From Pisaster brevispinus (lineage: Eukaryota > Echinodermata > Asteroidea > Forcipulatida > Asteriidae): a DNA stretch of 64,000 nt. A model generated the notes under the pieces. The model was not told the origin of the DNA and made no database searches. It saw only the letters and a program-made list of their open reading frames with translations. The first letter of the stretch is position 1, and the number at the start of each line of letters is the position of its first letter. Where the stretch lies: positions 12,739,676 through 12,803,675 of the forward strand of contig JAMKCF010000008.1 of the NCBI GenBank assembly GCA_023634235.1, read 5' to 3'. A program made the translations under genes and the position numbers. This document shows positions 1 through 64,000 of this stretch, piece by piece.

Positions 1-2890
1 AGGATGCAGTGGAAAGACAGTCGATGCGTGTCGTCATTGTTTCAGCCATTTCTGGCCAAGTTTAATTTTCTATATTGTATGGCCCGTTTATGATCAAATT
101 AATCAACTATGGGGACTTTGTTATAGGTCTATAGTCTTCCGGAAGACGACTTGATGCAATCAATCCCAACTCAAATTACACAATCCTAATCATAATCCTC
201 AAGTCATACACTATTTCTATCTAGGCCTATAATATTACACCATACGTTAAACAATCATGATCTACGATCGATTATTTTTAAACAAACAGATAAGGACTTT
301 TTGACAGCTCGTATAAGCCGATGGCCAAATCAACAAATGTAGATGGTTTCACTTATTTCCTTGTGAAAATAAACTTACCTTGGAACGTCTTTATCAGATC
401 ATCAAAGCCCCAATCCCGCAGCAGTTGTTCTATTGTGAGGTCAACGTGTCAAGAAGTATTAAAACAATGGCGTCTCCTCGCCTGATGATGCGCTCGCATC
501 GTGTGATGAGCAGCCGGCCTATCACACGCCGAGCTGGTAATCCGCACCAATCATATTGCTCATTTTCTTTAACCACTTTACGTGGTCAAAATTTCACAAG
601 AGTGTGGTCGGCGTGTGGAACATTTTTAACACCTTCGTGGTCACTTTTTCTAAAAAATGACCACGAACGGTGTCAAATTATTTTGACCACTAAACTTCCA
701 ACCACGTATTTTTAAGAGTGTAGTCGATTTTTCTGATTCAAAAGTTGCTTTCACTACAAATTGTAACACTTTTCCCTTTAACTTTAACACATTTTAAACA
801 TGAACCTGAGCAATTTTGTGGATATTTTTGTCAGCAAACTCACAGGCAGTAGTGGCCCCTACCCCCCCCCCCTGTTCATGCTTAATTAACAGATATGATC
901 AGATAAGAGCGATAATGGTGAAAACTGCTGTTTCCCAAACCAGTGAGTACCAAACCGAGTTTGTCTTAGGCAAACTCGGGTTGGCTTTTAATCGATGATT
1001 CACATAATGGAGTCGAGTGACACCACTCCTTCAAATACTCAGCAAAGGATATAAGTTTGTTTGGCTGTAAAGGTTTTGTGTAGCATCGAGGTCAATTCCA
1101 CAGCGAACATCAGTACAGAAATGTACACAAATGTACGTAGAGATTAAGCAGTTTTATGTTCCAGAATAACACTTCCATTTGTCAACTTTATTATCCTTTT
1201 GTAGAAAGCCCACCAATAAACCAAGGAAACTCTCGAATAATGGACTTTCTTCTTCAAAGCGGACCCCCCCTGTTGCTGAAAGAAAAGTGAAGGTGTGTTT
1301 GTAACTTAACCTGCACAAGAGCATGATGATGACATAATTCCTCTATTTAAACAACAATGAATAGCACATACCCCTACAATGTAGTTCCCTGAGGCAGGTT
1401 GCCTTCGTGTAGACCATGAAGACCATGCATTCTTATTAATCTTGACAATTTTTAAAAAGAGGCAGTTTAAAAGTCCTTTTCCTCTAGGTGTCCAAAATGC
1501 AATTGACCACACCTCAAAGTGGACAACAGTTAGAGATCGATGGTCCAGTGGGACAATTTTTTCACAAAGTGTATTGTTTTAAGGTAAACTGACCTTTGAT
1601 TTATAGACTTCAATTCAATATGCTTCTCCTTGTTTCTTAACAAACCTGAAGTCCGACTTTCTTCTATTTAAGTGACTTCACTAGTTGCTATAGTACGTAT
1701 GTATAACAAAGCATGGTTGAGAGGCTGTTTAAAAAAAAGTTAATCACATGAACACTTATCAAATCGTGTATCAAGAATTTTCGAACTGACATAATTTGAT
1801 AAAAACGGGCTTTGTAGTGTGCCATAAACTCCTGGCGCATAGTAAAGTGTCTGGTCATGACGGTACTTAAAAGCCTATACTGAACAATAATCTTTTTAAA
1901 GATAGTTTTGAAACCTGAGAGAGTGTCTTCCGACCAGTATGAAGTTCAGTGAAAGACCATTCCAGAGAAATAGTCAAGCATGTGAAACAAAACAGTCAGC
2001 CCAAGTGTGTTTAGACGGGGATATTGAAAAGTATGGTGGTTGTAGACCAAAGCTTTCTTGCTAAGTACTTGTCATTTTAAACAATTATTAAGGTTTTATT
2101 TAAAATCCAAAAAAGAATAGATAATCTGTCTGACGGTGTTTTTGTAATGAACTTGGGAATACAAAAATTGCAACAAAGTCGGTTAAGAGTAAGGGACCGT
2201 TAATATCAAACATAGGGTGGCTACGGTCAAAAATATTGTTTCTTCATATTTTCATATTTGATGGACCTTTGCCTAAAATCAACAGTATGAACAAAATTGA
2301 TGAAAAACTAAATTGTCATGGCAACAGCCGAATTACCACTTAAAGGCAGCGTTACCATTAAAAAGGATGTAGAAAAACTATTTTCTTACGAGTTATGCAT
2401 AGGTCGGTCCTTAGTATCTGCATTGAATGTATACAAATAATCACCAAATATAAAGGAGGGTAATTGAAGTAGAGGTGTTTTTGACCTTTTCAAAGTATGA
2501 AAATTTACCATTTTTTGAAAACTTATAACCCATTTGGTAGTTCTCCAATTTTAAAATCGTCCACATATTGTTGAGATGACACCCTGTTCAAGTGGAAAAT
2601 AAAAAAAAATAGCTGGGGAAAAAACTTAAATCTTAGCTGTGTTGCCAGAAACTTTCCCATTTTTTCGAAACAATATGTCAGTTGTATACTTGTAGAGTCA
2701 TTGTTTGTAGAGTCATTTTAAATTATTCCTTGACCAGCCAAAAATCCCTAACCAGAGTCCATCACCTGGTTTGAGTCGATGGTTACTAAATATTGGCGAA
2801 AAATCTATAAACCCTAAACTTAGTTTCTCATAGACAGTACGTAGTAGTTCAAAGCAATATTCAAGTTAAAAATAAATTCCCATATCTCTG
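1..2890. other. Non-coding stretch, no gene recognised
   Basis: AT-rich sequence. The open frames are short and show no recognisable domain. A hairpin lies at about 627-682, described separately. From about 2090 a segment begins that is repeated in diverged form near 9.5 and 9.84 kb, so the amplified repeat unit of the neighbouring gene already starts here. This could be an intron of a gene beginning upstream of the window. Confidence 0.5.
627..682. repeat. Imperfect hairpin with CGTGGTCA arms
   Basis: The arms ACACCTTCGTGGTCA and TGACCACGAACGGTGT face each other across a short T/A-rich loop. Further CCACGT and GTGGTC motifs lie outside, at about 571-595 and 690-710, so the hairpin may be the core of a degenerate foldback element ending near 720. 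No target-site duplication was found. Confidence 0.5.
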
Positions 2891-2899
2891 TTAAATAGG

Positions 2900-5800
2900 A
2901 CACTCCTGGCACAACCAGTCCTAACCAGTCCAAATCGTTAAAGACTCTGTTTTGGGTTGATGGTTACTTTATATCATTATCTGGTTTCTCAATTTATATG
3001 CCTATAAATAGAGAGTATGGAGTAATTGTAAAGCAATCTTAAACTGTAATCAAATTCACATTTTTCTCTTAAACAGGACACCCCCAGCACCAGCGCTACA
3101 TCAAGAAATGTAAGTTGGTTTGGGTTGATGGTTTGGGTTGGTTTGGTTTGGGTTGTTGGTTTGGGTTGATAGGCAAAACAATCTATCATTTCTCAACTTT
3201 AAGTGGTTTCTCAAACCAATATCTACAAATTGAAACAAAAAAACTCTGTAACTCAGTGTCCACAGAGGGTCTCCAAATATGACAAAAAGTGTCATTTCGG
3301 AACTTGTTTATTATAATTTTTTGTTATTATTATTATTTTTTGTTTTACCTTAACCTTAGTTGGTATGAATGGCAAAACTTTATGAACAATTTCAGCTTAT
3401 TAAGCTTGTATTTATTACTGGTTCTAGAGATTTACTGTCCGAGTATTTTTGTGAGCTATGTGAACCCTGATGTAACCCAAAAGTCATCCAAATCACTCAT
3501 GATTGAATCAAGTGTCTACTTTGAGGGCAAATAACTTGAAAAATAGACTGGATATGAAAAAGTTGAGACCAAATTGTGAATTAAAGGGCCAGAAGTTATC
3601 TAATTATTTAGTTAGAATCAACATTTTTTTAGCTTAACATCCGTTATCTTTATTAACATAAATTGGGAAAAGCATGATGAAATGTTTTTTCGCTACTCAA
3701 TCGGGGGTAACGGCAGCACAAATTAATAACAATATAAGGGAGGTTGAGCCATAGCTGAACATGTTCACAAAGCTTCTGTAGATCTGAGAGTGTCTCTAGG
3801 GAGCTTTCAAGATTTTTTTTATATTTGACATGAAATGACCAAAACATACACCTATGCATATTGTAGAGAAAGATGGTCTGATTTTGTAATGCAAATGACT
3901 ACATGCCAAGACTCACATTTTGTGGTTTGGTTTAGACAGGTAAGAAATTGTTCGCCAATGCATCAAACAGTGGTAATCTTTAATCATGAAATCTATTGAA
4001 CCATTGATCTGTTGTGATGTACAAAAAAGCCAGAACAGAAAGAATGGGCTGCTACAGCATGCAGCTGCAAGGTGGCATACATGTACTGCACAGGAGGCAA
4101 ACTCTCAACATAGAAAGTGTGCCTCATTACATAATTGTATGTTGTTCACATGCTGTTATAGCTGCAGTCAAGTTCAGGAGGGGTGAACATCGCCATTGGC
4201 CTAACCTGCCAAAAAGATCTTAGACAGGATGTATCAACAGTACAGCAGGACAGGGCAATGGGGATATCAGAAACTCCCCAGACCATCACTTTACCAAGTC
4301 ATGTAAGTTATTATTATAATTTGTAGAGACGTTTTACATTATACCTTGACCAGCCCAGATCCGTTATAGAGTCTGTAACCATGTATGGTTTGATGGTTAC
4401 TACACACAATTTTTGCAAATACATTTATAACATTTACACGTTTTTTTTCTTCAATTTATATGCCTGTAAATAAAGAGTGTGGGGTAATTTTAAAGCAATC
4501 TTAAATTATAATCAAATTCACATTTTTCTGTTAAACAGGACACTCCCAGCACAAGCACAGCATCAAGAAACGTAAGTTTATTACCCTAACCAGCCCAAAT
4601 CTGATAGAGTCCATCACTTCGTTTGTTTTGATGATTACTATACATAGACACAACAATCTATCATTTCTAGACTTTAAGTGGTTTCTCAATTTAAAAATCT
4701 ACAAATTAAAACAAAAAACTTTGTAACACATAATAATATGTGTCCACAAAGAGAACCCATATATGACAAAAGTTGTCTTTCGGAATTAATCCACATATTT
4801 CTGTCAAACAGGAGGCTCCCTACAGCACAAGCTTAGCACAACATGTAAGTTGTAGTAATTGTTTGTAGTGTCACCTTAAATTATTCCGTAACCAGCCCCA
4901 AATCCCTAACCAGAATACATCGCCTTGTTTGGTTTGATGGTTACTACATATTGGCGAATAAACCTAGAAATCCTAAATTTGGTTTCTCAGGGACAGTACG
5001 TAGTAATTTCAAAACAATCTTCCAGCTAAAAATAAATTCACATAGCTCTGTTAAATAGGACCCTCCTAGCCAAGCACTCACTGCACCAAAATAAGTTACT
5101 GTTTGAAGTATCAGTTTACATTATACCCTAACCAGTCAAAATCCATAAAGAGTCTGTAACCTTGTCTGGGCTGATGGTTACTACAATAAATGTTGGCAAA
5201 TACATTTATATCCTAAACCTGGTTTCTCAATTTATATGCCTAAAAATAGAGAGTATGGAGTAAAGCAATCCTAAACTATAATCAGATGCACATGTTTCTC
5301 TTTAACAGGACACTCCCAGCACAAGTACTGCATCAGGATATGTAAGTTTATAATCCTAACCAGCCCAAATCTGACAGGCATCACTTTGATGGTTACTATA
5401 CATAGGCAAAACAATGTACTATTTATAAACTTCTTTCTTCGGGCTGTAATCAAATTCACACTCTCTGTTAAACAGAAAATTCACCAGACAGAAACCGTTC
5501 CAAGTTGTTTATAATTATTTGTGGAATCACTATGTATTATACCCTAACCGGCCCAAATCCGTTTAAGAGTCTGTCATCTGGTCTGGGTCGATGGTTACTA
5601 CATGTTGGTGAATAAATCTATAAATCCTAAACTGTGTTTCTCAATTCATATAAATAGAGGGTACGTTTTATTTGCATAGCATTCTTAAAGCTGTAGTCAC
5701 ACTCCCTGCAAAAGAATTGACCAATACAAATAACCCAACTTGAACCCAACTTGAGCTGAATGGCAACACTTTACAAATAACAGTTTCAGCTTATAACGTG

Positions 5801-8800
5801 CTGATGTATTTGAATGATTTTATAGAGATGCATCTATACTAGTATATTTGTGAGCATTGTGAACACAGATGTGGCAGTTAGTCTCCACTTTGGGGGCAAA
5901 TAACTTGAAATGAAGATTGGATATGGATGAGTAAGGCCTTACAAACCAACGCCGAGATTACCTCCCACTTATCGGGCATCCTGAACAAATATCACATGGA
6001 AACGTCTTAAAACAAACACTACTTTTGGGGCATAAATCATGCAAGTCTTGGAGGGCGTGGGATTTTAACTTTCTACACTTGTAGCAAGAGACAACGCCCA
6101 GCTTGAACATTCGCAAAAAAAAGTAAAGAGGAAGCGTTGGCCCTGGGCGTCATGGTATGGGCTCGTGTGGACGCTGTGGTACATTATACGTGCACGAAGA
6201 ACTTATTAGCGTTAGAGACATTTGGCTTGTACGGCCTAGGGGAATAATGCAATTATGCAAGAATTAGCAGGCAAGAGAGGGGCCTTGCTGTGGTCAACAT
6301 ATTCCTCATTTCTTTCAGATGGGACGTGAAGCTGATGGACCACTCATGGCAAGGGCACAACAACAGATTGTGATCAAGAGAGAAGAAGCAAAACCAATCA
6401 CTTATAATGTTCCCCCTATGGATGATAACGATGAAAGTGGTAATGCATTTTAATCGGACCTGGTTCCTTTTGATAGTTCGCATGTGGTCTACAAGATGCT
6501 GTTCGTTAATCTCAAACAATCCTTAATCCTGCCATTAGGCTAATCATTATCGTTTTGTAACCCATCTTGTCGGGCTCACACTTACTATAACATTTCATCG
6601 TCATTTTTTCATCGTAATGATATGACTTCGATTTCTCCTGGTCGCAACACATGTTGTGAGCAGTTTGGGTATAATCTGGTAGTACCTGCTCAGCTTACCA
6701 CCAGATGAGGTGAAGGACTTCCTTTAACCGTTGAGTTGATGCTCCGTTGCACTTAATATCAACATTACCAATTGTGAGACAGCTTGTAGTTTTAGGGAGA
6801 TTTAAACACAGAAACCCTGCCGAAACCACTTAACATTGGATTAAATCAAGATGTTCCAAATGATGCAGATGACACGTTGAGGAGATATTTAGAAAATATA
6901 TATATTTTTAACACTTTTCCACCGAAAAGATATCAATAAGGTGTTATAACTGGTTGTCTTAAAACGTTTCAAGCGTTGTCTACCGAGTAGTACCAGAATG
7001 GAGTTAACTTTTGATGTAACATTAATAGCTTTATTGTTTTATTATTATAACAACATTGCTCGTCTGTTTGTTTGAATATTAGCAGAGTGTAAAGCAAACA
7101 ATGTTAATTATCTCCATTGATATTGGTTTAAAACACTTCGATTTTGTAATAGCCGAGCAAGCAAACATTTTGATAAGATTATTTTAATGAATCGTACTTT
7201 GATCTAGACTCAATTGAGAAAAAAAACCACTTAATTTGTATTTGCTTGTACCTTCCTTCCATTTAGATGTACTCCACAACCGTACAGCGTTCATTAAGAA
7301 AACAACATCAAAGGCAGAAACAAGTGCAAGTAAGGCTGCAAACTATTTTGTAAAAAGAAAATAACAGTGTGAGGACTAGATCAGCTCGTCTGAACTGTCC
7401 CAGGTACTGATTGAGATAAGTTAAATGAATAATATCAATGGTATGGACCAGGACTTACAAGGGGGGGGGGGTCAGGGAATTCTCAATATCTACCCTACCC
7501 TTTGATGTGGGATAGATCTACAGGAACTTCCCATGCCTTCACAGATACATTCTTGACGTTGCTTCATAGGTATGCTCCAGCAAGATCCCAATGTCGATTG
7601 GCAGCAAGTGGAGGTGCTCAGAAACAGTTTAATGGCACTGCTACAATTACAAGGAGCTTCTAAAGACGCCATTGCCAACATGACACTGCAGGAGTTTGAA
7701 ACTGCAGATGACACCAACATCATGGACACACATTTTGTTGTCAAGGTGAGGAGAGTTAAAAACTTTAAGTGTTTCATGACCACCATTATGGCACATAATT
7801 CCACTTTCAGATCAATTCATACATCATTCATTCAGGAGATTAATTACCAATTTCTTTATATTTCCATGGTTCCGATGCCACAAGGTCCTAGATCCGAGAA
7901 ATGGGCCTCAGTCGGTCACCATCCCCACGGCCTTACACAGTCTCATGCGGATCTACTGTAGCCTTGGACGAAAAAGAACACCATGTTCCAAGGAGCAAGT
8001 TGCCTCCAAATCTGCACCATTTTTCCTTTCCAAGGATGGCACTAGAATAAAAATATCTTTCAAAAGAACGCCCAAAGGGCATCAAAAGTAAGTTAAACAT
8101 GCATCCCCAGTAAAAGAAACATCTCTTTCAAAATGCAACGAGTCCAATCGCTCTTACAAGTACCTTAAATCCAGCAGCGTACAATTAATTTGAGGAGACC
8201 ACGGGCAAAAATGTATACGTGTATAAAAGACGATGATAATGAGGTCAGCTTAATCAATTATTGAAACAGTCAGTGCGGAAAAAGAAGATGCAAAAGTAGT
8301 CTAAATTATTGTTCCAAACCATCTGAATCCTTTTTGCCAACTTAACAAGTGTGAAGGAATGAGGTTGTATAGAAGTTACAGTAACAAGTTCACAACTGGT
8401 GAACCAAATTTATCTTGGCTTAAGAGACATGTTACATTCTGTACAATGCCATACAGACTTACTCTTCCTAATATACTAATCTTAAGGCTTGGTGAAAATC
8501 GCGACAGGAAAAAAGTTGCTAAATATCAGTTAACAACCCCATCTACCACAAACAATATGACACCTGAGGATACTGGATGGTTCAGGCATTCACCATCAGC
8601 CAGAGTAAGACAGGTAGTGCAAACTAGAGGGTTTATAATGATTCCTGCAGAGTTTTTAACTCTTTACTACCGAAAGATTTAACAATGTTGAATCTTTTAT
8701 TTTGTGAACACTTGTTTTCTATGCATAACTTGTTATATTATTTCTTTGTTAGACTCTCGGGTGCAAAAAAGCTACCGGATAAATCTAACGCAAACATCAT

Positions 8801-11100
8801 TAAGAAAACTGTGGGAACAAAGGTAAGTTTTTTTTGCGCTTCTTCCCGCCAGCACGGCAGCACTACCATTCTCAACCTCTTGAATTACAAAAAGGCCATG
8901 GAGGTCTTGGCCTGTTGCCCTCTGGTCCATAAAACCAAGTCTAGGCCCTATATGACTATCCTATTTGAGACACGTAATTTTCTAAAAGAAGGCTGCATTT
9001 TAAACGGAAGTATTTACTGGGACAATTGGTGCTAGCGCCAAGTTTGTACCAAATATGGTTTAAAACTCCAGCATAGTAAATATATACACTTTTTTTAATG
9101 ATCATCACTCGTCTGCCAATGTCTTTAAGACATATTGTGAATGGTTAAATTGATGATATGGATGAACTTACTTTAAGAACTACAATTGCGAAAGTCCGTA
9201 CACAAGTTCCAGCATAGCCTACGTCTTTCCGCTCAACACATTCGCACATGGGGATTGGGCAAATGTCAATCATGTGAAAGAGCTTATGAAGTTTTGGTAC
9301 ATTTTGTCATTTTGGTCACTATCTGTTAAGCTTAAAATTGTTATTGTCAGGACCTCCAAAAACACAACTCTTGTCGGACGGTTAGTCAAGCCGTGCGCAT
9401 AGATTCCCTCGATTGCAACCTACATGTGCTTTCTTAATAGCTCACCAAGATTCTTTGAGGTAGACTGTACTTTGGGTTAAGCTAATTTATTAAATGACAG
9501 CAACTCTTGCCTCTTATTGAAAATCTAAAAAAAGAATGGATAAACTGTCTAATTGCTTTTTTTTAATGAAATTATAATCAAATTCACATTTTTCTGTTAA
9601 ACAGGACACTCCCAGCACAAGCACTGCATTAAGCTATGTAAGTTTATCACCCTAACCGGCCTTAATCTGATAGAGTCCATCGCTTGGTTTGGGTTGATGG
9701 TTACTATACATAGGCAGAACAATCTATCATTTATAAACTTTGAGTGGTTTCTCAATTCAAAAATCTACAAATTAAAATACAAATCTTTGTTACTCAGTGC
9801 GAAGCTGTCATGCTGCTTCAAATTGTATATATTTTAGGTTTTATTGAAAATCAAAAAAAAAAAAAAAATGGATAAGCTGTCTGACTGTTTTTTTTAAAGT
9901 TTTTTTTAAATGTAATTGGGAATACAAAAATGGTAACAAGATCTTAAACAGGTTCTTAAACCGGCAGGGCTATGGCAGTTTGATAGAGCACCATGCCGGA
10001 GGCAATTTAGGTATTTTATCGCATGGCCACGATTTGATTAGGACATCTCATTTCTCTTTTGAAACATCTAAATTCAATTTCAGAGAATCTAGGAAATTAA
10101 AAGGCATTTTTAAACTATTCAAATTAAAGTAAATCCACATATTTCTGTCAAACAGGACGCTCCCTACAGCACAAGCACAGCACAACCTGTAGGTTGTACT
10201 TGTTGTTTGTTGAGTCATTTTAAATTATTCCCTATCCGGCCCAAAATGCATAACCAGAGTCCATCTCCTGGTTTGGGTGGATGGTTACTACATACTGGTG
10301 GATGAATCTATACATCCTAAACTTGGTTTTTCATAGACAGCACGTAGTAATTTCAAAGCAATCTTCAAGCTAAAAACAAATTCACTTATCTCTATTAAAT
10401 AGGTCCCTCCTGGCACAAGCACTGCACAAAAATATTTAAGTTGCTAATTGCAGTCAGTTTACACTAAACCCTAACCAGTCCAAATCCGTTATAAAGTTTG
10501 TTACCTTGTTTTTGGTTGATGGTTACTACACTCAATGTTGGCAATTACATTTATATCCTAAACCTGGTTTCTCAGGTTATATACCTATAAATAGAGGGTC
10601 TGGAGTAATTGTAAAGCAATCTTAAACTATAATCAAATACACATTTTTCTCTTCAATAAGACACCCCCAGCACAAGCACTTCATCAAGATATGTAAGTTC
10701 ATACCCTAACCAGCCCCCCCCCAAAAAAAAAGAAAAAGAAAAAAAAAAGAAAAAAAAAAAACAAACAAAGCAACTGGTGATAGAGATTTACTATCCGTGT
10801 TTATTTGTGAGCCGTGTGAACCCTGATGTAACCCAAAAGACTTCCAAATCACTCATGATTGAAGACAGTTTGTACTTATATCTATTACCGTTATCAAAGT
10901 ATGGGCCTATGTGCTCCAAAAGGAAGTTTGAAAAAGCGTAATGACACATGTTCGCGACTCAGTTGGGGGTAAAGTAAAAACAAAAATTAAAAAAAAAGTG
11001 ATTAAATTTCAAGACATTTTATTCTCGGATGGAAAAGCCCATCGCGTTAGTTTGAGCATGTCTATCCATTCAAACCGAGGACTTTAACAAAAGGGATCCG
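2900..11100 (+). repeat. Tandem array of intron plus 33-nt microexon units
   Basis: At least eleven diverged copies of one unit (intron, acceptor, 33-nt exon, GTAAGT donor, intron) form two blocks, about 2.9-5.9 kb and 9.5-11.1 kb. Copies with both splice sites: 3077-3109, 4539-4571, 4812-4844, 5309-5341, 9605-9637 and 10156-10188. Damaged copies: near 2900 (no donor), 5059 (no donor), 5476 (no donor), 10403 (donor lost) and 10661 (acceptor altered). Intact exons encode DTPSTS-like 11-mers in phase 0. Flanking intron sequence, including text around 'CCTAACCAG' and 'GGTTTGATGGTTACTA', is copied too, so whole segments were duplicated. Segments at 3420-3560 and 5820-5930 match 10780-10860. Confidence 0.8.
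3077..5341 (+). CDS. Candidate upstream microexons of gene A
   Basis: Four intact phase-0 microexons (3077-3109, 4539-4571, 4812-4844, 5309-5341) and one different candidate exon, 4249-4302 (54 nt, phase 0, DRAMGISETPQ..., GTAAGT donor), precede the first recombinase-region exon. Joined, they stay in frame and enter the 6319 exon in phase 0. They may be real N-terminal Ser/Thr-rich coding sequence, alternative exons, or exons that became silent after duplication. No start codon was identified upstream, so the true 5' end may lie outside the window. Confidence 0.45.
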
Positions 11101-13800
11101 GGTGTTTGACAGAGCGAGGACGTACTTGCTTCGTTTTCGTGTACAAACCTAATGGGGACGTCGCTAAAAAAGACAAAAAAATGTCCAAACAATGGGAGAA
11201 CAAAGAGAAGTCCTCGGTAAGCGGGATTTACAAACAAGCGTGGGTGTGTGTGTGTGTGTGTTCATTTTGGCCATGGTTGAATAGGCAAAGTTCACAAGAC
11301 TTACCAGTGTAGATCTGACAGGGTCACCTTGGAGCGTTTCTGACATTTTGTTAATTTGACATGGAATGATCTATAAATCATGTTAATTTTCATATGTGTA
11401 TAGAAATTTAATCTGATTTGTTTCTGTGTTTATTTCAAATTACATCCAGAATGACAACAGAACAAGACCTACACCCCATGGTACAAAAAGACAGGTGATA
11501 AATTGTTATTCAAAACATCAAGTGTTGTTAAATCATAAATTAAACCTCTCCAACCACTGAACTGATGTGATGTGAGATCCCCATTCATAATTAAATCAGT
11601 TCCATTTCATAAGTCATGGTCAACAGGGTAATACGCAGACCTTTTGGACAACTGACGATCAGCCTCGATCTTGATCTTGATCTTGATCAGCTCCTTTCTA
11701 GGAACAACACTCAATATGAGGTCAGGTCAGGAGGGAAGAGCTCCTAGTTAGATTTATGCACGCCTATGAGTGTGCACCGACACTTAGTGGGACTAGTGAT
11801 GCCGGTTGTTGAGTATGGAAGTCAATTCCAGTCTTTTGCAGAGTTGGGGAAGTATGACCCATGATAGGCGATTAATGTACCAACACTTTCCTGGTGCAAA
11901 CAGAGAGTTTCACCGGAGGTCAAAATGTTTACTTAAAAACAAGAGTGGTCTACATGAGTGTCATACAAACAATACATTTAAACGTGTAGATTGTATTTTT
12001 ATTCGCAGGCTGAAGAGCCCCCGCTTTCAGAACCACAAACAAAGAAAAATGTGAGTACCAAAATAATACAATTTGAAAACGTTGCGGTTTAATTAAGCTT
12101 AGCACAATTCGCTTTGCAGTTAAATGTAGGCATGATTTGAATTGGTTTCAAGACAATCACATTTGACCAATTTAAGTTTACCTATATCGTACTACTAGAA
12201 GATTATTTCTTCACCAACAAATGTCCACATTTTCTCCAACCTGTTGGGTAAACATGAGTCACACCGGCACATCAGGCTATTATTATGTCATGTATAGCAT
12301 ATTCAGGCCACAACATTCAGTTTTATAACACTGTATAATTGGAAGGAACAGTCTCACACACTGTCAACTTTTATATGAAGACTTTTAGTTGGTTGTGAAA
12401 GGTCACCTTATCTTCAAGCAAATTTGAATCCTCGATTCTAATAGATCACTTTGTGGAAACAAAAATATGGTTAAAAACCAAGTATCACACACTGTATATT
12501 GCGCTATCCTAACTCAATATGTGCATCACGTTATTTAGTTTCCAAAGATTTTTTTGTTATCACGCATGCACTTGTGGACGCCAGAAAATGATAGTGTCTG
12601 TTTCCAATATCCATTGGGTACGATGGGACCTAGTGGCGCTTCTTTTTTTCCCCCGTAATCCATCTGTGTCGTGTGATAAGTATACAGTTTTGTAATTATG
12701 TTAGCGTCTTGATCTACACAATTTCAGGACACTGTATTCAGAAGTAATTTCAACAGGCACTTGGTATGCTAATTGTTAAATTGCAGAGACAAAAAATAAT
12801 ATTTTCCGAAGAACAAGACAGGACCTTGATCCGGGAGTGGACACGTCTCAGAGCAGAAAATGAAACAAGAAGTGGAAAGAAGAGAAGTGGAATTGACATG
12901 GTATGATGCACACTTGTTTGCGTTGGTTCTAGAGCACACAATGAATGTACAGTGTTCACAAAAGAACAGACACAAGTATACATGTTTGACAACAGAGACG
13001 CATATTTGGTACCCTCATTTGGTTTAATTCACTATTTAGGTGAACTATTAATCAAACCTGTGAAACGTTGAGGTCAATCCGTCATCAGAATCAGAAAGGA
13101 CCCACAGTGAAAAGCACAAACAAATTATAACGAAAAACAATTAAAACATGGTGTTTGTCTTGATACGAACAAGTGTTAAGTGACTCTTTTCACAATGATA
13201 CTTTCTGTATAAATCTGTCAATATTTGTGTTTTACGATTGAACCAAAAGTGTTCAATGGCTTTAAGCTCAAATGTTAAAAAAATAAAGGCAAGTTCAAAG
13301 TCAAGTCACAAGACACAAAGAAAATGCGACTTGTTTATATTGTTTTGCACGTTTGCATGTTAAGTGTGCTTGCATCAGCTCTTGTTAATAACATTTAAGC
13401 AATTAACCGATAAATCGCTGCTTATAAAAAAAGTGCTTCGGTCGTGCTGGTTTAAAGTTTTATTAGAACAGTTTTAATGATTGTGTTCGAGTTTATGCAA
13501 CTAAGTATTAAATAAAACTTGATTTCATTAACTCAATGGAAAAGTAAAAGTATCATCTTGCAACAATCCTGAAGCATTTTGTTAATCATTAAACAAAATA
13601 TGAGGCTTCAGAGCAAACGTTTTATTTAACATGTTTCAGTCATTATTTAACTGGTAATTACGCTAAATCTCTCTATTATTTTTGTTTACAATATGCAGAT
13701 AAAAGCAATACAATACGAACATCCTGACTTCGACAATTTCACTGTAAGGCAACTTCAGGACCACATACGCCATATCTTAAAACAGGATGGTAATAAGTAA
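6319..13800 (+). CDS. Gene A: divergent tyrosine-recombinase-like protein with SANT-like tail
   Basis: Exons read by eye: 6319-6439, 7267-7329, 7570-7745, 7885-8087, 8753-8822, 9605-9637, 10156-10188, 11450-11494, 12009-12050, 12787-12900, 13699-13800 (TAA). All have AG/GT borders and compatible phases; together they make 1002 nt, 333 codons plus stop. Residues about 61-211 (NSLMALLQLQ, NMTLQEFE, HFVVK, PFFLSKDG) resemble the region between boxes I and II of the Crypton-type recombinase family found in animal genomes. The box I Arg appears replaced (GASKDAI), box II reads IIKKTVGTK, and no GH...Y tail follows, so catalysis looks lost. Residues about 264-329 resemble a Myb/SANT-like DNA-binding unit (FSEEQDRTLIREW...). 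The ATG at 6319 is the first codon after an acceptor, so this start is uncertain; microexons upstream may belong to the same protein. Domain identity is by memory of the family. Confidence 0.6.
12787..13800 (+). CDS. Gene A C-terminal exons, Myb/SANT-like
   Basis: The last two exons, 12787-12900 (38 codons, donor GTATGA) and 13699-13800 (33 codons plus TAA), are joined in phase 0. The first has FSEEQDRTLIREW, a basic GKKRSG patch and ends in DM; the second has a helix-like run FTVRQLQDHIRHILKQ. Spacing of aromatic residues and helices suggests a Myb/SANT-type three-helix fold, as in gene B exons 49336-49437 and 50609-50763. Two small exons before them, 11450-11494 and 12009-12050, encode a Pro/Thr/Lys-rich linker. 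Confidence 0.55.
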
Positions 13801-16490
13801 TGTCCTCCTTATCAAAGGTAGGGTCATAGATTGGTTCAGGTCAATTTAAATGCTGATTTAAAACCCTTAAAGGAGGGAATGGGCCTATTAATGGTACCAC
13901 ACAATGATTAATTAAGCCATATCTCCAAAATTGAATGACCTGGGGGAGTCAAATTCAGTGATATCCTAAAATGGACCTTACACATATATAATTGGAGGGG
14001 GGGCAGACTCCAGAGTACAAATACTTTTTTACAGGAATTTTTCAAAAAAATATATTGGATTGTGTGGTAGTAAATAGTGGCCCTCTATTGACTATTGATT
14101 TTCATTTGAATGATGTGGTTTTTAAGTATATAAGTCAACTATAGAGGTCACCATTTTTTAGTAGTAAATAACATTTAGTAAAAAACATCTGGTAGTTTCA
14201 TATATAGGACAAAGTTTATCTGTTACTGGTGTAAATCAGACAAACTACAATTATTTGACTTACAATTTTAATTCTTAAAAGTCTATGACTTGATTGAGCT
14301 GTAATTCTTAAAACAATAGACGGTGGGAATAGACCTAGTCCATATAACATATACATAGCTAGTCATCTTAGTTGAGTTTTTGTTGCCTTTTGTGTGTATA
14401 TAAAAAAAGTGTTCACTACTTGTACAAAAAGTGGTCATTACGTGTGTTGCTGGCAACTCAAAGTGTGTGGCAATTGGCCGACCTGTTTCTAATCAGGAGT
14501 TTTGTCCTAAGCACACTTTAATCAAGATTACAGACACAACTGAACAATGCACTGAGTAACAAGATTCAGTTCAAAACAAAAAAATGATAGGACATCTTGA
14601 ACGAGTTGAATTGTTTTGAATCTTTTCCAAATAGCGATCAAGCAGTCTTTCATAAATGAAAGAGACAGCATCCACTTGATTAAGATGCTGCACTTGCTGC
14701 AATGTGCTACATTTTAAGTCACCTTCCTAAGTCTGTATATTATTAGTTGAAAGTCTGGATAAAGCTTTTACCATTAATGTAAGATTGATAGAGTGTAGAA
14801 TCGTGCATTCACAATTAGTTTTCAAAGGTCACACACGTATCATCTATAGTCACACAACGTAACACAAAAGTAGCAAGTGTGACCCCATATTTTGTTCTGT
14901 GATTTCTGTAAGTTAAAGATGTTTTTATAAGGTTTTTGAATATGGGACTTTTAAACTTGTTTACAATATGAAGTAAGATTTTGTTTTTTCAGTTTTGTTT
15001 AGATTGTGTGACGTGTGTTTTGCAAATAAAACCTGAAGAGAATGTAAACACCACTTTGTTTATTACTTTATGGAGAAATAATAAATACCATTCTTCTTTT
15101 TGCTTCATGATGAAACCAATAATAGACCTATACATGTTTACAAGTGCGCTTAAATTGTACTGGACAAAGCTCACTTTTTCAGTGAATGGCCCATTATTGA
15201 TTTTTGCAGGGGCAGGCTTAAAAAAGAAGAAAAGACAAACAAAGCATTCGGGGGGGGGGGAAGAGACACAGCCAATTATTACCACCATGTTCAGAACAAT
15301 CAAGTAGGAGTTTTTGTTTGTTTGTTTGTTTGTTTGTTTGTTTGTTTGATTGTTTGTATGAATCGGCGAAACAAGGGAATGTTACAGACCTCCGGCTGAA
15401 GAAAGAAACTAATCTATCTCATTCAAACATTGATAACCTCTATGACTATCAACTGCGCAGATCAATCAACAGTAACTCAGATACGACAAAAGTAGTTATC
15501 ACGCAAGCGAGAGAAGAATACGGATATCGTAGCGCTTCTGCGTCGTCCCATACCCATCGAGGCCGAAGGCAGAGTTGGATATTGGGCACGGACGCGCTAT
15601 ATCGCCCATAATTCCTAGAGTGCGTGTGTGCTAGTGATCACGATTTTTATCTTCAAGCAAATTTAACGTACAGATGACATACTTGTCATCCACAACAGCG
15701 CTCCCGAAAAATTTCAAAATCATCAGGTACAACATGAATCAAATAAACCCGGCCCTTAAATTTACTTTGTATGCCTCTGATATTTGTATCAACTACCTTG
15801 GCTTGACAATCTTTAAGTGTAAAAGGTTCAACGAAACCGTTATATTGTATGTTGTTATGTATATATACCAAACCCACTAAAACGGACAAGCAAAACTCCG
15901 TTGGTTTTCAGTACGACATACAACCCGTACAACAACCAAAGTGATCAAAACAAATCAATTAAGCGTGGTAGGTCCCCAGAGAACCTCAGATCCATTTAGG
16001 TCTGCCAGTGGTGAGTGTGGTGAGTGGTGTAGTTATAACATTGTCATATTTCATATCCCCATGATTTATTGGACGTCTTAGTGACTTCTTTACATGCCCA
16101 GTTGTTGTCTGGGATTACTTAAGCCTTGATTTGTTTTGTTTAATTAGTTTTTAATTAATTTTGGTCTAAATTTTTTTTTAATTTTTTTATTTTTTTATTA
16201 TTATTATTATTATTATTTTTTTTTTGGGGGGTGGTAAAATTAGAGGCAATTATATCGTCAATAATTTTGGGTTGAACAAAGACAAATACTATAGAACAAA
16301 GAGTTTCAAGTTTCATGTCTGTGTTATATTTTTGTATTAAACTGACAGATTTTTAACACCCTTTTTAAATAGCCACACTGACTATGTCATGTTCTGTGGT
16401 TTAGTATGCGGACAGGAGTGTGTCTCTCTCACATAGTGGAGACAGTTTGTCTAGGGGGGGGGGGGTGAGTGGTGGCTTTCAACAACCTGT
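13801..16490. other. Gene A 3' flank, no gene recognised
   Basis: AT-rich sequence after the gene A stop codon. AATAAA at about 15025-15031 is a possible polyadenylation signal, though far from the stop. A TTTG microsatellite lies at 15315-15352 and a T/ATT-rich run at 16160-16225. The open frames here have no recognisable domain. Confidence 0.5.
15315..15352. repeat. (TTTG)n microsatellite
   Basis: About eight to nine TTTG repeats with one GATT interruption near the end. The complementary type, (CAAA)n, occurs at 20142-20182 and 25960-25980. Confidence 0.9.
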
Positions 16491-16589
16491 CGACAAGACT
16501 TGACAAGCCAAGCTTATTGCAGAGAACTAACAGCTGAACAGATTGTTCCACTTATCAGAGGGTTAGATCTGGTTAGCTCTGTGTTTATG

Positions 16590-17352
16590 TGTAGTGGTAT
16601 ACCAGATTTTGTGTACATTTGTATGCCAGGCACAGATTTCACAGCCCATAATTTTTTTTTTACACAACTCTGGGAACTGAACCCCCCCCCCCCCAATCTA
16701 AGATATGTGAAATGGTCCTGTCTGTAATTTCCTGGACGATCAAGTCCCTCGGGGCCTTGCAAGTGAAAAAAAGAGAAAGCACTTAGCATCTGCCACCCAG
16801 CACTGGAAGACTCCCGTATTATATTGTGGTATACCAGATTTTGTGTACAGTTGTATGCCAGGATCAAATTTTACAGCCCATCAAAAAAAATATATAAACA
16901 ATCTGAGAACTGACCCCCCCAAAAAAAAAAAAAAATCTAAGTTATGTGGAATGGTCGTGTCTACACTATTTAAAATGTCCGTAAATTTACTTTTCCGGTA
17001 ATTTTGCTGCCAGCAAAAAATAGCGTTCCGTATTCCTGCAGCAATATTACCGGAAAAGTGTTTTCATTCCGTAAAATAAAAAGACCCTTAACATGAGTTT
17101 GTACACGTGTACACGGTTGTGGTTGAAATAACATTATGTACTTACACGTACTATATTATGTGTAGGTGTTTGGGCAAATGTGGTTGATTGTACTTACGCT
17201 AACTAGCATAATTAATATTAGCATTTTTGGAAAGTCCGTAAAATTACGGCGAAAATACGGAATATTTCACTTTACGGAGTCCGTAAATTTACGGAAATTT
17301 TTAACAGTGTAGGATCTCCTGGATGATCAAGTCCCTAGGGGCTTTGCAAGTG
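16590..17352. repeat. Local tandem duplication, second copy interrupted by a MITE
   Basis: Text from about 16596 (TGGTATACCAGATTTTGTGT) to the segment ending CTTGCAAGTG near 16764 recurs from about 16826 to 17352. The second copy is split by the CACTA-like insert at 16964-17309. Removing the insert restores the alignment across CTGGA(C/T)GATCAAGTCCCT. A homopolymer C run also differs in length between copies. Confidence 0.8.
16964..17309. mobile_element. CACTA-like MITE, 346 bp
   Basis: The element starts CACTATTTAAAATGTCCGT and ends with the near-perfect inverted form (...TTTTTAACAGTG), giving about 27-bp terminal inverted repeats with two or three mismatches. TA flanks both ends (16962-16963 and 17310-17311) and occurs once at the matching place in the uninterrupted duplicate near 16725, consistent with a TA target duplication. 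CACTR termini fit the EnSpm/CACTA superfamily. Further CCGTAAATTTACGG motifs form subterminal palindromes. There is no coding capacity. Confidence 0.75.
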
Positions 17353-20300
17353 TAGAACAACAAGAGCAATTTAAAATCTACCTTCCAAAAATGGCAGACT
17401 CCCACCTACAAGGGTTTTAAATACCCAACAATAAAACACTTCCAGAGATCTTTCCAGACCTAGCCAGGTTGAACTCCTCCGTTGCGTTCAACGTGACGGA
17501 GTCCAGGGTATAAAGGTCCCGTACCATTGCGAAAGAATTGATAACAAGCATTTTTAATATAACACCTGATAGAGGAAGCTGAAACTTCGTACACATAATC
17601 CTTTTGTCCAGAACTCTCAGCCTGCTCGGTTCAGAATTTTTAGTTATTTGGAAATTAAAATGAAAATTGACATCTACTCTGTAATTTTCTGTTCTGACTC
17701 CGTTTATGAATACTCGCATGCAAGCGCGCCCATAGCAAGTTCGTCACACTTGTTCTAGTCTGGTGCAAGACTCCTCTCGTGTTTTATTTGTCAAGATGTC
17801 CCCCGCGAGAGGGCGCTCACATCCACGAACATGCCTGCAAAAATGATGCTGCCATTCTCGCTGGGAATAATCAAAACGAAGTCTTAAACCCAGAATACAT
17901 TCCTTCGTGCTACAAAGTGCGTTGACCCGGAAGTCGATGGAGTCGCTATGCATTTTGTACATGCGCACTCGTGCTCACTCGTCAATCGGTACATAAAGTT
18001 TACAACTTTTGCGTGGATCTGCAATTTAGTTTCTGGAATAATATCATCCATGGATATATTTGTTACTCTTTGATGCCTCAACAGTGTAGTTATGGCCGTT
18101 AAAAATATGTGAAGAGAATGCCAGCTTCTTAAATCAGGTAAAACTATTGAAAAAACATTAGTCAAAACTGTGTTCGCATGCTTAAGAAGCTTTATACCCT
18201 GGACGTTAGAGTAGTGCAACATACACTGACGTCCTACCAGGGCTATTATTCCAGACCCTTTTTGCATTGCGTACACACAAGAAAAACATAAGATAAGATA
18301 ACTGTTGATCAGAGAAAAACTAACCGGAGTCCAACCCACTTGACCACAACAGCACAATTCTTTCACTGGAGATTCCGCGGTTTTTGGTTCTTTTTTGACA
18401 TACTGCTGCCTAAATTTCACTTCCATTCTAAAGCATAATGAACAATGTACTTATGCAATTAAACATAGAGGACTTAAAAAACAGTGCTCTGCAGTTGTTA
18501 GGTAATCTTCTCACCTACCTCTCGACCACTGGTTTTGTGAAGAAGAAAACAATAATTATAAATATCTTCTGTACAAAATGCATAGCTGCATCTTCACCGA
18601 AGTACAGGAATGCTGGCCTTTCTGTGTATTCACTGATGTATGCAATAACTTGCACCGAACAAAGATCACCTGAGTAAATATATTAAGCCAAAATGAAAAC
18701 AATTAACTGCAAAAGCTACTACATGTATAATCATGAGTGTTTGGGGTAAACTTGTTCGTTTTGTGCAGGGTGGTGTGGGGAAATTTGCTGAAAGTTTGAT
18801 GCTCGGATCTTTGGATAGACAGGTGTACGTGTGTTTTTATTTTGAATGGAGAATAAGTCGACGGGCCTTGAAACTCCCCGTGTCAAACTGAGCAGAGGAT
18901 GGGCAGCTCAAGAGTCAAGGGATAAATCCCCCTTTACTGTAAAAAAATTCGAAACTTCTAAGTATTTTACTAAAGTATTTTGATTTTGCACTGTATGCTG
19001 TGGGACTTTATTTAGTCGGGTGCATCCATTGATCTCTTCTTTGAATGAAAGTAAAATATTACATGCGAGGAAATAACTTGTGCTCATTTCTTTGAAAAAA
19101 TTTACACTATGAGAGGTTTTTGTTTGGTTGTTTGTTAAAGCCTACCATTATTTTGTCAACGGTAGTTTAAGGGGTGCCGCCGTGTGACCGTGTCGCCTTT
19201 AACGAATATGGTTACTTAGTGGTTAAAGATATGAACTGTGTTTCAGCCCTTTTTTCTATAGCTCTAAGGTTGTACATAGTTGTGACAGTGATGATGCAAG
19301 CAGCACTTGTAGTAGTGATACTATTATGTTAGGTTAAAAAAGAAATTGCAGTAACACCATGTAGGTTAATCTATGGTTCCGGAAGAGTACATCGGTTCGT
19401 TTCGGAACCACCGAAAATAACTACCTTGGAGGGCAAATTACGTAATAACTGATCCTTTGAAAAGACCCCTGCTCCAGTTTGTAGTAGGTTTATAGTAGCC
19501 TGAAATATCGGATTACAGCCGGGGTACGAAGCTTTTTACACATCACTATCGAGCCTGTCACCCATAGGGATGCTTAATTCCCTATACACAGTTAAATATG
19601 CTTGCTCTTTAACCCTCTGGACGTGTTTATGATTGGTTGCTTGCTATGAAGCCCCGCCCAATAGCCTTCCAGCTCATACACGTTGGACCTAAAAATAATA
19701 TACACAGACCACTATTCACCCTGTGTTGCCCACGCTTTTTGTGGTGTCTGCAGGCTATAAACCTAGCTAAGGTTGATTGGTGTCTGTTTAATTCAAGGCC
19801 ACAAATCCCAGCAAGCAACACTTGATAATGAACTATTGTGCGTGATCCCTTGACCTTGTGCATAGAGTAACAGGATGTGCAAAAGCATGAGAGAGTGCCT
19901 GACTGCTGAATTATGAGAGGTACAAGATTATGTTATTGTTGTTCGACCATGCAAACCTTCAAGTAATATTTATTATGTTTTAGTTTGATCGTGCCATTCA
20001 TAGATGTAGAGCCTAAAAAAAAAAAGTTAAGTTGGCGTAACGGGCCAGAAAAAAATAGGGTAGTTTGGTCGGTCTTTTTTTATTTTTTCCCCCTTCAACA
20101 ACAGTGACATGTGCACACAACTTTCGTAGCGTAAAAACACAACCAAACAAACAAACAAACAAACAAACAAACAAACAAACAAAGCAAAAAAACACGGAAG
20201 TGATGTTCGCAAATCTTCGGTTTTTTTTAGACGATCTTATCCCCTAATTCCTATCCTTAGTAATACTTTTTTCATTAACAACCATTAACATGGCTTTGTG

Positions 20301-20590
20301 ATTTGGGAATCGATTTTATGGAACTTCTTTCGTGTTCAACGATCGATCGACGACGCACATTGAAAAACAATTCATTGAACTTTGCCCCGCATCGCCCTCT
20401 ATCGGCAAAAGTTGTCGATGCTTGATTAGCCTTAAATCCGCGGGCGTGCGCCTTATTGTGCAGCAATTGTTTACTCTGGTAGTGAATTTGTACCAATTTG
20501 GAGGGTAGCCAAGCTTTCTTATGAATATGGAAATTATTAACGGGCGAGTCACAGCGTGCGGAATGTTGGTTAGGATGGACTTGCTCTTGT
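17312..20590. other. Mostly unassigned region with weak open frames
   Basis: A minus-strand open frame of 180 codons runs 18426-17884. Its first 30-odd codons (MEVKFRQQYVKKEPK...) have a coding look and a possible GTTAGT donor near 18326, but no known domain was recognised. A plus-strand ATG lies 12 bp away at 18438 with a possible donor at about 18501; a divergent pair is conceivable but unsupported. A (CAAA)n run is at 20142-20182. A short sequence near 19255-19290 (TCTAAGGTTGTACATAGT) recurs near 30330. Nothing else could be supported. Confidence 0.3.
20142..20182. repeat. (CAAA)n microsatellite
   Basis: Nine to ten uninterrupted CAAA units, followed by GCAAAAAAA. Confidence 0.9.
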
Positions 20591-20595
20591 TGGAC

Positions 20596-21766
20596 CAGCC
20601 CCCGATTTCACGAAACTCATCGCAAGAAGCGATGCATCGTATGGTTTCCGATGCATCGCAAACCTAAGACACGTCGCGGCTGCGACGAGTTCTAAATTCC
20701 GTTTCACCATACACGTCGTAAGCGCGACGAGTCGCAACTCAAAACCATTTTCACTCTAAATTAAAACAACCCTTTGGACGAGGATGAACTGCTAAAGTTG
20801 TGTGGCTGTTTTGTGTTGTATACAACTTGGTCATAAAACAGTCGTGTATACATGTAGTTCATTCACGATGGCAGAATTCGCTGCTCGCACTAGTCTTTTT
20901 CGTGCTATTTAGTGGTTGCGCTGTTTGTGTATCACTATCCGTCGGCAGCTGCCCGGGCCTTGACTGAAGGCTAAGATCGCTGTGGGTTGTTTTACCATGG
21001 TTTAACAACCACGTAAAAAGCGGTTACATAAAACGGGAAAGGTTATAATCCACAAGATTGTATAGCAATAGACGTAAAATCACGATCTTTTGTCAATCAA
21101 GAAACGGTTAATCTGTTGGAACCCCCCCCCCCATCACCTAAATATTATTTTATTTAGATCTAATGAAATTTTACCCAATAAAATAATAGGGGCCAGCATT
21201 GAATATTTTAAAAGCTTACCCTTGTGACACGTTCAACGCTCCATAAACCCTCTCGATGATGTGATAAATACCTTGTTTGGTAAATCTATACCGACGAAAT
21301 ATTTCATCATCAGTTAGACTGTCGAGAGGGTTAGGCCGTGTCCGAAACGGCGGCTTCGGCTACAGCTACGGCTAGATCCCGCGCGTCTGCCTATTTTCAA
21401 CACTGGCAGACGCGCTGATCTAGCTGTAGCTGTAGCCGAAGTCGCCGTTTCGGACACGGCCTTAGTTCGGTCGCGAAACAGTCTCTCTCTGACGCAACGC
21501 TCTTCCGGCTTCTCGATTAGCAAGCAGCATCAACGCCACTTTGCAAGCGTTTGCGCGTTATCACATGAAACATCGCTTTCTTAAGACGACAATTTGGGTA
21601 GTCGTAACTTATGACGTGTTCTTCCTCGTAGTCAAGGAACTTGCGACGTATTCGACGCATCGTAACTTTGATGAAATCGTTTTTATACGCATCGCAACTT
21701 AAGACGTGTAACCGGTCGTATCTTGCGTTTACGACGCGTCGCAGCGCTTCGTGAAATCGGGGGCTG
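20596..21766. mobile_element. TIR DNA transposon remnant, 1.17 kb, non-autonomous
   Basis: Perfect 19-bp terminal inverted repeats: CAGCCCCCGATTTCACGAA at the left end and its exact complement ending GGGGGCTG at 21766. Subterminal regions on both sides are packed with CGACG/CGTCG and GATGCATCG motifs, reminiscent of foldback or hAT-like non-autonomous elements. No clear target-site duplication was found and the minus open frame 22041-21517 only overlaps the right end, so no transposase is claimed. It contains the Harbinger-like MITE at 21334-21461, so it is the older insertion. Confidence 0.75.
21334..21461. mobile_element. Harbinger-like MITE, 128 bp, nested
   Basis: Perfect 19-bp TIRs begin GGCCGTGTCCGAAACGGCG and end with its complement. 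TTA occurs on both flanks (21331-21333, 21462-21464), matching the TWA target duplication of PIF/Harbinger elements. The interior continues as a near-complete palindrome (GGCTTCGGCTACAGCTACGG against its complement) around a TATTTTCAACA loop. The element is too short to code. Confidence 0.85.
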
Positions 21767-22325
21767 CTCTTTGTGTACTGTTCATTCATGGAGTATTTCA
21801 TTCCTCCATGGTACAAGTCACCATGTGTTGTGTGTGCGACCGGCGGAGAGCAAACGTTGTGGGGCCGGTGGTGGTTCCTCACTACCCACCATGTGGTTTT
21901 GTGCGTGCGTGTTTTAACGTTTGTATGAACGATTGCAATTGTGATCGCGATCGCAATAAATTTAGAAATATCAAGACTTGCCAAGCCATTTACGAACTCA
22001 AAAATAATATTTCTTTTGGATTTTAACACCGTACCCCTCATTTATTGTGAAAAGGAACACATTTTTGACTCGCCTGGCGGACTAGTAAAGGAAAGGTTTT
22101 GCCCGCCGCTGTTTTCACTCGCGACCGGTCGACCGCTTATTTCGAACTTGAAAAGCAGCCTGTATATAGATGGATTGCAATAACGTCACGAATTTTCCAT
22201 GATCCTCTCTGATTTTCTGGGGTTTGCCATCTTTGATGTAACAACAACAACAGGACGTCCTCTGGCCGTGCAAGCATGGATCCCGTATGCATGCAACATG
22301 CAGCGAGCGATCCCGGGCGCACGAA

Positions 22326-22531
22326 ATGGGGTTAAGCTGTGCAGTTTTTGGTTGTTCTAATACTGTTTAGAATACTAATGATAGGATTTTTAGTTACAAT
22401 GCGAGAAGGGTCCAAAATAAAAGAATTAACTCTGAGACGACAGAAACAGCTGGCTCGCACATCTGAACAGATCGGATATAAAAAGGACAAGCTACAAACA
22501 CATACGAGTATATGCAGAGCATTTCGTGACA
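22326..22531 (+). pseudogene. Degenerate THAP-type zinc-finger exon
   Basis: From the ATG at 22326 the frame begins MGLSCAVFGCSNT, the C-x4-C opening of a THAP domain, then hits TAG in that frame. About 50 bases later another frame carries KELTLRRQKQLARTS and KLQTHTSICRAF, which match the LT..RR..WL.R and VCS.HF parts of THAP domains but with Trp replaced by Leu and the final zinc-binding His missing. A GTAAAA donor-like site follows at about 22532. The reading frame is therefore broken between the two halves and two signature residues are gone. THAP exons are typical of P-element-like transposases and their domesticated relatives. No downstream exons were identified. Confidence 0.5.
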
Positions 22532-22840
22532 GGTAAAAAAGAAACTAGTATAAGGCCTGACGTTATGACGCCTTTGGTTAATTGTAAAGTAAAGGGACAC
22601 ACCGGCTTACTGTTTACCTCATTTAGTGATGTGGAATGACAGACAATAATTTTTAGATGGTTGTTGTAAAAAAGAATCATCAAAATATCACGTAATTAAA
22701 AAAAAAAGTGAAAAAAAACTAAACGCGGTCAAAGGTCAGCTTATACGCTTTTCCAGTCGTTGCTACTGTCAAGTTTACGTTACAATGTTGGGCAATGTTG
22801 TAAGTAGACTGGTGCTCTGTTTATGTATTAATTATAACAA

Positions 22841-22876
22841 CTAGCGGGATGCCGCGCTTCGCGCGGCACCCGCTAG
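22841..22876. repeat. GC-rich perfect palindrome bounded by CTAG
   Basis: CTAGCGGG...CCCGCTAG around GCCGCGC-TTCG-GCGCGGC, a nearly uninterrupted 36-bp inverted repeat in an AT-rich setting. On the minus strand it would read as a hairpin ending CTAG before T, like a Helitron 3' end, but the CTAG is part of the palindrome itself and no 5' end was found. It is recorded as a repeat, with the Helitron reading left open. Confidence 0.6.
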
Positions 22877-23800
22877 ATGGGAGCGATTCTTGCGTAGAAA
22901 ATGCAGCAAATTTAATGTGGGTTGAGGGGGGTAACTGGAGGGACACTCAGAGGTAATAATTTTGTAGAATTGGCTTGGTAACGGTAGGTAAAATCGGTAC
23001 GCAATGTTGTTTTGTCTTATGACAAAATTGTGACCACCATGCAAAAGATGTTGAGTGGGGTCGGAACGTCGCCTGCCCTCCTGATCATTCTCGTCCCCTT
23101 TCTCCAACTACGAAGCATAATTTGGGGGTGTATGGCCGGAGATGAGTTGTAATATTGGGGAAGGATTTACTTAGTAATGATGCATGCTTGGCATGATCAT
23201 TTGTATGTTTTTTCATGATGTTAAAACTTGTGTTGAGCGACTACATGCCTATAAAGCAATCCACTGGTTTCTTTGAATATAAATTAGGCTTCTGAGCTCC
23301 TGTATTTATTTGTGACTTGATTTCTTTCTTTTTCTGTAATTCTGTATTTCTTTGTTTCTCTTTATCTTTATTTGTTAAAAGTGTCTTTGTTTCTACACCT
23401 TTTCTATATCCGTGTTTTGCCGTTTGTTTCTTTGTATCATGGCTAGGCCCCTCCTACTTTTAATTACTTTCTCGGTATGTTTCGGTTGTATTGTATTTCT
23501 TTATTTCTGCATTTGTGTGTTTGCTGCGTTGTTTTTTGTCTTGTTATTTATTTGTTTGTTGATTTCCAGGGCAACGTGTCCCCACCAATGCTGGCCATGA
23601 CTACATACTGCTTGTCTTTATTTTATGTTGTTATGAAGTAAATGAGTAAGCAACTTATCAATTTATGAAAGAAATAATAGAGGAGAAACATAAAAATGGG
23701 ACATAGGAGGCCATTTCAATATAAAAACAAATTTACCTGGATGACAAAGTTTCATTAACAGAAATGTGCAGTATCCTTATAAATGTGGAATTTTTTCTCA
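22877..23800. other. No gene recognised
   Basis: Includes a pyrimidine-rich stretch at about 23310-23580 (TTTCTTT runs). Open frames are low-complexity Phe/Leu/Cys strings and are not credible genes. Confidence 0.5.
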
Positions 23801-23814
23801 CTTTCGAGTATAAT

Positions 23815-24165
23815 TGTAATTCAATCATCTCATAGTCATTGTTGAATTAATTTTATTCGCTGCACTTAGCATTTCCCCGCCAGTTGACTAAGTGTCGTTC
23901 CCGAATCCTAAAAAATAAAACATAACACACTGCTACTATACACACTTATGTAATTGGCAAAACCCCCATTTATGTTTTGAATATGCCAAATTTTAATTCA
24001 ATCATCTCAGTCATTATTGAATTAATTGTATTCACTGCACATAGTATTTCCCCGCCACTTGACTAAGTTTCGTTCCCGAGTCCTACAAAAAACATAACAC
24101 ACTGCTACTACACACTATTGGCAACCCCCCATTTATGTTTTGAATATGCAAAATTTATCCCGAAA
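23815..24165. repeat. Two-copy tandem repeat, about 180-190 bp unit
   Basis: The text AATTCAATCATCTCA...GAATTAATT...GCTGCACTTAGCATTTCCCC...CATTTATGTTTTGAATATG at 23817-23985 is repeated at about 23994-24150 with small indels, including a short deletion before GGCAA in the second copy. Confidence 0.85.
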
Positions 24166-24508
24166 TCAACACCCACAAAAAATCATCTGACCCTCACGCA
24201 AGCTCCGCTAGCTACAGACAAAATAACCCCGCCGCAAAAAAACAAAAAACAAACAAACACATGCGTGAAACACGCAAGGGCCGACCAATGCGGGTGTGAT
24301 GTCCAGCTACCGTTGCACGCTTTCGCGGGGAGACGTATGAACACCAACGCAGAACCCAACCATCCCACGCAATGGGTATCCGGCTGCCGTTCCACGCAAT
24401 CGCTATCAGACGTAGGCACAACAACGCAGACCCCAACCCACGGGTACCCCGACATCGACCCAAGGACGCATCAACCCAGCAGGGTGCGGGCGCCAGTTGA
24501 CGTAAAAA

Positions 24509-24600
24509 GATGGCGCGCTTCTAATCCAAGATGGCGCGCTTCTAATCCAAGATGGCGCGCTTCCAATCCAAGATGGCGCGCTTCTAATCCAAGATGGCGA
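24509..24600. repeat. 21-bp tandem repeat, about 4.3 copies
   Basis: GATGGCGCGCTTCTAATCCA units with one T/C variant. The unit length is a multiple of three, so an open frame reads RWRASNP repeats, an artefact of the repeat. Confidence 0.9.
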
Positions 24601-24621
24601 TTTAAAGATCATTATAGTATA

Positions 24622-24783
24622 GAGCAAGTTCGGTTGGGCGGCTAGAGTGACTAGACTTACCAGAAACCATAGAGCACAGGGAGATTGACTAGATCGACCA
24701 TGCACTAGAGCATGGTCGAGATAGTCAATTCGAGAGCTACGTCGCACAGTCTAGTCACTCTAGTCGCCCACCCGAACTTGCTC
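24622..24783. mobile_element. Foldback MITE, 162 bp
   Basis: The left arm GAGCAAGTTCGGTTGGGCGG continuing through CTAGAGTGACTAGACT is mirrored by a right arm ending GTCGCCCACCCGAACTTGCTC. Inner arms (GACTAGATCGACCATGC against GCATGGTCGAGATAGTC) continue the pairing, so nearly the whole element folds back. It is non-coding. Family unassigned; flanking duplication unclear. Confidence 0.8.
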
Positions 24784-24879
24784 ATTGATGGCGAGGCATG
24801 AAGATCCAGACTTCATATCCTTCAAGCACAAATTCACGTGAAAATAAAAAACAGACATAAACGGACCTCATTTCTAGTC

Positions 24880-24955
24880 GAAGTCCTATCGGTCGTAACC
24901 AATTACTGTTTCGGTTGAACTTGCCATTGAAACAGTTATTGGTTACGGCCGCGAA
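24880..24955. repeat. Inverted repeat around CGGTCGTAACCAAT
   Basis: GTCGTAACCAATTACTGTTTC at the left is matched by GAAACAGTTATTGGTTACGGC at the right across a loop of about 15-20 bases. It lies just beyond the point where the YqaJ pseudogene stops matching its family and may belong to the sequence that truncated it. Confidence 0.7.
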
Positions 24956-26623
24956 AACGCACCCAACCTGTATTCTGTGTACGACGAACTGGACGAACTT
25001 CATTGCAATGGAGAACTTTTTTTCGACATCCAAGGATCGGTACAAAAAACATCGCAAGGAAAAACACCCATAAGGAGGTCCAACGAGAAGTAAAAAGTAA
25101 ACAAAAACAAAAACACACACACGATAAATCCAAAGGGAAAGCCAGCAAAAGCAGCATCAGGAGAGGCCCCCATATGTGGGTATTCTGGACTCAGGTACAA
25201 GCCACCATCTCTAATGACAAAGTCTTTATGGTTTATCTCCTGGTGTTCGAAGTAGATATTCTTGGCTACTTTCTCATTTTCACATCCCCATCTGAAAATA
25301 AATAAGTCCTTCAGTTTATCAGTATGTGATATTCATAAATAATAGGAGCTCATTATGTAAACAGTATGTTCAAGGGTTTGCCTTGGTTGACAAAATCATG
25401 CAAATTCCCTTTTTTGGTATGTACTTACTGTGTGGTTTCACTTAAAAATTTAAACTTGTTGGGATGGCATATCACATTTATAAGACTAACAGCTGGCTTT
25501 GCTGGGTCTGTGTGGCAGGCTGATTTTGTTCTTGAGGCAGTAATCCTTCCTGACATAACAAAATCAACAGCATAATGATGTAAATAATATGTAACTGGAA
25601 GTCTAGAAACATCTATATACTCAAACCTCACCGATATAAATTACTGTGATGGTGGTGCTGATGTTGGTGGAGTTAGGTTCGGTACGTGTAAGCAAACCGC
25701 TCTTTGCTAAAAGCTTGTTTCCGTGTTGCCTTTTCAACATTTTCGACCATCTCCTTTGTAACAACAAGTGTCTCTTCTATCTCTTTACACCTCTTCAACA
25801 GTTCGCCATACTGCAACTCTAGCGCATCTACTTCAAAAAGGGTGGTTACATTCCTGGGGAATTGTTTCTTTGGGACAAATGGGTCACTGAAGCCTGGCAG
25901 CACTGAAAGGATAGAGGACTTGGCTCCAGCACAGTTCAGCTTTGGGAAAAAAAACAAAAAACAAACAAACAAACAAACAATACATTTATTATCAGGGCCC
26001 ATTTTTATAGAGCTGCTAAGCAGAATTTTTGCTTACAAATTTTCTGCTAAGCAACAATAACCGGTATACCAGTCACAGATGCTAAAAGTGAAAATTATAT
26101 TTTAGCTGGAAACCTTTTTCTGGTAAGCATAACTTTGTTGTTTTGTGCTTGAGCAGCTCTTTGAAATTGGGCCCAGGTTGCAAAAGTTTGCATGTAACTG
26201 TTTGTAAGGGGATTGTGAAGAAATATATCTACCAGTAACTGGTAAGAAAATACCAATGACTGATTGATTGACTGACTAAAAGTGGATGAGAACACACCTT
26301 TGCAAGAACCTTTTCTTTTCATCCTCATCTGGTCGGAATCCTTCAATTTTGGATTGAATGTTGACTCTATGCAGTGCTGCGGGAGATTGGTTGTTCAAGT
26401 CCTCCTTCTTTTTGGGGGGCAGAGGAAAAATCTATGGCGCGTAACTCCACATATTATGGAACCTACATGAAAGTGTATACATTATACAGAAGACAGATAA
26501 CACACTGGCACATTTACACTTAAAAATTCATTTTACAGTGAAATATATTTTGCAAATATTAATCGACATTTTCTTTGTATAATACACACAATAATGAATT
26601 AACTTTCAGGTGTAAAACCATAC

Positions 26624-26750
26624 CTCTTTTAAATTTGTAGGCAGCACCCACTGGCAGCTTTTCTCTGTGCAGGTTTTGTTGTCCCTCATTCGGGTGCCAG
26701 CTTCTAGGGCAAAAAGCACTGCACCAACATGGCTGCAAACTTCACTCAAT
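26624..26750 (-). pseudogene. SWIM-finger exon of the YqaJ pseudogene
   Basis: Starts after CTAG in phase 2 (the split Gly codon of CDCMAG) and ends at a GTATGG donor in phase 0. It encodes the Cys/His pair CSHV of the SWIM finger, a helix (GAVLFALEAGTRMRD) and a Cys pair (TCTEKSCQW). This exon itself is intact; the defects lie in the others. SWIM fingers bind zinc and usually act in DNA or protein binding. Confidence 0.75.
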
Positions 26751-26894
26751 CTAGAAAAATTACATGACTGTCACTATTTACTTGATGATTTTCCCAAGAA
26801 GAAAACATAGCTAAGCTCCCACCAGGGAATATAAACAACAAGCTGGCAACAGCCAATCTCTGTCAAACAAACATTGGTAAACGTCTAGGATTAT

Positions 26895-27305
26895 GAACTT
26901 CCGGTTCAAACCGGAAGATGATTTTAATAATTAAAAAGTAACAACTCCTCAACCACTCATTGTATTTTCATCAAGTAAACGTCACCAGAAAGAGCTCCCA
27001 GGACTTAACAAACGATACACAGTGTGACCTCATTTAACACTGTCTTCCGGTTCAAACCGGAAGTTAAAAATTACATCATTAGCTAAGTATTTATCAACTT
27101 AAGAATTGACACACAAAAATGAGACCCAATTTGACCTTGACTTCCGGTTCAAACCGGGTGATCAAATTCAATTCGTGAAACAATCATAACTCCCAAACGA
27201 CACATTGGATTTTTATCAACTACACGGCATTACCTAGGACTTACCTAGCGCTAAACAGTATGACCTCATTAGACCTAAGTTTTGGTTCAAACCGGAAGTT
27301 GAAAA
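26895..27305. repeat. Repeats carrying a CTTCCGG...CCGGAAG palindrome
   Basis: Four diverged units at spacing of about 100-145 bp, with CTTCCGGTTCAAACCGGAAG (26899, 27044) or damaged forms (27141, 27280). Related units with CTTCCTGTTNGGACCGGAAG occur at 57235, 57525, 59480 and 59600. Intervening text often mentions GACCTCATT and AACGACAC motifs. They lie in an intron of the minus-strand pseudogene. Confidence 0.8.
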
Positions 27306-27457
27306 TTTATATTGGAAAAAAATCTTACTCCTGCACCACAAATCGGGTTGATAAATAAAATATCATCAAATCATAATTTGATGACATCGATCACGAACAC
27401 CTTGCTTTTTGTAGTAAACAAAAACTGAATGTCTAGTTATTCTAGTCATCAGCAGTT

Positions 27458-27530
27458 AGCCTGGCCGGATTCGAACCAACAACCTTGTCATTGCAAGTCT
27501 TGCAGTCAAACCACTTGACCACAGTGACTC
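27458..27530 (-). mobile_element. tRNA-derived SINE head
   Basis: On the minus strand: GTGGTCAAGTGGTTTGACTG (A-box-like) and GGTTCGAATCCGGCCAGGC (B box), with tRNA-like spacing. The sequence departs from a functional tRNA in the anticodon arm. Read as the 5' tRNA-related part of a SINE or a tRNA pseudogene. Confidence 0.6.
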
Positions 27531-28164
27531 GTTCAAATTTATTTATTAACATCTGTCTGAATTTAATGAAATATGTAGCTGTTATTGTATAGGTGATAAG
27601 GAAAATATTAGAATGAACGTTACAGAAAGGATTCCAAGTTGAGACTTAAATAGTAAGACAAAACATGGCAGGAGAAAATCCAACAGTGATGTCTCATATA
27701 TAATATAGAATAGAGATCTCAGGAATCCAACAAGGGAAGTTCAACATCAAGAACTCACCCAGCCATACAATCACAGTGTGCTGTCACAACTTCCTCACCT
27801 GCTTCAATCAGCACCCATGGCATTAGTGGGGTTTCGTTCACCCTCTATGAATGCTTAACCTAAAATTTCAAATAAAATGTAAATGATCAACGAAATTTAC
27901 ATCCATTCATTTTTACCTGAGATGCCCTAAAATTTGCCCTTTAAGTTTATTTTATTGCATTTATGTATTTATACAGAAAACAGTTGTAAATAGTCCAGAT
28001 GATTTCCTACTTTATTTATAATGTACTTTTTAAATTTACCCACTAATTTATATCCAACGGAACAAAGATGGAGGGTGGTAGTTATGTGTAGGTAGACTAT
28101 ATAATATTCATTAGCCCCATTAATACAAATTTACAAATAGATATAATGTATGTACACAAATGTA

Positions 28165-28300
28165 CATGGTATCATGTACGTACATGATAGTTATTGTGTA
28201 CGTACATGATAGTTATTGTGTACGTACATGATAGTTATTGTGTACGTACATGATAGTTATTGTGTACGTACATGATAGTTATTGTGTACGTACATGATAA
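28165..28300. repeat. 22-bp tandem repeat, about 5-6 copies
   Basis: Units of TACATGATAGTTATTGTGTACG, each containing the palindrome TGTACGTACA. Copies are almost identical, implying recent expansion. Confidence 0.9.
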
Positions 28301-29541
28301 GAGCGGGATTTTTTTTAATTCAAGTGGCAGCACTACGCTTCCGTAGTGTACAACCATGCCTGCAGAAGTCCAGGCTCACATCAAATCAAATACCTTAATC
28401 TAGGCAAATTCACTATTATTTTTTACGTGAATGAGTTGAAAAAACTTTTTTTCCTTACACAAGTAGTGTGGATACAAAGTGTTATTGGGACAAATTGTAA
28501 ATATGTCAGTAATGTCCCACATTGTCAAATAACCACTTGAAAAAGGCATTTTTTGGGGCATTTTTACAGGTGGACCCATATTCAGACCCCTGCCAAGTAC
28601 CCATCAAAAACGTGATTGGTCTATCCTTATATCAGGTCACACATATGCACTTAGTTTATAACCAAATGAAACATAAAAGTAATCGGACATTTAACTTGGG
28701 CTCTAGGGGGTTTCAAAAATGACGAAAAGTCATCACGCAGGCTAAAATGTCCGTTTTTAAAGACCTACACCGTGATATAAAAATGACATGTGCTACTTTT
28801 GACGGTATAATTTAGTTGATGGATTATAGATACCCTTTAAAATAATTTGTAGCTATATATCTTATCTCCATTTGAAAATACAAACCTCTAAAAATGCCGA
28901 AAACACAAAAAGTCAATTGAAGGGGCGGGCTTAATTTTTTAGGGGGCATATATCTAAAAAATGTTGAGGAGCAGGATTCTAAAATATTCCGTGTGTTCAT
29001 GGCACCCATAGAGGATTGTTAAAAACAAAATTAGCAAAATTTGAGACGGAGCCTGCCAACCCATCAGGTGAGTTGGCACGGAATGACCCTACATCAAATA
29101 TGGCGACAATAACAAATCAGAGAGAATCATGGGAGATGTGCAGTCCATGTATTCACCATTGTGAAACACAGCGCGGAAAGGTGGGAGTCTGGTACGAGAC
29201 AGACTATACATATACTGTGTATCTATCTCTGAACTAAAATACTAAAGTATCAGGCCGGCGCGCAATCTTCTGCATGTTCGTTTTGCAAAACATTGTGCAT
29301 AGCGTATTCATCCGCGGGGACTTCCAAAACAAACGCAAAAACATTTTAGTATAAATATTTTTTTTATAATGAATGCTGGAAGAGATACTATTATCTTGTG
29401 AAATACAATTTTAGTACTGACGGCTCCTATTTTATCAAAACGTAATCGTGCATCCTAGTAGCCTATTTTATTTTATTTATTTTATGTATTTGTCTTTATA
29501 ATGTTTTATTTTTTTACCGCGTAGGAATTTGTTTTTTTCAG
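28301..29541. other. No gene recognised
   Basis: AT-rich sequence without credible exons. Short open frames at 28346-28722 and 29016-29237 show no domain. Confidence 0.45.
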
Positions 29542-30152
29542 ACGACCTCCGTACGTGCGGTGGAGAACCATTCAGTATCCTGATCAATGTTAACTGGTCG
29601 GCGTCGGCACAACTAGAAGGGACCAGTAAAGACTATAATTCACTGCTGGTAAGTCATTTTAAATAATTGTTACTTTATATAAACTGACCAACATTGACAA
29701 AGCGTGTTCGTTACTTCAACGAATCAAAATAAATATTAACACAAAAATATTGGTCGCAGCAAGGGAACTGTTGCATTGTAGATCATACTGGCTAATTTGT
29801 ATCGTTTCGTCCAAGAGAACTATGCGGTTTTTAACAGAGTAGTTGCTGGATATTACGATTCCGAAAAGTTCTCCAAAAACACACCAGTGCAGTTTGAGTA
29901 GGCATGCTTGTCGACCAAAACATTGTACTAGATAATCGACAATGATAGAGCACTGTTTACGGTAATTGTAATACGTCGGCCCGTTACAATTTGTTTGAAA
30001 TACCTGTACAAAGACACCATGTGATCCAAGGTCGCCAATCACAACCTAGATCACAGTGTTGCCCGCCAAAAAGTGGCGGGAAAAGCATCACATTCGGAGA
30101 TACATTAAATTATGGGGGTTTGACTCCTGAAGAAGAAACACTAAGGAAACTT
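29542..30152 (+). CDS. Two orphan exon candidates of an unknown gene
   Basis: Candidate 1, 29542-29648, follows a strong TTTTTTCAG acceptor and ends at GTAAGT. One frame is open throughout, reading DLRTCGGEPFSILINVNW then ...DYNSLL. Candidate 2 ends at 30152 before GTGAGT and reads SGGKSITFGDTLNYGG and LTPEEETLRKL; its acceptor is probably CACAG at about 30057 but is weak. The phases are compatible. I do not recognise the protein. The exons lie upstream of gene B on the same strand but, because gene B has an in-frame stop just before its ATG, they would not be part of its reading frame. Confidence 0.35.
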
Positions 30153-30479
30153 GTGAGTTGGTTTACTGTTAAAACAATGCTTTTTCCAAGACATCAGATA
30201 AAAGAATGGATATATTCAAAATAAAACTTAAGAATTTAAGAACTTAACTCCAACAAAAATAAATAAAAAAATACCCATAATATATCTTACAAAGACTCAA
30301 AGACCTGGCTAGTCTATGTACGTCTTCTATAGCTCTATGGTTGTACATAGTCGTGACATTAACTCATTACAAAACTGTATCAACTCATGTTTTGGGAACT
30401 TCTAGCAACTCCAACTTTTTACAGCAACTCCAACTTTCTATTCCCTACAGTCCATAATAAACTAAGTTAAACTAGACAT

Positions 30480-30860
30480 TAGGTGTTTGTGAACAAACAC
30501 AAAGCTGTTCCGGTTTTATGATATGACTTTATGATCCAGACCCTTAAATGAACCCTGAAACTAAGGCAATTTGACAATAACTCTAAACCTAACACAGACC
30601 CCCATTTTGACTCTAACTGTGCAAAAATACCAAATCATAAAGCTAAAGTGCGGGCACGTTTTTTAAATAAAATGTTTCATGTGCTCTATGCTACAATACG
30701 GCACAAAATGATGATTTAACGACTTGTGGGTCAGGAAATTATTTTTTTGTTTTCAAGTTTGAGGCCTTGTTTTTAAATAAAATTTTGCAATTGATGTAAG
30801 CTACAACACAACACAAACATTACGACTTTATGGCATTTTGTTCAGGAGAATTGTATTTAT
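30480..30860. repeat. Copy of the CCGGAAG/CCTAAC repeat family
   Basis: ACACAAACATTACGACTTTATGGCATTTTGTTCAGGAGAA and a run of CCTGAAACT/CCTAACA-like text match units at 57.3-57.7 kb and 58.56-59.9 kb. A short shared segment near 30320-30360 also matches 19250-19290. Confidence 0.65.
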
Positions 30861-30887
30861 TTTATTTTGTATTTTTTATTTATTTTT

Positions 30888-31436
<549 letters not shown>

Positions 31437-32560
31437 ATTAATTGGTTATTTGGGAGACATTTCGCAGTTTGAAAAGGGGCAACAAGGAGACAATTTGTTT
31501 AAGGAGACATATAACTGTCTCCCTAATGTTTTGGGGGCTTGTAACTCAAAAACGGTACGAGAACTGGCCAATTTGAAGCGTTGAAATCCAAGGGGGTTTC
31601 CCCACTAGTAGTATGGATGAGTCCATTTTAATGAAAGGTCTACAGAAATGTTTTAAAAAAGCAGGGTGAAAAGTGGTCCGTTATATTTGTTGGTGTATTA
31701 GATAGACTATTGGGAGACATTGCAATTTATCCAGAAAACAACAACAAATGGGATTATATGTATAGTAAATTGAAACACATTTTAGAATTTTTACATTCTC
31801 CAAACATTGCTTGTAAAATTTGTTGACCAAAGTCGACATTTTTACTAAAACACCCTTTCCACCAGTAGTGGTACCACCCAAAAACGTTATGACTTTGTTG
31901 TATGGACTTTTCTCGTTCCAAGTTCTCGCTGGTCTCCCCAATGACTCGTCCATCACTTGTTAAGGGTACCAGTCAGTTAGTCTGGTATCTGCACCAACGA
32001 TCATGTTATCGAACGATACTGGCGTGTAGCACCTGCATATGTGTAACCATGCCGCCGCGCGACGCCATTTTAAGTCTCCGAATGTGTTGAAAAAATACTA
32101 CAACAAGTACACACATGATGCACAGCCACACGTCCACGTCCACGCGCACACGTGTGGTGAGGAAAGGGCATGAAGCTTGGGAGGCAGCGAACGTCATAAC
32201 TAACTGTCGCCGTAAGTGCATATATTTCACGTAAGTTAACCGAATAAAAACACTTTCAAACTATTTAATTGAATATTTTAACTTAGACTTAAACGTGTTT
32301 GTCTCTGTCATGTCTGTAGTTTCCTCCTAAAAAAAACACCTGATTACCATTTTTAAGAACAAAGCATCATGAATGAATGATACGATTACGAAGACTTTTG
32401 TAATCATGGTAATTGTTAGGCTTAAATTCATTAAAAAGTAACATAACAAAAATTAACAGTAACACGCGGCCAACGGTACCGGTGTAGGCCTAGTTCAGTA
32501 GTTCTACTACTAGTTGATTTTTCTTGTTCCTGCCTCAACTCAGCTCTTGCAACATTGAAC
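31437..32560. other. No gene recognised; GGGAGACA motifs
   Basis: Contains several (G)GGAGACA or TGTCTCC motifs (31450-31530, 31705) shared with introns of gene B. An ATG on the minus strand at 32085 (MASRGGMVTHMQ, then GTGCTA) could be a first exon but nothing follows it. Confidence 0.4.
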
Positions 32561-32713
32561 ATGGCAGGTCCTGCATATTCTGCCAACAGTATCAAAATAA
32601 AAGTGTTACAAAACTACATCAGACGCTTCCTTTTCATGATTATCTTCCTTTTCACTTGGGTAGTTTTTTTGACTGTGTTTGGAATTATTTTATGTGTTAA
32701 GTTGTTTTCATAA
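32561..32713 (+). CDS. Possible 50-residue membrane microprotein
   Basis: The ATG has a good context (AACATGG). The frame encodes a short polar start (MAGPAYSANSIKIK), a basic segment (NYIRRF), then about 26 hydrophobic residues (FMIIFLFTWVVFL...), ending in TAA. An AG acceptor-like site precedes at about 32542. The topology would be one transmembrane helix with a positive flank. No family recognised. An AT-rich random open frame could look similar, so this stays a weak call. Confidence 0.2.
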   Translation: MAGPAYSANSIKIKVLQNYIRRFLFMIIFLFTWVVFLTVFGIILCVKLFS

Positions 32714-32939
32714 ATTTTAAAGTAACACTACAAATTGATAGGCCTATCAAGATGGACATCAAGTTTGTGGCTTTATGTATATGGTGCCATTGGTGGTTGT
32801 ATGATTTATGGTAAGGCTTTATGTTACATTTTAAAAAAACATTAAGGTCTAACACTAAAGTTATAACCAGTAACTAAGGTCCTACAATAAATTGGACTGT
32901 TTTAACTATGAGTATGACTGAGATATGTTTGAAAATATG

Positions 32940-33600
32940 TCATGCATTCATCAATAATTCTGCTCTGGCTAGTTGCGATAATCGTAACCCTCCATCCTCC
33001 GGACAGTCAAGGACCGTAGGGTTACGAGACAACACCTGAACACTGGTGAAATCCGCTTGATCATCTAATTCCGACTCATATATGTCAGATGCGTGGCCGT
33101 GGTAAAGATATGTCAAATTTTTCCACTTTTCAAAATCATTAATAATAATATGCATATTCTAAGATCATGGATTTGATCTTTATTGTATGACAAATTAATC
33201 TAGAATACTTAAAACAACAAGAAAATATTTGGCAGAAAAAATCAAGAACAGCGACTGAACTATACGGGCGCCGTCTTACGCCGTCAGTCAGTCTTTGGTA
33301 GGTTTTTTCCACCAAATATTTTTTGATACTGGTTGAGTGTTCTAGATTAATTTTTCATGTATGAAAATCAAATCCATGTTCTTATAATGTGTATCATGAT
33401 TTTGGAAGTAGAAACATTTTACGAATCTGATCACGAGTCTGACAGAAATTGTTGGAATTAGACGATAACACAGATTTCACCAGTGTTGTCTTCGACTGTC
33501 AGGAGCAATCGTGTACAGATAGCCTAATGTTGAGGAAAAAATGATAAAAACATTTTTCAGATTCAATATGGTCTGTCAGAGCAAAGGTACATGACTAAGG
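32940..33600. repeat. Diverged inverted repeat with coding-like arms
   Basis: Left arm about 32940-33245 and right arm about 33295-33600 are inverted copies, visible in CATGGATTTGATCTT...CTAGAATA against TTCTAGATTAAT...AAATCCATG and in GATTTCACCAGTGTT on both. Each arm encodes a related acidic stretch (IYESELDD on minus, FYESDHESD on plus). The loop contains GGGCGCCGTCTTACGCCG. It may be a foldback transposon or two opposed gene fragments. Confidence 0.6.
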
Positions 33601-34274
33601 GCGTACATGTAGGTCATCCGTTGATCAATTGTTTCTGTTTACAGATAAATAGCCATCTTTAAAAAAGAAATCAAATAACAAATATTTGTAATGTTGAATT
33701 TATACGAAGTGTATGATAAACATACATGTAGGATGTGGATATTTTTTCTGCAAAGTTTACTTTGGCCTCCTCCCATGACTTTCTGTACCTAATTATAAGT
33801 TATGAGTATGAATATAAAAGAAATAGGGACTAATAATTCTTGTTAAATGTTGGCCTTTTTTTCTTTCTACCAGCAAAATGCAATTCATTAAGGTCTGTTT
33901 TAACAGCATTATCAGCATTCCATATTCAAGGGACTGGGATCTCCTATCCCTTGTCTTCACAGACACAGTAGAGGGATGGTTAATTACTCAAGACCACACT
34001 GAAACCAAGTTGCCTAATTTACAACAACCGCTAATCTGCCCTCCAATCTATTATTTTGAACTTCAGTAGTTTCTTGAGTGCGTTTCCAGCTCCAACTTTT
34101 CTTGCTCAACTTCTAAGCAAAATTCTTGCAAAATTCTAAGATGCAATATAACTTAGTAATCATCAAACTATTCTTGTGATCAGACTTTCGTCTCCTCCCA
34201 TGACTTGCTGTACCTAAGCCACATGTATGGTTTCACTCCTCCCATAATCATTATCTTTTGTTGTCTTCTTACAG
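33601..34274. other. Gene B 5' flank or first intron
   Basis: A short repeat, CCTCCCATGACTT(T/G)CTGTACCTAA, occurs at 33768 and 34195. No coding exon recognised. A promoter was not identified. Confidence 0.4.
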
Positions 34275-34311
34275 TTTGAATAGTAAACTTTCAAGCAGTT
34301 AGAATAGAATG
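34275..34311 (+). promoter_or_regulatory. 5' UTR exon of gene B ending in its start codon
   Basis: The acceptor TTCTTACAG precedes 34275, and the exon ends exactly at ATG before a GTAAGT donor. The ATG frame contains TAG six bases before AGA-ATG, which excludes coding from further upstream. Because this exon has its own acceptor, at least one non-coding exon and the promoter lie upstream; the candidate at 29542-29648 could be one. Confidence 0.7.
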
Positions 34312-37300
34312 GTAAGTTTAAGCTTTGAAAAAAGTAGTAATCAACTTATATGTTGGTCAACCAAATGTGTTTGGATGGTTGGAATTCCAATAACAGCGAT
34401 GAGAAATTTCAGACTTTTATTTATACTGAGACCTTTTTTAATGTATCTCTGCCTGATGAAAAAAACAAGCTATAATCTTTTCTTCAGATATGAGAATCAT
34501 GGTGATGGTTTGACTTCTCTAGCACTGGGGATATTATTCCAGAAGCTCATGCAGCCTGGTGCTACAAAAAGGAGGGAATGCCATGATTTCATCAGATCTC
34601 CTAAAATTTTGATCTGGTTTCAGACCTTTTGTTTACCAGTGACTCTCTGCAATAAATCCCTGCAATAAATTTATCCTATTTTTTAAACTTGCAGTCAAGA
34701 GTAACACGCAGCAAGACCTCTGCGAATGATGCCCTTGAAACTCTTGTTGCCTGTGACCCTCCACATGGGTTCATCGTTAAAGAGTCACAGGGCAAAGGTA
34801 ACTGCATCTGTTTTTTAAAATATTAAACAATTAAAGATGGATGTAACTTTCTGATTTTAGGACACGTCTGTTTTACATCATCCTGAGTCCATAAAAGGTG
34901 TACATTGAAGACTGACAATAGTATGCTCTTTAAACTGTTAAAATGGGGATTCAGATTATTAATGAACTTTGCTTTATAGATTATGCCATTTTAATTTGAC
35001 TGAAATATGAATCTTTTTAGTCGTGATTTGGCATGTACATGTACAATGTATACTAATTAAATGAGATTGGTTTGCTGGCATGTCTCCCCTAATGACTAGG
35101 GCAGATGTCTTAACCACTAGACCACCGAGCACGCCCTGTGGATAGTTTTAAATTGTTTGCGGTACCTGCTGCTAATAATACTGGATTTGAACTGGCCCCT
35201 CATCACCATGTGTGCTCAGTGGTGGTTAAAAAAATCTGCTCCAGCCATGTGGCAGTCGTGGGTTCAAATCCAGCAAGACTCCAAAGCACTGAGTATACAG
35301 TGCTCATCATACATCATTGTATGGCAAAACAAAATTAATATTCATTTCCCCTAATGCAAGTATTACATCTATTAAAATTGTTTGCGGTACCCACTGCTAA
35401 TAGTACTGGGTACTCTCATTCTCTTTTTATTGTTATTGTTATTTTTTTCAGGGGGGCTTGCCACCCACACTGCACATATTTTTTTGCATTCGATGATGCA
35501 CGCATTTCAGGCAAGAAAAGTTTTATACAAATACATGACCCAAATTTGACCCCTCCTAGTCCAAACCAGAAATTAAACTAATGAAATTATGTTAATATAA
35601 TGGCATCTACAGCCACCTTGATCAGGAGTTTTGATATGGTTTCTGTTTGTAAAAGTGTAGGGAAGTCTAGGCTTTATTGTTTTGTTGACTTAATCACATT
35701 TTAAAACTCCTGTTGCAAGCCGTTCCATTTCTATCAAAACTAAAACGCACAATTTGTTTTCCACAACGTGACATCTGTACTGGCACTGTGATTGCCAATA
35801 ACAAAATGACATGAAGTCTCCATAACATCATACATTTCTTGTTTTTCTTTTACACGGAACCCTCACTGGTTTTGTCATGCCGTGAACACCCCATTAGAAA
35901 ATCTGAGTTGGTGAACCCACTTGCCAGAGAGCAAGTGGGGCACAGGCGTAAATTTCGGAATCATCCCCCCGCCCCACTTACACCGATTATTGCCACTGAA
36001 GTGGGGTGCAACAAGCCTAATGCGAAAGCAAAAGCAAAAGCCTCCGACCACAAGTCCCCTCTAGGTGTGGAAATGTTAATGTTACCCATAAAAAAATGGT
36101 TCTGTCTGTCATGTCTGCTACACCACTGCTCTCCGGTATATGAAAGCATAAACGAGAAAATACAAACAAAATTCTAAGAAATTGGTGTTTCCCTCACAAG
36201 CACAAGCTGAGAAGCAATACAAAATGCAGCATTTCTGAAATAGTTTCCTCATGTTCGTTTTGATATGGGTGACTGGGGTCAATTATTCTAAGATAAGACA
36301 TTACTCAAATCATGGACTGAGAGACTTTCAAGATCCTGGTGTTCATACTTGATAATGGGTGAATACATTGTACAATCCTGCTGTTTCTTGCATTGATATG
36401 GGTGGCTGGGGTCAATTAGTCTGTAATAATGTGCGTTTTGTCATTTAGGAGACATTGCCAGTTGCTATGTGTAATGATTGGGGTGGACAAAATATACATT
36501 TAGGAGACATTGCCAATTGCTATGTGTAATGATTAGGGTGAACAAAATATACATTTAGGAGACATTGCCTTTGCTATGTGTAATGATTGGGGTGGACAAA
36601 GTATACATTTAGGAGACATTGCCAATTGCTATGTGTAATGATTAGGGTGGACAAAATATACATTTAGGAGACATTGCCAATTGCTATGTGTAATGATTAG
36701 GGTGAACAAAATATACATTTAGGAGACATTGCCAATTGCTATGTGTAATGATTGGGGTGGACAAAATATACATTTAGGAGACATTGCCAATTGCTATGTG
36801 TAATGATTGGGGTGGACAAAATATACATTTAGGAGACATTGCCCTTTGCTATGTGTAATGATTGGGGTGGACAAAATATACATTTAGGAGACATTGCCAA
36901 TTGCTATGTGTAATGATTAGGGTGGACAAAATATACATTTAGGAGACATTGCCAATTGCTATGTGTAATGATTGGGGTGGACAAAATATACATTTAGGAG
37001 ACATTGCCCTTTGCTATGTGTAATGATTGGGGTGAACAAAATATACATTTAGGAGACATTGCCAATTGCTATGTGTAATGATTGGGGTGGACAAAATATA
37101 CATTTAGGAGACATTGCCAATTGCTATGTGTAATGATTGGGGTGGACAAAATATACATTTAGGAGACATTGCCCATTGCTATGTGTAATGATTAAGGGTG
37201 GACAAAATATACATTTAGGAGACATTGCCAATTGCTATGTGTAATGATTGGGGTGGACAAAATATACATTTAGGAGACATTGCCAATTGCTATGTGTAAT

Positions 37301-40300
37301 GATTAGGGTGGACAACATATACATTTAGGAGACATTGCCAATTGCTATGTGTAATGATTGGGATGGACAAAATATACATTTAGGAGACATTGCCAATTGC
37401 TATGTGTAATGATTGGGGTGAACAAAATATACATTTAGGAGACATTGCCAATTGCTATGTGTAATGATTGGGGTGGACAAAATATACATTTAGGAGACAT
37501 TGCCAATTGCTATGTGTAATGATTGGGATGGACAAAATATACATTTAGGAGACATTGCCAATTGCTATGTGTAATGATTGGGATGGACAAAATGTACATT
37601 TAGGAGACATTGCCAAATGCTATGTGTAATGATTAGGGTGGACAAAATATACATTTAGGAGACATTGCCAATTGCTATGTGTAATGATTGGGATGGACAA
37701 AATATACATTTAGGAGACATTGCCAATTGCTATGTGTAATGATTAGGGTAGACATATATACATTTAGGAGACATTGTAAATTATTGGGCAAGTTTATTGC
37801 AGACAAAGGTTTATTTTGGAGACATTGCCAAGTGATGTGGTATGATTGTAGAAGAAGAAAAATGTACTTTTCCTGGTTGTGTGGGAGATCGATAGAAAAT
37901 ATGCTTCAATCTCCTGACATAGCGTTACTTCTGAAAATCTCCCTTTTTGTCAATTTATCATTAACATTTTATTTTTACTTGATTTAATCTCTTAATCAGC
38001 ACCTAAAAAACTTTCCCATTTGATGATACAATTGGCATTACCAGTGTCCAACACACATGTGCGTATAGTGTGAAACCAATTTGCATATTGGCTGATGGCA
38101 ACTTTCTTGCTTGTTTATACCTTTTACCAAGTTTTGCTTGACAAACCATTCAGTTTGGCAACACACAGATACAATAATTTACTCTGATTAGCATTTAAAC
38201 ACAGTATTTATCTGTTTTGTTCTTGTTTAATTCTTTCATACATCAAGGTTTAGGAGTGTTTGCGACTGTAACACATTTACCTGGACAACTACTTTATGTG
38301 TACGGTGGAGAGCTCATCACTAATTCAAAGGCTGAAAAACTTGAAAATGAAAAGGAAAGTGTCTTTAGATACTTTTTTTCATACAAAGGAGAGAAACTGT
38401 GGTATGTACTATTTTTAAAGTTAATGGACGCATTAATTCTACTTGTAATTTCCAATAAAAAACTAGAATAGAGTTGAGACCTCATTTGCACTTGTTATTG
38501 TCTTTTAGTTTTCTCTCTTTTGCTGACCTACATGCACAACATGTAAATAATAATATAAAGAAAGAGTACACAAAGAGTGCACTCTGTGTAAATGAATATA
38601 TTCGGAGATTTACCCCTGCAAATCTCCTGCAACAAGAAGTGCACACAAGACATTTACATGTAACTGAGACTGCACACAGATATACCATTTATACTCTATA
38701 TCACTAATCACTGGATCAGGAAAGACTCCTTATTTGCAATCGATATGTTTTTCTTAATATCATGGAACTTGAATCGCAATTTTCAATTTGATATTCACAT
38801 TGGATTGATAACTTTTATCTTAGCCTTCACTAATGGCGCTATGGAAATTTAGACCAAATTTTACTCTTAGCAGTCATACAAGCCAATACCACAGCAAGTT
38901 TAGATGAGGTCAACAACACCGCTTATTAGTAGCTTAGTACTTTTAAAATTGGCACAGTTCTTTTGAAAACTAGATTTCACTGTGCTGATTGGCACACATA
39001 AATATAAATTGTTGTTTTGTAGTTTTGACTGAACTGAATAGTAGTAGTAGTGCTGAATATCTAGGCAATTGTGCATTTTGGTGATAAGGGCATACAATTT
39101 GGCATAGATATAGAGAAAAGTATTATGAACAAATCTGGGTATTGGGCCAACACTGGAATGTATTTTGAAAAATAGAGGTAGTAAAACATGCAATGTCAGC
39201 CATTTTGAAATTTTTGAAAATTGCTGGTTATACTACAAGTTTTTTTTTTTAAGGAAAATTCTGTGGTGGCCAATTTAATATCCAGATTTGTTCATGATAC
39301 TATTCCCAAGATCTGTTCCAAGTTGTGTGCTTTTATTACCAAAATGCACAGTTGTTGTGGGATTTTTAGTTATGCCGCATTACTAGAAGTGGTTTGTAAC
39401 TTTAAAAAAAATATTGACCTTTTGATTAAAGTTATGGGTGCTCTCTCACTGTAACAGTTACGATGCCACAGAACCATCGCATTTGCGCTTTGGAAGACTT
39501 ACCAATCACGGAAGAGGCAGAGAACAAAATGCTCGTATGAAAGTATTGGATTTCAACAGAGTTCCGACCCTGTGTTTGTTTTCTGTAAAAAAGATCCAAA
39601 AGCATGAAGAAGTCTTGTTTGATTACGGAATCAAAAATTTACCCTGGCTTCATAACACAGGTAAATTATGGATTCAGTTTGACTTGTATCTTTGAGAAAG
39701 TAACATCAAAATCTCATCACAATATTAGAGGTGTTCCATGGTAGACTCACTCAATGTTTACATCTTAGTTATACTGGGTGACCCATTTCAGGGGCAATCT
39801 ACTACTTGGATTTTCTTGGGTAGTTTTCCTAAAATTTGTTTTCCTCACTCCCTAAATGAGTAAAGACATATCTTTGACTGTCAAAGTCTAAGCAGCATTA
39901 ACTGTGGTCACTGGCTGTAGCTTATGTATTTGGTCAGTTGTGGTAATTTTCCATATTTACAAAGAGGAAAGATTTGATACCATAAGGCCAATGTTAGTGG
40001 AGGAAAGTAACAAATGTTATAGACCAATCAAATTTTATTTCATGAGAGCAGATCATCTGAATATGTTTGTATTTTTTTCATCGTTAGACAGCAAATCTGG
40101 AGATGGTTCATCCTCCAACAGTTGTACTTCTATGAAGCCAGAAAATGTAAGTGTGTGTTTTCATCTGTTTTGAAATTACTTTGAGTACTTACATGCAGCT
40201 CAAATCAAAAACATCGTAAGCATAAATAATAACAGGACTTGAGGGAAAGTTGACTTTATGAAGTACATTGGGATTGCCTGTTGGAACAAGTTTTATGTAT

Positions 40301-43300
40301 TTAGTATTCAAAGTATTTAGTAAAGACCATTGAAAATTGCAACGGTTCAAGATATTTAATAGTTTTTGAAACTGATGAAGTGCAAATGATTTGCAAACAT
40401 TGGAAATTGTTTGTTTTGGTTATTTGCTAACTTGGGAATTTAGCCTAAAATAAAAAATAAAAAATTGTTATGTCCTTCATTTATCTAGACGTCTTTGACC
40501 AGTTCCCAATAGCACTTAACAAGCTTATGTTTACATGATCAGTGTGTTGACGCTACATGAGTGCATTTCTGGTTATTCTTTTACCCTTGACAGTCAGTTA
40601 CTGGAGAAACAATGGGAGCACATCATCAGCCTGATAATCTTCAAGAATTGGACACCAATGCTGATCAAACTGACCTAAGCAAGTTAATGTCCTGGGTTCA
40701 GCTTAATACAGGTTGGCTTCTGTTCTAAAAAATACAATGTGTACCTTACGCACGTATCATGTGTAATTATGAAGCCTAGGTAATCATTGTGTCATTTTCT
40801 TGCCATACCAAAGCGCTTCTGACATTATTACCCCTGGTCACTGGGCCATCTATTTCATTCCTTAAACCATCTCAGCTCCCTGGAAATTATACAGCCGGTG
40901 CTGCGAGTTACCGCGCTCCAAGCTAATCATTCACATAACCATCTCTGCCCTCACAGGTACCCATTTTACCCCTGGGTGGAGAGAAGCAATTATGGTTAAG
41001 TGTCTTGCTCAAGGACACAAGTGTCGCGACCGGGATTCAAACCCACATCCCGATGACTTAACCACCAGAACTTGAGACTGATGCTCTTATCCGCTCGGCC
41101 ACGACACATCATCAACACCCCACATTCCCTCATGTGAAAATGTATGCATTAATAGATACATGTAAATCTTCTACACTGGCTTGTAGTTTTGAAATATTCA
41201 ACATATGTAGATTTCCATTAGCTTTTTAGAGTGACTAATCCATGTGTAAAAAACAATTAAAAGCTCCTCCAATTTTACTCTTTGTATAATCTTGAAAGTT
41301 GAATGCTACTACACAATTCTTACTTAATGTTTGCTCTTGCAGTAAAACTTGATTGCTATGTCAAATTCACAGATAAACCCCTATCATGAAGGCTCTGAAT
41401 CTACCAACTGTGAAAATCTTATTTATACAGACTTGTATTTTTGTTCTGCAGAAAGCAGCTCCGACGAAAGATGTACAAATAGTCTTCCTTATTGTGCCAC
41501 GAGGCCTGATGACACTGTGAGTGTTTGTTGAAATTGTTAGAGCATGTACAAGATATTGCACGAATAAGCAGATTTTGAACTTTTCAATGAGCCTATGTCC
41601 CCGTCCATTTGATATTTCATATATTTTTCCCTTTTTATTTATTTGTTGTTTTTTTTTGGGGGGGGATTTCACATTTTTTTCAGTACACTAATTATTTGAC
41701 TGCAGATTTAAATGTATTACACAAATTTTGCTTCGAAAGCCTCAAAAGGGTATCTTGTGTAAATTACACGCGATCTGGTTGTACACGCACATGAATCTCG
41801 GTCCCCAGCTTCATGCACTTTTTTGTACACGTACAAGGTCAAGAAATTTGTTTATAAACAAAAATATTTGTGTTTTACTTTGGCAGATGAGTTGGGGCGA
41901 TACACAAATTGAAGCCAGCGCAAACATTAAAAATGAAGTTAACATCCAAGTACGTAGGCACGTGACTTGACTTTTCTTATGTGTGTGTTTGCATAGACAA
42001 TTATTCAGAATGATACACAGTAAACTTTTGCATACACATTTGGTTTACTTTACTCTTGGCAGTCAGACCAGCCTATACCACAACAAGATAAGGTCACCAG
42101 CCAAGTTCTTATCATTACACGATTATAATTAACAATTTAAATAGATGTAATACTTCCGTTGGGGGAAATGATGTGTGATAAGCACTGTATACTCAGTTTC
42201 GAGTCCTGCGGTAAAAACTTTCCACATTCAACTCGGGTGAGATTCGAACCCGCCATGCCTCCTGCATGAATAAAGCAGATGTCTTAACCACTAGACTACC
42301 GAGCATGCCCGGTGATTAGGGGTCAGTGTGAATCCTGTATTATTAGCAGCGGGTTCCGCAAACAATTTAAACAGATGTAATTCATTGTACATGTACTTGC
42401 ATCGGGGGAAATGAATATAAATTTTGTTTTACCCTACAGCGATGTGTGATAAGCACTGTATACTCAGTGCTTTTGAGTCCTGCAACTCGGGTGGGATTTG
42501 AACCCAGGACTCCCGCCCACTATTTATTTCCCCCGATGCAATTATTACATTTATCTAAATTGTTTGCGGTACCCGCTGCTAATAATACAGGATTCAAAGT
42601 GGCCCCTGATCACGAAGATGATGTATCAGGATCAGATAGCAGTGATAGTAAAGGCAGTCAATATAGCTCAGATGGCAGTGATGCAGAATCAGACACACAG
42701 TCCATTAATTTTTTTCGAGACATAATTAATATTTGGCGCATAAATGCCATATATGTTTTTACGTCTCCCAAAATGAGTGTTTTCTTTTATCGAAACAAAA
42801 CTATTAGTAAACAAGTTTGTTGCATAAAGGCCATGTATGTTTTTATGTCTCCCAAATGGTTGTTTTGTTTTATCCAGACATAACTTTTAGTAAACAATTT
42901 TTTTCGCATAAAGGCCATGTATGTTTTATGTCTCCCAAATGATATCGTTGTTTTTTTATCAACACATAATTAATATTTGACAAGTTTGTCGCATACTTGA
43001 TTTAAAAATTGTTTATCCAGACATTATTATTAAAACAAGTTTGTCTCCCAAAAGTCAGTTCCAACAAGTTCTTCAGTGTTTGCTTGTCTAATGCTTCAAC
43101 AGGAATATTACATGTACTCCATTTATTAGTTTTGTTTGTGGGGACTTAACGTGTTGGCGTGTTGTGATTTGTTTTTGCACTATGCCCTGGAGTAGAAGCT
43201 TAAAGTTTGATAATCTCTAGTTTGCTAGTGGTTTCTTTTTATTTAAGCGAAGTTTAGTTTTTCTCTCATAAGGCCTAAATAATGTTACACATACATTTAT

Positions 43301-46300
43301 GAAATGTATAAATAACTGCTGAGGCTTTCTTTTTTATTCCTTGCAGCAATTCAGGCCATACAAGGAGCCCAAGCTTGTGCAGGATAATCAGACTGCTCTT
43401 GCAGAGGTTTCTTTTTGTGGACTGAAATTGGTAAAATATTTATTTATTATTGATGTTTTAGACCTCTCTATTAGCTTTATAAAAAATAAAAATAAACATA
43501 AATCTTGAAAGTGTTACTCGACAAATGTAGTTAGATCTTTACCCAATAAGTTTGGCTCATGCATCAAAACCTTTGGGGCAAACCATTGTGTACTACTAAT
43601 CGTTCAATACAAAATACAAGAAAATAAATTGTATATTTAAATGAGCCTTAGGGAGACCACTGCACAGTGATACATTATAATGTGGCTATAGAAACATTGG
43701 CTACATCAACCTGCCTCCCAAACAGTGGTTTTTTATCAACACATAATTTATATTGTAAATTGTAATTTCAGAAAGGCACAATCTGTGGTAGCCTGGCAGA
43801 TATCAACTCAGACAAGAGCTTGCCCACCCTGAAACTTCCAGAGTCTGGCACCAAAGTCAACTCCGGTAGCCTGGCAGATATCAACTCAGACAAGAGCTTG
43901 CCCACCCTGAGACTTCCAGAGTCTGGCACCAAAGTCAACTCCGATAGCCTGGCAGATATCAACTCAGACAAGAGCTTGCCCACCCTGAGACTTCCAGAGT
44001 CTGGCACCAAAGTCAACTCAGGTAGCCTGGCAGATATCAACTCAGACAAGAGCTTGCCCACCCTGAGACTTCAAGAGTCTGGCACCAAAGTCAACTCAGG
44101 TAGCCTGGCAGATATCAACTCGGTTAAGAGCTTGCCCGACCTGAGACTCCCAGACTCGGGGAGCTTGGAAGATGTCAACTTAGACAAGAGCTTGTTGTCC
44201 AATTCCCATAGTCATGATGTGGTTTCAGAATCTGATGAATCAATTGATGAAGCAATTGAATCCGATGAAGATGTTGAATCTGATGTGGTGAGTGAATCTG
44301 ACGGCTTCATTCCTAGTTCAGATGACAGTGACATTGACAGCCAGTCGACTGTTTTTCCAGTGTTGAGTCGAAACCACATGTACAAGAAAGGTGCAGATGT
44401 CTTACCAGAGAGACGAGAAATGCCAGATGTAGTACCTTCACAAAAACCAGTATCCAAATATATAAAACCTGCTAGGATGTGCCCTTTTTGTAGGAAATAC
44501 ATGAAGGAAAAGCTTTCAAGGCATATCCAGACTGTTCATAAAAATATCAAGTGTGTCTCTAATGCCCTGAAACTGCCTAAGCCTGAAAGGGACACAGCCC
44601 TTGGTTTGTTAAGGAAAAAGGGAATTCTCGAAGCCAACAAGGAACAAATGAAAGCAACATGTCCTGTATATGAACGCGAAAGGAAAAGTGCTAACGAAAG
44701 CAAGCTGGTCATGTGTGGTATTTGCTCTGGCTTTTACTCAAAAGTTTGTTTTACCAAACACAAGAGCAGATGCCAGGGAGACTCGCATTCTTTCGCTTGC
44801 TCGATTCCGCTTTCCCTAATGGTGTCTAATGATGACATCACAGATGAGTTCAAAGCAGAGATACTCTGCAAATTCAGAGAAACTGAGGTAGGGGACCTTT
44901 GCAGGACAGATCCAGTCATCTTAACTCTGGGGAGACAGTTGTGGCGAAAAGGCCAGAATAAAAAAGACAAGGTTGTCGAAGTGAAGAAGACCGTGATGTC
45001 TGATATGAGAAGGCTTGCTTCATTGTATGTGATTTTCAAAGAACAGGAAACACATTCAGCTAATCTGGCAACCAACACAGCAGCAGACATGTTTACACGA
45101 GAAAACTTTGCGGTCCTAAGTGATGCTGTTCAAGCCTACACCACCCATGGAGAAACAACACAAATGAAGTGTGGCCTGAAGGCTGCATTGTACTACCTCC
45201 TCAAAAAAGTGTGTAAAGTCATAAAATCCACACATTTGATGGCAAACCGTGATGAAGCTGCTGCAGAGATAGATAGATTCAAAGCCGTCCTAGAGCTCAA
45301 CTACGAATTCCTGTTCGGTGACGCAGTCTACCATCTCAACAATCGCCGGCAGAAAAGTCTGCGTAAGCCAGTTCAGCTGCCGTTAGAAGATGATGTTGGG
45401 AAGTTACGGCAGCACACTATCGACAGAATCTCAGCAATGGTCACCGATGAGTATATGGTCTGGGACTCACACAGTTTTTTAACGCTTAGAGATCTGGCAG
45501 TGTCCCGTCTTACGATCTTTAATGCTCGGAGAGGGGGGGAACCATGTCGTTTGAAATTGCATGAGTGGATTGAGGCTGAGGAGAACGAATGGATTGACAA
45601 ACAGAGGGCAGAGAACATGCATGACCCAGTTGAGAAGCATCTACTGGATAAGCTTCGAGTGACTTTCCAAACTGGGAAAGGAAATAACCATTTGGTTCCT
45701 ATTTTGTTTCCTCCAGACACAGTAGGGGCTATGAAAATCCTGACTGACGCACAAGTAAGAGAAAGTGCTGGGGTCATGGCAGACAACAAGTATGTCTTCC
45801 CTTGTGTACATGGATCATGCACTCATGTTACTGGGTGGCAAGCACTTAAACAGGTCTGCAAAGATGCAGGAATTGAGTCAAGTCTGCTGACAGCCACAAA
45901 AAATCGTCACAGAGTGAGCACTCTGTACGCAGCGCTAGAGCTTCCAGAGCGAGATAGGGAGATGTTCTTTCGCCACATGGGTCATTCAAGTTCAATCAAT
46001 CATAATATTTACCAAGTGCCACCAGCGATTGCAGAGGTTCTACAGGTTGGACGACAGCTCATACAGATTGATGAAGGTACAAATGACAAAATGAAACTAG
46101 GGAAGAGACAGGATGAATTGTTTTAAATAGACCATGTGCCATTTGTTTACAGATTTGTGGCAATGTCACAATTTCTGCTCGGTAGAATGTGTGCACTTTC
46201 TATATTGAACGAATTTTCTGAAGGAGTGATGTAAATGATTCCATCACACAAAGCTGATGTGACCAGCGATGCCCCTCTTGAATAAAACCTATGCAAAAAA

Positions 46301-49300
46301 GCAGGATGCGTGCCCATACCCCCAAGCAAAACATGACTGTTTTGGGCACCTGATCTATACAGCCAATCTGTGAGCATTAAAATATTTTCCTATCTCTTCC
46401 CAGGCTTTATAAAGTAAATACTGGTTGTTGCGCTTAGTGACACAAACTTGTACCTGTAATAACAAATTTTTGTAAACAACTAGCTAATTTTGCCCTTTTC
46501 TTTGCATTTAGGCAAGCAAAGCACAGATTCCACTCCGACAGTACCTTCAGGTGTGTATACATGTCATCAAATTATTTGTATATTCCTTATTCCAAATTTT
46601 GTATCATTTCTCACATTCATCACTAGTACAATATGCATTGAACTCATTAGAAATATAATTGTTTCAATTCAGTGACAGTTGTAGCCTTTCCAAATTTGTT
46701 TTTCTTTTTTCAGCCAACGCCGTTTGTTTAAGTTTTTCAAACTGGTCTAGAGTGTTTAGAAATTAATTTAAAATAGTTTTAATCAAATGGGCTGAAAAGA
46801 AACAATTGAAAATTTAAAAAGCTCCCACTGACCATGCTGAATGGGAAAATTTATGTTTTTGATAAATGAGGTCAATGCATGTCTCAGTAGTGATTCAAGT
46901 GAAAAATGATATCTAAGGGAATTTACAGTTCATTTACATCGACTTTCAAGCTGATCTTGCCACTTAGTTAAAATAATACACTTCTTTTTTGTTTTGTTTA
47001 CAGCCAGCACATCATCCTCTGCTGACTCCACTCTGGAAGGACATTCAGGTGAGTACATGCCATGTACATGTATCTTTATTTCATTCCTTTTAAAAAACAA
47101 TTTATTCTCTGTGACCTACAGGTGCAATATGTATGACGTCATTTATATGAGATACAACATTTCCAATTCAAGTGGGAATGCTACCATGTCCATTTCTAGC
47201 TGAAATTCTCACTTTAAAGCATACTAGCAATGAACCCGTATAAAAGAGATGTTTAAGCAATCGTACACCTGTGGTAAAATTGGAAAACATTTATGCTCAC
47301 AGTTTTACAGATAACTTGCTTTAGAAGAAACCACCGATTTTGAAAATGATATCGGTCATATCCCAGTATTTTAAAAATGTATGCAATTTCTGATTTTTTA
47401 TTTTATTTTTCAAATATCGCACCTCCACGGTATCGTCATATTGGCCAGCGCAAATAGGAAATATTGCAAAGAAACATTTGGGGACATGAAATTGTCTCCG
47501 TAATGACAAGATACAATGCCACAGTTATTACTTCCATGAAACAATCAGACGTTGTTTATTGCATTCTGATTCTGCCAATAAATTAAAATGATACAACTGT
47601 TTTCTTTTGTTTTCAGGCAAGCAAAGAGTCGGCACAACATCCTCTGCAGAGTCAAGTCTAACAGGTCATTCAAGTGAGTACATAATAATCTTGTCCCCAG
47701 TTATCTTTCTATATTGACCTTAAAGGTGATATACAGCATTTGCAAACATTTCCAAGGATGGTTGGCCAACCATTGTGCATAAAAGGCCCACTATTTTAGT
47801 AATAGAGGCCTCAAATTTACATTTACATTTAGTAAGTCTACATTTCCTTTGTGCAATTGGCTACACATCGGTGAAAGAGTCTGGTTCCACGACCTGACAA
47901 TACCCTAATGTCTAAATGGCTGCTTCCTTTGCTTTATCTACGAACACAAACCTTAAACACATCAATATAACCAGGATATTCCATCCACTATGATGTAACA
48001 ATCATTGCTATAAAACACTATCCCAAAATCCATGCATCTTAAAATGACAGCAAAAGCAGATATTGTATTGATGTTGCGTGTGTTGTGCTATCACACACCT
48101 ACCCTGTGTTTTCCTCTGTCTCTACCTTGTTCATCTTCCCACATTACTCTCCCCCCCAAGTTTCTCCATCTTTCAAAGTTGTGTCAGACTCTCTTATAAT
48201 CCCTCTTTTGTCCCTTCCCTTACGTCTCCTAGCTGTAACGCATTTTCCCTTTGCTCCTCTATTCTTTATATTTTACTAACTCCTACATCACTGTGTACAA
48301 AATATGTGTTTTCCTATGTTGCTGTCATTTTGCCTTTGATAAAAAGTAGGGCCTTGTACTAATTTTGAGCATTTATACTATAATTATGGCTTAGTTGAAT
48401 AACCAGTTTGTAACAGTCAATTCACATGTCACAGGGTAATGTTGCCAATTTATACCTTTTCGTTTATTTTCAGGCAAGCAGAGAGCCAGCACATTATCCT
48501 CTGCAGACTCTACTCTGGCAGGATGTTCACGTGAGTATGCCATGTACATGGATTATTTTAACTACTAGTGCAGCATGTCTGACCTTATTTGTCGGAGTGG
48601 CTGTACAGCTATAATTCCAATTTGATTAATCATTGAAGGAATCACAGGATTTTGCTTACCGTTTAGCCTTGTGTGGTGGTTTAAGGCTCTAGAACCAAAT
48701 TGAAGGTTTGCAACCATTCGCTCATTTTTACCTTTTGACCTACTTTAGTTAGCTGTGTAATATTTTTGTTTTAATATTCAGATCTGGAATACATGTAAGT
48801 AATGAGTTCAAAATTATAGGAACAATACAGAGTATTTCTTTTTTTTAAGTTCATGTAATAGTTGATTGATGTTCTTGATTTATAATTCAAAAAGATTACA
48901 CATTCTGGTTTGAATGGGTCAAAAAAGTGGGGACATGATATACATGTGTATGGAAATTTTAGCAGTTTATATTTTGGGACAGTTTCAAACCTTCATGATT
49001 TGTGTCTTTGGGTCAGATCTGAACTAATTTGTGTTATCCCTTTTCACACATGAATGTGATTGTTAACAAACCCATAGTTCTGAGGAAACTGTATGATCTT
49101 TTGAATGTATTTGTCTGATTTGTCATTGGATATGTTTAGTTCTCTTGAAATTTGACAGCATTTTGGTTGTACGGCTAATTTCCAGGAATTGCTGTGGAGA
49201 ATGAACTTGCTTGACAAAAGGTGCATAAAAGACCTTTTAAAAAGAATAGCAGGCAACTCATAAATGGCAAGAATATGGTCACAATTTGTCGAGAATGCTT

Positions 49301-50763
49301 ATACTTAATAATACTTGTAATATTTTCTTATGTAGAAAAGAGGAAGAAGTATTTGTCATGGCCAAAAGCAGATGAAGAAAATGTACTGAAACATTTCAGT
49401 TCTATCATTGATGGAACTTCGAAACAGACCATTCCAAGTAAGTATAATAACATAGAATAAAGACATGCAAGAGCTTTCAAAAACCTGAAGCTATTAAACC
49501 AGTTTGCATCCATCTTAGATTGAATCCCATTGTCGGCTTATATCTTAGTATTCATCTTCAAACATCCAAGCACATGCCATTAGCTAGTCAAGATTGAGTC
49601 AAGTCAAGACTTGAAACTATAGTTTTATAAATTTATTTAACTCATGTGGACCTAAATTGATTTTTGTTCTGTTTTGGTCCGGGGCTTGGACCAAACTTGA
49701 CTTCAACACTGATGGTAACAAGATTTTCATGATGTGAGTGAATGTTTCATTCAATGAGGCGAAGCTGAGTTAAATGGAACATTCCATCTTTCTGCGACTG
49801 TAAATATTCTTTCCAATGCATGAATACAAACATATTCAATATTTGTTTTATGTGACAGATGTACAGTAAAATGAATCAAATTCAGGAGAAAAGTAAACCA
49901 ATTTTACCCACCATGGTCAATAGTTGGTACTGCCTTCGGTTGGCTTGGCTCGGCAATTGTAAGCAATCGCACGCGTGTTTGTGTGCAAACGCGCATGCAC
50001 AAGAAAAAGGCACCCTGGGCTTGCAGGGGCAGAGTGTAATTGGATGATCCTAACTGTTGAACTGGTACTATTTATACCTTTCCCATGGTTGAAAAATATA
50101 CAAATAGAGTGGAATGGGAGGAATATTACCGCGTGGTAAAACTTCCCCTCTTGAAATGGAACAGTCCAAATTTTACCAGGCAATAATATTCCTCCCATTC
50201 CACGAATTAGAGCCACCCAATATTTGTTTTATATAACTGACACACTGGCATGAGCCTTTCCAATGCCATTTTGCTGTGCGTGCCAAGCATGTACATACAT
50301 GCACATGCAAGTCTGACTTTTGGTTGCTCAATAGTGACTGGATTGGTCAAGAACCTGACTGTTGAATGGAAAATGCTATTCCCATGGGCAAATAGGACCT
50401 TTGGATTGCCAATGAGGGTGGGAGTAATAATGAATATCACATGATGTAAAGTTCCACCAATCAAATGACAAGGATCTGTATGTCAGTTATATAATACTTT
50501 TTGGGAGAAATGTGATGTGAGTTCTACCTATTAAATGTAATTTCTGTATGTCATTTATATTTAAAAAACATTGATATATTTATCCATATCTTACATGTAT
50601 GTGCCCAGGAAAACATCAAGTTGAGGAAATCCTGAGAACTGTCAAGTTCATGAAAATCTACAGATGGGAAGATGTGAGGACCAAGGTCATGAATGAAAGG
50701 GCAAAACGTCAGAGACTTATCACAAAGAGAATGAAAGAAATGACGAATCCAACTAGTGAGTAG
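34309..50763 (+). CDS. Gene B: SET methyltransferase-tyrosine recombinase fusion
   Basis: Exons: 34309-34311 (ATG only), 34695-34797, 38248-38401, 39458-39660, 40088-40146, 40594-40711, 41452-41516, 41887-41949, 43347-43430, 43772-46076, 46512-46550, 47004-47048, 47617-47673, 48474-48530, 49336-49437, 50609-50763 (TAG). The lengths sum to 3612 nt, 1203 codons plus stop, and every junction is GT-AG and phase-consistent. An extra exon at 42063-42092 is possible. Domains: KMT5A-like SET about 27-154; Ser/acidic linker to 284; 26-residue repeats 285-424; zinc motifs at about 521-542 and 599-618; tyrosine recombinase with RRGGEP at 870-875, NRHR at 995-998, GHSS at 1021-1024 and Tyr 1031; Ser/Thr microexon linker; SANT-like tail about 1119-1190. 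The start is supported by an in-frame TAG nine bases upstream of ATG. No disabling change seen. Predicted nuclear, DNA-binding, with lysine methylation and strand-transfer potential (inference). Confidence 0.8.
34695..39660 (+). CDS. Gene B SET-domain exons (KMT5A-like)
   Basis: Three exons encode the SET domain. 34695-34797 ends GFIVKESQGK and splits a Gly codon; 38248-38401 begins GLGVFATV and has YVYGGELI; 39458-39660 begins by completing a Cys codon (KL-C-YDATEPS) and holds GRLTNH, NARMKV, PTLCLF, EEVLFDYG and LPWLH. These match, in order, the G-x-G, Y-x-G, R-x-x-NH and E-x-L-x-DYG motifs of PR-Set7/KMT5A, the H4K20 monomethyltransferase family. The NHS Ser is Gly here. No pre-SET or post-SET cysteines are seen, as in KMT5A. 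The intron between the first two exons is 3.4 kb and holds the 55-bp minisatellite. Confidence 0.88.
35080..35400. mobile_element. tRNA-like SINE fragments in gene B intron 2
   Basis: Near 35210-35275 the plus strand has GTGGTGGTTA (A-box-like) and GTGGGTTCAAATCC (B box). Shared tails such as AATTGTTTGCGGTACC(C/T)(G/A)CTGCTAAT occur at 35150, 35378 and 42560, and the inverted form at 42335. TGTCTTAACCACTAGACCACCGAGCA near 35106 recurs at 42275. These are copies of one SINE family in more than one orientation. Confidence 0.65.
36445..37785. repeat. 55-bp minisatellite, about 24 copies
   Basis: Units contain ACATTTAGGAGACATTGCC, then TTGCTATGTGTAATGATT and a variable GG(G/A)GT/AT-GGACAAAATAT part. 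Copies are nearly identical; variants are single-base (G/A in GATTGGGG or GATTAGGG) or CCAATTG/CCCTTTG. The array sits inside the intron that separates the two halves of the gene B SET domain. Confidence 0.97.
40088..43430 (+). CDS. Gene B linker exons between SET and zinc/YR parts
   Basis: Six short exons: 40088-40146, 40594-40711, 41452-41516, 41887-41949, optionally 42063-42092, and 43347-43430. They encode a polar, Ser/Asp/Glu/Gln-rich, probably disordered linker. Splice sites are canonical apart from GTTGGC after 40711 and a poor GTCACC after 42092. A further acidic Ser/Asp stretch lies open at about 42612-42700 (EDDVSGSDSSDSKG...), joined to a SINE tail; it has no donor and may be a remnant or unused exon. 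Confidence 0.7.
40830..41107 (-). mobile_element. tRNA-derived SINE, near full length
   Basis: On the minus strand: GTGTCGTGGCCGAGCGGATA (A box of a Ser/Leu-type tRNA), GTGGGTTTGAATCCCGGTCG (B box), then a conserved tail with CCTTGAGCAAGACACTTAACC, CTCCACCCAGGGGT and GGGTACCTGTGAGGGCAGAG. This body is known to me as a widespread deuterostome/metazoan SINE tail. It lies in a gene B intron, opposite to the gene. Confidence 0.8.
42120..42612. mobile_element. Inverted pair of SINE copies
   Basis: A minus-strand copy (AATCCTGTATTATTAGCAGCGG at 42330, with B box GGTTCGAATCTCACCC and A box GTCTAGTGGTTAAGAC as read on the minus strand) faces a plus-strand copy of the tail (CCGCTGCTAATAATACAGGATTC near 42580). 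Both contain GATGTGTGATAAGCACTGTATACTCAGT (42170 and 42442). The pair could fold into a hairpin in the gene B pre-mRNA. Confidence 0.7.
42760..43060. repeat. Diverged tandem repeat with TGTCTCCCAAA
   Basis: Three to four units of about 80-90 bp with ATGTTTTTATGTCTCCCAAA and GCATAAAGGCCATGTATG, at about 42740, 42820, 42900 and 43000. TGTCTCCCAAA is the complement of the GGGAGACA motif found elsewhere in the window. Confidence 0.7.
43772..46076 (+). CDS. Gene B large exon: repeats, zinc motifs, tyrosine recombinase
   Basis: An uninterrupted 768-codon exon. It starts after TTTCAG at 43771 and has a donor at 46077 (GATGAAG|GTACAA); if that donor is skipped, a TAA at 46124 ends a shorter isoform. 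Order: 26-residue repeats, acidic Ser/Asp/Glu zone, C2H2-like finger (CPFCRKYM...HIQTVH), a second Cys-rich motif (CGICSGF...HKSRC), a helical DNA-binding region, then the YR catalytic core. Catalytic candidates: Arg in NARRGGEP, Arg in KNRHRVST, GHSS and Tyr in HNIYQVP. The last resembles the GHS...FYRLP motif of multicopy animal Crypton-like recombinases. The zinc motifs before the core also fit that family. Confidence 0.88.
43788..44190 (+). repeat. In-frame 78-bp coding minisatellite
   Basis: About five units of 26 codons (GSLADINSDKSLPTLRLPES, then GTKVNS); the first four are nearly identical and the last one or two degenerate (SVKSLPDLRLPDSGSLEDVN). The length is a multiple of three, so copy-number change keeps the frame. 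It lies between the linker and the zinc motifs. Confidence 0.95.
46512..48530 (+). CDS. Gene B repeated Ser/Thr microexons
   Basis: Four short exons, 46512-46550 (39 nt), 47004-47048 (45), 47617-47673 (57) and 48474-48530 (57), all symmetric phase 1-1. They encode variants of GKQ-(R)AST-SSADSTL-GHS. Each can be skipped without changing frame. Flanks also look related (a TTTTCAG acceptor and GTGAGTA(C/T) donor in the last three). They link the YR core to the C-terminal domain. Confidence 0.8.
49336..50763 (+). CDS. Gene B C-terminal SANT-like exons
   Basis: 49336-49437 reads KRKKYLSWPKADEENVLKHF then SSIIDGTSKQTIPS; 50609-50763 reads HQVEEILRTVKFM, YRWEDVRTKVMNERAKRQRL and ends TSE-TAG. The Trp, helix spacing and basic end fit a Myb/SANT-like domain and resemble the C-terminal domain I remember in the animal Crypton-like recombinase family. 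The junction is phase 1 and canonical. Near the stop the exon holds AGTGAGTAG, which also looks like a donor; whether a further exon exists is open. Confidence 0.75.
50107..50203. repeat. Inverted repeat, 97 bp
   Basis: GTGGAATGGGAGGAATATTA and CGTGGTAAAA on the left pair with TTTTACCAGG and AATATTCCTCCCATTCCAC on the right. It lies in the last intron of gene B and is probably a foldback MITE. Confidence 0.8.
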
Positions 50764-51217
50764 GTCCTGTTACTTGGTGTCTAATGCTGGACATGAAGTT
50801 ATTCATTGCATTAGAATGGTCGTGCTGGCCCATGTAAATTAAAAAAAGGATCAGAGTTCTGGAATTTCGAAAATTTCAAGTTTAGATTTAGAGGACCAAT
50901 CACTCTGAAAATCTGAACTGTGAAAAAGCTGTGAAGTAACTACTTTGTCCTTCAAAAAAGTGGATTTTTTGTGTTTTCACAGTGACAAGCAATCATTATC
51001 ACCTAAACACTTTCATTTGTTATGCATACCGTGAAAATTTCCTGAAATAACATGGGTAGTTTCACATTTATTTCAGGTGATTTTCACAGTATGCTTTATA
51101 AAAGAAAACTTTCACAGAATATCAAGAGCTCGTTTCCCTGAAAGCAACATGAAAACAAAGGTAATCATTTTATATATAGAGCAAAGAGGCAACTTCACCG
51201 CCTTTTCAAGTTGGAGA
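50764..51217. other. Gene B 3' flank
   Basis: AT-rich, no exon recognised. No clear polyadenylation signal was found close to the stop. Confidence 0.4.
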
Positions 51218-53828
51218 TTTTAGAGTTTTGGAATTTCAGAATTTCAAGTTTGGATTGAGATGAACCGTGTTATTGTTATTCAAATTGTTGTTAAAATTAT
51301 TTCTTGATCAAGATAATGTTAAATGTTAGACATTGATTCGACTTTGATCTTTTTTCCAGTTCTGAGATATTAGCCCTGTAGTATTGCTGTGTGTTAAAAA
51401 GAATCCAAAGGTCTAGGATTATTCCACTAACTAAAAGTTTCAGAATTTTGCCCTTAAAATCTCAGACTGCATAAATTTCCAATGCGACAATAGGTTTTTC
51501 TGTCAGTTGTCTTAATTGACTGTCATTGCATTCAAGCAATCATGTCAGACTTGATGTCCATTTGTGGACAAGTTTTAGGTTAATATCTGGTTTGAAGTAC
51601 ATGTAGTTCATTACAGCAGAATGTTACTGCTGGTCCATAAAGGGGAAATCAGAGAATTAGAGTTTCACATTTGAGATGGCCACAGTTTATTAAAAAAAAA
51701 TTCAACAATTACTGTTGAAGCATTGTATTAAATGATGGACATAGGTCCATTGTAAAATATTTCAAATAAGAACCACAAATTTCTTGCCACACGCAGCATG
51801 CAGTATTATTTTACTGAAATGTTTTATTGAAGTTCATGAAATGCAGGATCATTTTTATTTGTATGCATTGCCATTAATGTAATATTTATGTTTGGTTAAA
51901 GCAGCTCTAAAAATTGTGTAATTAATATTTTTTTTATATTTCTAGTGCAATGTCTCCTGTATCTGATTATTTGTCTCCAGGGTATGCATGGATTATGTAT
52001 TAGCCTACCAATTGTGTGCACATTTATTATACTCAACAAAAAGGAGAGACCTATTTTGACACTGTTCATCTGCCTGTATGAACACAAACCAGATTCAAAA
52101 GGATTATAATTTTTATTTTGTAACTGTTTGTTTTTCATATTTCTTTATTTCTTTTTAATATGAAATAAGCCAGCCCTGGTGTCTCAACCAACATATACAG
52201 CACTTGCTCTTGAAATGGTGGAAGTGCCATTATTGTTCTTTGGACTTCAGTATGGTTAAGAAATTTGTGCAATCAAGTTATTGCAGTTAGGAAAAACATT
52301 CATGTTTCTTTTTCTTCTAAGATTTCAATTATTGGACAGGTTTAAGGTTGATGATCCAAGTTTTAAAAAAAACAATCAGAGTTTTAGAATTTTGGAATTT
52401 CAAGTTTAGATTGAGATGACCCATGTTATTGTTCTTCAAATTGTTGTTAAAAAGATTTCTTAAAGGAACTATACACTTTTGGTAAAGTGTTTGCAAATCT
52501 AATCATACTTAGCAAGAATCATGAGATATAAGAAAACTTCAACCTGCGAAAGTTGCAGCTCATCATAATTCTGTTTACGAGAAAATAGTAGAAGTGCATT
52601 CTGCATTTTTGTATTTATTCCAACGGAAGCATTGTTATCTTGTGCGATCAAAACTAATTGTTCTACTCATTTCTAAACAAAAAATATAGCATTTTAGGGA
52701 ACGGCATTTCAAGGGAAGATTACCACCATGACCGTCTGTGTACCATGTCTATTGTGAGTAAATCTGTAAACGTTTACGTTTTACATCTTACCAATAGTAG
52801 GGGCTTTATAAAAGCAAGATACATATAATGTTAGATGTTATATATCGTTGGACTTTGAGCTTTTTCCAATTCTAAGATATAAGCCTTGTAGTATTGCTGT
52901 GTGTTGAAACATATCCAAAGGTCTAAGATTATTCCACTAACTGAACGTCTTAGTAATTTGCCCTTAAAATCTCAGACTGCATTAATTTCCATTGCGACAA
53001 TAGGTTTTTCTGTCAGTTGTCTTAATTGACTGTCATTGCATTCAAGCAATCATGTCAGACTTGATGTCCATTTGTGGACAAGTTTTAGGTTAATATCTGG
53101 TTTGAAGTACATGTAGTTCATTACAGCAGAATGTTACTGCTGGTCCATAAAGGGGAAATCAGAGATTTAGAGTTTCACATTTGAGATGGCCACAGTTTAT
53201 TAAAAAAAAAATCAACAATTACTGTTGAAGCATTGTATTAAATGATGGACATAGGTCCATTGTAAAATATTTCAAATAAGAACCACAAATTTCTTGCCAC
53301 ACGCAGCATGCAGTATTATTTTACTGAAATGTTTTATTGAAGTTCATGAAATGCAGGATCATTTTTATTTGTATGCATTGCCATTAATGTAATATTTATG
53401 TTTGGTTAAAGCAGCTCTAAAAATTGTGTAATTAATATTGTTTTTATATTTCTAGTGCAATGTCTCCTGTATCTGATTATTTGTCTCCAGGGTATGCATG
53501 GATTATGTATTAGCCTACCATTTGTGTGCACATTTATTATACTCAACAAAAAGGAGAGACCTATTTTGACACTGGTCATCTGCCTGTATGAACACAAACC
53601 AGATTCAAAAGGAATATAATTTTTATTTTGTAACTGTTTGTTTTTCATATTTCTTTATTTCTTTTTAATATGAAATAAGCCAGCCCTGGTGTCTCAACCA
53701 ACATATACAGCACTTGCTCTTGAAATGGTGGAAGTGCCATTATTGTTCTCTGGACTTCAGTATGGTTAAGAAATTTGTGTAATAAAGTTGTTGGAGTTAG
53801 GAAAAACATTCATGTTTCTTTTTCTTGT
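51218..53828. repeat. Tandem duplication, about 1.1 kb per copy
   Basis: Copy 1 is about 51218-52318 and copy 2 about 52379-53828. Starts: AGAGTTTTGGAATTTC and AGAGTTTTAGAATTTT. From 51357/52867 onward the offset is constant at 1510 bp with high identity through CATGTTTCTTTTTCTT. Copy 2 is longer because of the insert at about 52458-52815. Matching open frames of 80 codons on the minus strand (52138-51896 and 53648-53406) are not credible genes. Confidence 0.92.
52458..52815. mobile_element. Repeat element inserted in duplicate copy 2
   Basis: About 350 bp present in copy 2 and absent from copy 1. It begins AAAGGAACTATACACTTTTGG and ends near GGGCTTTATAAAAGC. Text such as GCGAAAGTTGCAGCTCAT and TTTACGAGAAAATAGTAG resembles a dispersed repeat I associate with echinoderm genomes. 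Exact ends and target duplication are blurred. Confidence 0.7.
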
Positions 53829-54540
53829 TTGATTATCTATTTGTACCCTCGCAGATTGTGTTTTCAATCTCCTGTCCACCAGGAGAGTGTTGGAAGATTG
53901 TAACGGGAAACCCAGAATTAAGTGAAAAGGAAATAAACACAAACATGTAAATCAGGCTTGAGGTTTTTTTAAGACGTCTGACTGAAATCAGCAAATTGTC
54001 TTCCTTGACTGCTTAGGAAGTAACATTTTATCATTTTTTAGACCTTGTAAATTAAGAACCGTGTCCATGTATGTAGCCCCCCCCCACTCCCAACTTTACC
54101 GACGCTGAACCCAACTTTATTGTTACACTCCATGAATTGCAAACTATTCCCCATCCTGCTGTATAATGCATGAAAATCCAAATGGCACTGAAACGTAATG
54201 GTAATGTTACTGCGAAGCAAACAGTTGGGTTTTTACATATATATTACAGTGTATTTGTCATTTAGGAGACTGTCTCCAAATGGTTAGTAATTGAATCACT
54301 GCCCACTTAATGACCCTCATAAGGTTTGAAAACCATTTGGGAGACCACAATTACAGCTCAAAATTATTATCATCGTAATGCAATGTTGGACTTGTTAGTT
54401 TCTTCATAAAAATGGAAGCTATTGTGCTTGTGATATGAGTCACAACGAAAAACTAAAAAATTAATATCTTAATTAGCCATAATTAGGGAAAATCTGACAA
54501 GTCTCCCAAGGGAAGACAATCTCATCATGTCTCCTTATGG

Positions 54541-54551
54541 TGCAATTTTCG

Positions 54552-54638
<87 letters not shown>

Positions 54639-54660
54639 ATATATATTATTATTATTATAT
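54541..54660. repeat. (TTA)n microsatellite
   Basis: About 85 bp of uninterrupted TTA, then TATATA-type sequence, directly before the truncated Penelope-like element. Open frames of Tyr or Ile here are artefacts. Confidence 0.95.
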
Positions 54661-54668
54661 ATATATAT

Positions 54669-55993
54669 GTGTCTCTGCCCTCAGGGGTAACAAACAATCC
54701 CGCCCCTCAGTGATACATGTTAAGGAACTCATCAGCCATATTCTCACTAAGAACAACTTTTCATTCACTGACAGGCATTTTCTACAGATACAGGGTACCG
54801 CCATGGGTACAAAAATGGCGCCCTCATATGCCAACATTTTCATGTCTGACTTAGAGGAAAAACTTCTGTCCTCTGCCCCCAGCCGCCCACTAGTTTGGTG
54901 GAGATTTATTGATGATATTTTCTCTATCTGGTGTGGTAGTCAAGACAGCTTGGTTGAGTTTATCGACCATATAAACTCATTCCACCCAACCATAAAGTTC
55001 ACTACTGAATACTCTCTAACAAGTGTTAACTTTCTAGATGTAACTATCAGTAAATCCCCTAGCGGCATTGCTACGGATGTATACAGCAAACCCACTGACA
55101 CCCACCAGTACCTTCTCTCTAACAGTTGCCACCCCAGTCACTGTAAGAAGGCAATAGCTTACAGTCAGGCCTTGCGCATAAGACGTATCTGCTCCACAGA
55201 TACCCTATACAAAAGGCGCTCATCGGACCTCAGGAAACACCTTGTTTCTAGAGGTCACAGCGAACGCAGGGTTCAACTTGCCATCAACAAGGCCCTCAGT
55301 ATACCACGCCATACTCTTTTGGCCAACAAGGGGTCCAGAAAAGTCCCGACCAATAGAGTTGCCCTGGTCACCACCTACCACCCTAACCTACCCAAACTCT
55401 CCTCAATCCTCAATGGTAGAATGGATATTCTCCATTCATCTAAGAGGATGCGCTCAGCAATCCCTGATAACCCCATGGTTGCTTTCCGCCGCCCTAAAAA
55501 TCTGGGAGACATTCTAGTCAGGGCCAAACTCCCCCCAGGCACAGGCCAAACACCACCACTAACAGAGATACAGGGTTGTCACAAGTGTACCCGCTCTAAA
55601 TGTAGAACCTGTCTCTACATCAAACCTGCACTTAAAGTGAAGAGTCATAGCACTGGCTCTTCTTACAATATCAAGACCGACTCCCTATGTAGCACACCCA
55701 ATGTGGTCTATGTTATATCTTGTAAAAGATGTGGACTACAGTATGTGGGAGAGACTAAGACCAAACTCAGTCTTCGCTTTGCAAACCATGTCTCTTCCAT
55801 AAAGACCAAGAAACTGTACCCCGTCTCCATCCACTTCAACAGCCGTAATCACAGCGTCAAAGATGTTGAACTCATCGTGATTGAGGCTTGCAATGGTGAC
55901 GACACACACCGCAAACTCAGAGAATCACACTGGATTCACCAACTCAAGACAGTCCAACCCTTTGGACTCAACGTAAACACTGGTGTTAAATAA
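54669..55993 (+). mobile_element. Penelope-like element, 5'-truncated RT plus GIY-YIG endonuclease
   Basis: One open frame to TAA at 55993. It opens inside the reverse transcriptase: QGTAMGTKMAPSYANIFM at about 54790-54843, then the catalytic FIDDIF at about 54905-54922 and VNFLDVTI. A Cys motif (CHKCTRSKCRTC) precedes the GIY-YIG endonuclease (VVYVISCKRCGLQYVGETKT at about 55707-55766, ending ESHWIHQL). RT plus C-terminal GIY-YIG is the hallmark of endonuclease-bearing Penelope-like elements. The N-terminal RT fingers are missing; the frame upstream is microsatellite, so the copy is truncated at its 5' end. The remaining frame has no stop or frameshift, implying a fairly young insertion. RT copies RNA to DNA and the nuclease nicks the target. 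Confidence 0.92.
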
Positions 55994-56684
55994 ATTCCCA
56001 TCACACTCCTTTGCTTGTTTTTTTTCTTCGATATAAAATAAATACAATAACTGTAAACAACAAGTTCTCTCCACTAGTCTATTTTTACGCTTTCTCTCTC
56101 GCTTACTTCATTGATACAAAAATAGATACAGTTATTGTCATTTACATGTTCCCTACACTTCTTCTTTTTTCTCTCTCTCAAAAAGTTTTGAAAAAAATCA
56201 ACCTGTCAATAACCCATTCCCTCTGCAGAGGAATTAACAACCTGCTCTCTCTGCAGGTTCCTCTTGCTTAGTTTTAACTTCTTACACTGATTCTTTTATT
56301 CTATAATTACTTTGATCTTGCCTCCTATTGTTAGTTGCATTTTCTTATGTGGCTTGCCCTCTAATCCTACCCTTTCATGCTTCCCGCATTGTAATACCTA
56401 CAATGCAGTACCACCTTTATGGTCCAGCGATCCAGCCTTTGACACTGACCATCCTTTGTTCTCACCTCTTGACTCTTATTGGTTCTTAGCCAGTAAATTT
56501 ACAACTCTGATTGGCTATATTTTCCCGCTTTTTTCTGGATACTCTCCCTTAATCCTTTGCTCCTCTTTTTGCTATAAATGGATATGTTTGTGTTTGTTCT
56601 TGTTTATGCCTCTGACGAAGGTCCGGATTGGATCGAAAGCTAAGGCCATCTCCCCTACTAATTTTATATTATTATTATTATATA
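55994..56684 (+). mobile_element. Penelope-like element 3' untranslated region
   Basis: Pyrimidine-rich sequence after the stop, with a possible hammerhead ribozyme near the end and an ATT-rich tail at about 56665-56684. The open frame at 56312-56779 runs past the likely element end and is not credible. Confidence 0.6.
56608..56646 (+). ncRNA. Possible minimal hammerhead ribozyme
   Basis: GCCT-CTGACGA-A-GGTCC-GGATT-GGATC-GAA-AGCT-A-AGGC. CTGACGA and GAAA fit the two conserved core strands. GGTCC/GGATC gives a 5-bp stem II, with one G-U pair and one extra A after the core. GCCT/AGGC gives stem I. Stem III is only AGCT, self-complementary, so it would need two molecules, as described for dimeric hammerheads of Penelope-like elements. 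Cleavage would follow the UA. The bulged A is non-standard, so activity is uncertain. Confidence 0.5.
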
Positions 56685-56761
56685 TAGCTAGTCATGAACC
56701 ACAAGGGAAACTGACTGGGAAATTTTATTTAAATAGTTCGGGTTTTGAACAAAGAAAAATT

Positions 56762-56834
56762 GACTGGAGCGGGACTTGAACCAACGACCTCCGGATTAAC
56801 GTACCGGCGCTCTACCAACTGAGCTATCCAGCCC
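56762..56834 (-). tRNA. tRNA-like sequence (anticodon position GTT), probably SINE or pseudo-tRNA
   Basis: Read on the minus strand: 7-bp acceptor stem GGCTGGA/TCCAGTC, D arm GCTCAGTTGGTAGAGC, B box GGTTCAAGTCC. The anticodon arm CCGGT-ACGTTAA-TCCGG has a T-T mismatch and C instead of the invariant U33, and the T stem has a mismatch. The second copy is identical, inside a repeat. A functional tRNA-Asn is therefore unlikely. Confidence 0.55.
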
Positions 56835-57079
56835 TATGTTGGCGGTCTCCCTATTAGTCAATATCTTTGTTCGGGGTGCCAGTCAGAAGCCATACAACCG
56901 TTAACTGCCGTGTAGCCAGGGATCACACCCACGTTTACGATTCAACCTGGGAAGCGGCAGCCACGGGATCACCTTAAGGGGATGCGACTTTTTAATATTA
57001 AATAGCTAGTCATGAACCACAAGGGAAACTGACTGGGAAATTTTATTTAAATAGTTCGGGTTTTGAACAAAGAAAAATT

Positions 57080-57152
57080 GACTGGAGCGGGACTTGAACC
57101 AACGACCTCCGGATTAACGTACCGGCGCTCTACCAACTGAGCTATCCAGCCC
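57080..57152 (-). tRNA. Second copy of the tRNA-like sequence
   Basis: Identical to 56762-56834 in the parts compared, offset by 318 bp, with the same departures from a functional tRNA. Confidence 0.55.
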
Positions 57153-57185
57153 TATGTTGGCGGTCTCCCTATTAGTCAATATCTT

Positions 57186-59960
57186 TATTATTATATATAT
57201 ATATATTTTTTTTTTGGGGGGTGGGGGGTTGATCTTCCTGTTTGGACCGGAAGTAGAGATCAAATTTGGTCATTGTTTTTGTACTAATATGTTGAAAGTG
57301 TTGTAGGCTTCAAAACAACAGAAATATTACGACTTTATTAGATGTGGTTCAGGAGGAATCATCTGTTAAATTGTTCAGCTTACTGTTTGGACCAGAAGTA
57401 AAGGTCAAAGTAACGCCAACATTATACATAAATTGACACAAATTGTGTCAGCTACAACATAACACAAACGTTACAACTGTATGACATTTGGTTCAGAATG
57501 TCTGAGGGGGTTAAAGTTTTGAACTTCCTGTTAGGACCGGAAGTAAAAGTCAAACTGAGGTCATCATTATGAACAAATTGTTGCATTTACTGTAAGCTAC
57601 AAAACAACACAAACAATACGACTTTACGACATGTAATTCAGGAGATATATATTTTTTTAAGGAATAAGCTTTGATTTACCGTAATTTGACACCTGATGAC
57701 GTCACAGTAAACAACATTGTTTTTCATACTAATAAATTTTATAACGAACACGATGGTAAAAAAAACCGTATTCTCGTCTAATGCATTTTAACAAAAACCC
57801 TAAACGTACGTAGGAATAACATGTGTTGCTCATGCACAAGTCGAATGGGCTGTGCACAAAGCAATTGGTCCTCTACCGGTTATGAATCGAATATCAAGGT
57901 AATCTCCTAAGCCTTGCCGTGATTGCGCAATCATGGCGCAATCAGCAAGCTAGCCATGGTGTCCGATTTGTAACTTAATCGTTTATTATTGTGGGAATGC
58001 ATTGATCTTTGATGAGTTTGAATGGGCTGAAATAACTCTTAGTTAAATTTATGGTTTTTGACTCAGAAAACTTACGGTTTTTGACTCTTTATTTAACTCT
58101 TTCATTGTATTTATTTAATTTTACTTACACTTTTCAGAGCCATGGGTTTTGTACACAGATACAAAACGCGCTATATATGACGTCGTGGTGACGTCGTTCG
58201 GCATTGTCAAAAACAGTCAGTCAAAAACAGTTATACAGTATCCCACAAGTATATAATCGAAAACAGTTTGACGATCAGCGGTATACTTTTTGAGGTATGG
58301 ACCCAGCAAGGTTGGCTAATTAAATATTCACCTTACTAAAAATGACTACTTAAAAATTTTAATCATTATTAAACTTATTGTTAAGTTTAGCACTAAGCTT
58401 CAATTTGGTATAGGATTTAACTCTTTAATTTTATTCATTTAAAGGAGTAAACAAAAACGTGTACAAACGCTATGGGATTTTAGGCAGAAACAAAGAATGA
58501 TAATAAAAACATTATCAATCTAGACGAAAACAAAACCTATTCCGACAGTAAGTCGGAAAAGCTACTACTACTAATAACAAGTAGACATTTGGTCTTTGTC
58601 CTTAGGACAAACAGAAAGCTGTTCCATTTTTTCCTTTGAATAAATGTCCAAGACCTTTAAAATTAGTCCGACTTTCAGAGAGAAGAGTCAACACTCTTGA
58701 CAATCCCTTATTTAGATTTCAGGTGTAACTACAATCCTAAACCTGATCTTTATTCTGATACTGACTCTAAAAGTGATTTTAAATATGACCCCGAACCTGA
58801 CCCTAAAATTCACCTTCATTCTAACTAATCCATGTGCTTTAGGATGACACAAGACAGCACACAAAATATTATTAGAAATGAGCCACACTGACCGTTATAA
58901 TGACTCTGTACCGGCTCTAGACATAACTATAAAGGTGACTTTGAACCTGACCCTGACCATCTGGATTTTTACCTTGTAGTGTAACCCGTATATCCGCTAT
59001 TAAACCTAAATTTGATACGCACACCGATGCCTAATGCCTGTCCTCAGGCGGCTTAGACCAGGACATGTATATTCAAATTAATTTCTTAAAAACTGTTTAA
59101 AAAATCTTCAGTAGTTAGGATATACCGCTAATATTACGTACTAAGGTGTTTTATAACTCATGAAATATTAAGTGGGAGTAGAGGAATATTTGTTACGGCT
59201 CCCTTATAATGTAAAACTTTAGAAAGACACTTTATTGTGTCCAAAAATAATAATACAGATAGAAGACCCTTGACCTCTGATATGTCCTTATTTTCACTTA
59301 AAGTGAGCCTAAAAGCCTAAGCCTGATCTTCAATCTGATACTGACCATACAACTTATTTCAAACCTAAGCCTGAGTCTGACCCTGTTACCACCATTCTAA
59401 CTAAACCATATGCAATAGAGCCCTAGTTTGTACCAGCATCCTAACTGGTTCAAGAGACATGATTTTTATTTTTTAATCTTCCTGTTAGGACCGGAAGGAA
59501 TGATCAAAATAGGTTCAACTTTTTCAATAAGCAACAGGATAGCACAAACATTACGACTTTATGACAAGTGGTTTAAGAGAATTTTTTTTACATTTTTAAG
59601 CTTCCTGTTTGGACCGGAAGTAAAGGCAAAACTGGGGTCATTCTTTAAAACAAATGTCACCAGTGTTGTAAGCAACAAGACAGCACTTTGGGACAAGTGG
59701 TTGTGAGATATGATTTTATAAAGTAATGAGCATTGAATTACCGTAGTTTGACACCTGAATAAATTTGATTAAGTACAAGATGGTATGTAGCTTATCCCCA
59801 TCAAATGCCTTTAAATGAAAATCCTATAGAACGTACGTAGGAATTGCAAATACCGTTCATGCACAAATCTGATTGGCTGTACACTAACTATAAGTCCTCT
59901 CTCGGTTAGGATTCCAACAACAAGGTAATCTCCGGCGCATTGCAGATCCTACGTATGTTT
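57186..59960. repeat. Duplicated block of the CCGGAAG repeat family
   Basis: 57230-57910 and 59460-59945 are diverged copies. Both hold CTTCCTGTT(T/A)GGACCGGAAG units, ACAACACAAACATTACGACTTTATGACA-type text, TACCGTA(A/G)TTTGACACCTGA, AACGTACGTAGGAAT and CAAGGTAATCTCC. Between them lie degenerate (CCTGAC/CCTAAA)n runs at about 58720-58990 and 59300-59400. No genes recognised. Confidence 0.8.
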
Positions 59961-60448
59961 GAAAGAGATGTGAAAGGCATTTTTATTTATTTATTTATTT
60001 TTTTTAAGGGTAGCCAAATTGATGTGTGTTGTAGTTGTGATTTTTGATTTTGTGATTTTGGAGAAGACCTCCTCCGGATCTTGAAGGGAAAAATAATTAA
60101 TTGTAAATAGTGTAGTGCAATGATGTACTGTAACACAATTTTTGCAACATGGATTCAATGCATGATGTAGGCCTAAATGTGAGCATTACAAGTACACCCA
60201 CAGTAAATTTACACAAAGTAGTCTATAAATCATTATTCTGCAAGATACACACTGTCGGCTTATGTCGATGTTGTTCATAACCACACAATGAGTTTACGAC
60301 CTTCAAACTACGTATCAAGTAAATATAGTTTATACACGTGCGATTTCACGATCTACATCACTTCAATGCCTAAGGCCTTCTGTTGCACCCGTCAAATTAC
60401 CAAACTGGCAATCTAAGCGGAGCACATTAATATGTCGGGTTGATGACC

Positions 60449-61614
60449 CCTGTAAGAATAATGAAAATACACTGTCAAGCAAGATATCTTGTAGAAACTC
60501 CTTTAATATGTCTTGTACTGGTCATCACTGGTGTAAGAATCAAATTACATCAAACATTATCCAAACATTAAGTACTTGTTAATCTTTAAACTATGTACTT
60601 ACTTACTGAGAAGGTAATGCAATATAACTCAAACTTACTTCTAACAAATAACTAAATTAAATATACTGATCTGTAAAATCTGGTTCAAATGGTTCAAAGA
60701 ATAAACATCATAAAACAAACACCTTTAAATGCATACACAACAACTCCTTTCATCAGGTGTTCAACCTATAATCATTACAATCTTGTCCCTGCAGTACATG
60801 ATCAAGGCATAGCTAATTATATATTCACAAGAAAGTAGGTGTTCTTGCCTACAGCTACTTAAGTATTCACAAGAAAATAGGTGTTCTTGCCTTCAGATCT
60901 CACTTCCTGCCCTGATGCAACATTACTCCAATAAACAACTTCAGAACCACTGGGCTCACACTGTGTGGTCTAGTATAGGAAGATCTTGAACCTCCAATAA
61001 ACAATGGTCTTTGGCTACAAAGATTCTCTACACATGGAGTTCGGTCAAAGTACTGGTTAACAATACTTCCAAACTAAAATATATCTGAAAGAACACTACA
61101 GTTCCTCAACAAATACGTAAAACAGAAACTAGCAAATGAAAGTCTATAATAAAATAAAGTACACTTTAACACTTGAAAGCAAACTTAGAAAAGTGATACC
61201 TTAGCAAATAAAAGTAACCTTTAAATACTAAATAAAGTCCAAGCAGTACTTAAAGAAAGCAATTCCACTTCATCTAGATAAAATCATTATCACTGTCCAT
61301 TATCACATGACTTAACAAAGGAAACTCTAGACTACATTCCAACTGGCTTCCAAGTCTGAAACAAATCCTCTATTGTAACCTTGGAGTGAAAACTCCTAAC
61401 TGTCTTCAAGTTACAATGTCTTGATCAAGTTCACAACACAAAGCAAATATTAAAGTTCAATAATCTAGATACTTCTATTAAAAAGCACAATGAAATTAAT
61501 ACAGAAATATAAAATCAACATACCTGTAAGAATAATGAAAATACACTGTCAAGCAAGATATCTTGTAAAAACTCCTTTAATATGTCTTGTACTGGTCATC
61601 ACTGGTGTAAGAAT
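60449..61614. mobile_element. Element with 92-bp terminal direct repeats
   Basis: Left repeat 60449-60540 and right repeat 61523-61614 differ by about one base (GTAGAAACT/GTAAAAACT). Both run from CCTGTAAGAATAATGAAAAT to CACTGGTGTAAGAAT. GACC flanks both outer ends (60445-60448, 61615-61618), consistent with a 4-bp target duplication. There is no coding capacity in the 980-bp interior. This fits a terminal-repeat retrotransposon in miniature, although the termini are not TG...CA. Confidence 0.75.
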
Positions 61615-61618
61615 GACC

Positions 61619-62690
61619 AAACCAACAACCTGTCCAGAGTAACTCTGCTGATGTGGCAATCTTGGACTAATCCATTATTTCTAGAGGTAGGGTCAAAGTT
61701 CTATTACAAAATTAAAAGGGGGGGCAATTAACACTGAAAAATCCGACACCTCTCTACACTTGGAAGGTGTATCAGTTTTGCCATCTCTACACTTCTTCCA
61801 ATCACATTGCATGAATGCACAAAGTTCATACAATAGAATTCGAAAAACAACCAATCATTTTTTTGAATGGAAAGGAATGGGTTGCCTTTATGGTTCAAGG
61901 CCCTGGCTTAACTTTGGGGGAAATTGGCAAAAGGTTTTCTAGGAAAAATATAGCAAAGTCTGGAAAACCAAGATTTAAAAAAAAATAGGGTCAAAACCCG
62001 AGGCCATTAATACTTTATTGCATTTACGTGTAGTTTTGGTTGGGAAACAGTTCGATACAACTAAATCGATTTTGCTTTTGAAATGAAGTCAGAGCGAATT
62101 AGTTCGCCTGTTTCAATCATGAAAACCCCTTGAAAAATGATGGGGGGGGGGGTATCGCTATACCAATGCGTCAATTAGTTGAAATTAATCTCATTCGACT
62201 CTCGCAACTAAGACAGTTGGCAGCTCAACGTACAAAACCTTTCAGCGGGTTTACATGTACATGTACATGCACTACTACGTATACACGCATGTCTGTATCC
62301 GGTGTTAGAATGGCCGGCCACTAAAGACTGCTTGGACGAGTCAGTTGTAACTAAGGGTGGTAATGTTCAAACGATGTAAATGAACTAATCGTTTACACTA
62401 CTAAACACTCGTAAATGATATTTTGCGTTGCTACCTGATTGAGTTGTAATAATTGGTTTAACAACATATCTTTAGCGTAAACGACATTTGTTATTTTCCT
62501 GTTTTAGAAATAATATGACCTTCGGCAAAAGTTCATTCGTCGACCTACACAGAATACTGCGATCGGCGTAAAAGGCAAAACTACCTTCTCCAAAAACCTT
62601 CAAAATAAATAACTTACATATCTAGAGGAACGAAGATACATCCTTAAAAATAATGTTCAGTGAAAAAAATTACAGGATGAACGATACATG
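61619..62690. other. No gene recognised
   Basis: Only low-information open frames. An (ACATGT)n-like run lies at 62252-62270. Confidence 0.45.
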
Positions 62691-62699
62691 TAATGTCTG

Positions 62700-63127
62700 C
62701 GTAGAATTAGGGTCATGTCTACTGTCTCAAACTCATGGACAGGTTCAGTTCATGTAATCCTGTGGAAAATGTTACTACGCCTGCTTTATGCCCCCCCTCT
62801 TAAATTGACTAACACAACTACCAGAATACTTAGAAACAGTTCCACGTCTATGCTAGTTGTACCTAAGTGCAAAACTGATAGATACATGAAGTCTACAATT
62901 CCTGTTTTAGCTAAACTTTTGTAATTTTTAATTGTTTATATTTTTGGTGCAATTAGGTGCAAGTTAGTACTTTTTTGTACAAATGTTATGCTCCTACTCT
63001 TTTTAATTGGTATATATGTTACAATTTTTAATTCTGGTTAAGTGTGAACGAGTTCATATCAGCTACCCTTGTGGCTGCCTGCCTCGTGTTTTAATATGAA
63101 TAAACCAGAAAAAAAAATAATAATAAT
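62700..63127 (+). mobile_element. Non-LTR retrotransposon 3' end
   Basis: The frame ending in TAA at 62924 reads TTTRILRNSSTSMLVVPKCK and TDRYMKSTIPVLAKLL, like the C-terminal end of LINE ORF2 proteins (TR...S...P...T...S). It is followed by a T-rich 3' UTR and an AATAAACCAG-A9-(TAA)n tail at 63099-63127. The 5' part is absent, typical of truncated LINE copies. Clade not assigned. Confidence 0.55.
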
Positions 63128-63494
63128 AACATCTTAGTGCATGCCACGATAGGGCACATAATAATTTTGGGTTGATGATTTAAATTGTGGTCTATGCTAT
63201 TGTACTAAAACAATACATGTTACATTTGTTGTGTCTTTTTAATACTGAATATGTTCTTGTTGGGCTAAAATAGTAAACATGGGTTATGACTTTATAGTTA
63301 ATTTTGGCTCTTCACCCCCATGAAAAATGTAAATTCCCCACCCGTTTCTATTCAGCTCTAATTCCCGCCCTATTGTTACACGGTGATTTACCGAGAACTA
63401 ATGCATTCGCACAAGAACTCTAAAACGTGTGGTTTTCAGGCGAATGGGTCCCCAACGCAAGCAAGACTGCTACACTCGCACATCGTCCCATGAC

Positions 63495-64000
63495 GTTTTT
63501 TAGGTGTTCGGCCAACAGCCGAAAACCTCTTGTTTTTGTTCGTATTTTTTTTTGTTTTAGGTGTTCGGACAAAAGTCCGAAGACCTCTTCTTATTATTAG
63601 GTGTTCGGCCAACAGCCGAAAACCTCTTGTTTTTGTTCGTTTTTTAGGTGTTCGGCCATTAGCCGAAAACCTCTTGTTTTAGCCGAAAACCTCTTGTTTT
63701 TGTTCGTTTTTTTTTTGTAGGTGTTCGGCTAACAGCCGAACAACTATTGTTATTGTTATGTTTTGGGTTTTTTTAGGTGTTCGGCTAACAGCCGAACAAC
63801 TATTGTTATTGGTTTTTTTTTAGGTGTTCGGCAAACAGTACAGCCGAACAACTATTGTTATTGTTATGTTTTTTGTTTTTTTAGGTGTTTGGCTAACAGC
63901 CGAACAACTATTGTTATTGTTATGTTGTTTTTTTAGGTGTTCGGCTAACAGCCGAACAACTATTGTTATTAGGTGTTCATGCAATTGTGCACGAACACCT
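63495..64000. repeat. Array of AGGTGTTCGGC hairpin repeats
   Basis: About eleven units, at 63502, 63560, 63599, 63646, a partial copy near 63680, 63719, 63775, 63822, 63882, 63935 and 63971. Each has a perfect or near-perfect hairpin (TGTTCGGCTAACAGCCGAACA) followed by a T-rich spacer. Variants keep the pairing: TTCGGAC/GTCCGAA at 63564 and TTCATGCA/TGCACGAA at 63976. The array continues past the window edge. Confidence 0.93.

Follow-up and report, generated by a model that had tools for sequence, protein, structure and literature searches.

A gene model joining SET to a probable recombinase domain

The window, a stretch of 64,000 nucleotides from Pisaster brevispinus, contains a gene model on the forward strand (34309..50763) that joins a SET domain to a domain resembling tyrosine recombinases (YRs). 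Reconstruction of the exons from the sequence bore out the 16 exons with canonical borders and matching phases proposed by an earlier, sequence-only reading: all 15 introns are GT...AG, every phase is compatible, and the model comprises 1203 codons plus a stop (Table 1). Exon 1 is a bare ATG, and the 5' exon of the model is uncertain. A stop in frame at 46126 gives an alternative product of 1068 aa, from which the tail is absent.

Table 1. Positions in the window of the exons, the putative element and its repeats
Feature	Position	Strand	Evidence
Exon 1, ATG only, uncertain	34309..34311	+	gene model
Exon 2, flank N-terminal to SET	34695..34797	+	gene model; group B match
Exon 3, SET N-half with GLGVFA, VYGGEL	38248..38401	+	gene model; Pfam; PDB
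Exon 4, SET C-half with GRLTNH, EEVLFDYG	39458..39660	+	gene model; Pfam; PDB
Exon 5, linker	40088..40146	+	gene model
Exon 6, linker	40594..40711	+	gene model; group B match 52% aa
Exon 7, linker	41452..41516	+	gene model
Exon 8, linker	41887..41949	+	gene model
Exon 9, linker	43347..43430	+	gene model
Exon 10, with repeats, one C2H2 and one C2HC zinc-type motif (both conserved) and putative tyrosine recombinase	43772..46076	+	gene model; alignment; profile comparison
Exon 11, linker rich in Ser/Thr	46512..46550	+	gene model
Exon 12, repeat exon	47004..47048	+	gene model
Exon 13, repeat exon	47617..47673	+	gene model
Exon 14, repeat exon	48474..48530	+	gene model
Exon 15, first half of conserved C-terminal tail	49336..49437	+	gene model; group B match; relatives
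Exon 16, conserved C-terminal tail and stop	50609..50763	+	gene model; group B match; relatives
Putative mobile element, ~23.1 kb, from TCACTATTAATTGG (preceded by (TTA)n) to TGCAATTTTCGG (followed by (TTA)n)	31432..54552	+	boundary of near-identical C1, C4 copies
(TTA)33 repeat, left flank	31333..31431	.	sequence beside element end
(TTA)28 repeat, right flank	54553..54636	.	sequence beside element end
Array in intron 2, 25 tandem copies of 55-bp unit AGGAGACATTG	36442..37776	+	

Three lineages coexist in the genome, namely, the window lineage, group B, and group C. Group B protein matches follow the same order as the model (exons 2-4, 6, 10, 15, and 16), with YR identity of 66% in one comparison and 63% in another. 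The tail (exons 15-16) has a counterpart in group B and, for exon 15, in group C as well, and it aligns with 8 of 25 database relatives, picked by tail pattern; the zinc motifs and the tail described earlier are both present. A Pfam GCV_H match of the window protein was discarded as spurious; it covers the repeats at the N-terminal side of exon 10. A chance origin of the gene model is very unlikely, because intact copies exist and SET and YR are paired at 30 of 46 loci.

Judged by its sequence, the SET domain is KMT5A/SET8-like, with SAM and catalytic motifs present. Pfam assigned SET to the open frame with exon 4 (2.2e-6) and, below the cut-off, to the frame with exon 3 (0.03). With the two halves joined, 19 distinct sequences in the PDB match at E<=1e-3, and the best 14 of the 19 are all KMT5A/SETD8/SET8 (4.4e-15 to 8.3e-14), as the sequence-only reading had anticipated. 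Beyond these best matches, the domain resembles KMT5A/SET8/PR-Set7 in keeping the GKG, GRLxNH, and DYG motifs, but it sits in what appears to be a mobile element. The relatives P0006, P0013, and P0024 have ND where the motif has NH. At one position, the window lineage and the 3F9W chain carry Phe, whereas the other KMT5A chains listed and groups B and C carry Tyr; 3F9W is tabulated as Y334F (PMC3529403). The SET exons are under purifying selection and almost as constrained as the YR (pN/pS of 0.25-0.39 versus 0.24-0.31 among the three lineages), the YR ratio being somewhat lower than the SET ratio in the group C comparison. A protein search with the SET region retrieved no match at E<=1e-3 among 130 candidates and carries little weight, since it also missed known SET+YR relatives.

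Profile similarity weakly suggests that the second domain is a YR. In a profile-profile comparison (hhalign) with lambda Int, XerC, XerD, FimB, and FimE, the family scored 35.3 (E 4.5e-4) against a top score of 20.6 in 20 column shuffles, with a probability of 33%. Lys, Arg-His, Gly-His, and Tyr aligned with known YRs, with the first Arg outside the aligned stretch. Arg, Lys, Arg, GH, and Tyr are conserved, among them the residues of the recombinase signature claimed at the outset, but Thr replaces H in the HxxR box of the family. Pfam detected no integrase in the window protein, and the PHROG integrase families matched neither this protein nor P0001 or P0024. Among the 25 of 41 families listed in a Pfam scan of the other 20 members of alignment A1, PF00589 matched only P0013, below the cut-off (0.0013); the same protein matches two PHROG integrase families at ~1e-3. 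PDB searches with the YR exon or alignment A1 returned no recombinase, and DUF3504, a model that the Pfam library may no longer include, is not among the 3 Pfam families of the window protein at E<=10.

SET-YR pairing and element copies

The genome contains at least 46 YR loci. A SET exon lies upstream within 25 kb on the same strand at 30 of the 46 loci found and at 24 of the 27 with >=61% YR identity; no SET was found at 16 of the 46, 13 of which fall below 55% identity. Some YR loci are probably not independent insertions, and flanks are shared by C440 with C1:20.3M and by C1:29.0M with C11:8.8M. SET and YR are 4.1 kb apart in the window; at the remaining paired loci of >=61% YR identity, the distance is 3.3-7.7 kb. 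These distances would suit two neighboring genes or a prediction artefact, with SET and YR as separate proteins of one element, as would the group B match to only exon 6 among linker exons 5-9. This explanation is nonetheless unlikely: exon 6 is itself a conserved linker, phases are compatible throughout, and both domains occur in single proteins of sea urchin, tunicate, and mussel, also predicted models.

Unnamed relatives exist elsewhere, as the first reading had suggested. SET-YR proteins may also occur in fish, and the multicopy KMT5A-A-like predictions of fish and cnidarians named in that reading may be relatives. SET is present in only 4 of the 25 database relatives, and part of the SET-less ones may be incomplete predictions. 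Among the open-access literature matches listed, titles and the starts of abstracts mention neither a SET-YR element nor its names. A viral origin was rejected: when viral contigs were scanned once with A1, none of the 9 pattern matches proved to be a relative by tblastn.

Contigs C8, C1, and C4 carry the same element ends at sites that are unrelated to one another. C1 bears two copies head to tail (99.8%; 6 mismatches in the pair), and C4 bears one, at 97-99% over most of its length, at TTA-type sites with differing flanks. Every exon and splice site is preserved in the copies of the window and of C1. On C4, the aligned part of the copy is free of internal stops, and the splice sites seen there are kept. 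Since introns are kept in the copies examined, the intermediate is DNA, not RNA. Retrotransposition was therefore rejected; the RVT_1 match of the frame 54473-55993 (5.2e-5, below the cut-off; residues 85-170, from about 54725) also lies beyond the right end. The SET+YR gene is the sole gene recognized in the element, where 9 open frames of 92-170 aa have no Pfam match above the cut-off.

The left end has four exact occurrences and one with 3 mismatches, on C363, and other left ends also adjoin TTA-type sequence. TTA repeats flank the element on either side in the window, on C1, and on C4, either as a pre-existing microsatellite or as a feature tied to recombination. Group B has similar ends at TTA-type sequence on C11, C1, and C13, a tandem junction also made of TTA repeats, and an array related to that of intron 2 preceding SET exon 3. 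Among 7-mers with >=8 copies, GGAGACA shows the strongest enrichment in the element relative to the flanks (16 in 21 kb versus 2 in 40 kb) in a count that excluded the array and one copy of the 3' duplication; the 28 kb covered for group B contain 52. In the single 15-kb stretch covered for group C, neither element ends nor TTA runs of six or more units were seen, and this motif occurs only 7 times.

Origin and possible action of the element

We consider the locus to be a large, recently mobile Crypton-like YR DNA transposon whose one recognized gene, rich in introns, includes a SET8-type methyltransferase (probability of roughly 0.8). The gene is best attributed to the element, which is multicopy, has common ends, targets TTA-type sequence, and occurs both in tandem arrays and as near-identical copies at sites that are not related. 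On the basis of copy number, ends, and sites, the domesticated mobile gene and the genome-defense system entertained initially were rejected. Domestication would mean that a KMT5A-like host gene captured a Crypton-type recombinase and that the host kept the fusion, as in SETMAR, a SET-transposase fusion already known (PMC9062482). An intact frame, many introns, and purifying selection would accord with this, but many copies with defined ends and differing flanks, and three lineages side by side, render it highly improbable. Least probable of all is that a nonmobile locus was passively copied by segmental or satellite duplication. The almost identical C1 tandem and the flanks common to C1:29.0M and C11:8.8M would accord with this, but the identical window-lineage ends and the similar group B ends at dispersed TTA-type sites speak against it.

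SET and YR recur together at many places in the genome; therefore, the transposon seems to travel with a chromatin writer of its own. The zinc motifs may bind the TTGGGAGACA motif at the element ends and in the intron array, and the YR could cut the element out as a circle and, through its Tyr, reinsert it at TTA repeats. The tethered SET would methylate a lysine, most likely H4K20, on element or target chromatin, and thereby help excision, copying, or integration or give the element control of its own expression. This role of SET is inferred. Given the fusion and the purifying selection, a recombinase coupled to chromatin modification, as first envisaged, remains plausible, without the defense role.

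A more doubtful extension is that the element's own SET8 licenses replication. The zinc motifs would anchor the protein to the TTGGGAGACA array of intron 2, where SET would deposit H4K20 methylation; origin factors might be recruited by this mark and allow the element, or the circle excised from it, to replicate either before or after its movement by the YR. A cut-and-paste recombinase would thus gain copy number. Tethered PR-Set7 reportedly promotes pre-replication complexes in mammalian cells (PMC10968542), although changed H4K20 methylation is reported to leave origin use unaltered in Drosophila (PMC5009726).

If our preferred reading of a Crypton-like transposon is correct, the recombinase of an animal transposon is fused to a histone methyltransferase of KMT5A type that selection maintains. 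Such an element would allow tests of whether mobile DNA can write chromatin marks and not just be subject to them, and might explain unnamed SET-containing gene models in databases for the three animals named above.

Relation to known systems

Cryptons include CryptonA of animals and CryptonS, some members of which carry a C48 peptidase protein. The element resembles them in a putative YR, a presumed circular intermediate, and movement as DNA, indicated by the kept introns. The TTA repeats at its ends may correspond to the short direct repeats reported for fungal Cryptons; animal Cryptons are described as lacking a C-terminal domain, and no terminal repeats were found in them (PMC3212892). The element is set apart by its size of 23 kb, its 16 exons, a SET domain, and the conserved tail at the C terminus, and from CryptonA also by the lack of a DUF3504 match in the window protein. 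Starships, giant YR-classified mobile elements of fungi (PMC12134995), are likewise large and mobile, whereas this element is from an animal, with one gene recognized and no cargo genes in the frames scanned. SETMAR/Metnase, a lysine methyltransferase joined to the Hsmar1 transposase, of which the primate lineage has a single intact copy (PMC9062482), similarly fuses SET to a DNA-recombining enzyme from a transposon; here, however, the fusion lies inside a multicopy element, with a putative YR in place of the Hsmar1 transposase.

A multicopy mobile element at TTA-type sites

The gene combining a SET domain and a tyrosine recombinase (YR) belongs to a mobile element of approximately 23.1 kb. 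The window occupies C8:12739676-12803675 of the searched genome (549.7 Mb in 512 contigs). When its full length was aligned with three further regions of that genome (pieces of at least 300 bases), one common unit emerged, present on contigs C1 and C4; outside this unit the alignment gave repeat matches and one 383-base match elsewhere. The element ends read (TTA)n|TCACTATTAATTGG on the left and TGCAATTTTCGG|(TTA)n on the right. Two head-to-tail copies with a TTA-type junction lie on C1, each differing from the window by 25 mismatches and a few gaps over 23.1 kb and from each other by 6 mismatches. Both keep every exon, splice site and frame intact, with one amino-acid difference apiece from the window. 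The C4 copy specifies 1199 aa without an internal stop, the first 15 bases of exon 10 and its acceptor falling outside the alignment, and a further copy at C1:6.8M is degraded (exons missing; 69 stops in the joined pieces).

The sequence-only reading had called for a count of genomic copies, and the YR proved to be multicopy: its exon has at least 59 matches in the genome, which merge (fragments up to 3 kb apart) into at least 46 loci, both counts being lower bounds because 57 of 201 candidates were scored. A second lineage, group B (63-66% YR identity to the window), has ends of the same kind, including a tandem junction, (TTA)25. The left-end pattern of the window lineage (group A) occurs at five places in the genome (four exact, plus C363 with three mismatches) and that of group B at seven; both patterns read backwards as controls gave 0 matches. 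The TTA run adjoining the left end is short at C13 and C4, and a long microsatellite is therefore not required. Some insertion sites have flanks in common and are probably not independent. Circle integration as proposed for Cryptons (PMC3212892) would account for movement at the DNA level, for the TTA-type sites and for the tandem insertions.

Features of the element and its surroundings (window positions unless a contig is named)
Feature	Position	Observation
Long microsatellite	30901-31331	(CAT)n - (CATCAG)n - (CAG)n; adjoins the TTA repeat on the left
Window span of the common unit as aligned with C1	31357-54666	
Window span of the common unit as aligned with C4	31333-54614	
Protein repeats, exon 10 start	43790-44180	Five copies of 26 residues (SLADINSDKSLPTLRLPESGTKVNSG type), the fifth divergent, and part of a sixth
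Alternative stop	46126	Would terminate the protein after the YR
Direct duplication, 3' part of element	51314-52316 and 52825-53826	~1 kb, ~96% identity; each unit matched to the other unit's place in the C1 copies
Open frame spanning the right end	54473-55993 (+)	RVT_1 match (5.2e-5, below cut-off) starts ~54725
Partial second YR-exon match, group C stretch	C11:8941474-8941641	12474-12641 of the stretch; downstream of the YR

Domains of the encoded protein

Hand reconstruction of the exons on the window sequence yielded a model of 16 exons and 1203 codons, with 15 introns, each GT-AG and of compatible phase, in agreement with the sixteen exons, canonical borders and matching phases claimed earlier. 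Exon 1, an ATG alone, may be wrong.

At E<=1e-3 the joined SET had 19 distinct PDB matches, headed by 14 KMT5A/SETD8/SET8 sequences (best 4.4e-15); it keeps GKG, the tyrosine of the VYGG/EYHG strand, GRLxNH and DYG. The Y334F substitution moves SET8 towards dimethylation. The Phe of the window's LFDYG aligns with a Phe of 3F9W, a position occupied by Tyr in the other KMT5A chains compared; a table in PMC3529403 gives 3F9W as Y334F. This Phe is not general, because groups B and C, the latter a third lineage of SET-YR loci in the genome, have Tyr at that position.

The YR of the window protein had no integrase match in Pfam or PHROG. An hhalign comparison of a 27-row family alignment with five known YRs scored 35.3 (E 4.5e-4, probability 33%), against at most 20.6 for 20 column shuffles and 18.1 for a SET profile. 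Among the 21 aligned members (the window protein and 20 database relatives), Arg586, Arg587 and Lys636 are invariant, conservation reaches 90% or more at Thr709, Arg712, His738 and Tyr747, and two zinc-type motifs are near-invariant.

Scoring of about 8,000 candidates sharing most words provided 25 database relatives (20 + 5), all treated as predicted models. In the search behind the first 20, ten hits carried an organism name, nine of them echinoderm and one tunicate. The exon 15-16 tail is alignable in 8 of the 25, these chosen by tail pattern. SET is present in four: three by Pfam (two sea urchin, one Styela) and P0024 of Mytilus galloprovincialis (2302 aa), which carries fn3, SET, a Ulp1-type peptidase, a zinc motif, YR and tail, its SET, peptidase and fn3 being taken from a precomputed Pfam entry. 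A SET profile built including these four detected none beyond them among the 25. P0018, from Amphiura filiformis, has an N-terminal BRCT domain where SET would be, and P0025, related to P0024, combines Ulp1 and YR.

Nine open frames of 92-170 aa within the element gave nothing above the Pfam cut-off. The frame spanning the right end is Penelope-like and holds a GIY-YIG-like stretch; its RVT_1 match begins beyond that end, outside the element.

SET-YR pairing and selection

SET and YR move as a pair. Searching the genome with the SET exons gave 76 matches at 46 loci (merged within 6 kb), and at 30 of the 46 YR loci a same-strand SET exon lies no more than 25 kb upstream. Pairing holds for 24 of 27 YR loci at 61% identity or more (the unpaired three are on C363, C410 and C429) and for 6 of 19 below 55%, one with its SET 18.4 kb away. 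No downstream YR was found for 16 of the 46 KMT5A-like SET loci in the genome, which may be remnants, other elements or host KMT5A.

Nei-Gojobori counts over SET exons 3-4 (113-116 codons) and YR (537-546 codons) gave pN/pS ratios, with bootstrap ranges, of 0.25 (0.17-0.35) and 0.24 (0.21-0.28), respectively, for window versus group B, 0.39 (0.28-0.52) and 0.31 (0.27-0.35) for window versus group C, and 0.35 (0.25-0.48) and 0.28 (0.24-0.32) for group B versus group C, all rough because synonymous sites are near saturation and exon finding by protein similarity favours conserved stretches. These ratios argue strongly against a SET that drifts freely.

The SET might aid excision or copying, pick target chromatin or regulate the element's own expression. 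The boldest of the candidate roles, that it may license replication, faces contrary evidence.

A shared DNA motif

With the intron 2 array and one unit of the 3' duplication excluded, GGAGACA is the 7-mer most enriched in the element over its flanks (16 in 21 kb versus 2 in 40 kb), followed by TTGGGAG. GGAGACA lies near both element ends in inverted orientation, and the intron 2 array contains it 25 times. In group B a related array precedes SET exon 3, and there are 52 GGAGACA in 28 kb, a stretch holding parts of two tandem copies; group C has 7 in 15 kb. The zinc motifs are putative binders of GGAGACA. The group C stretch also contains the partial second YR-exon match listed in the table.
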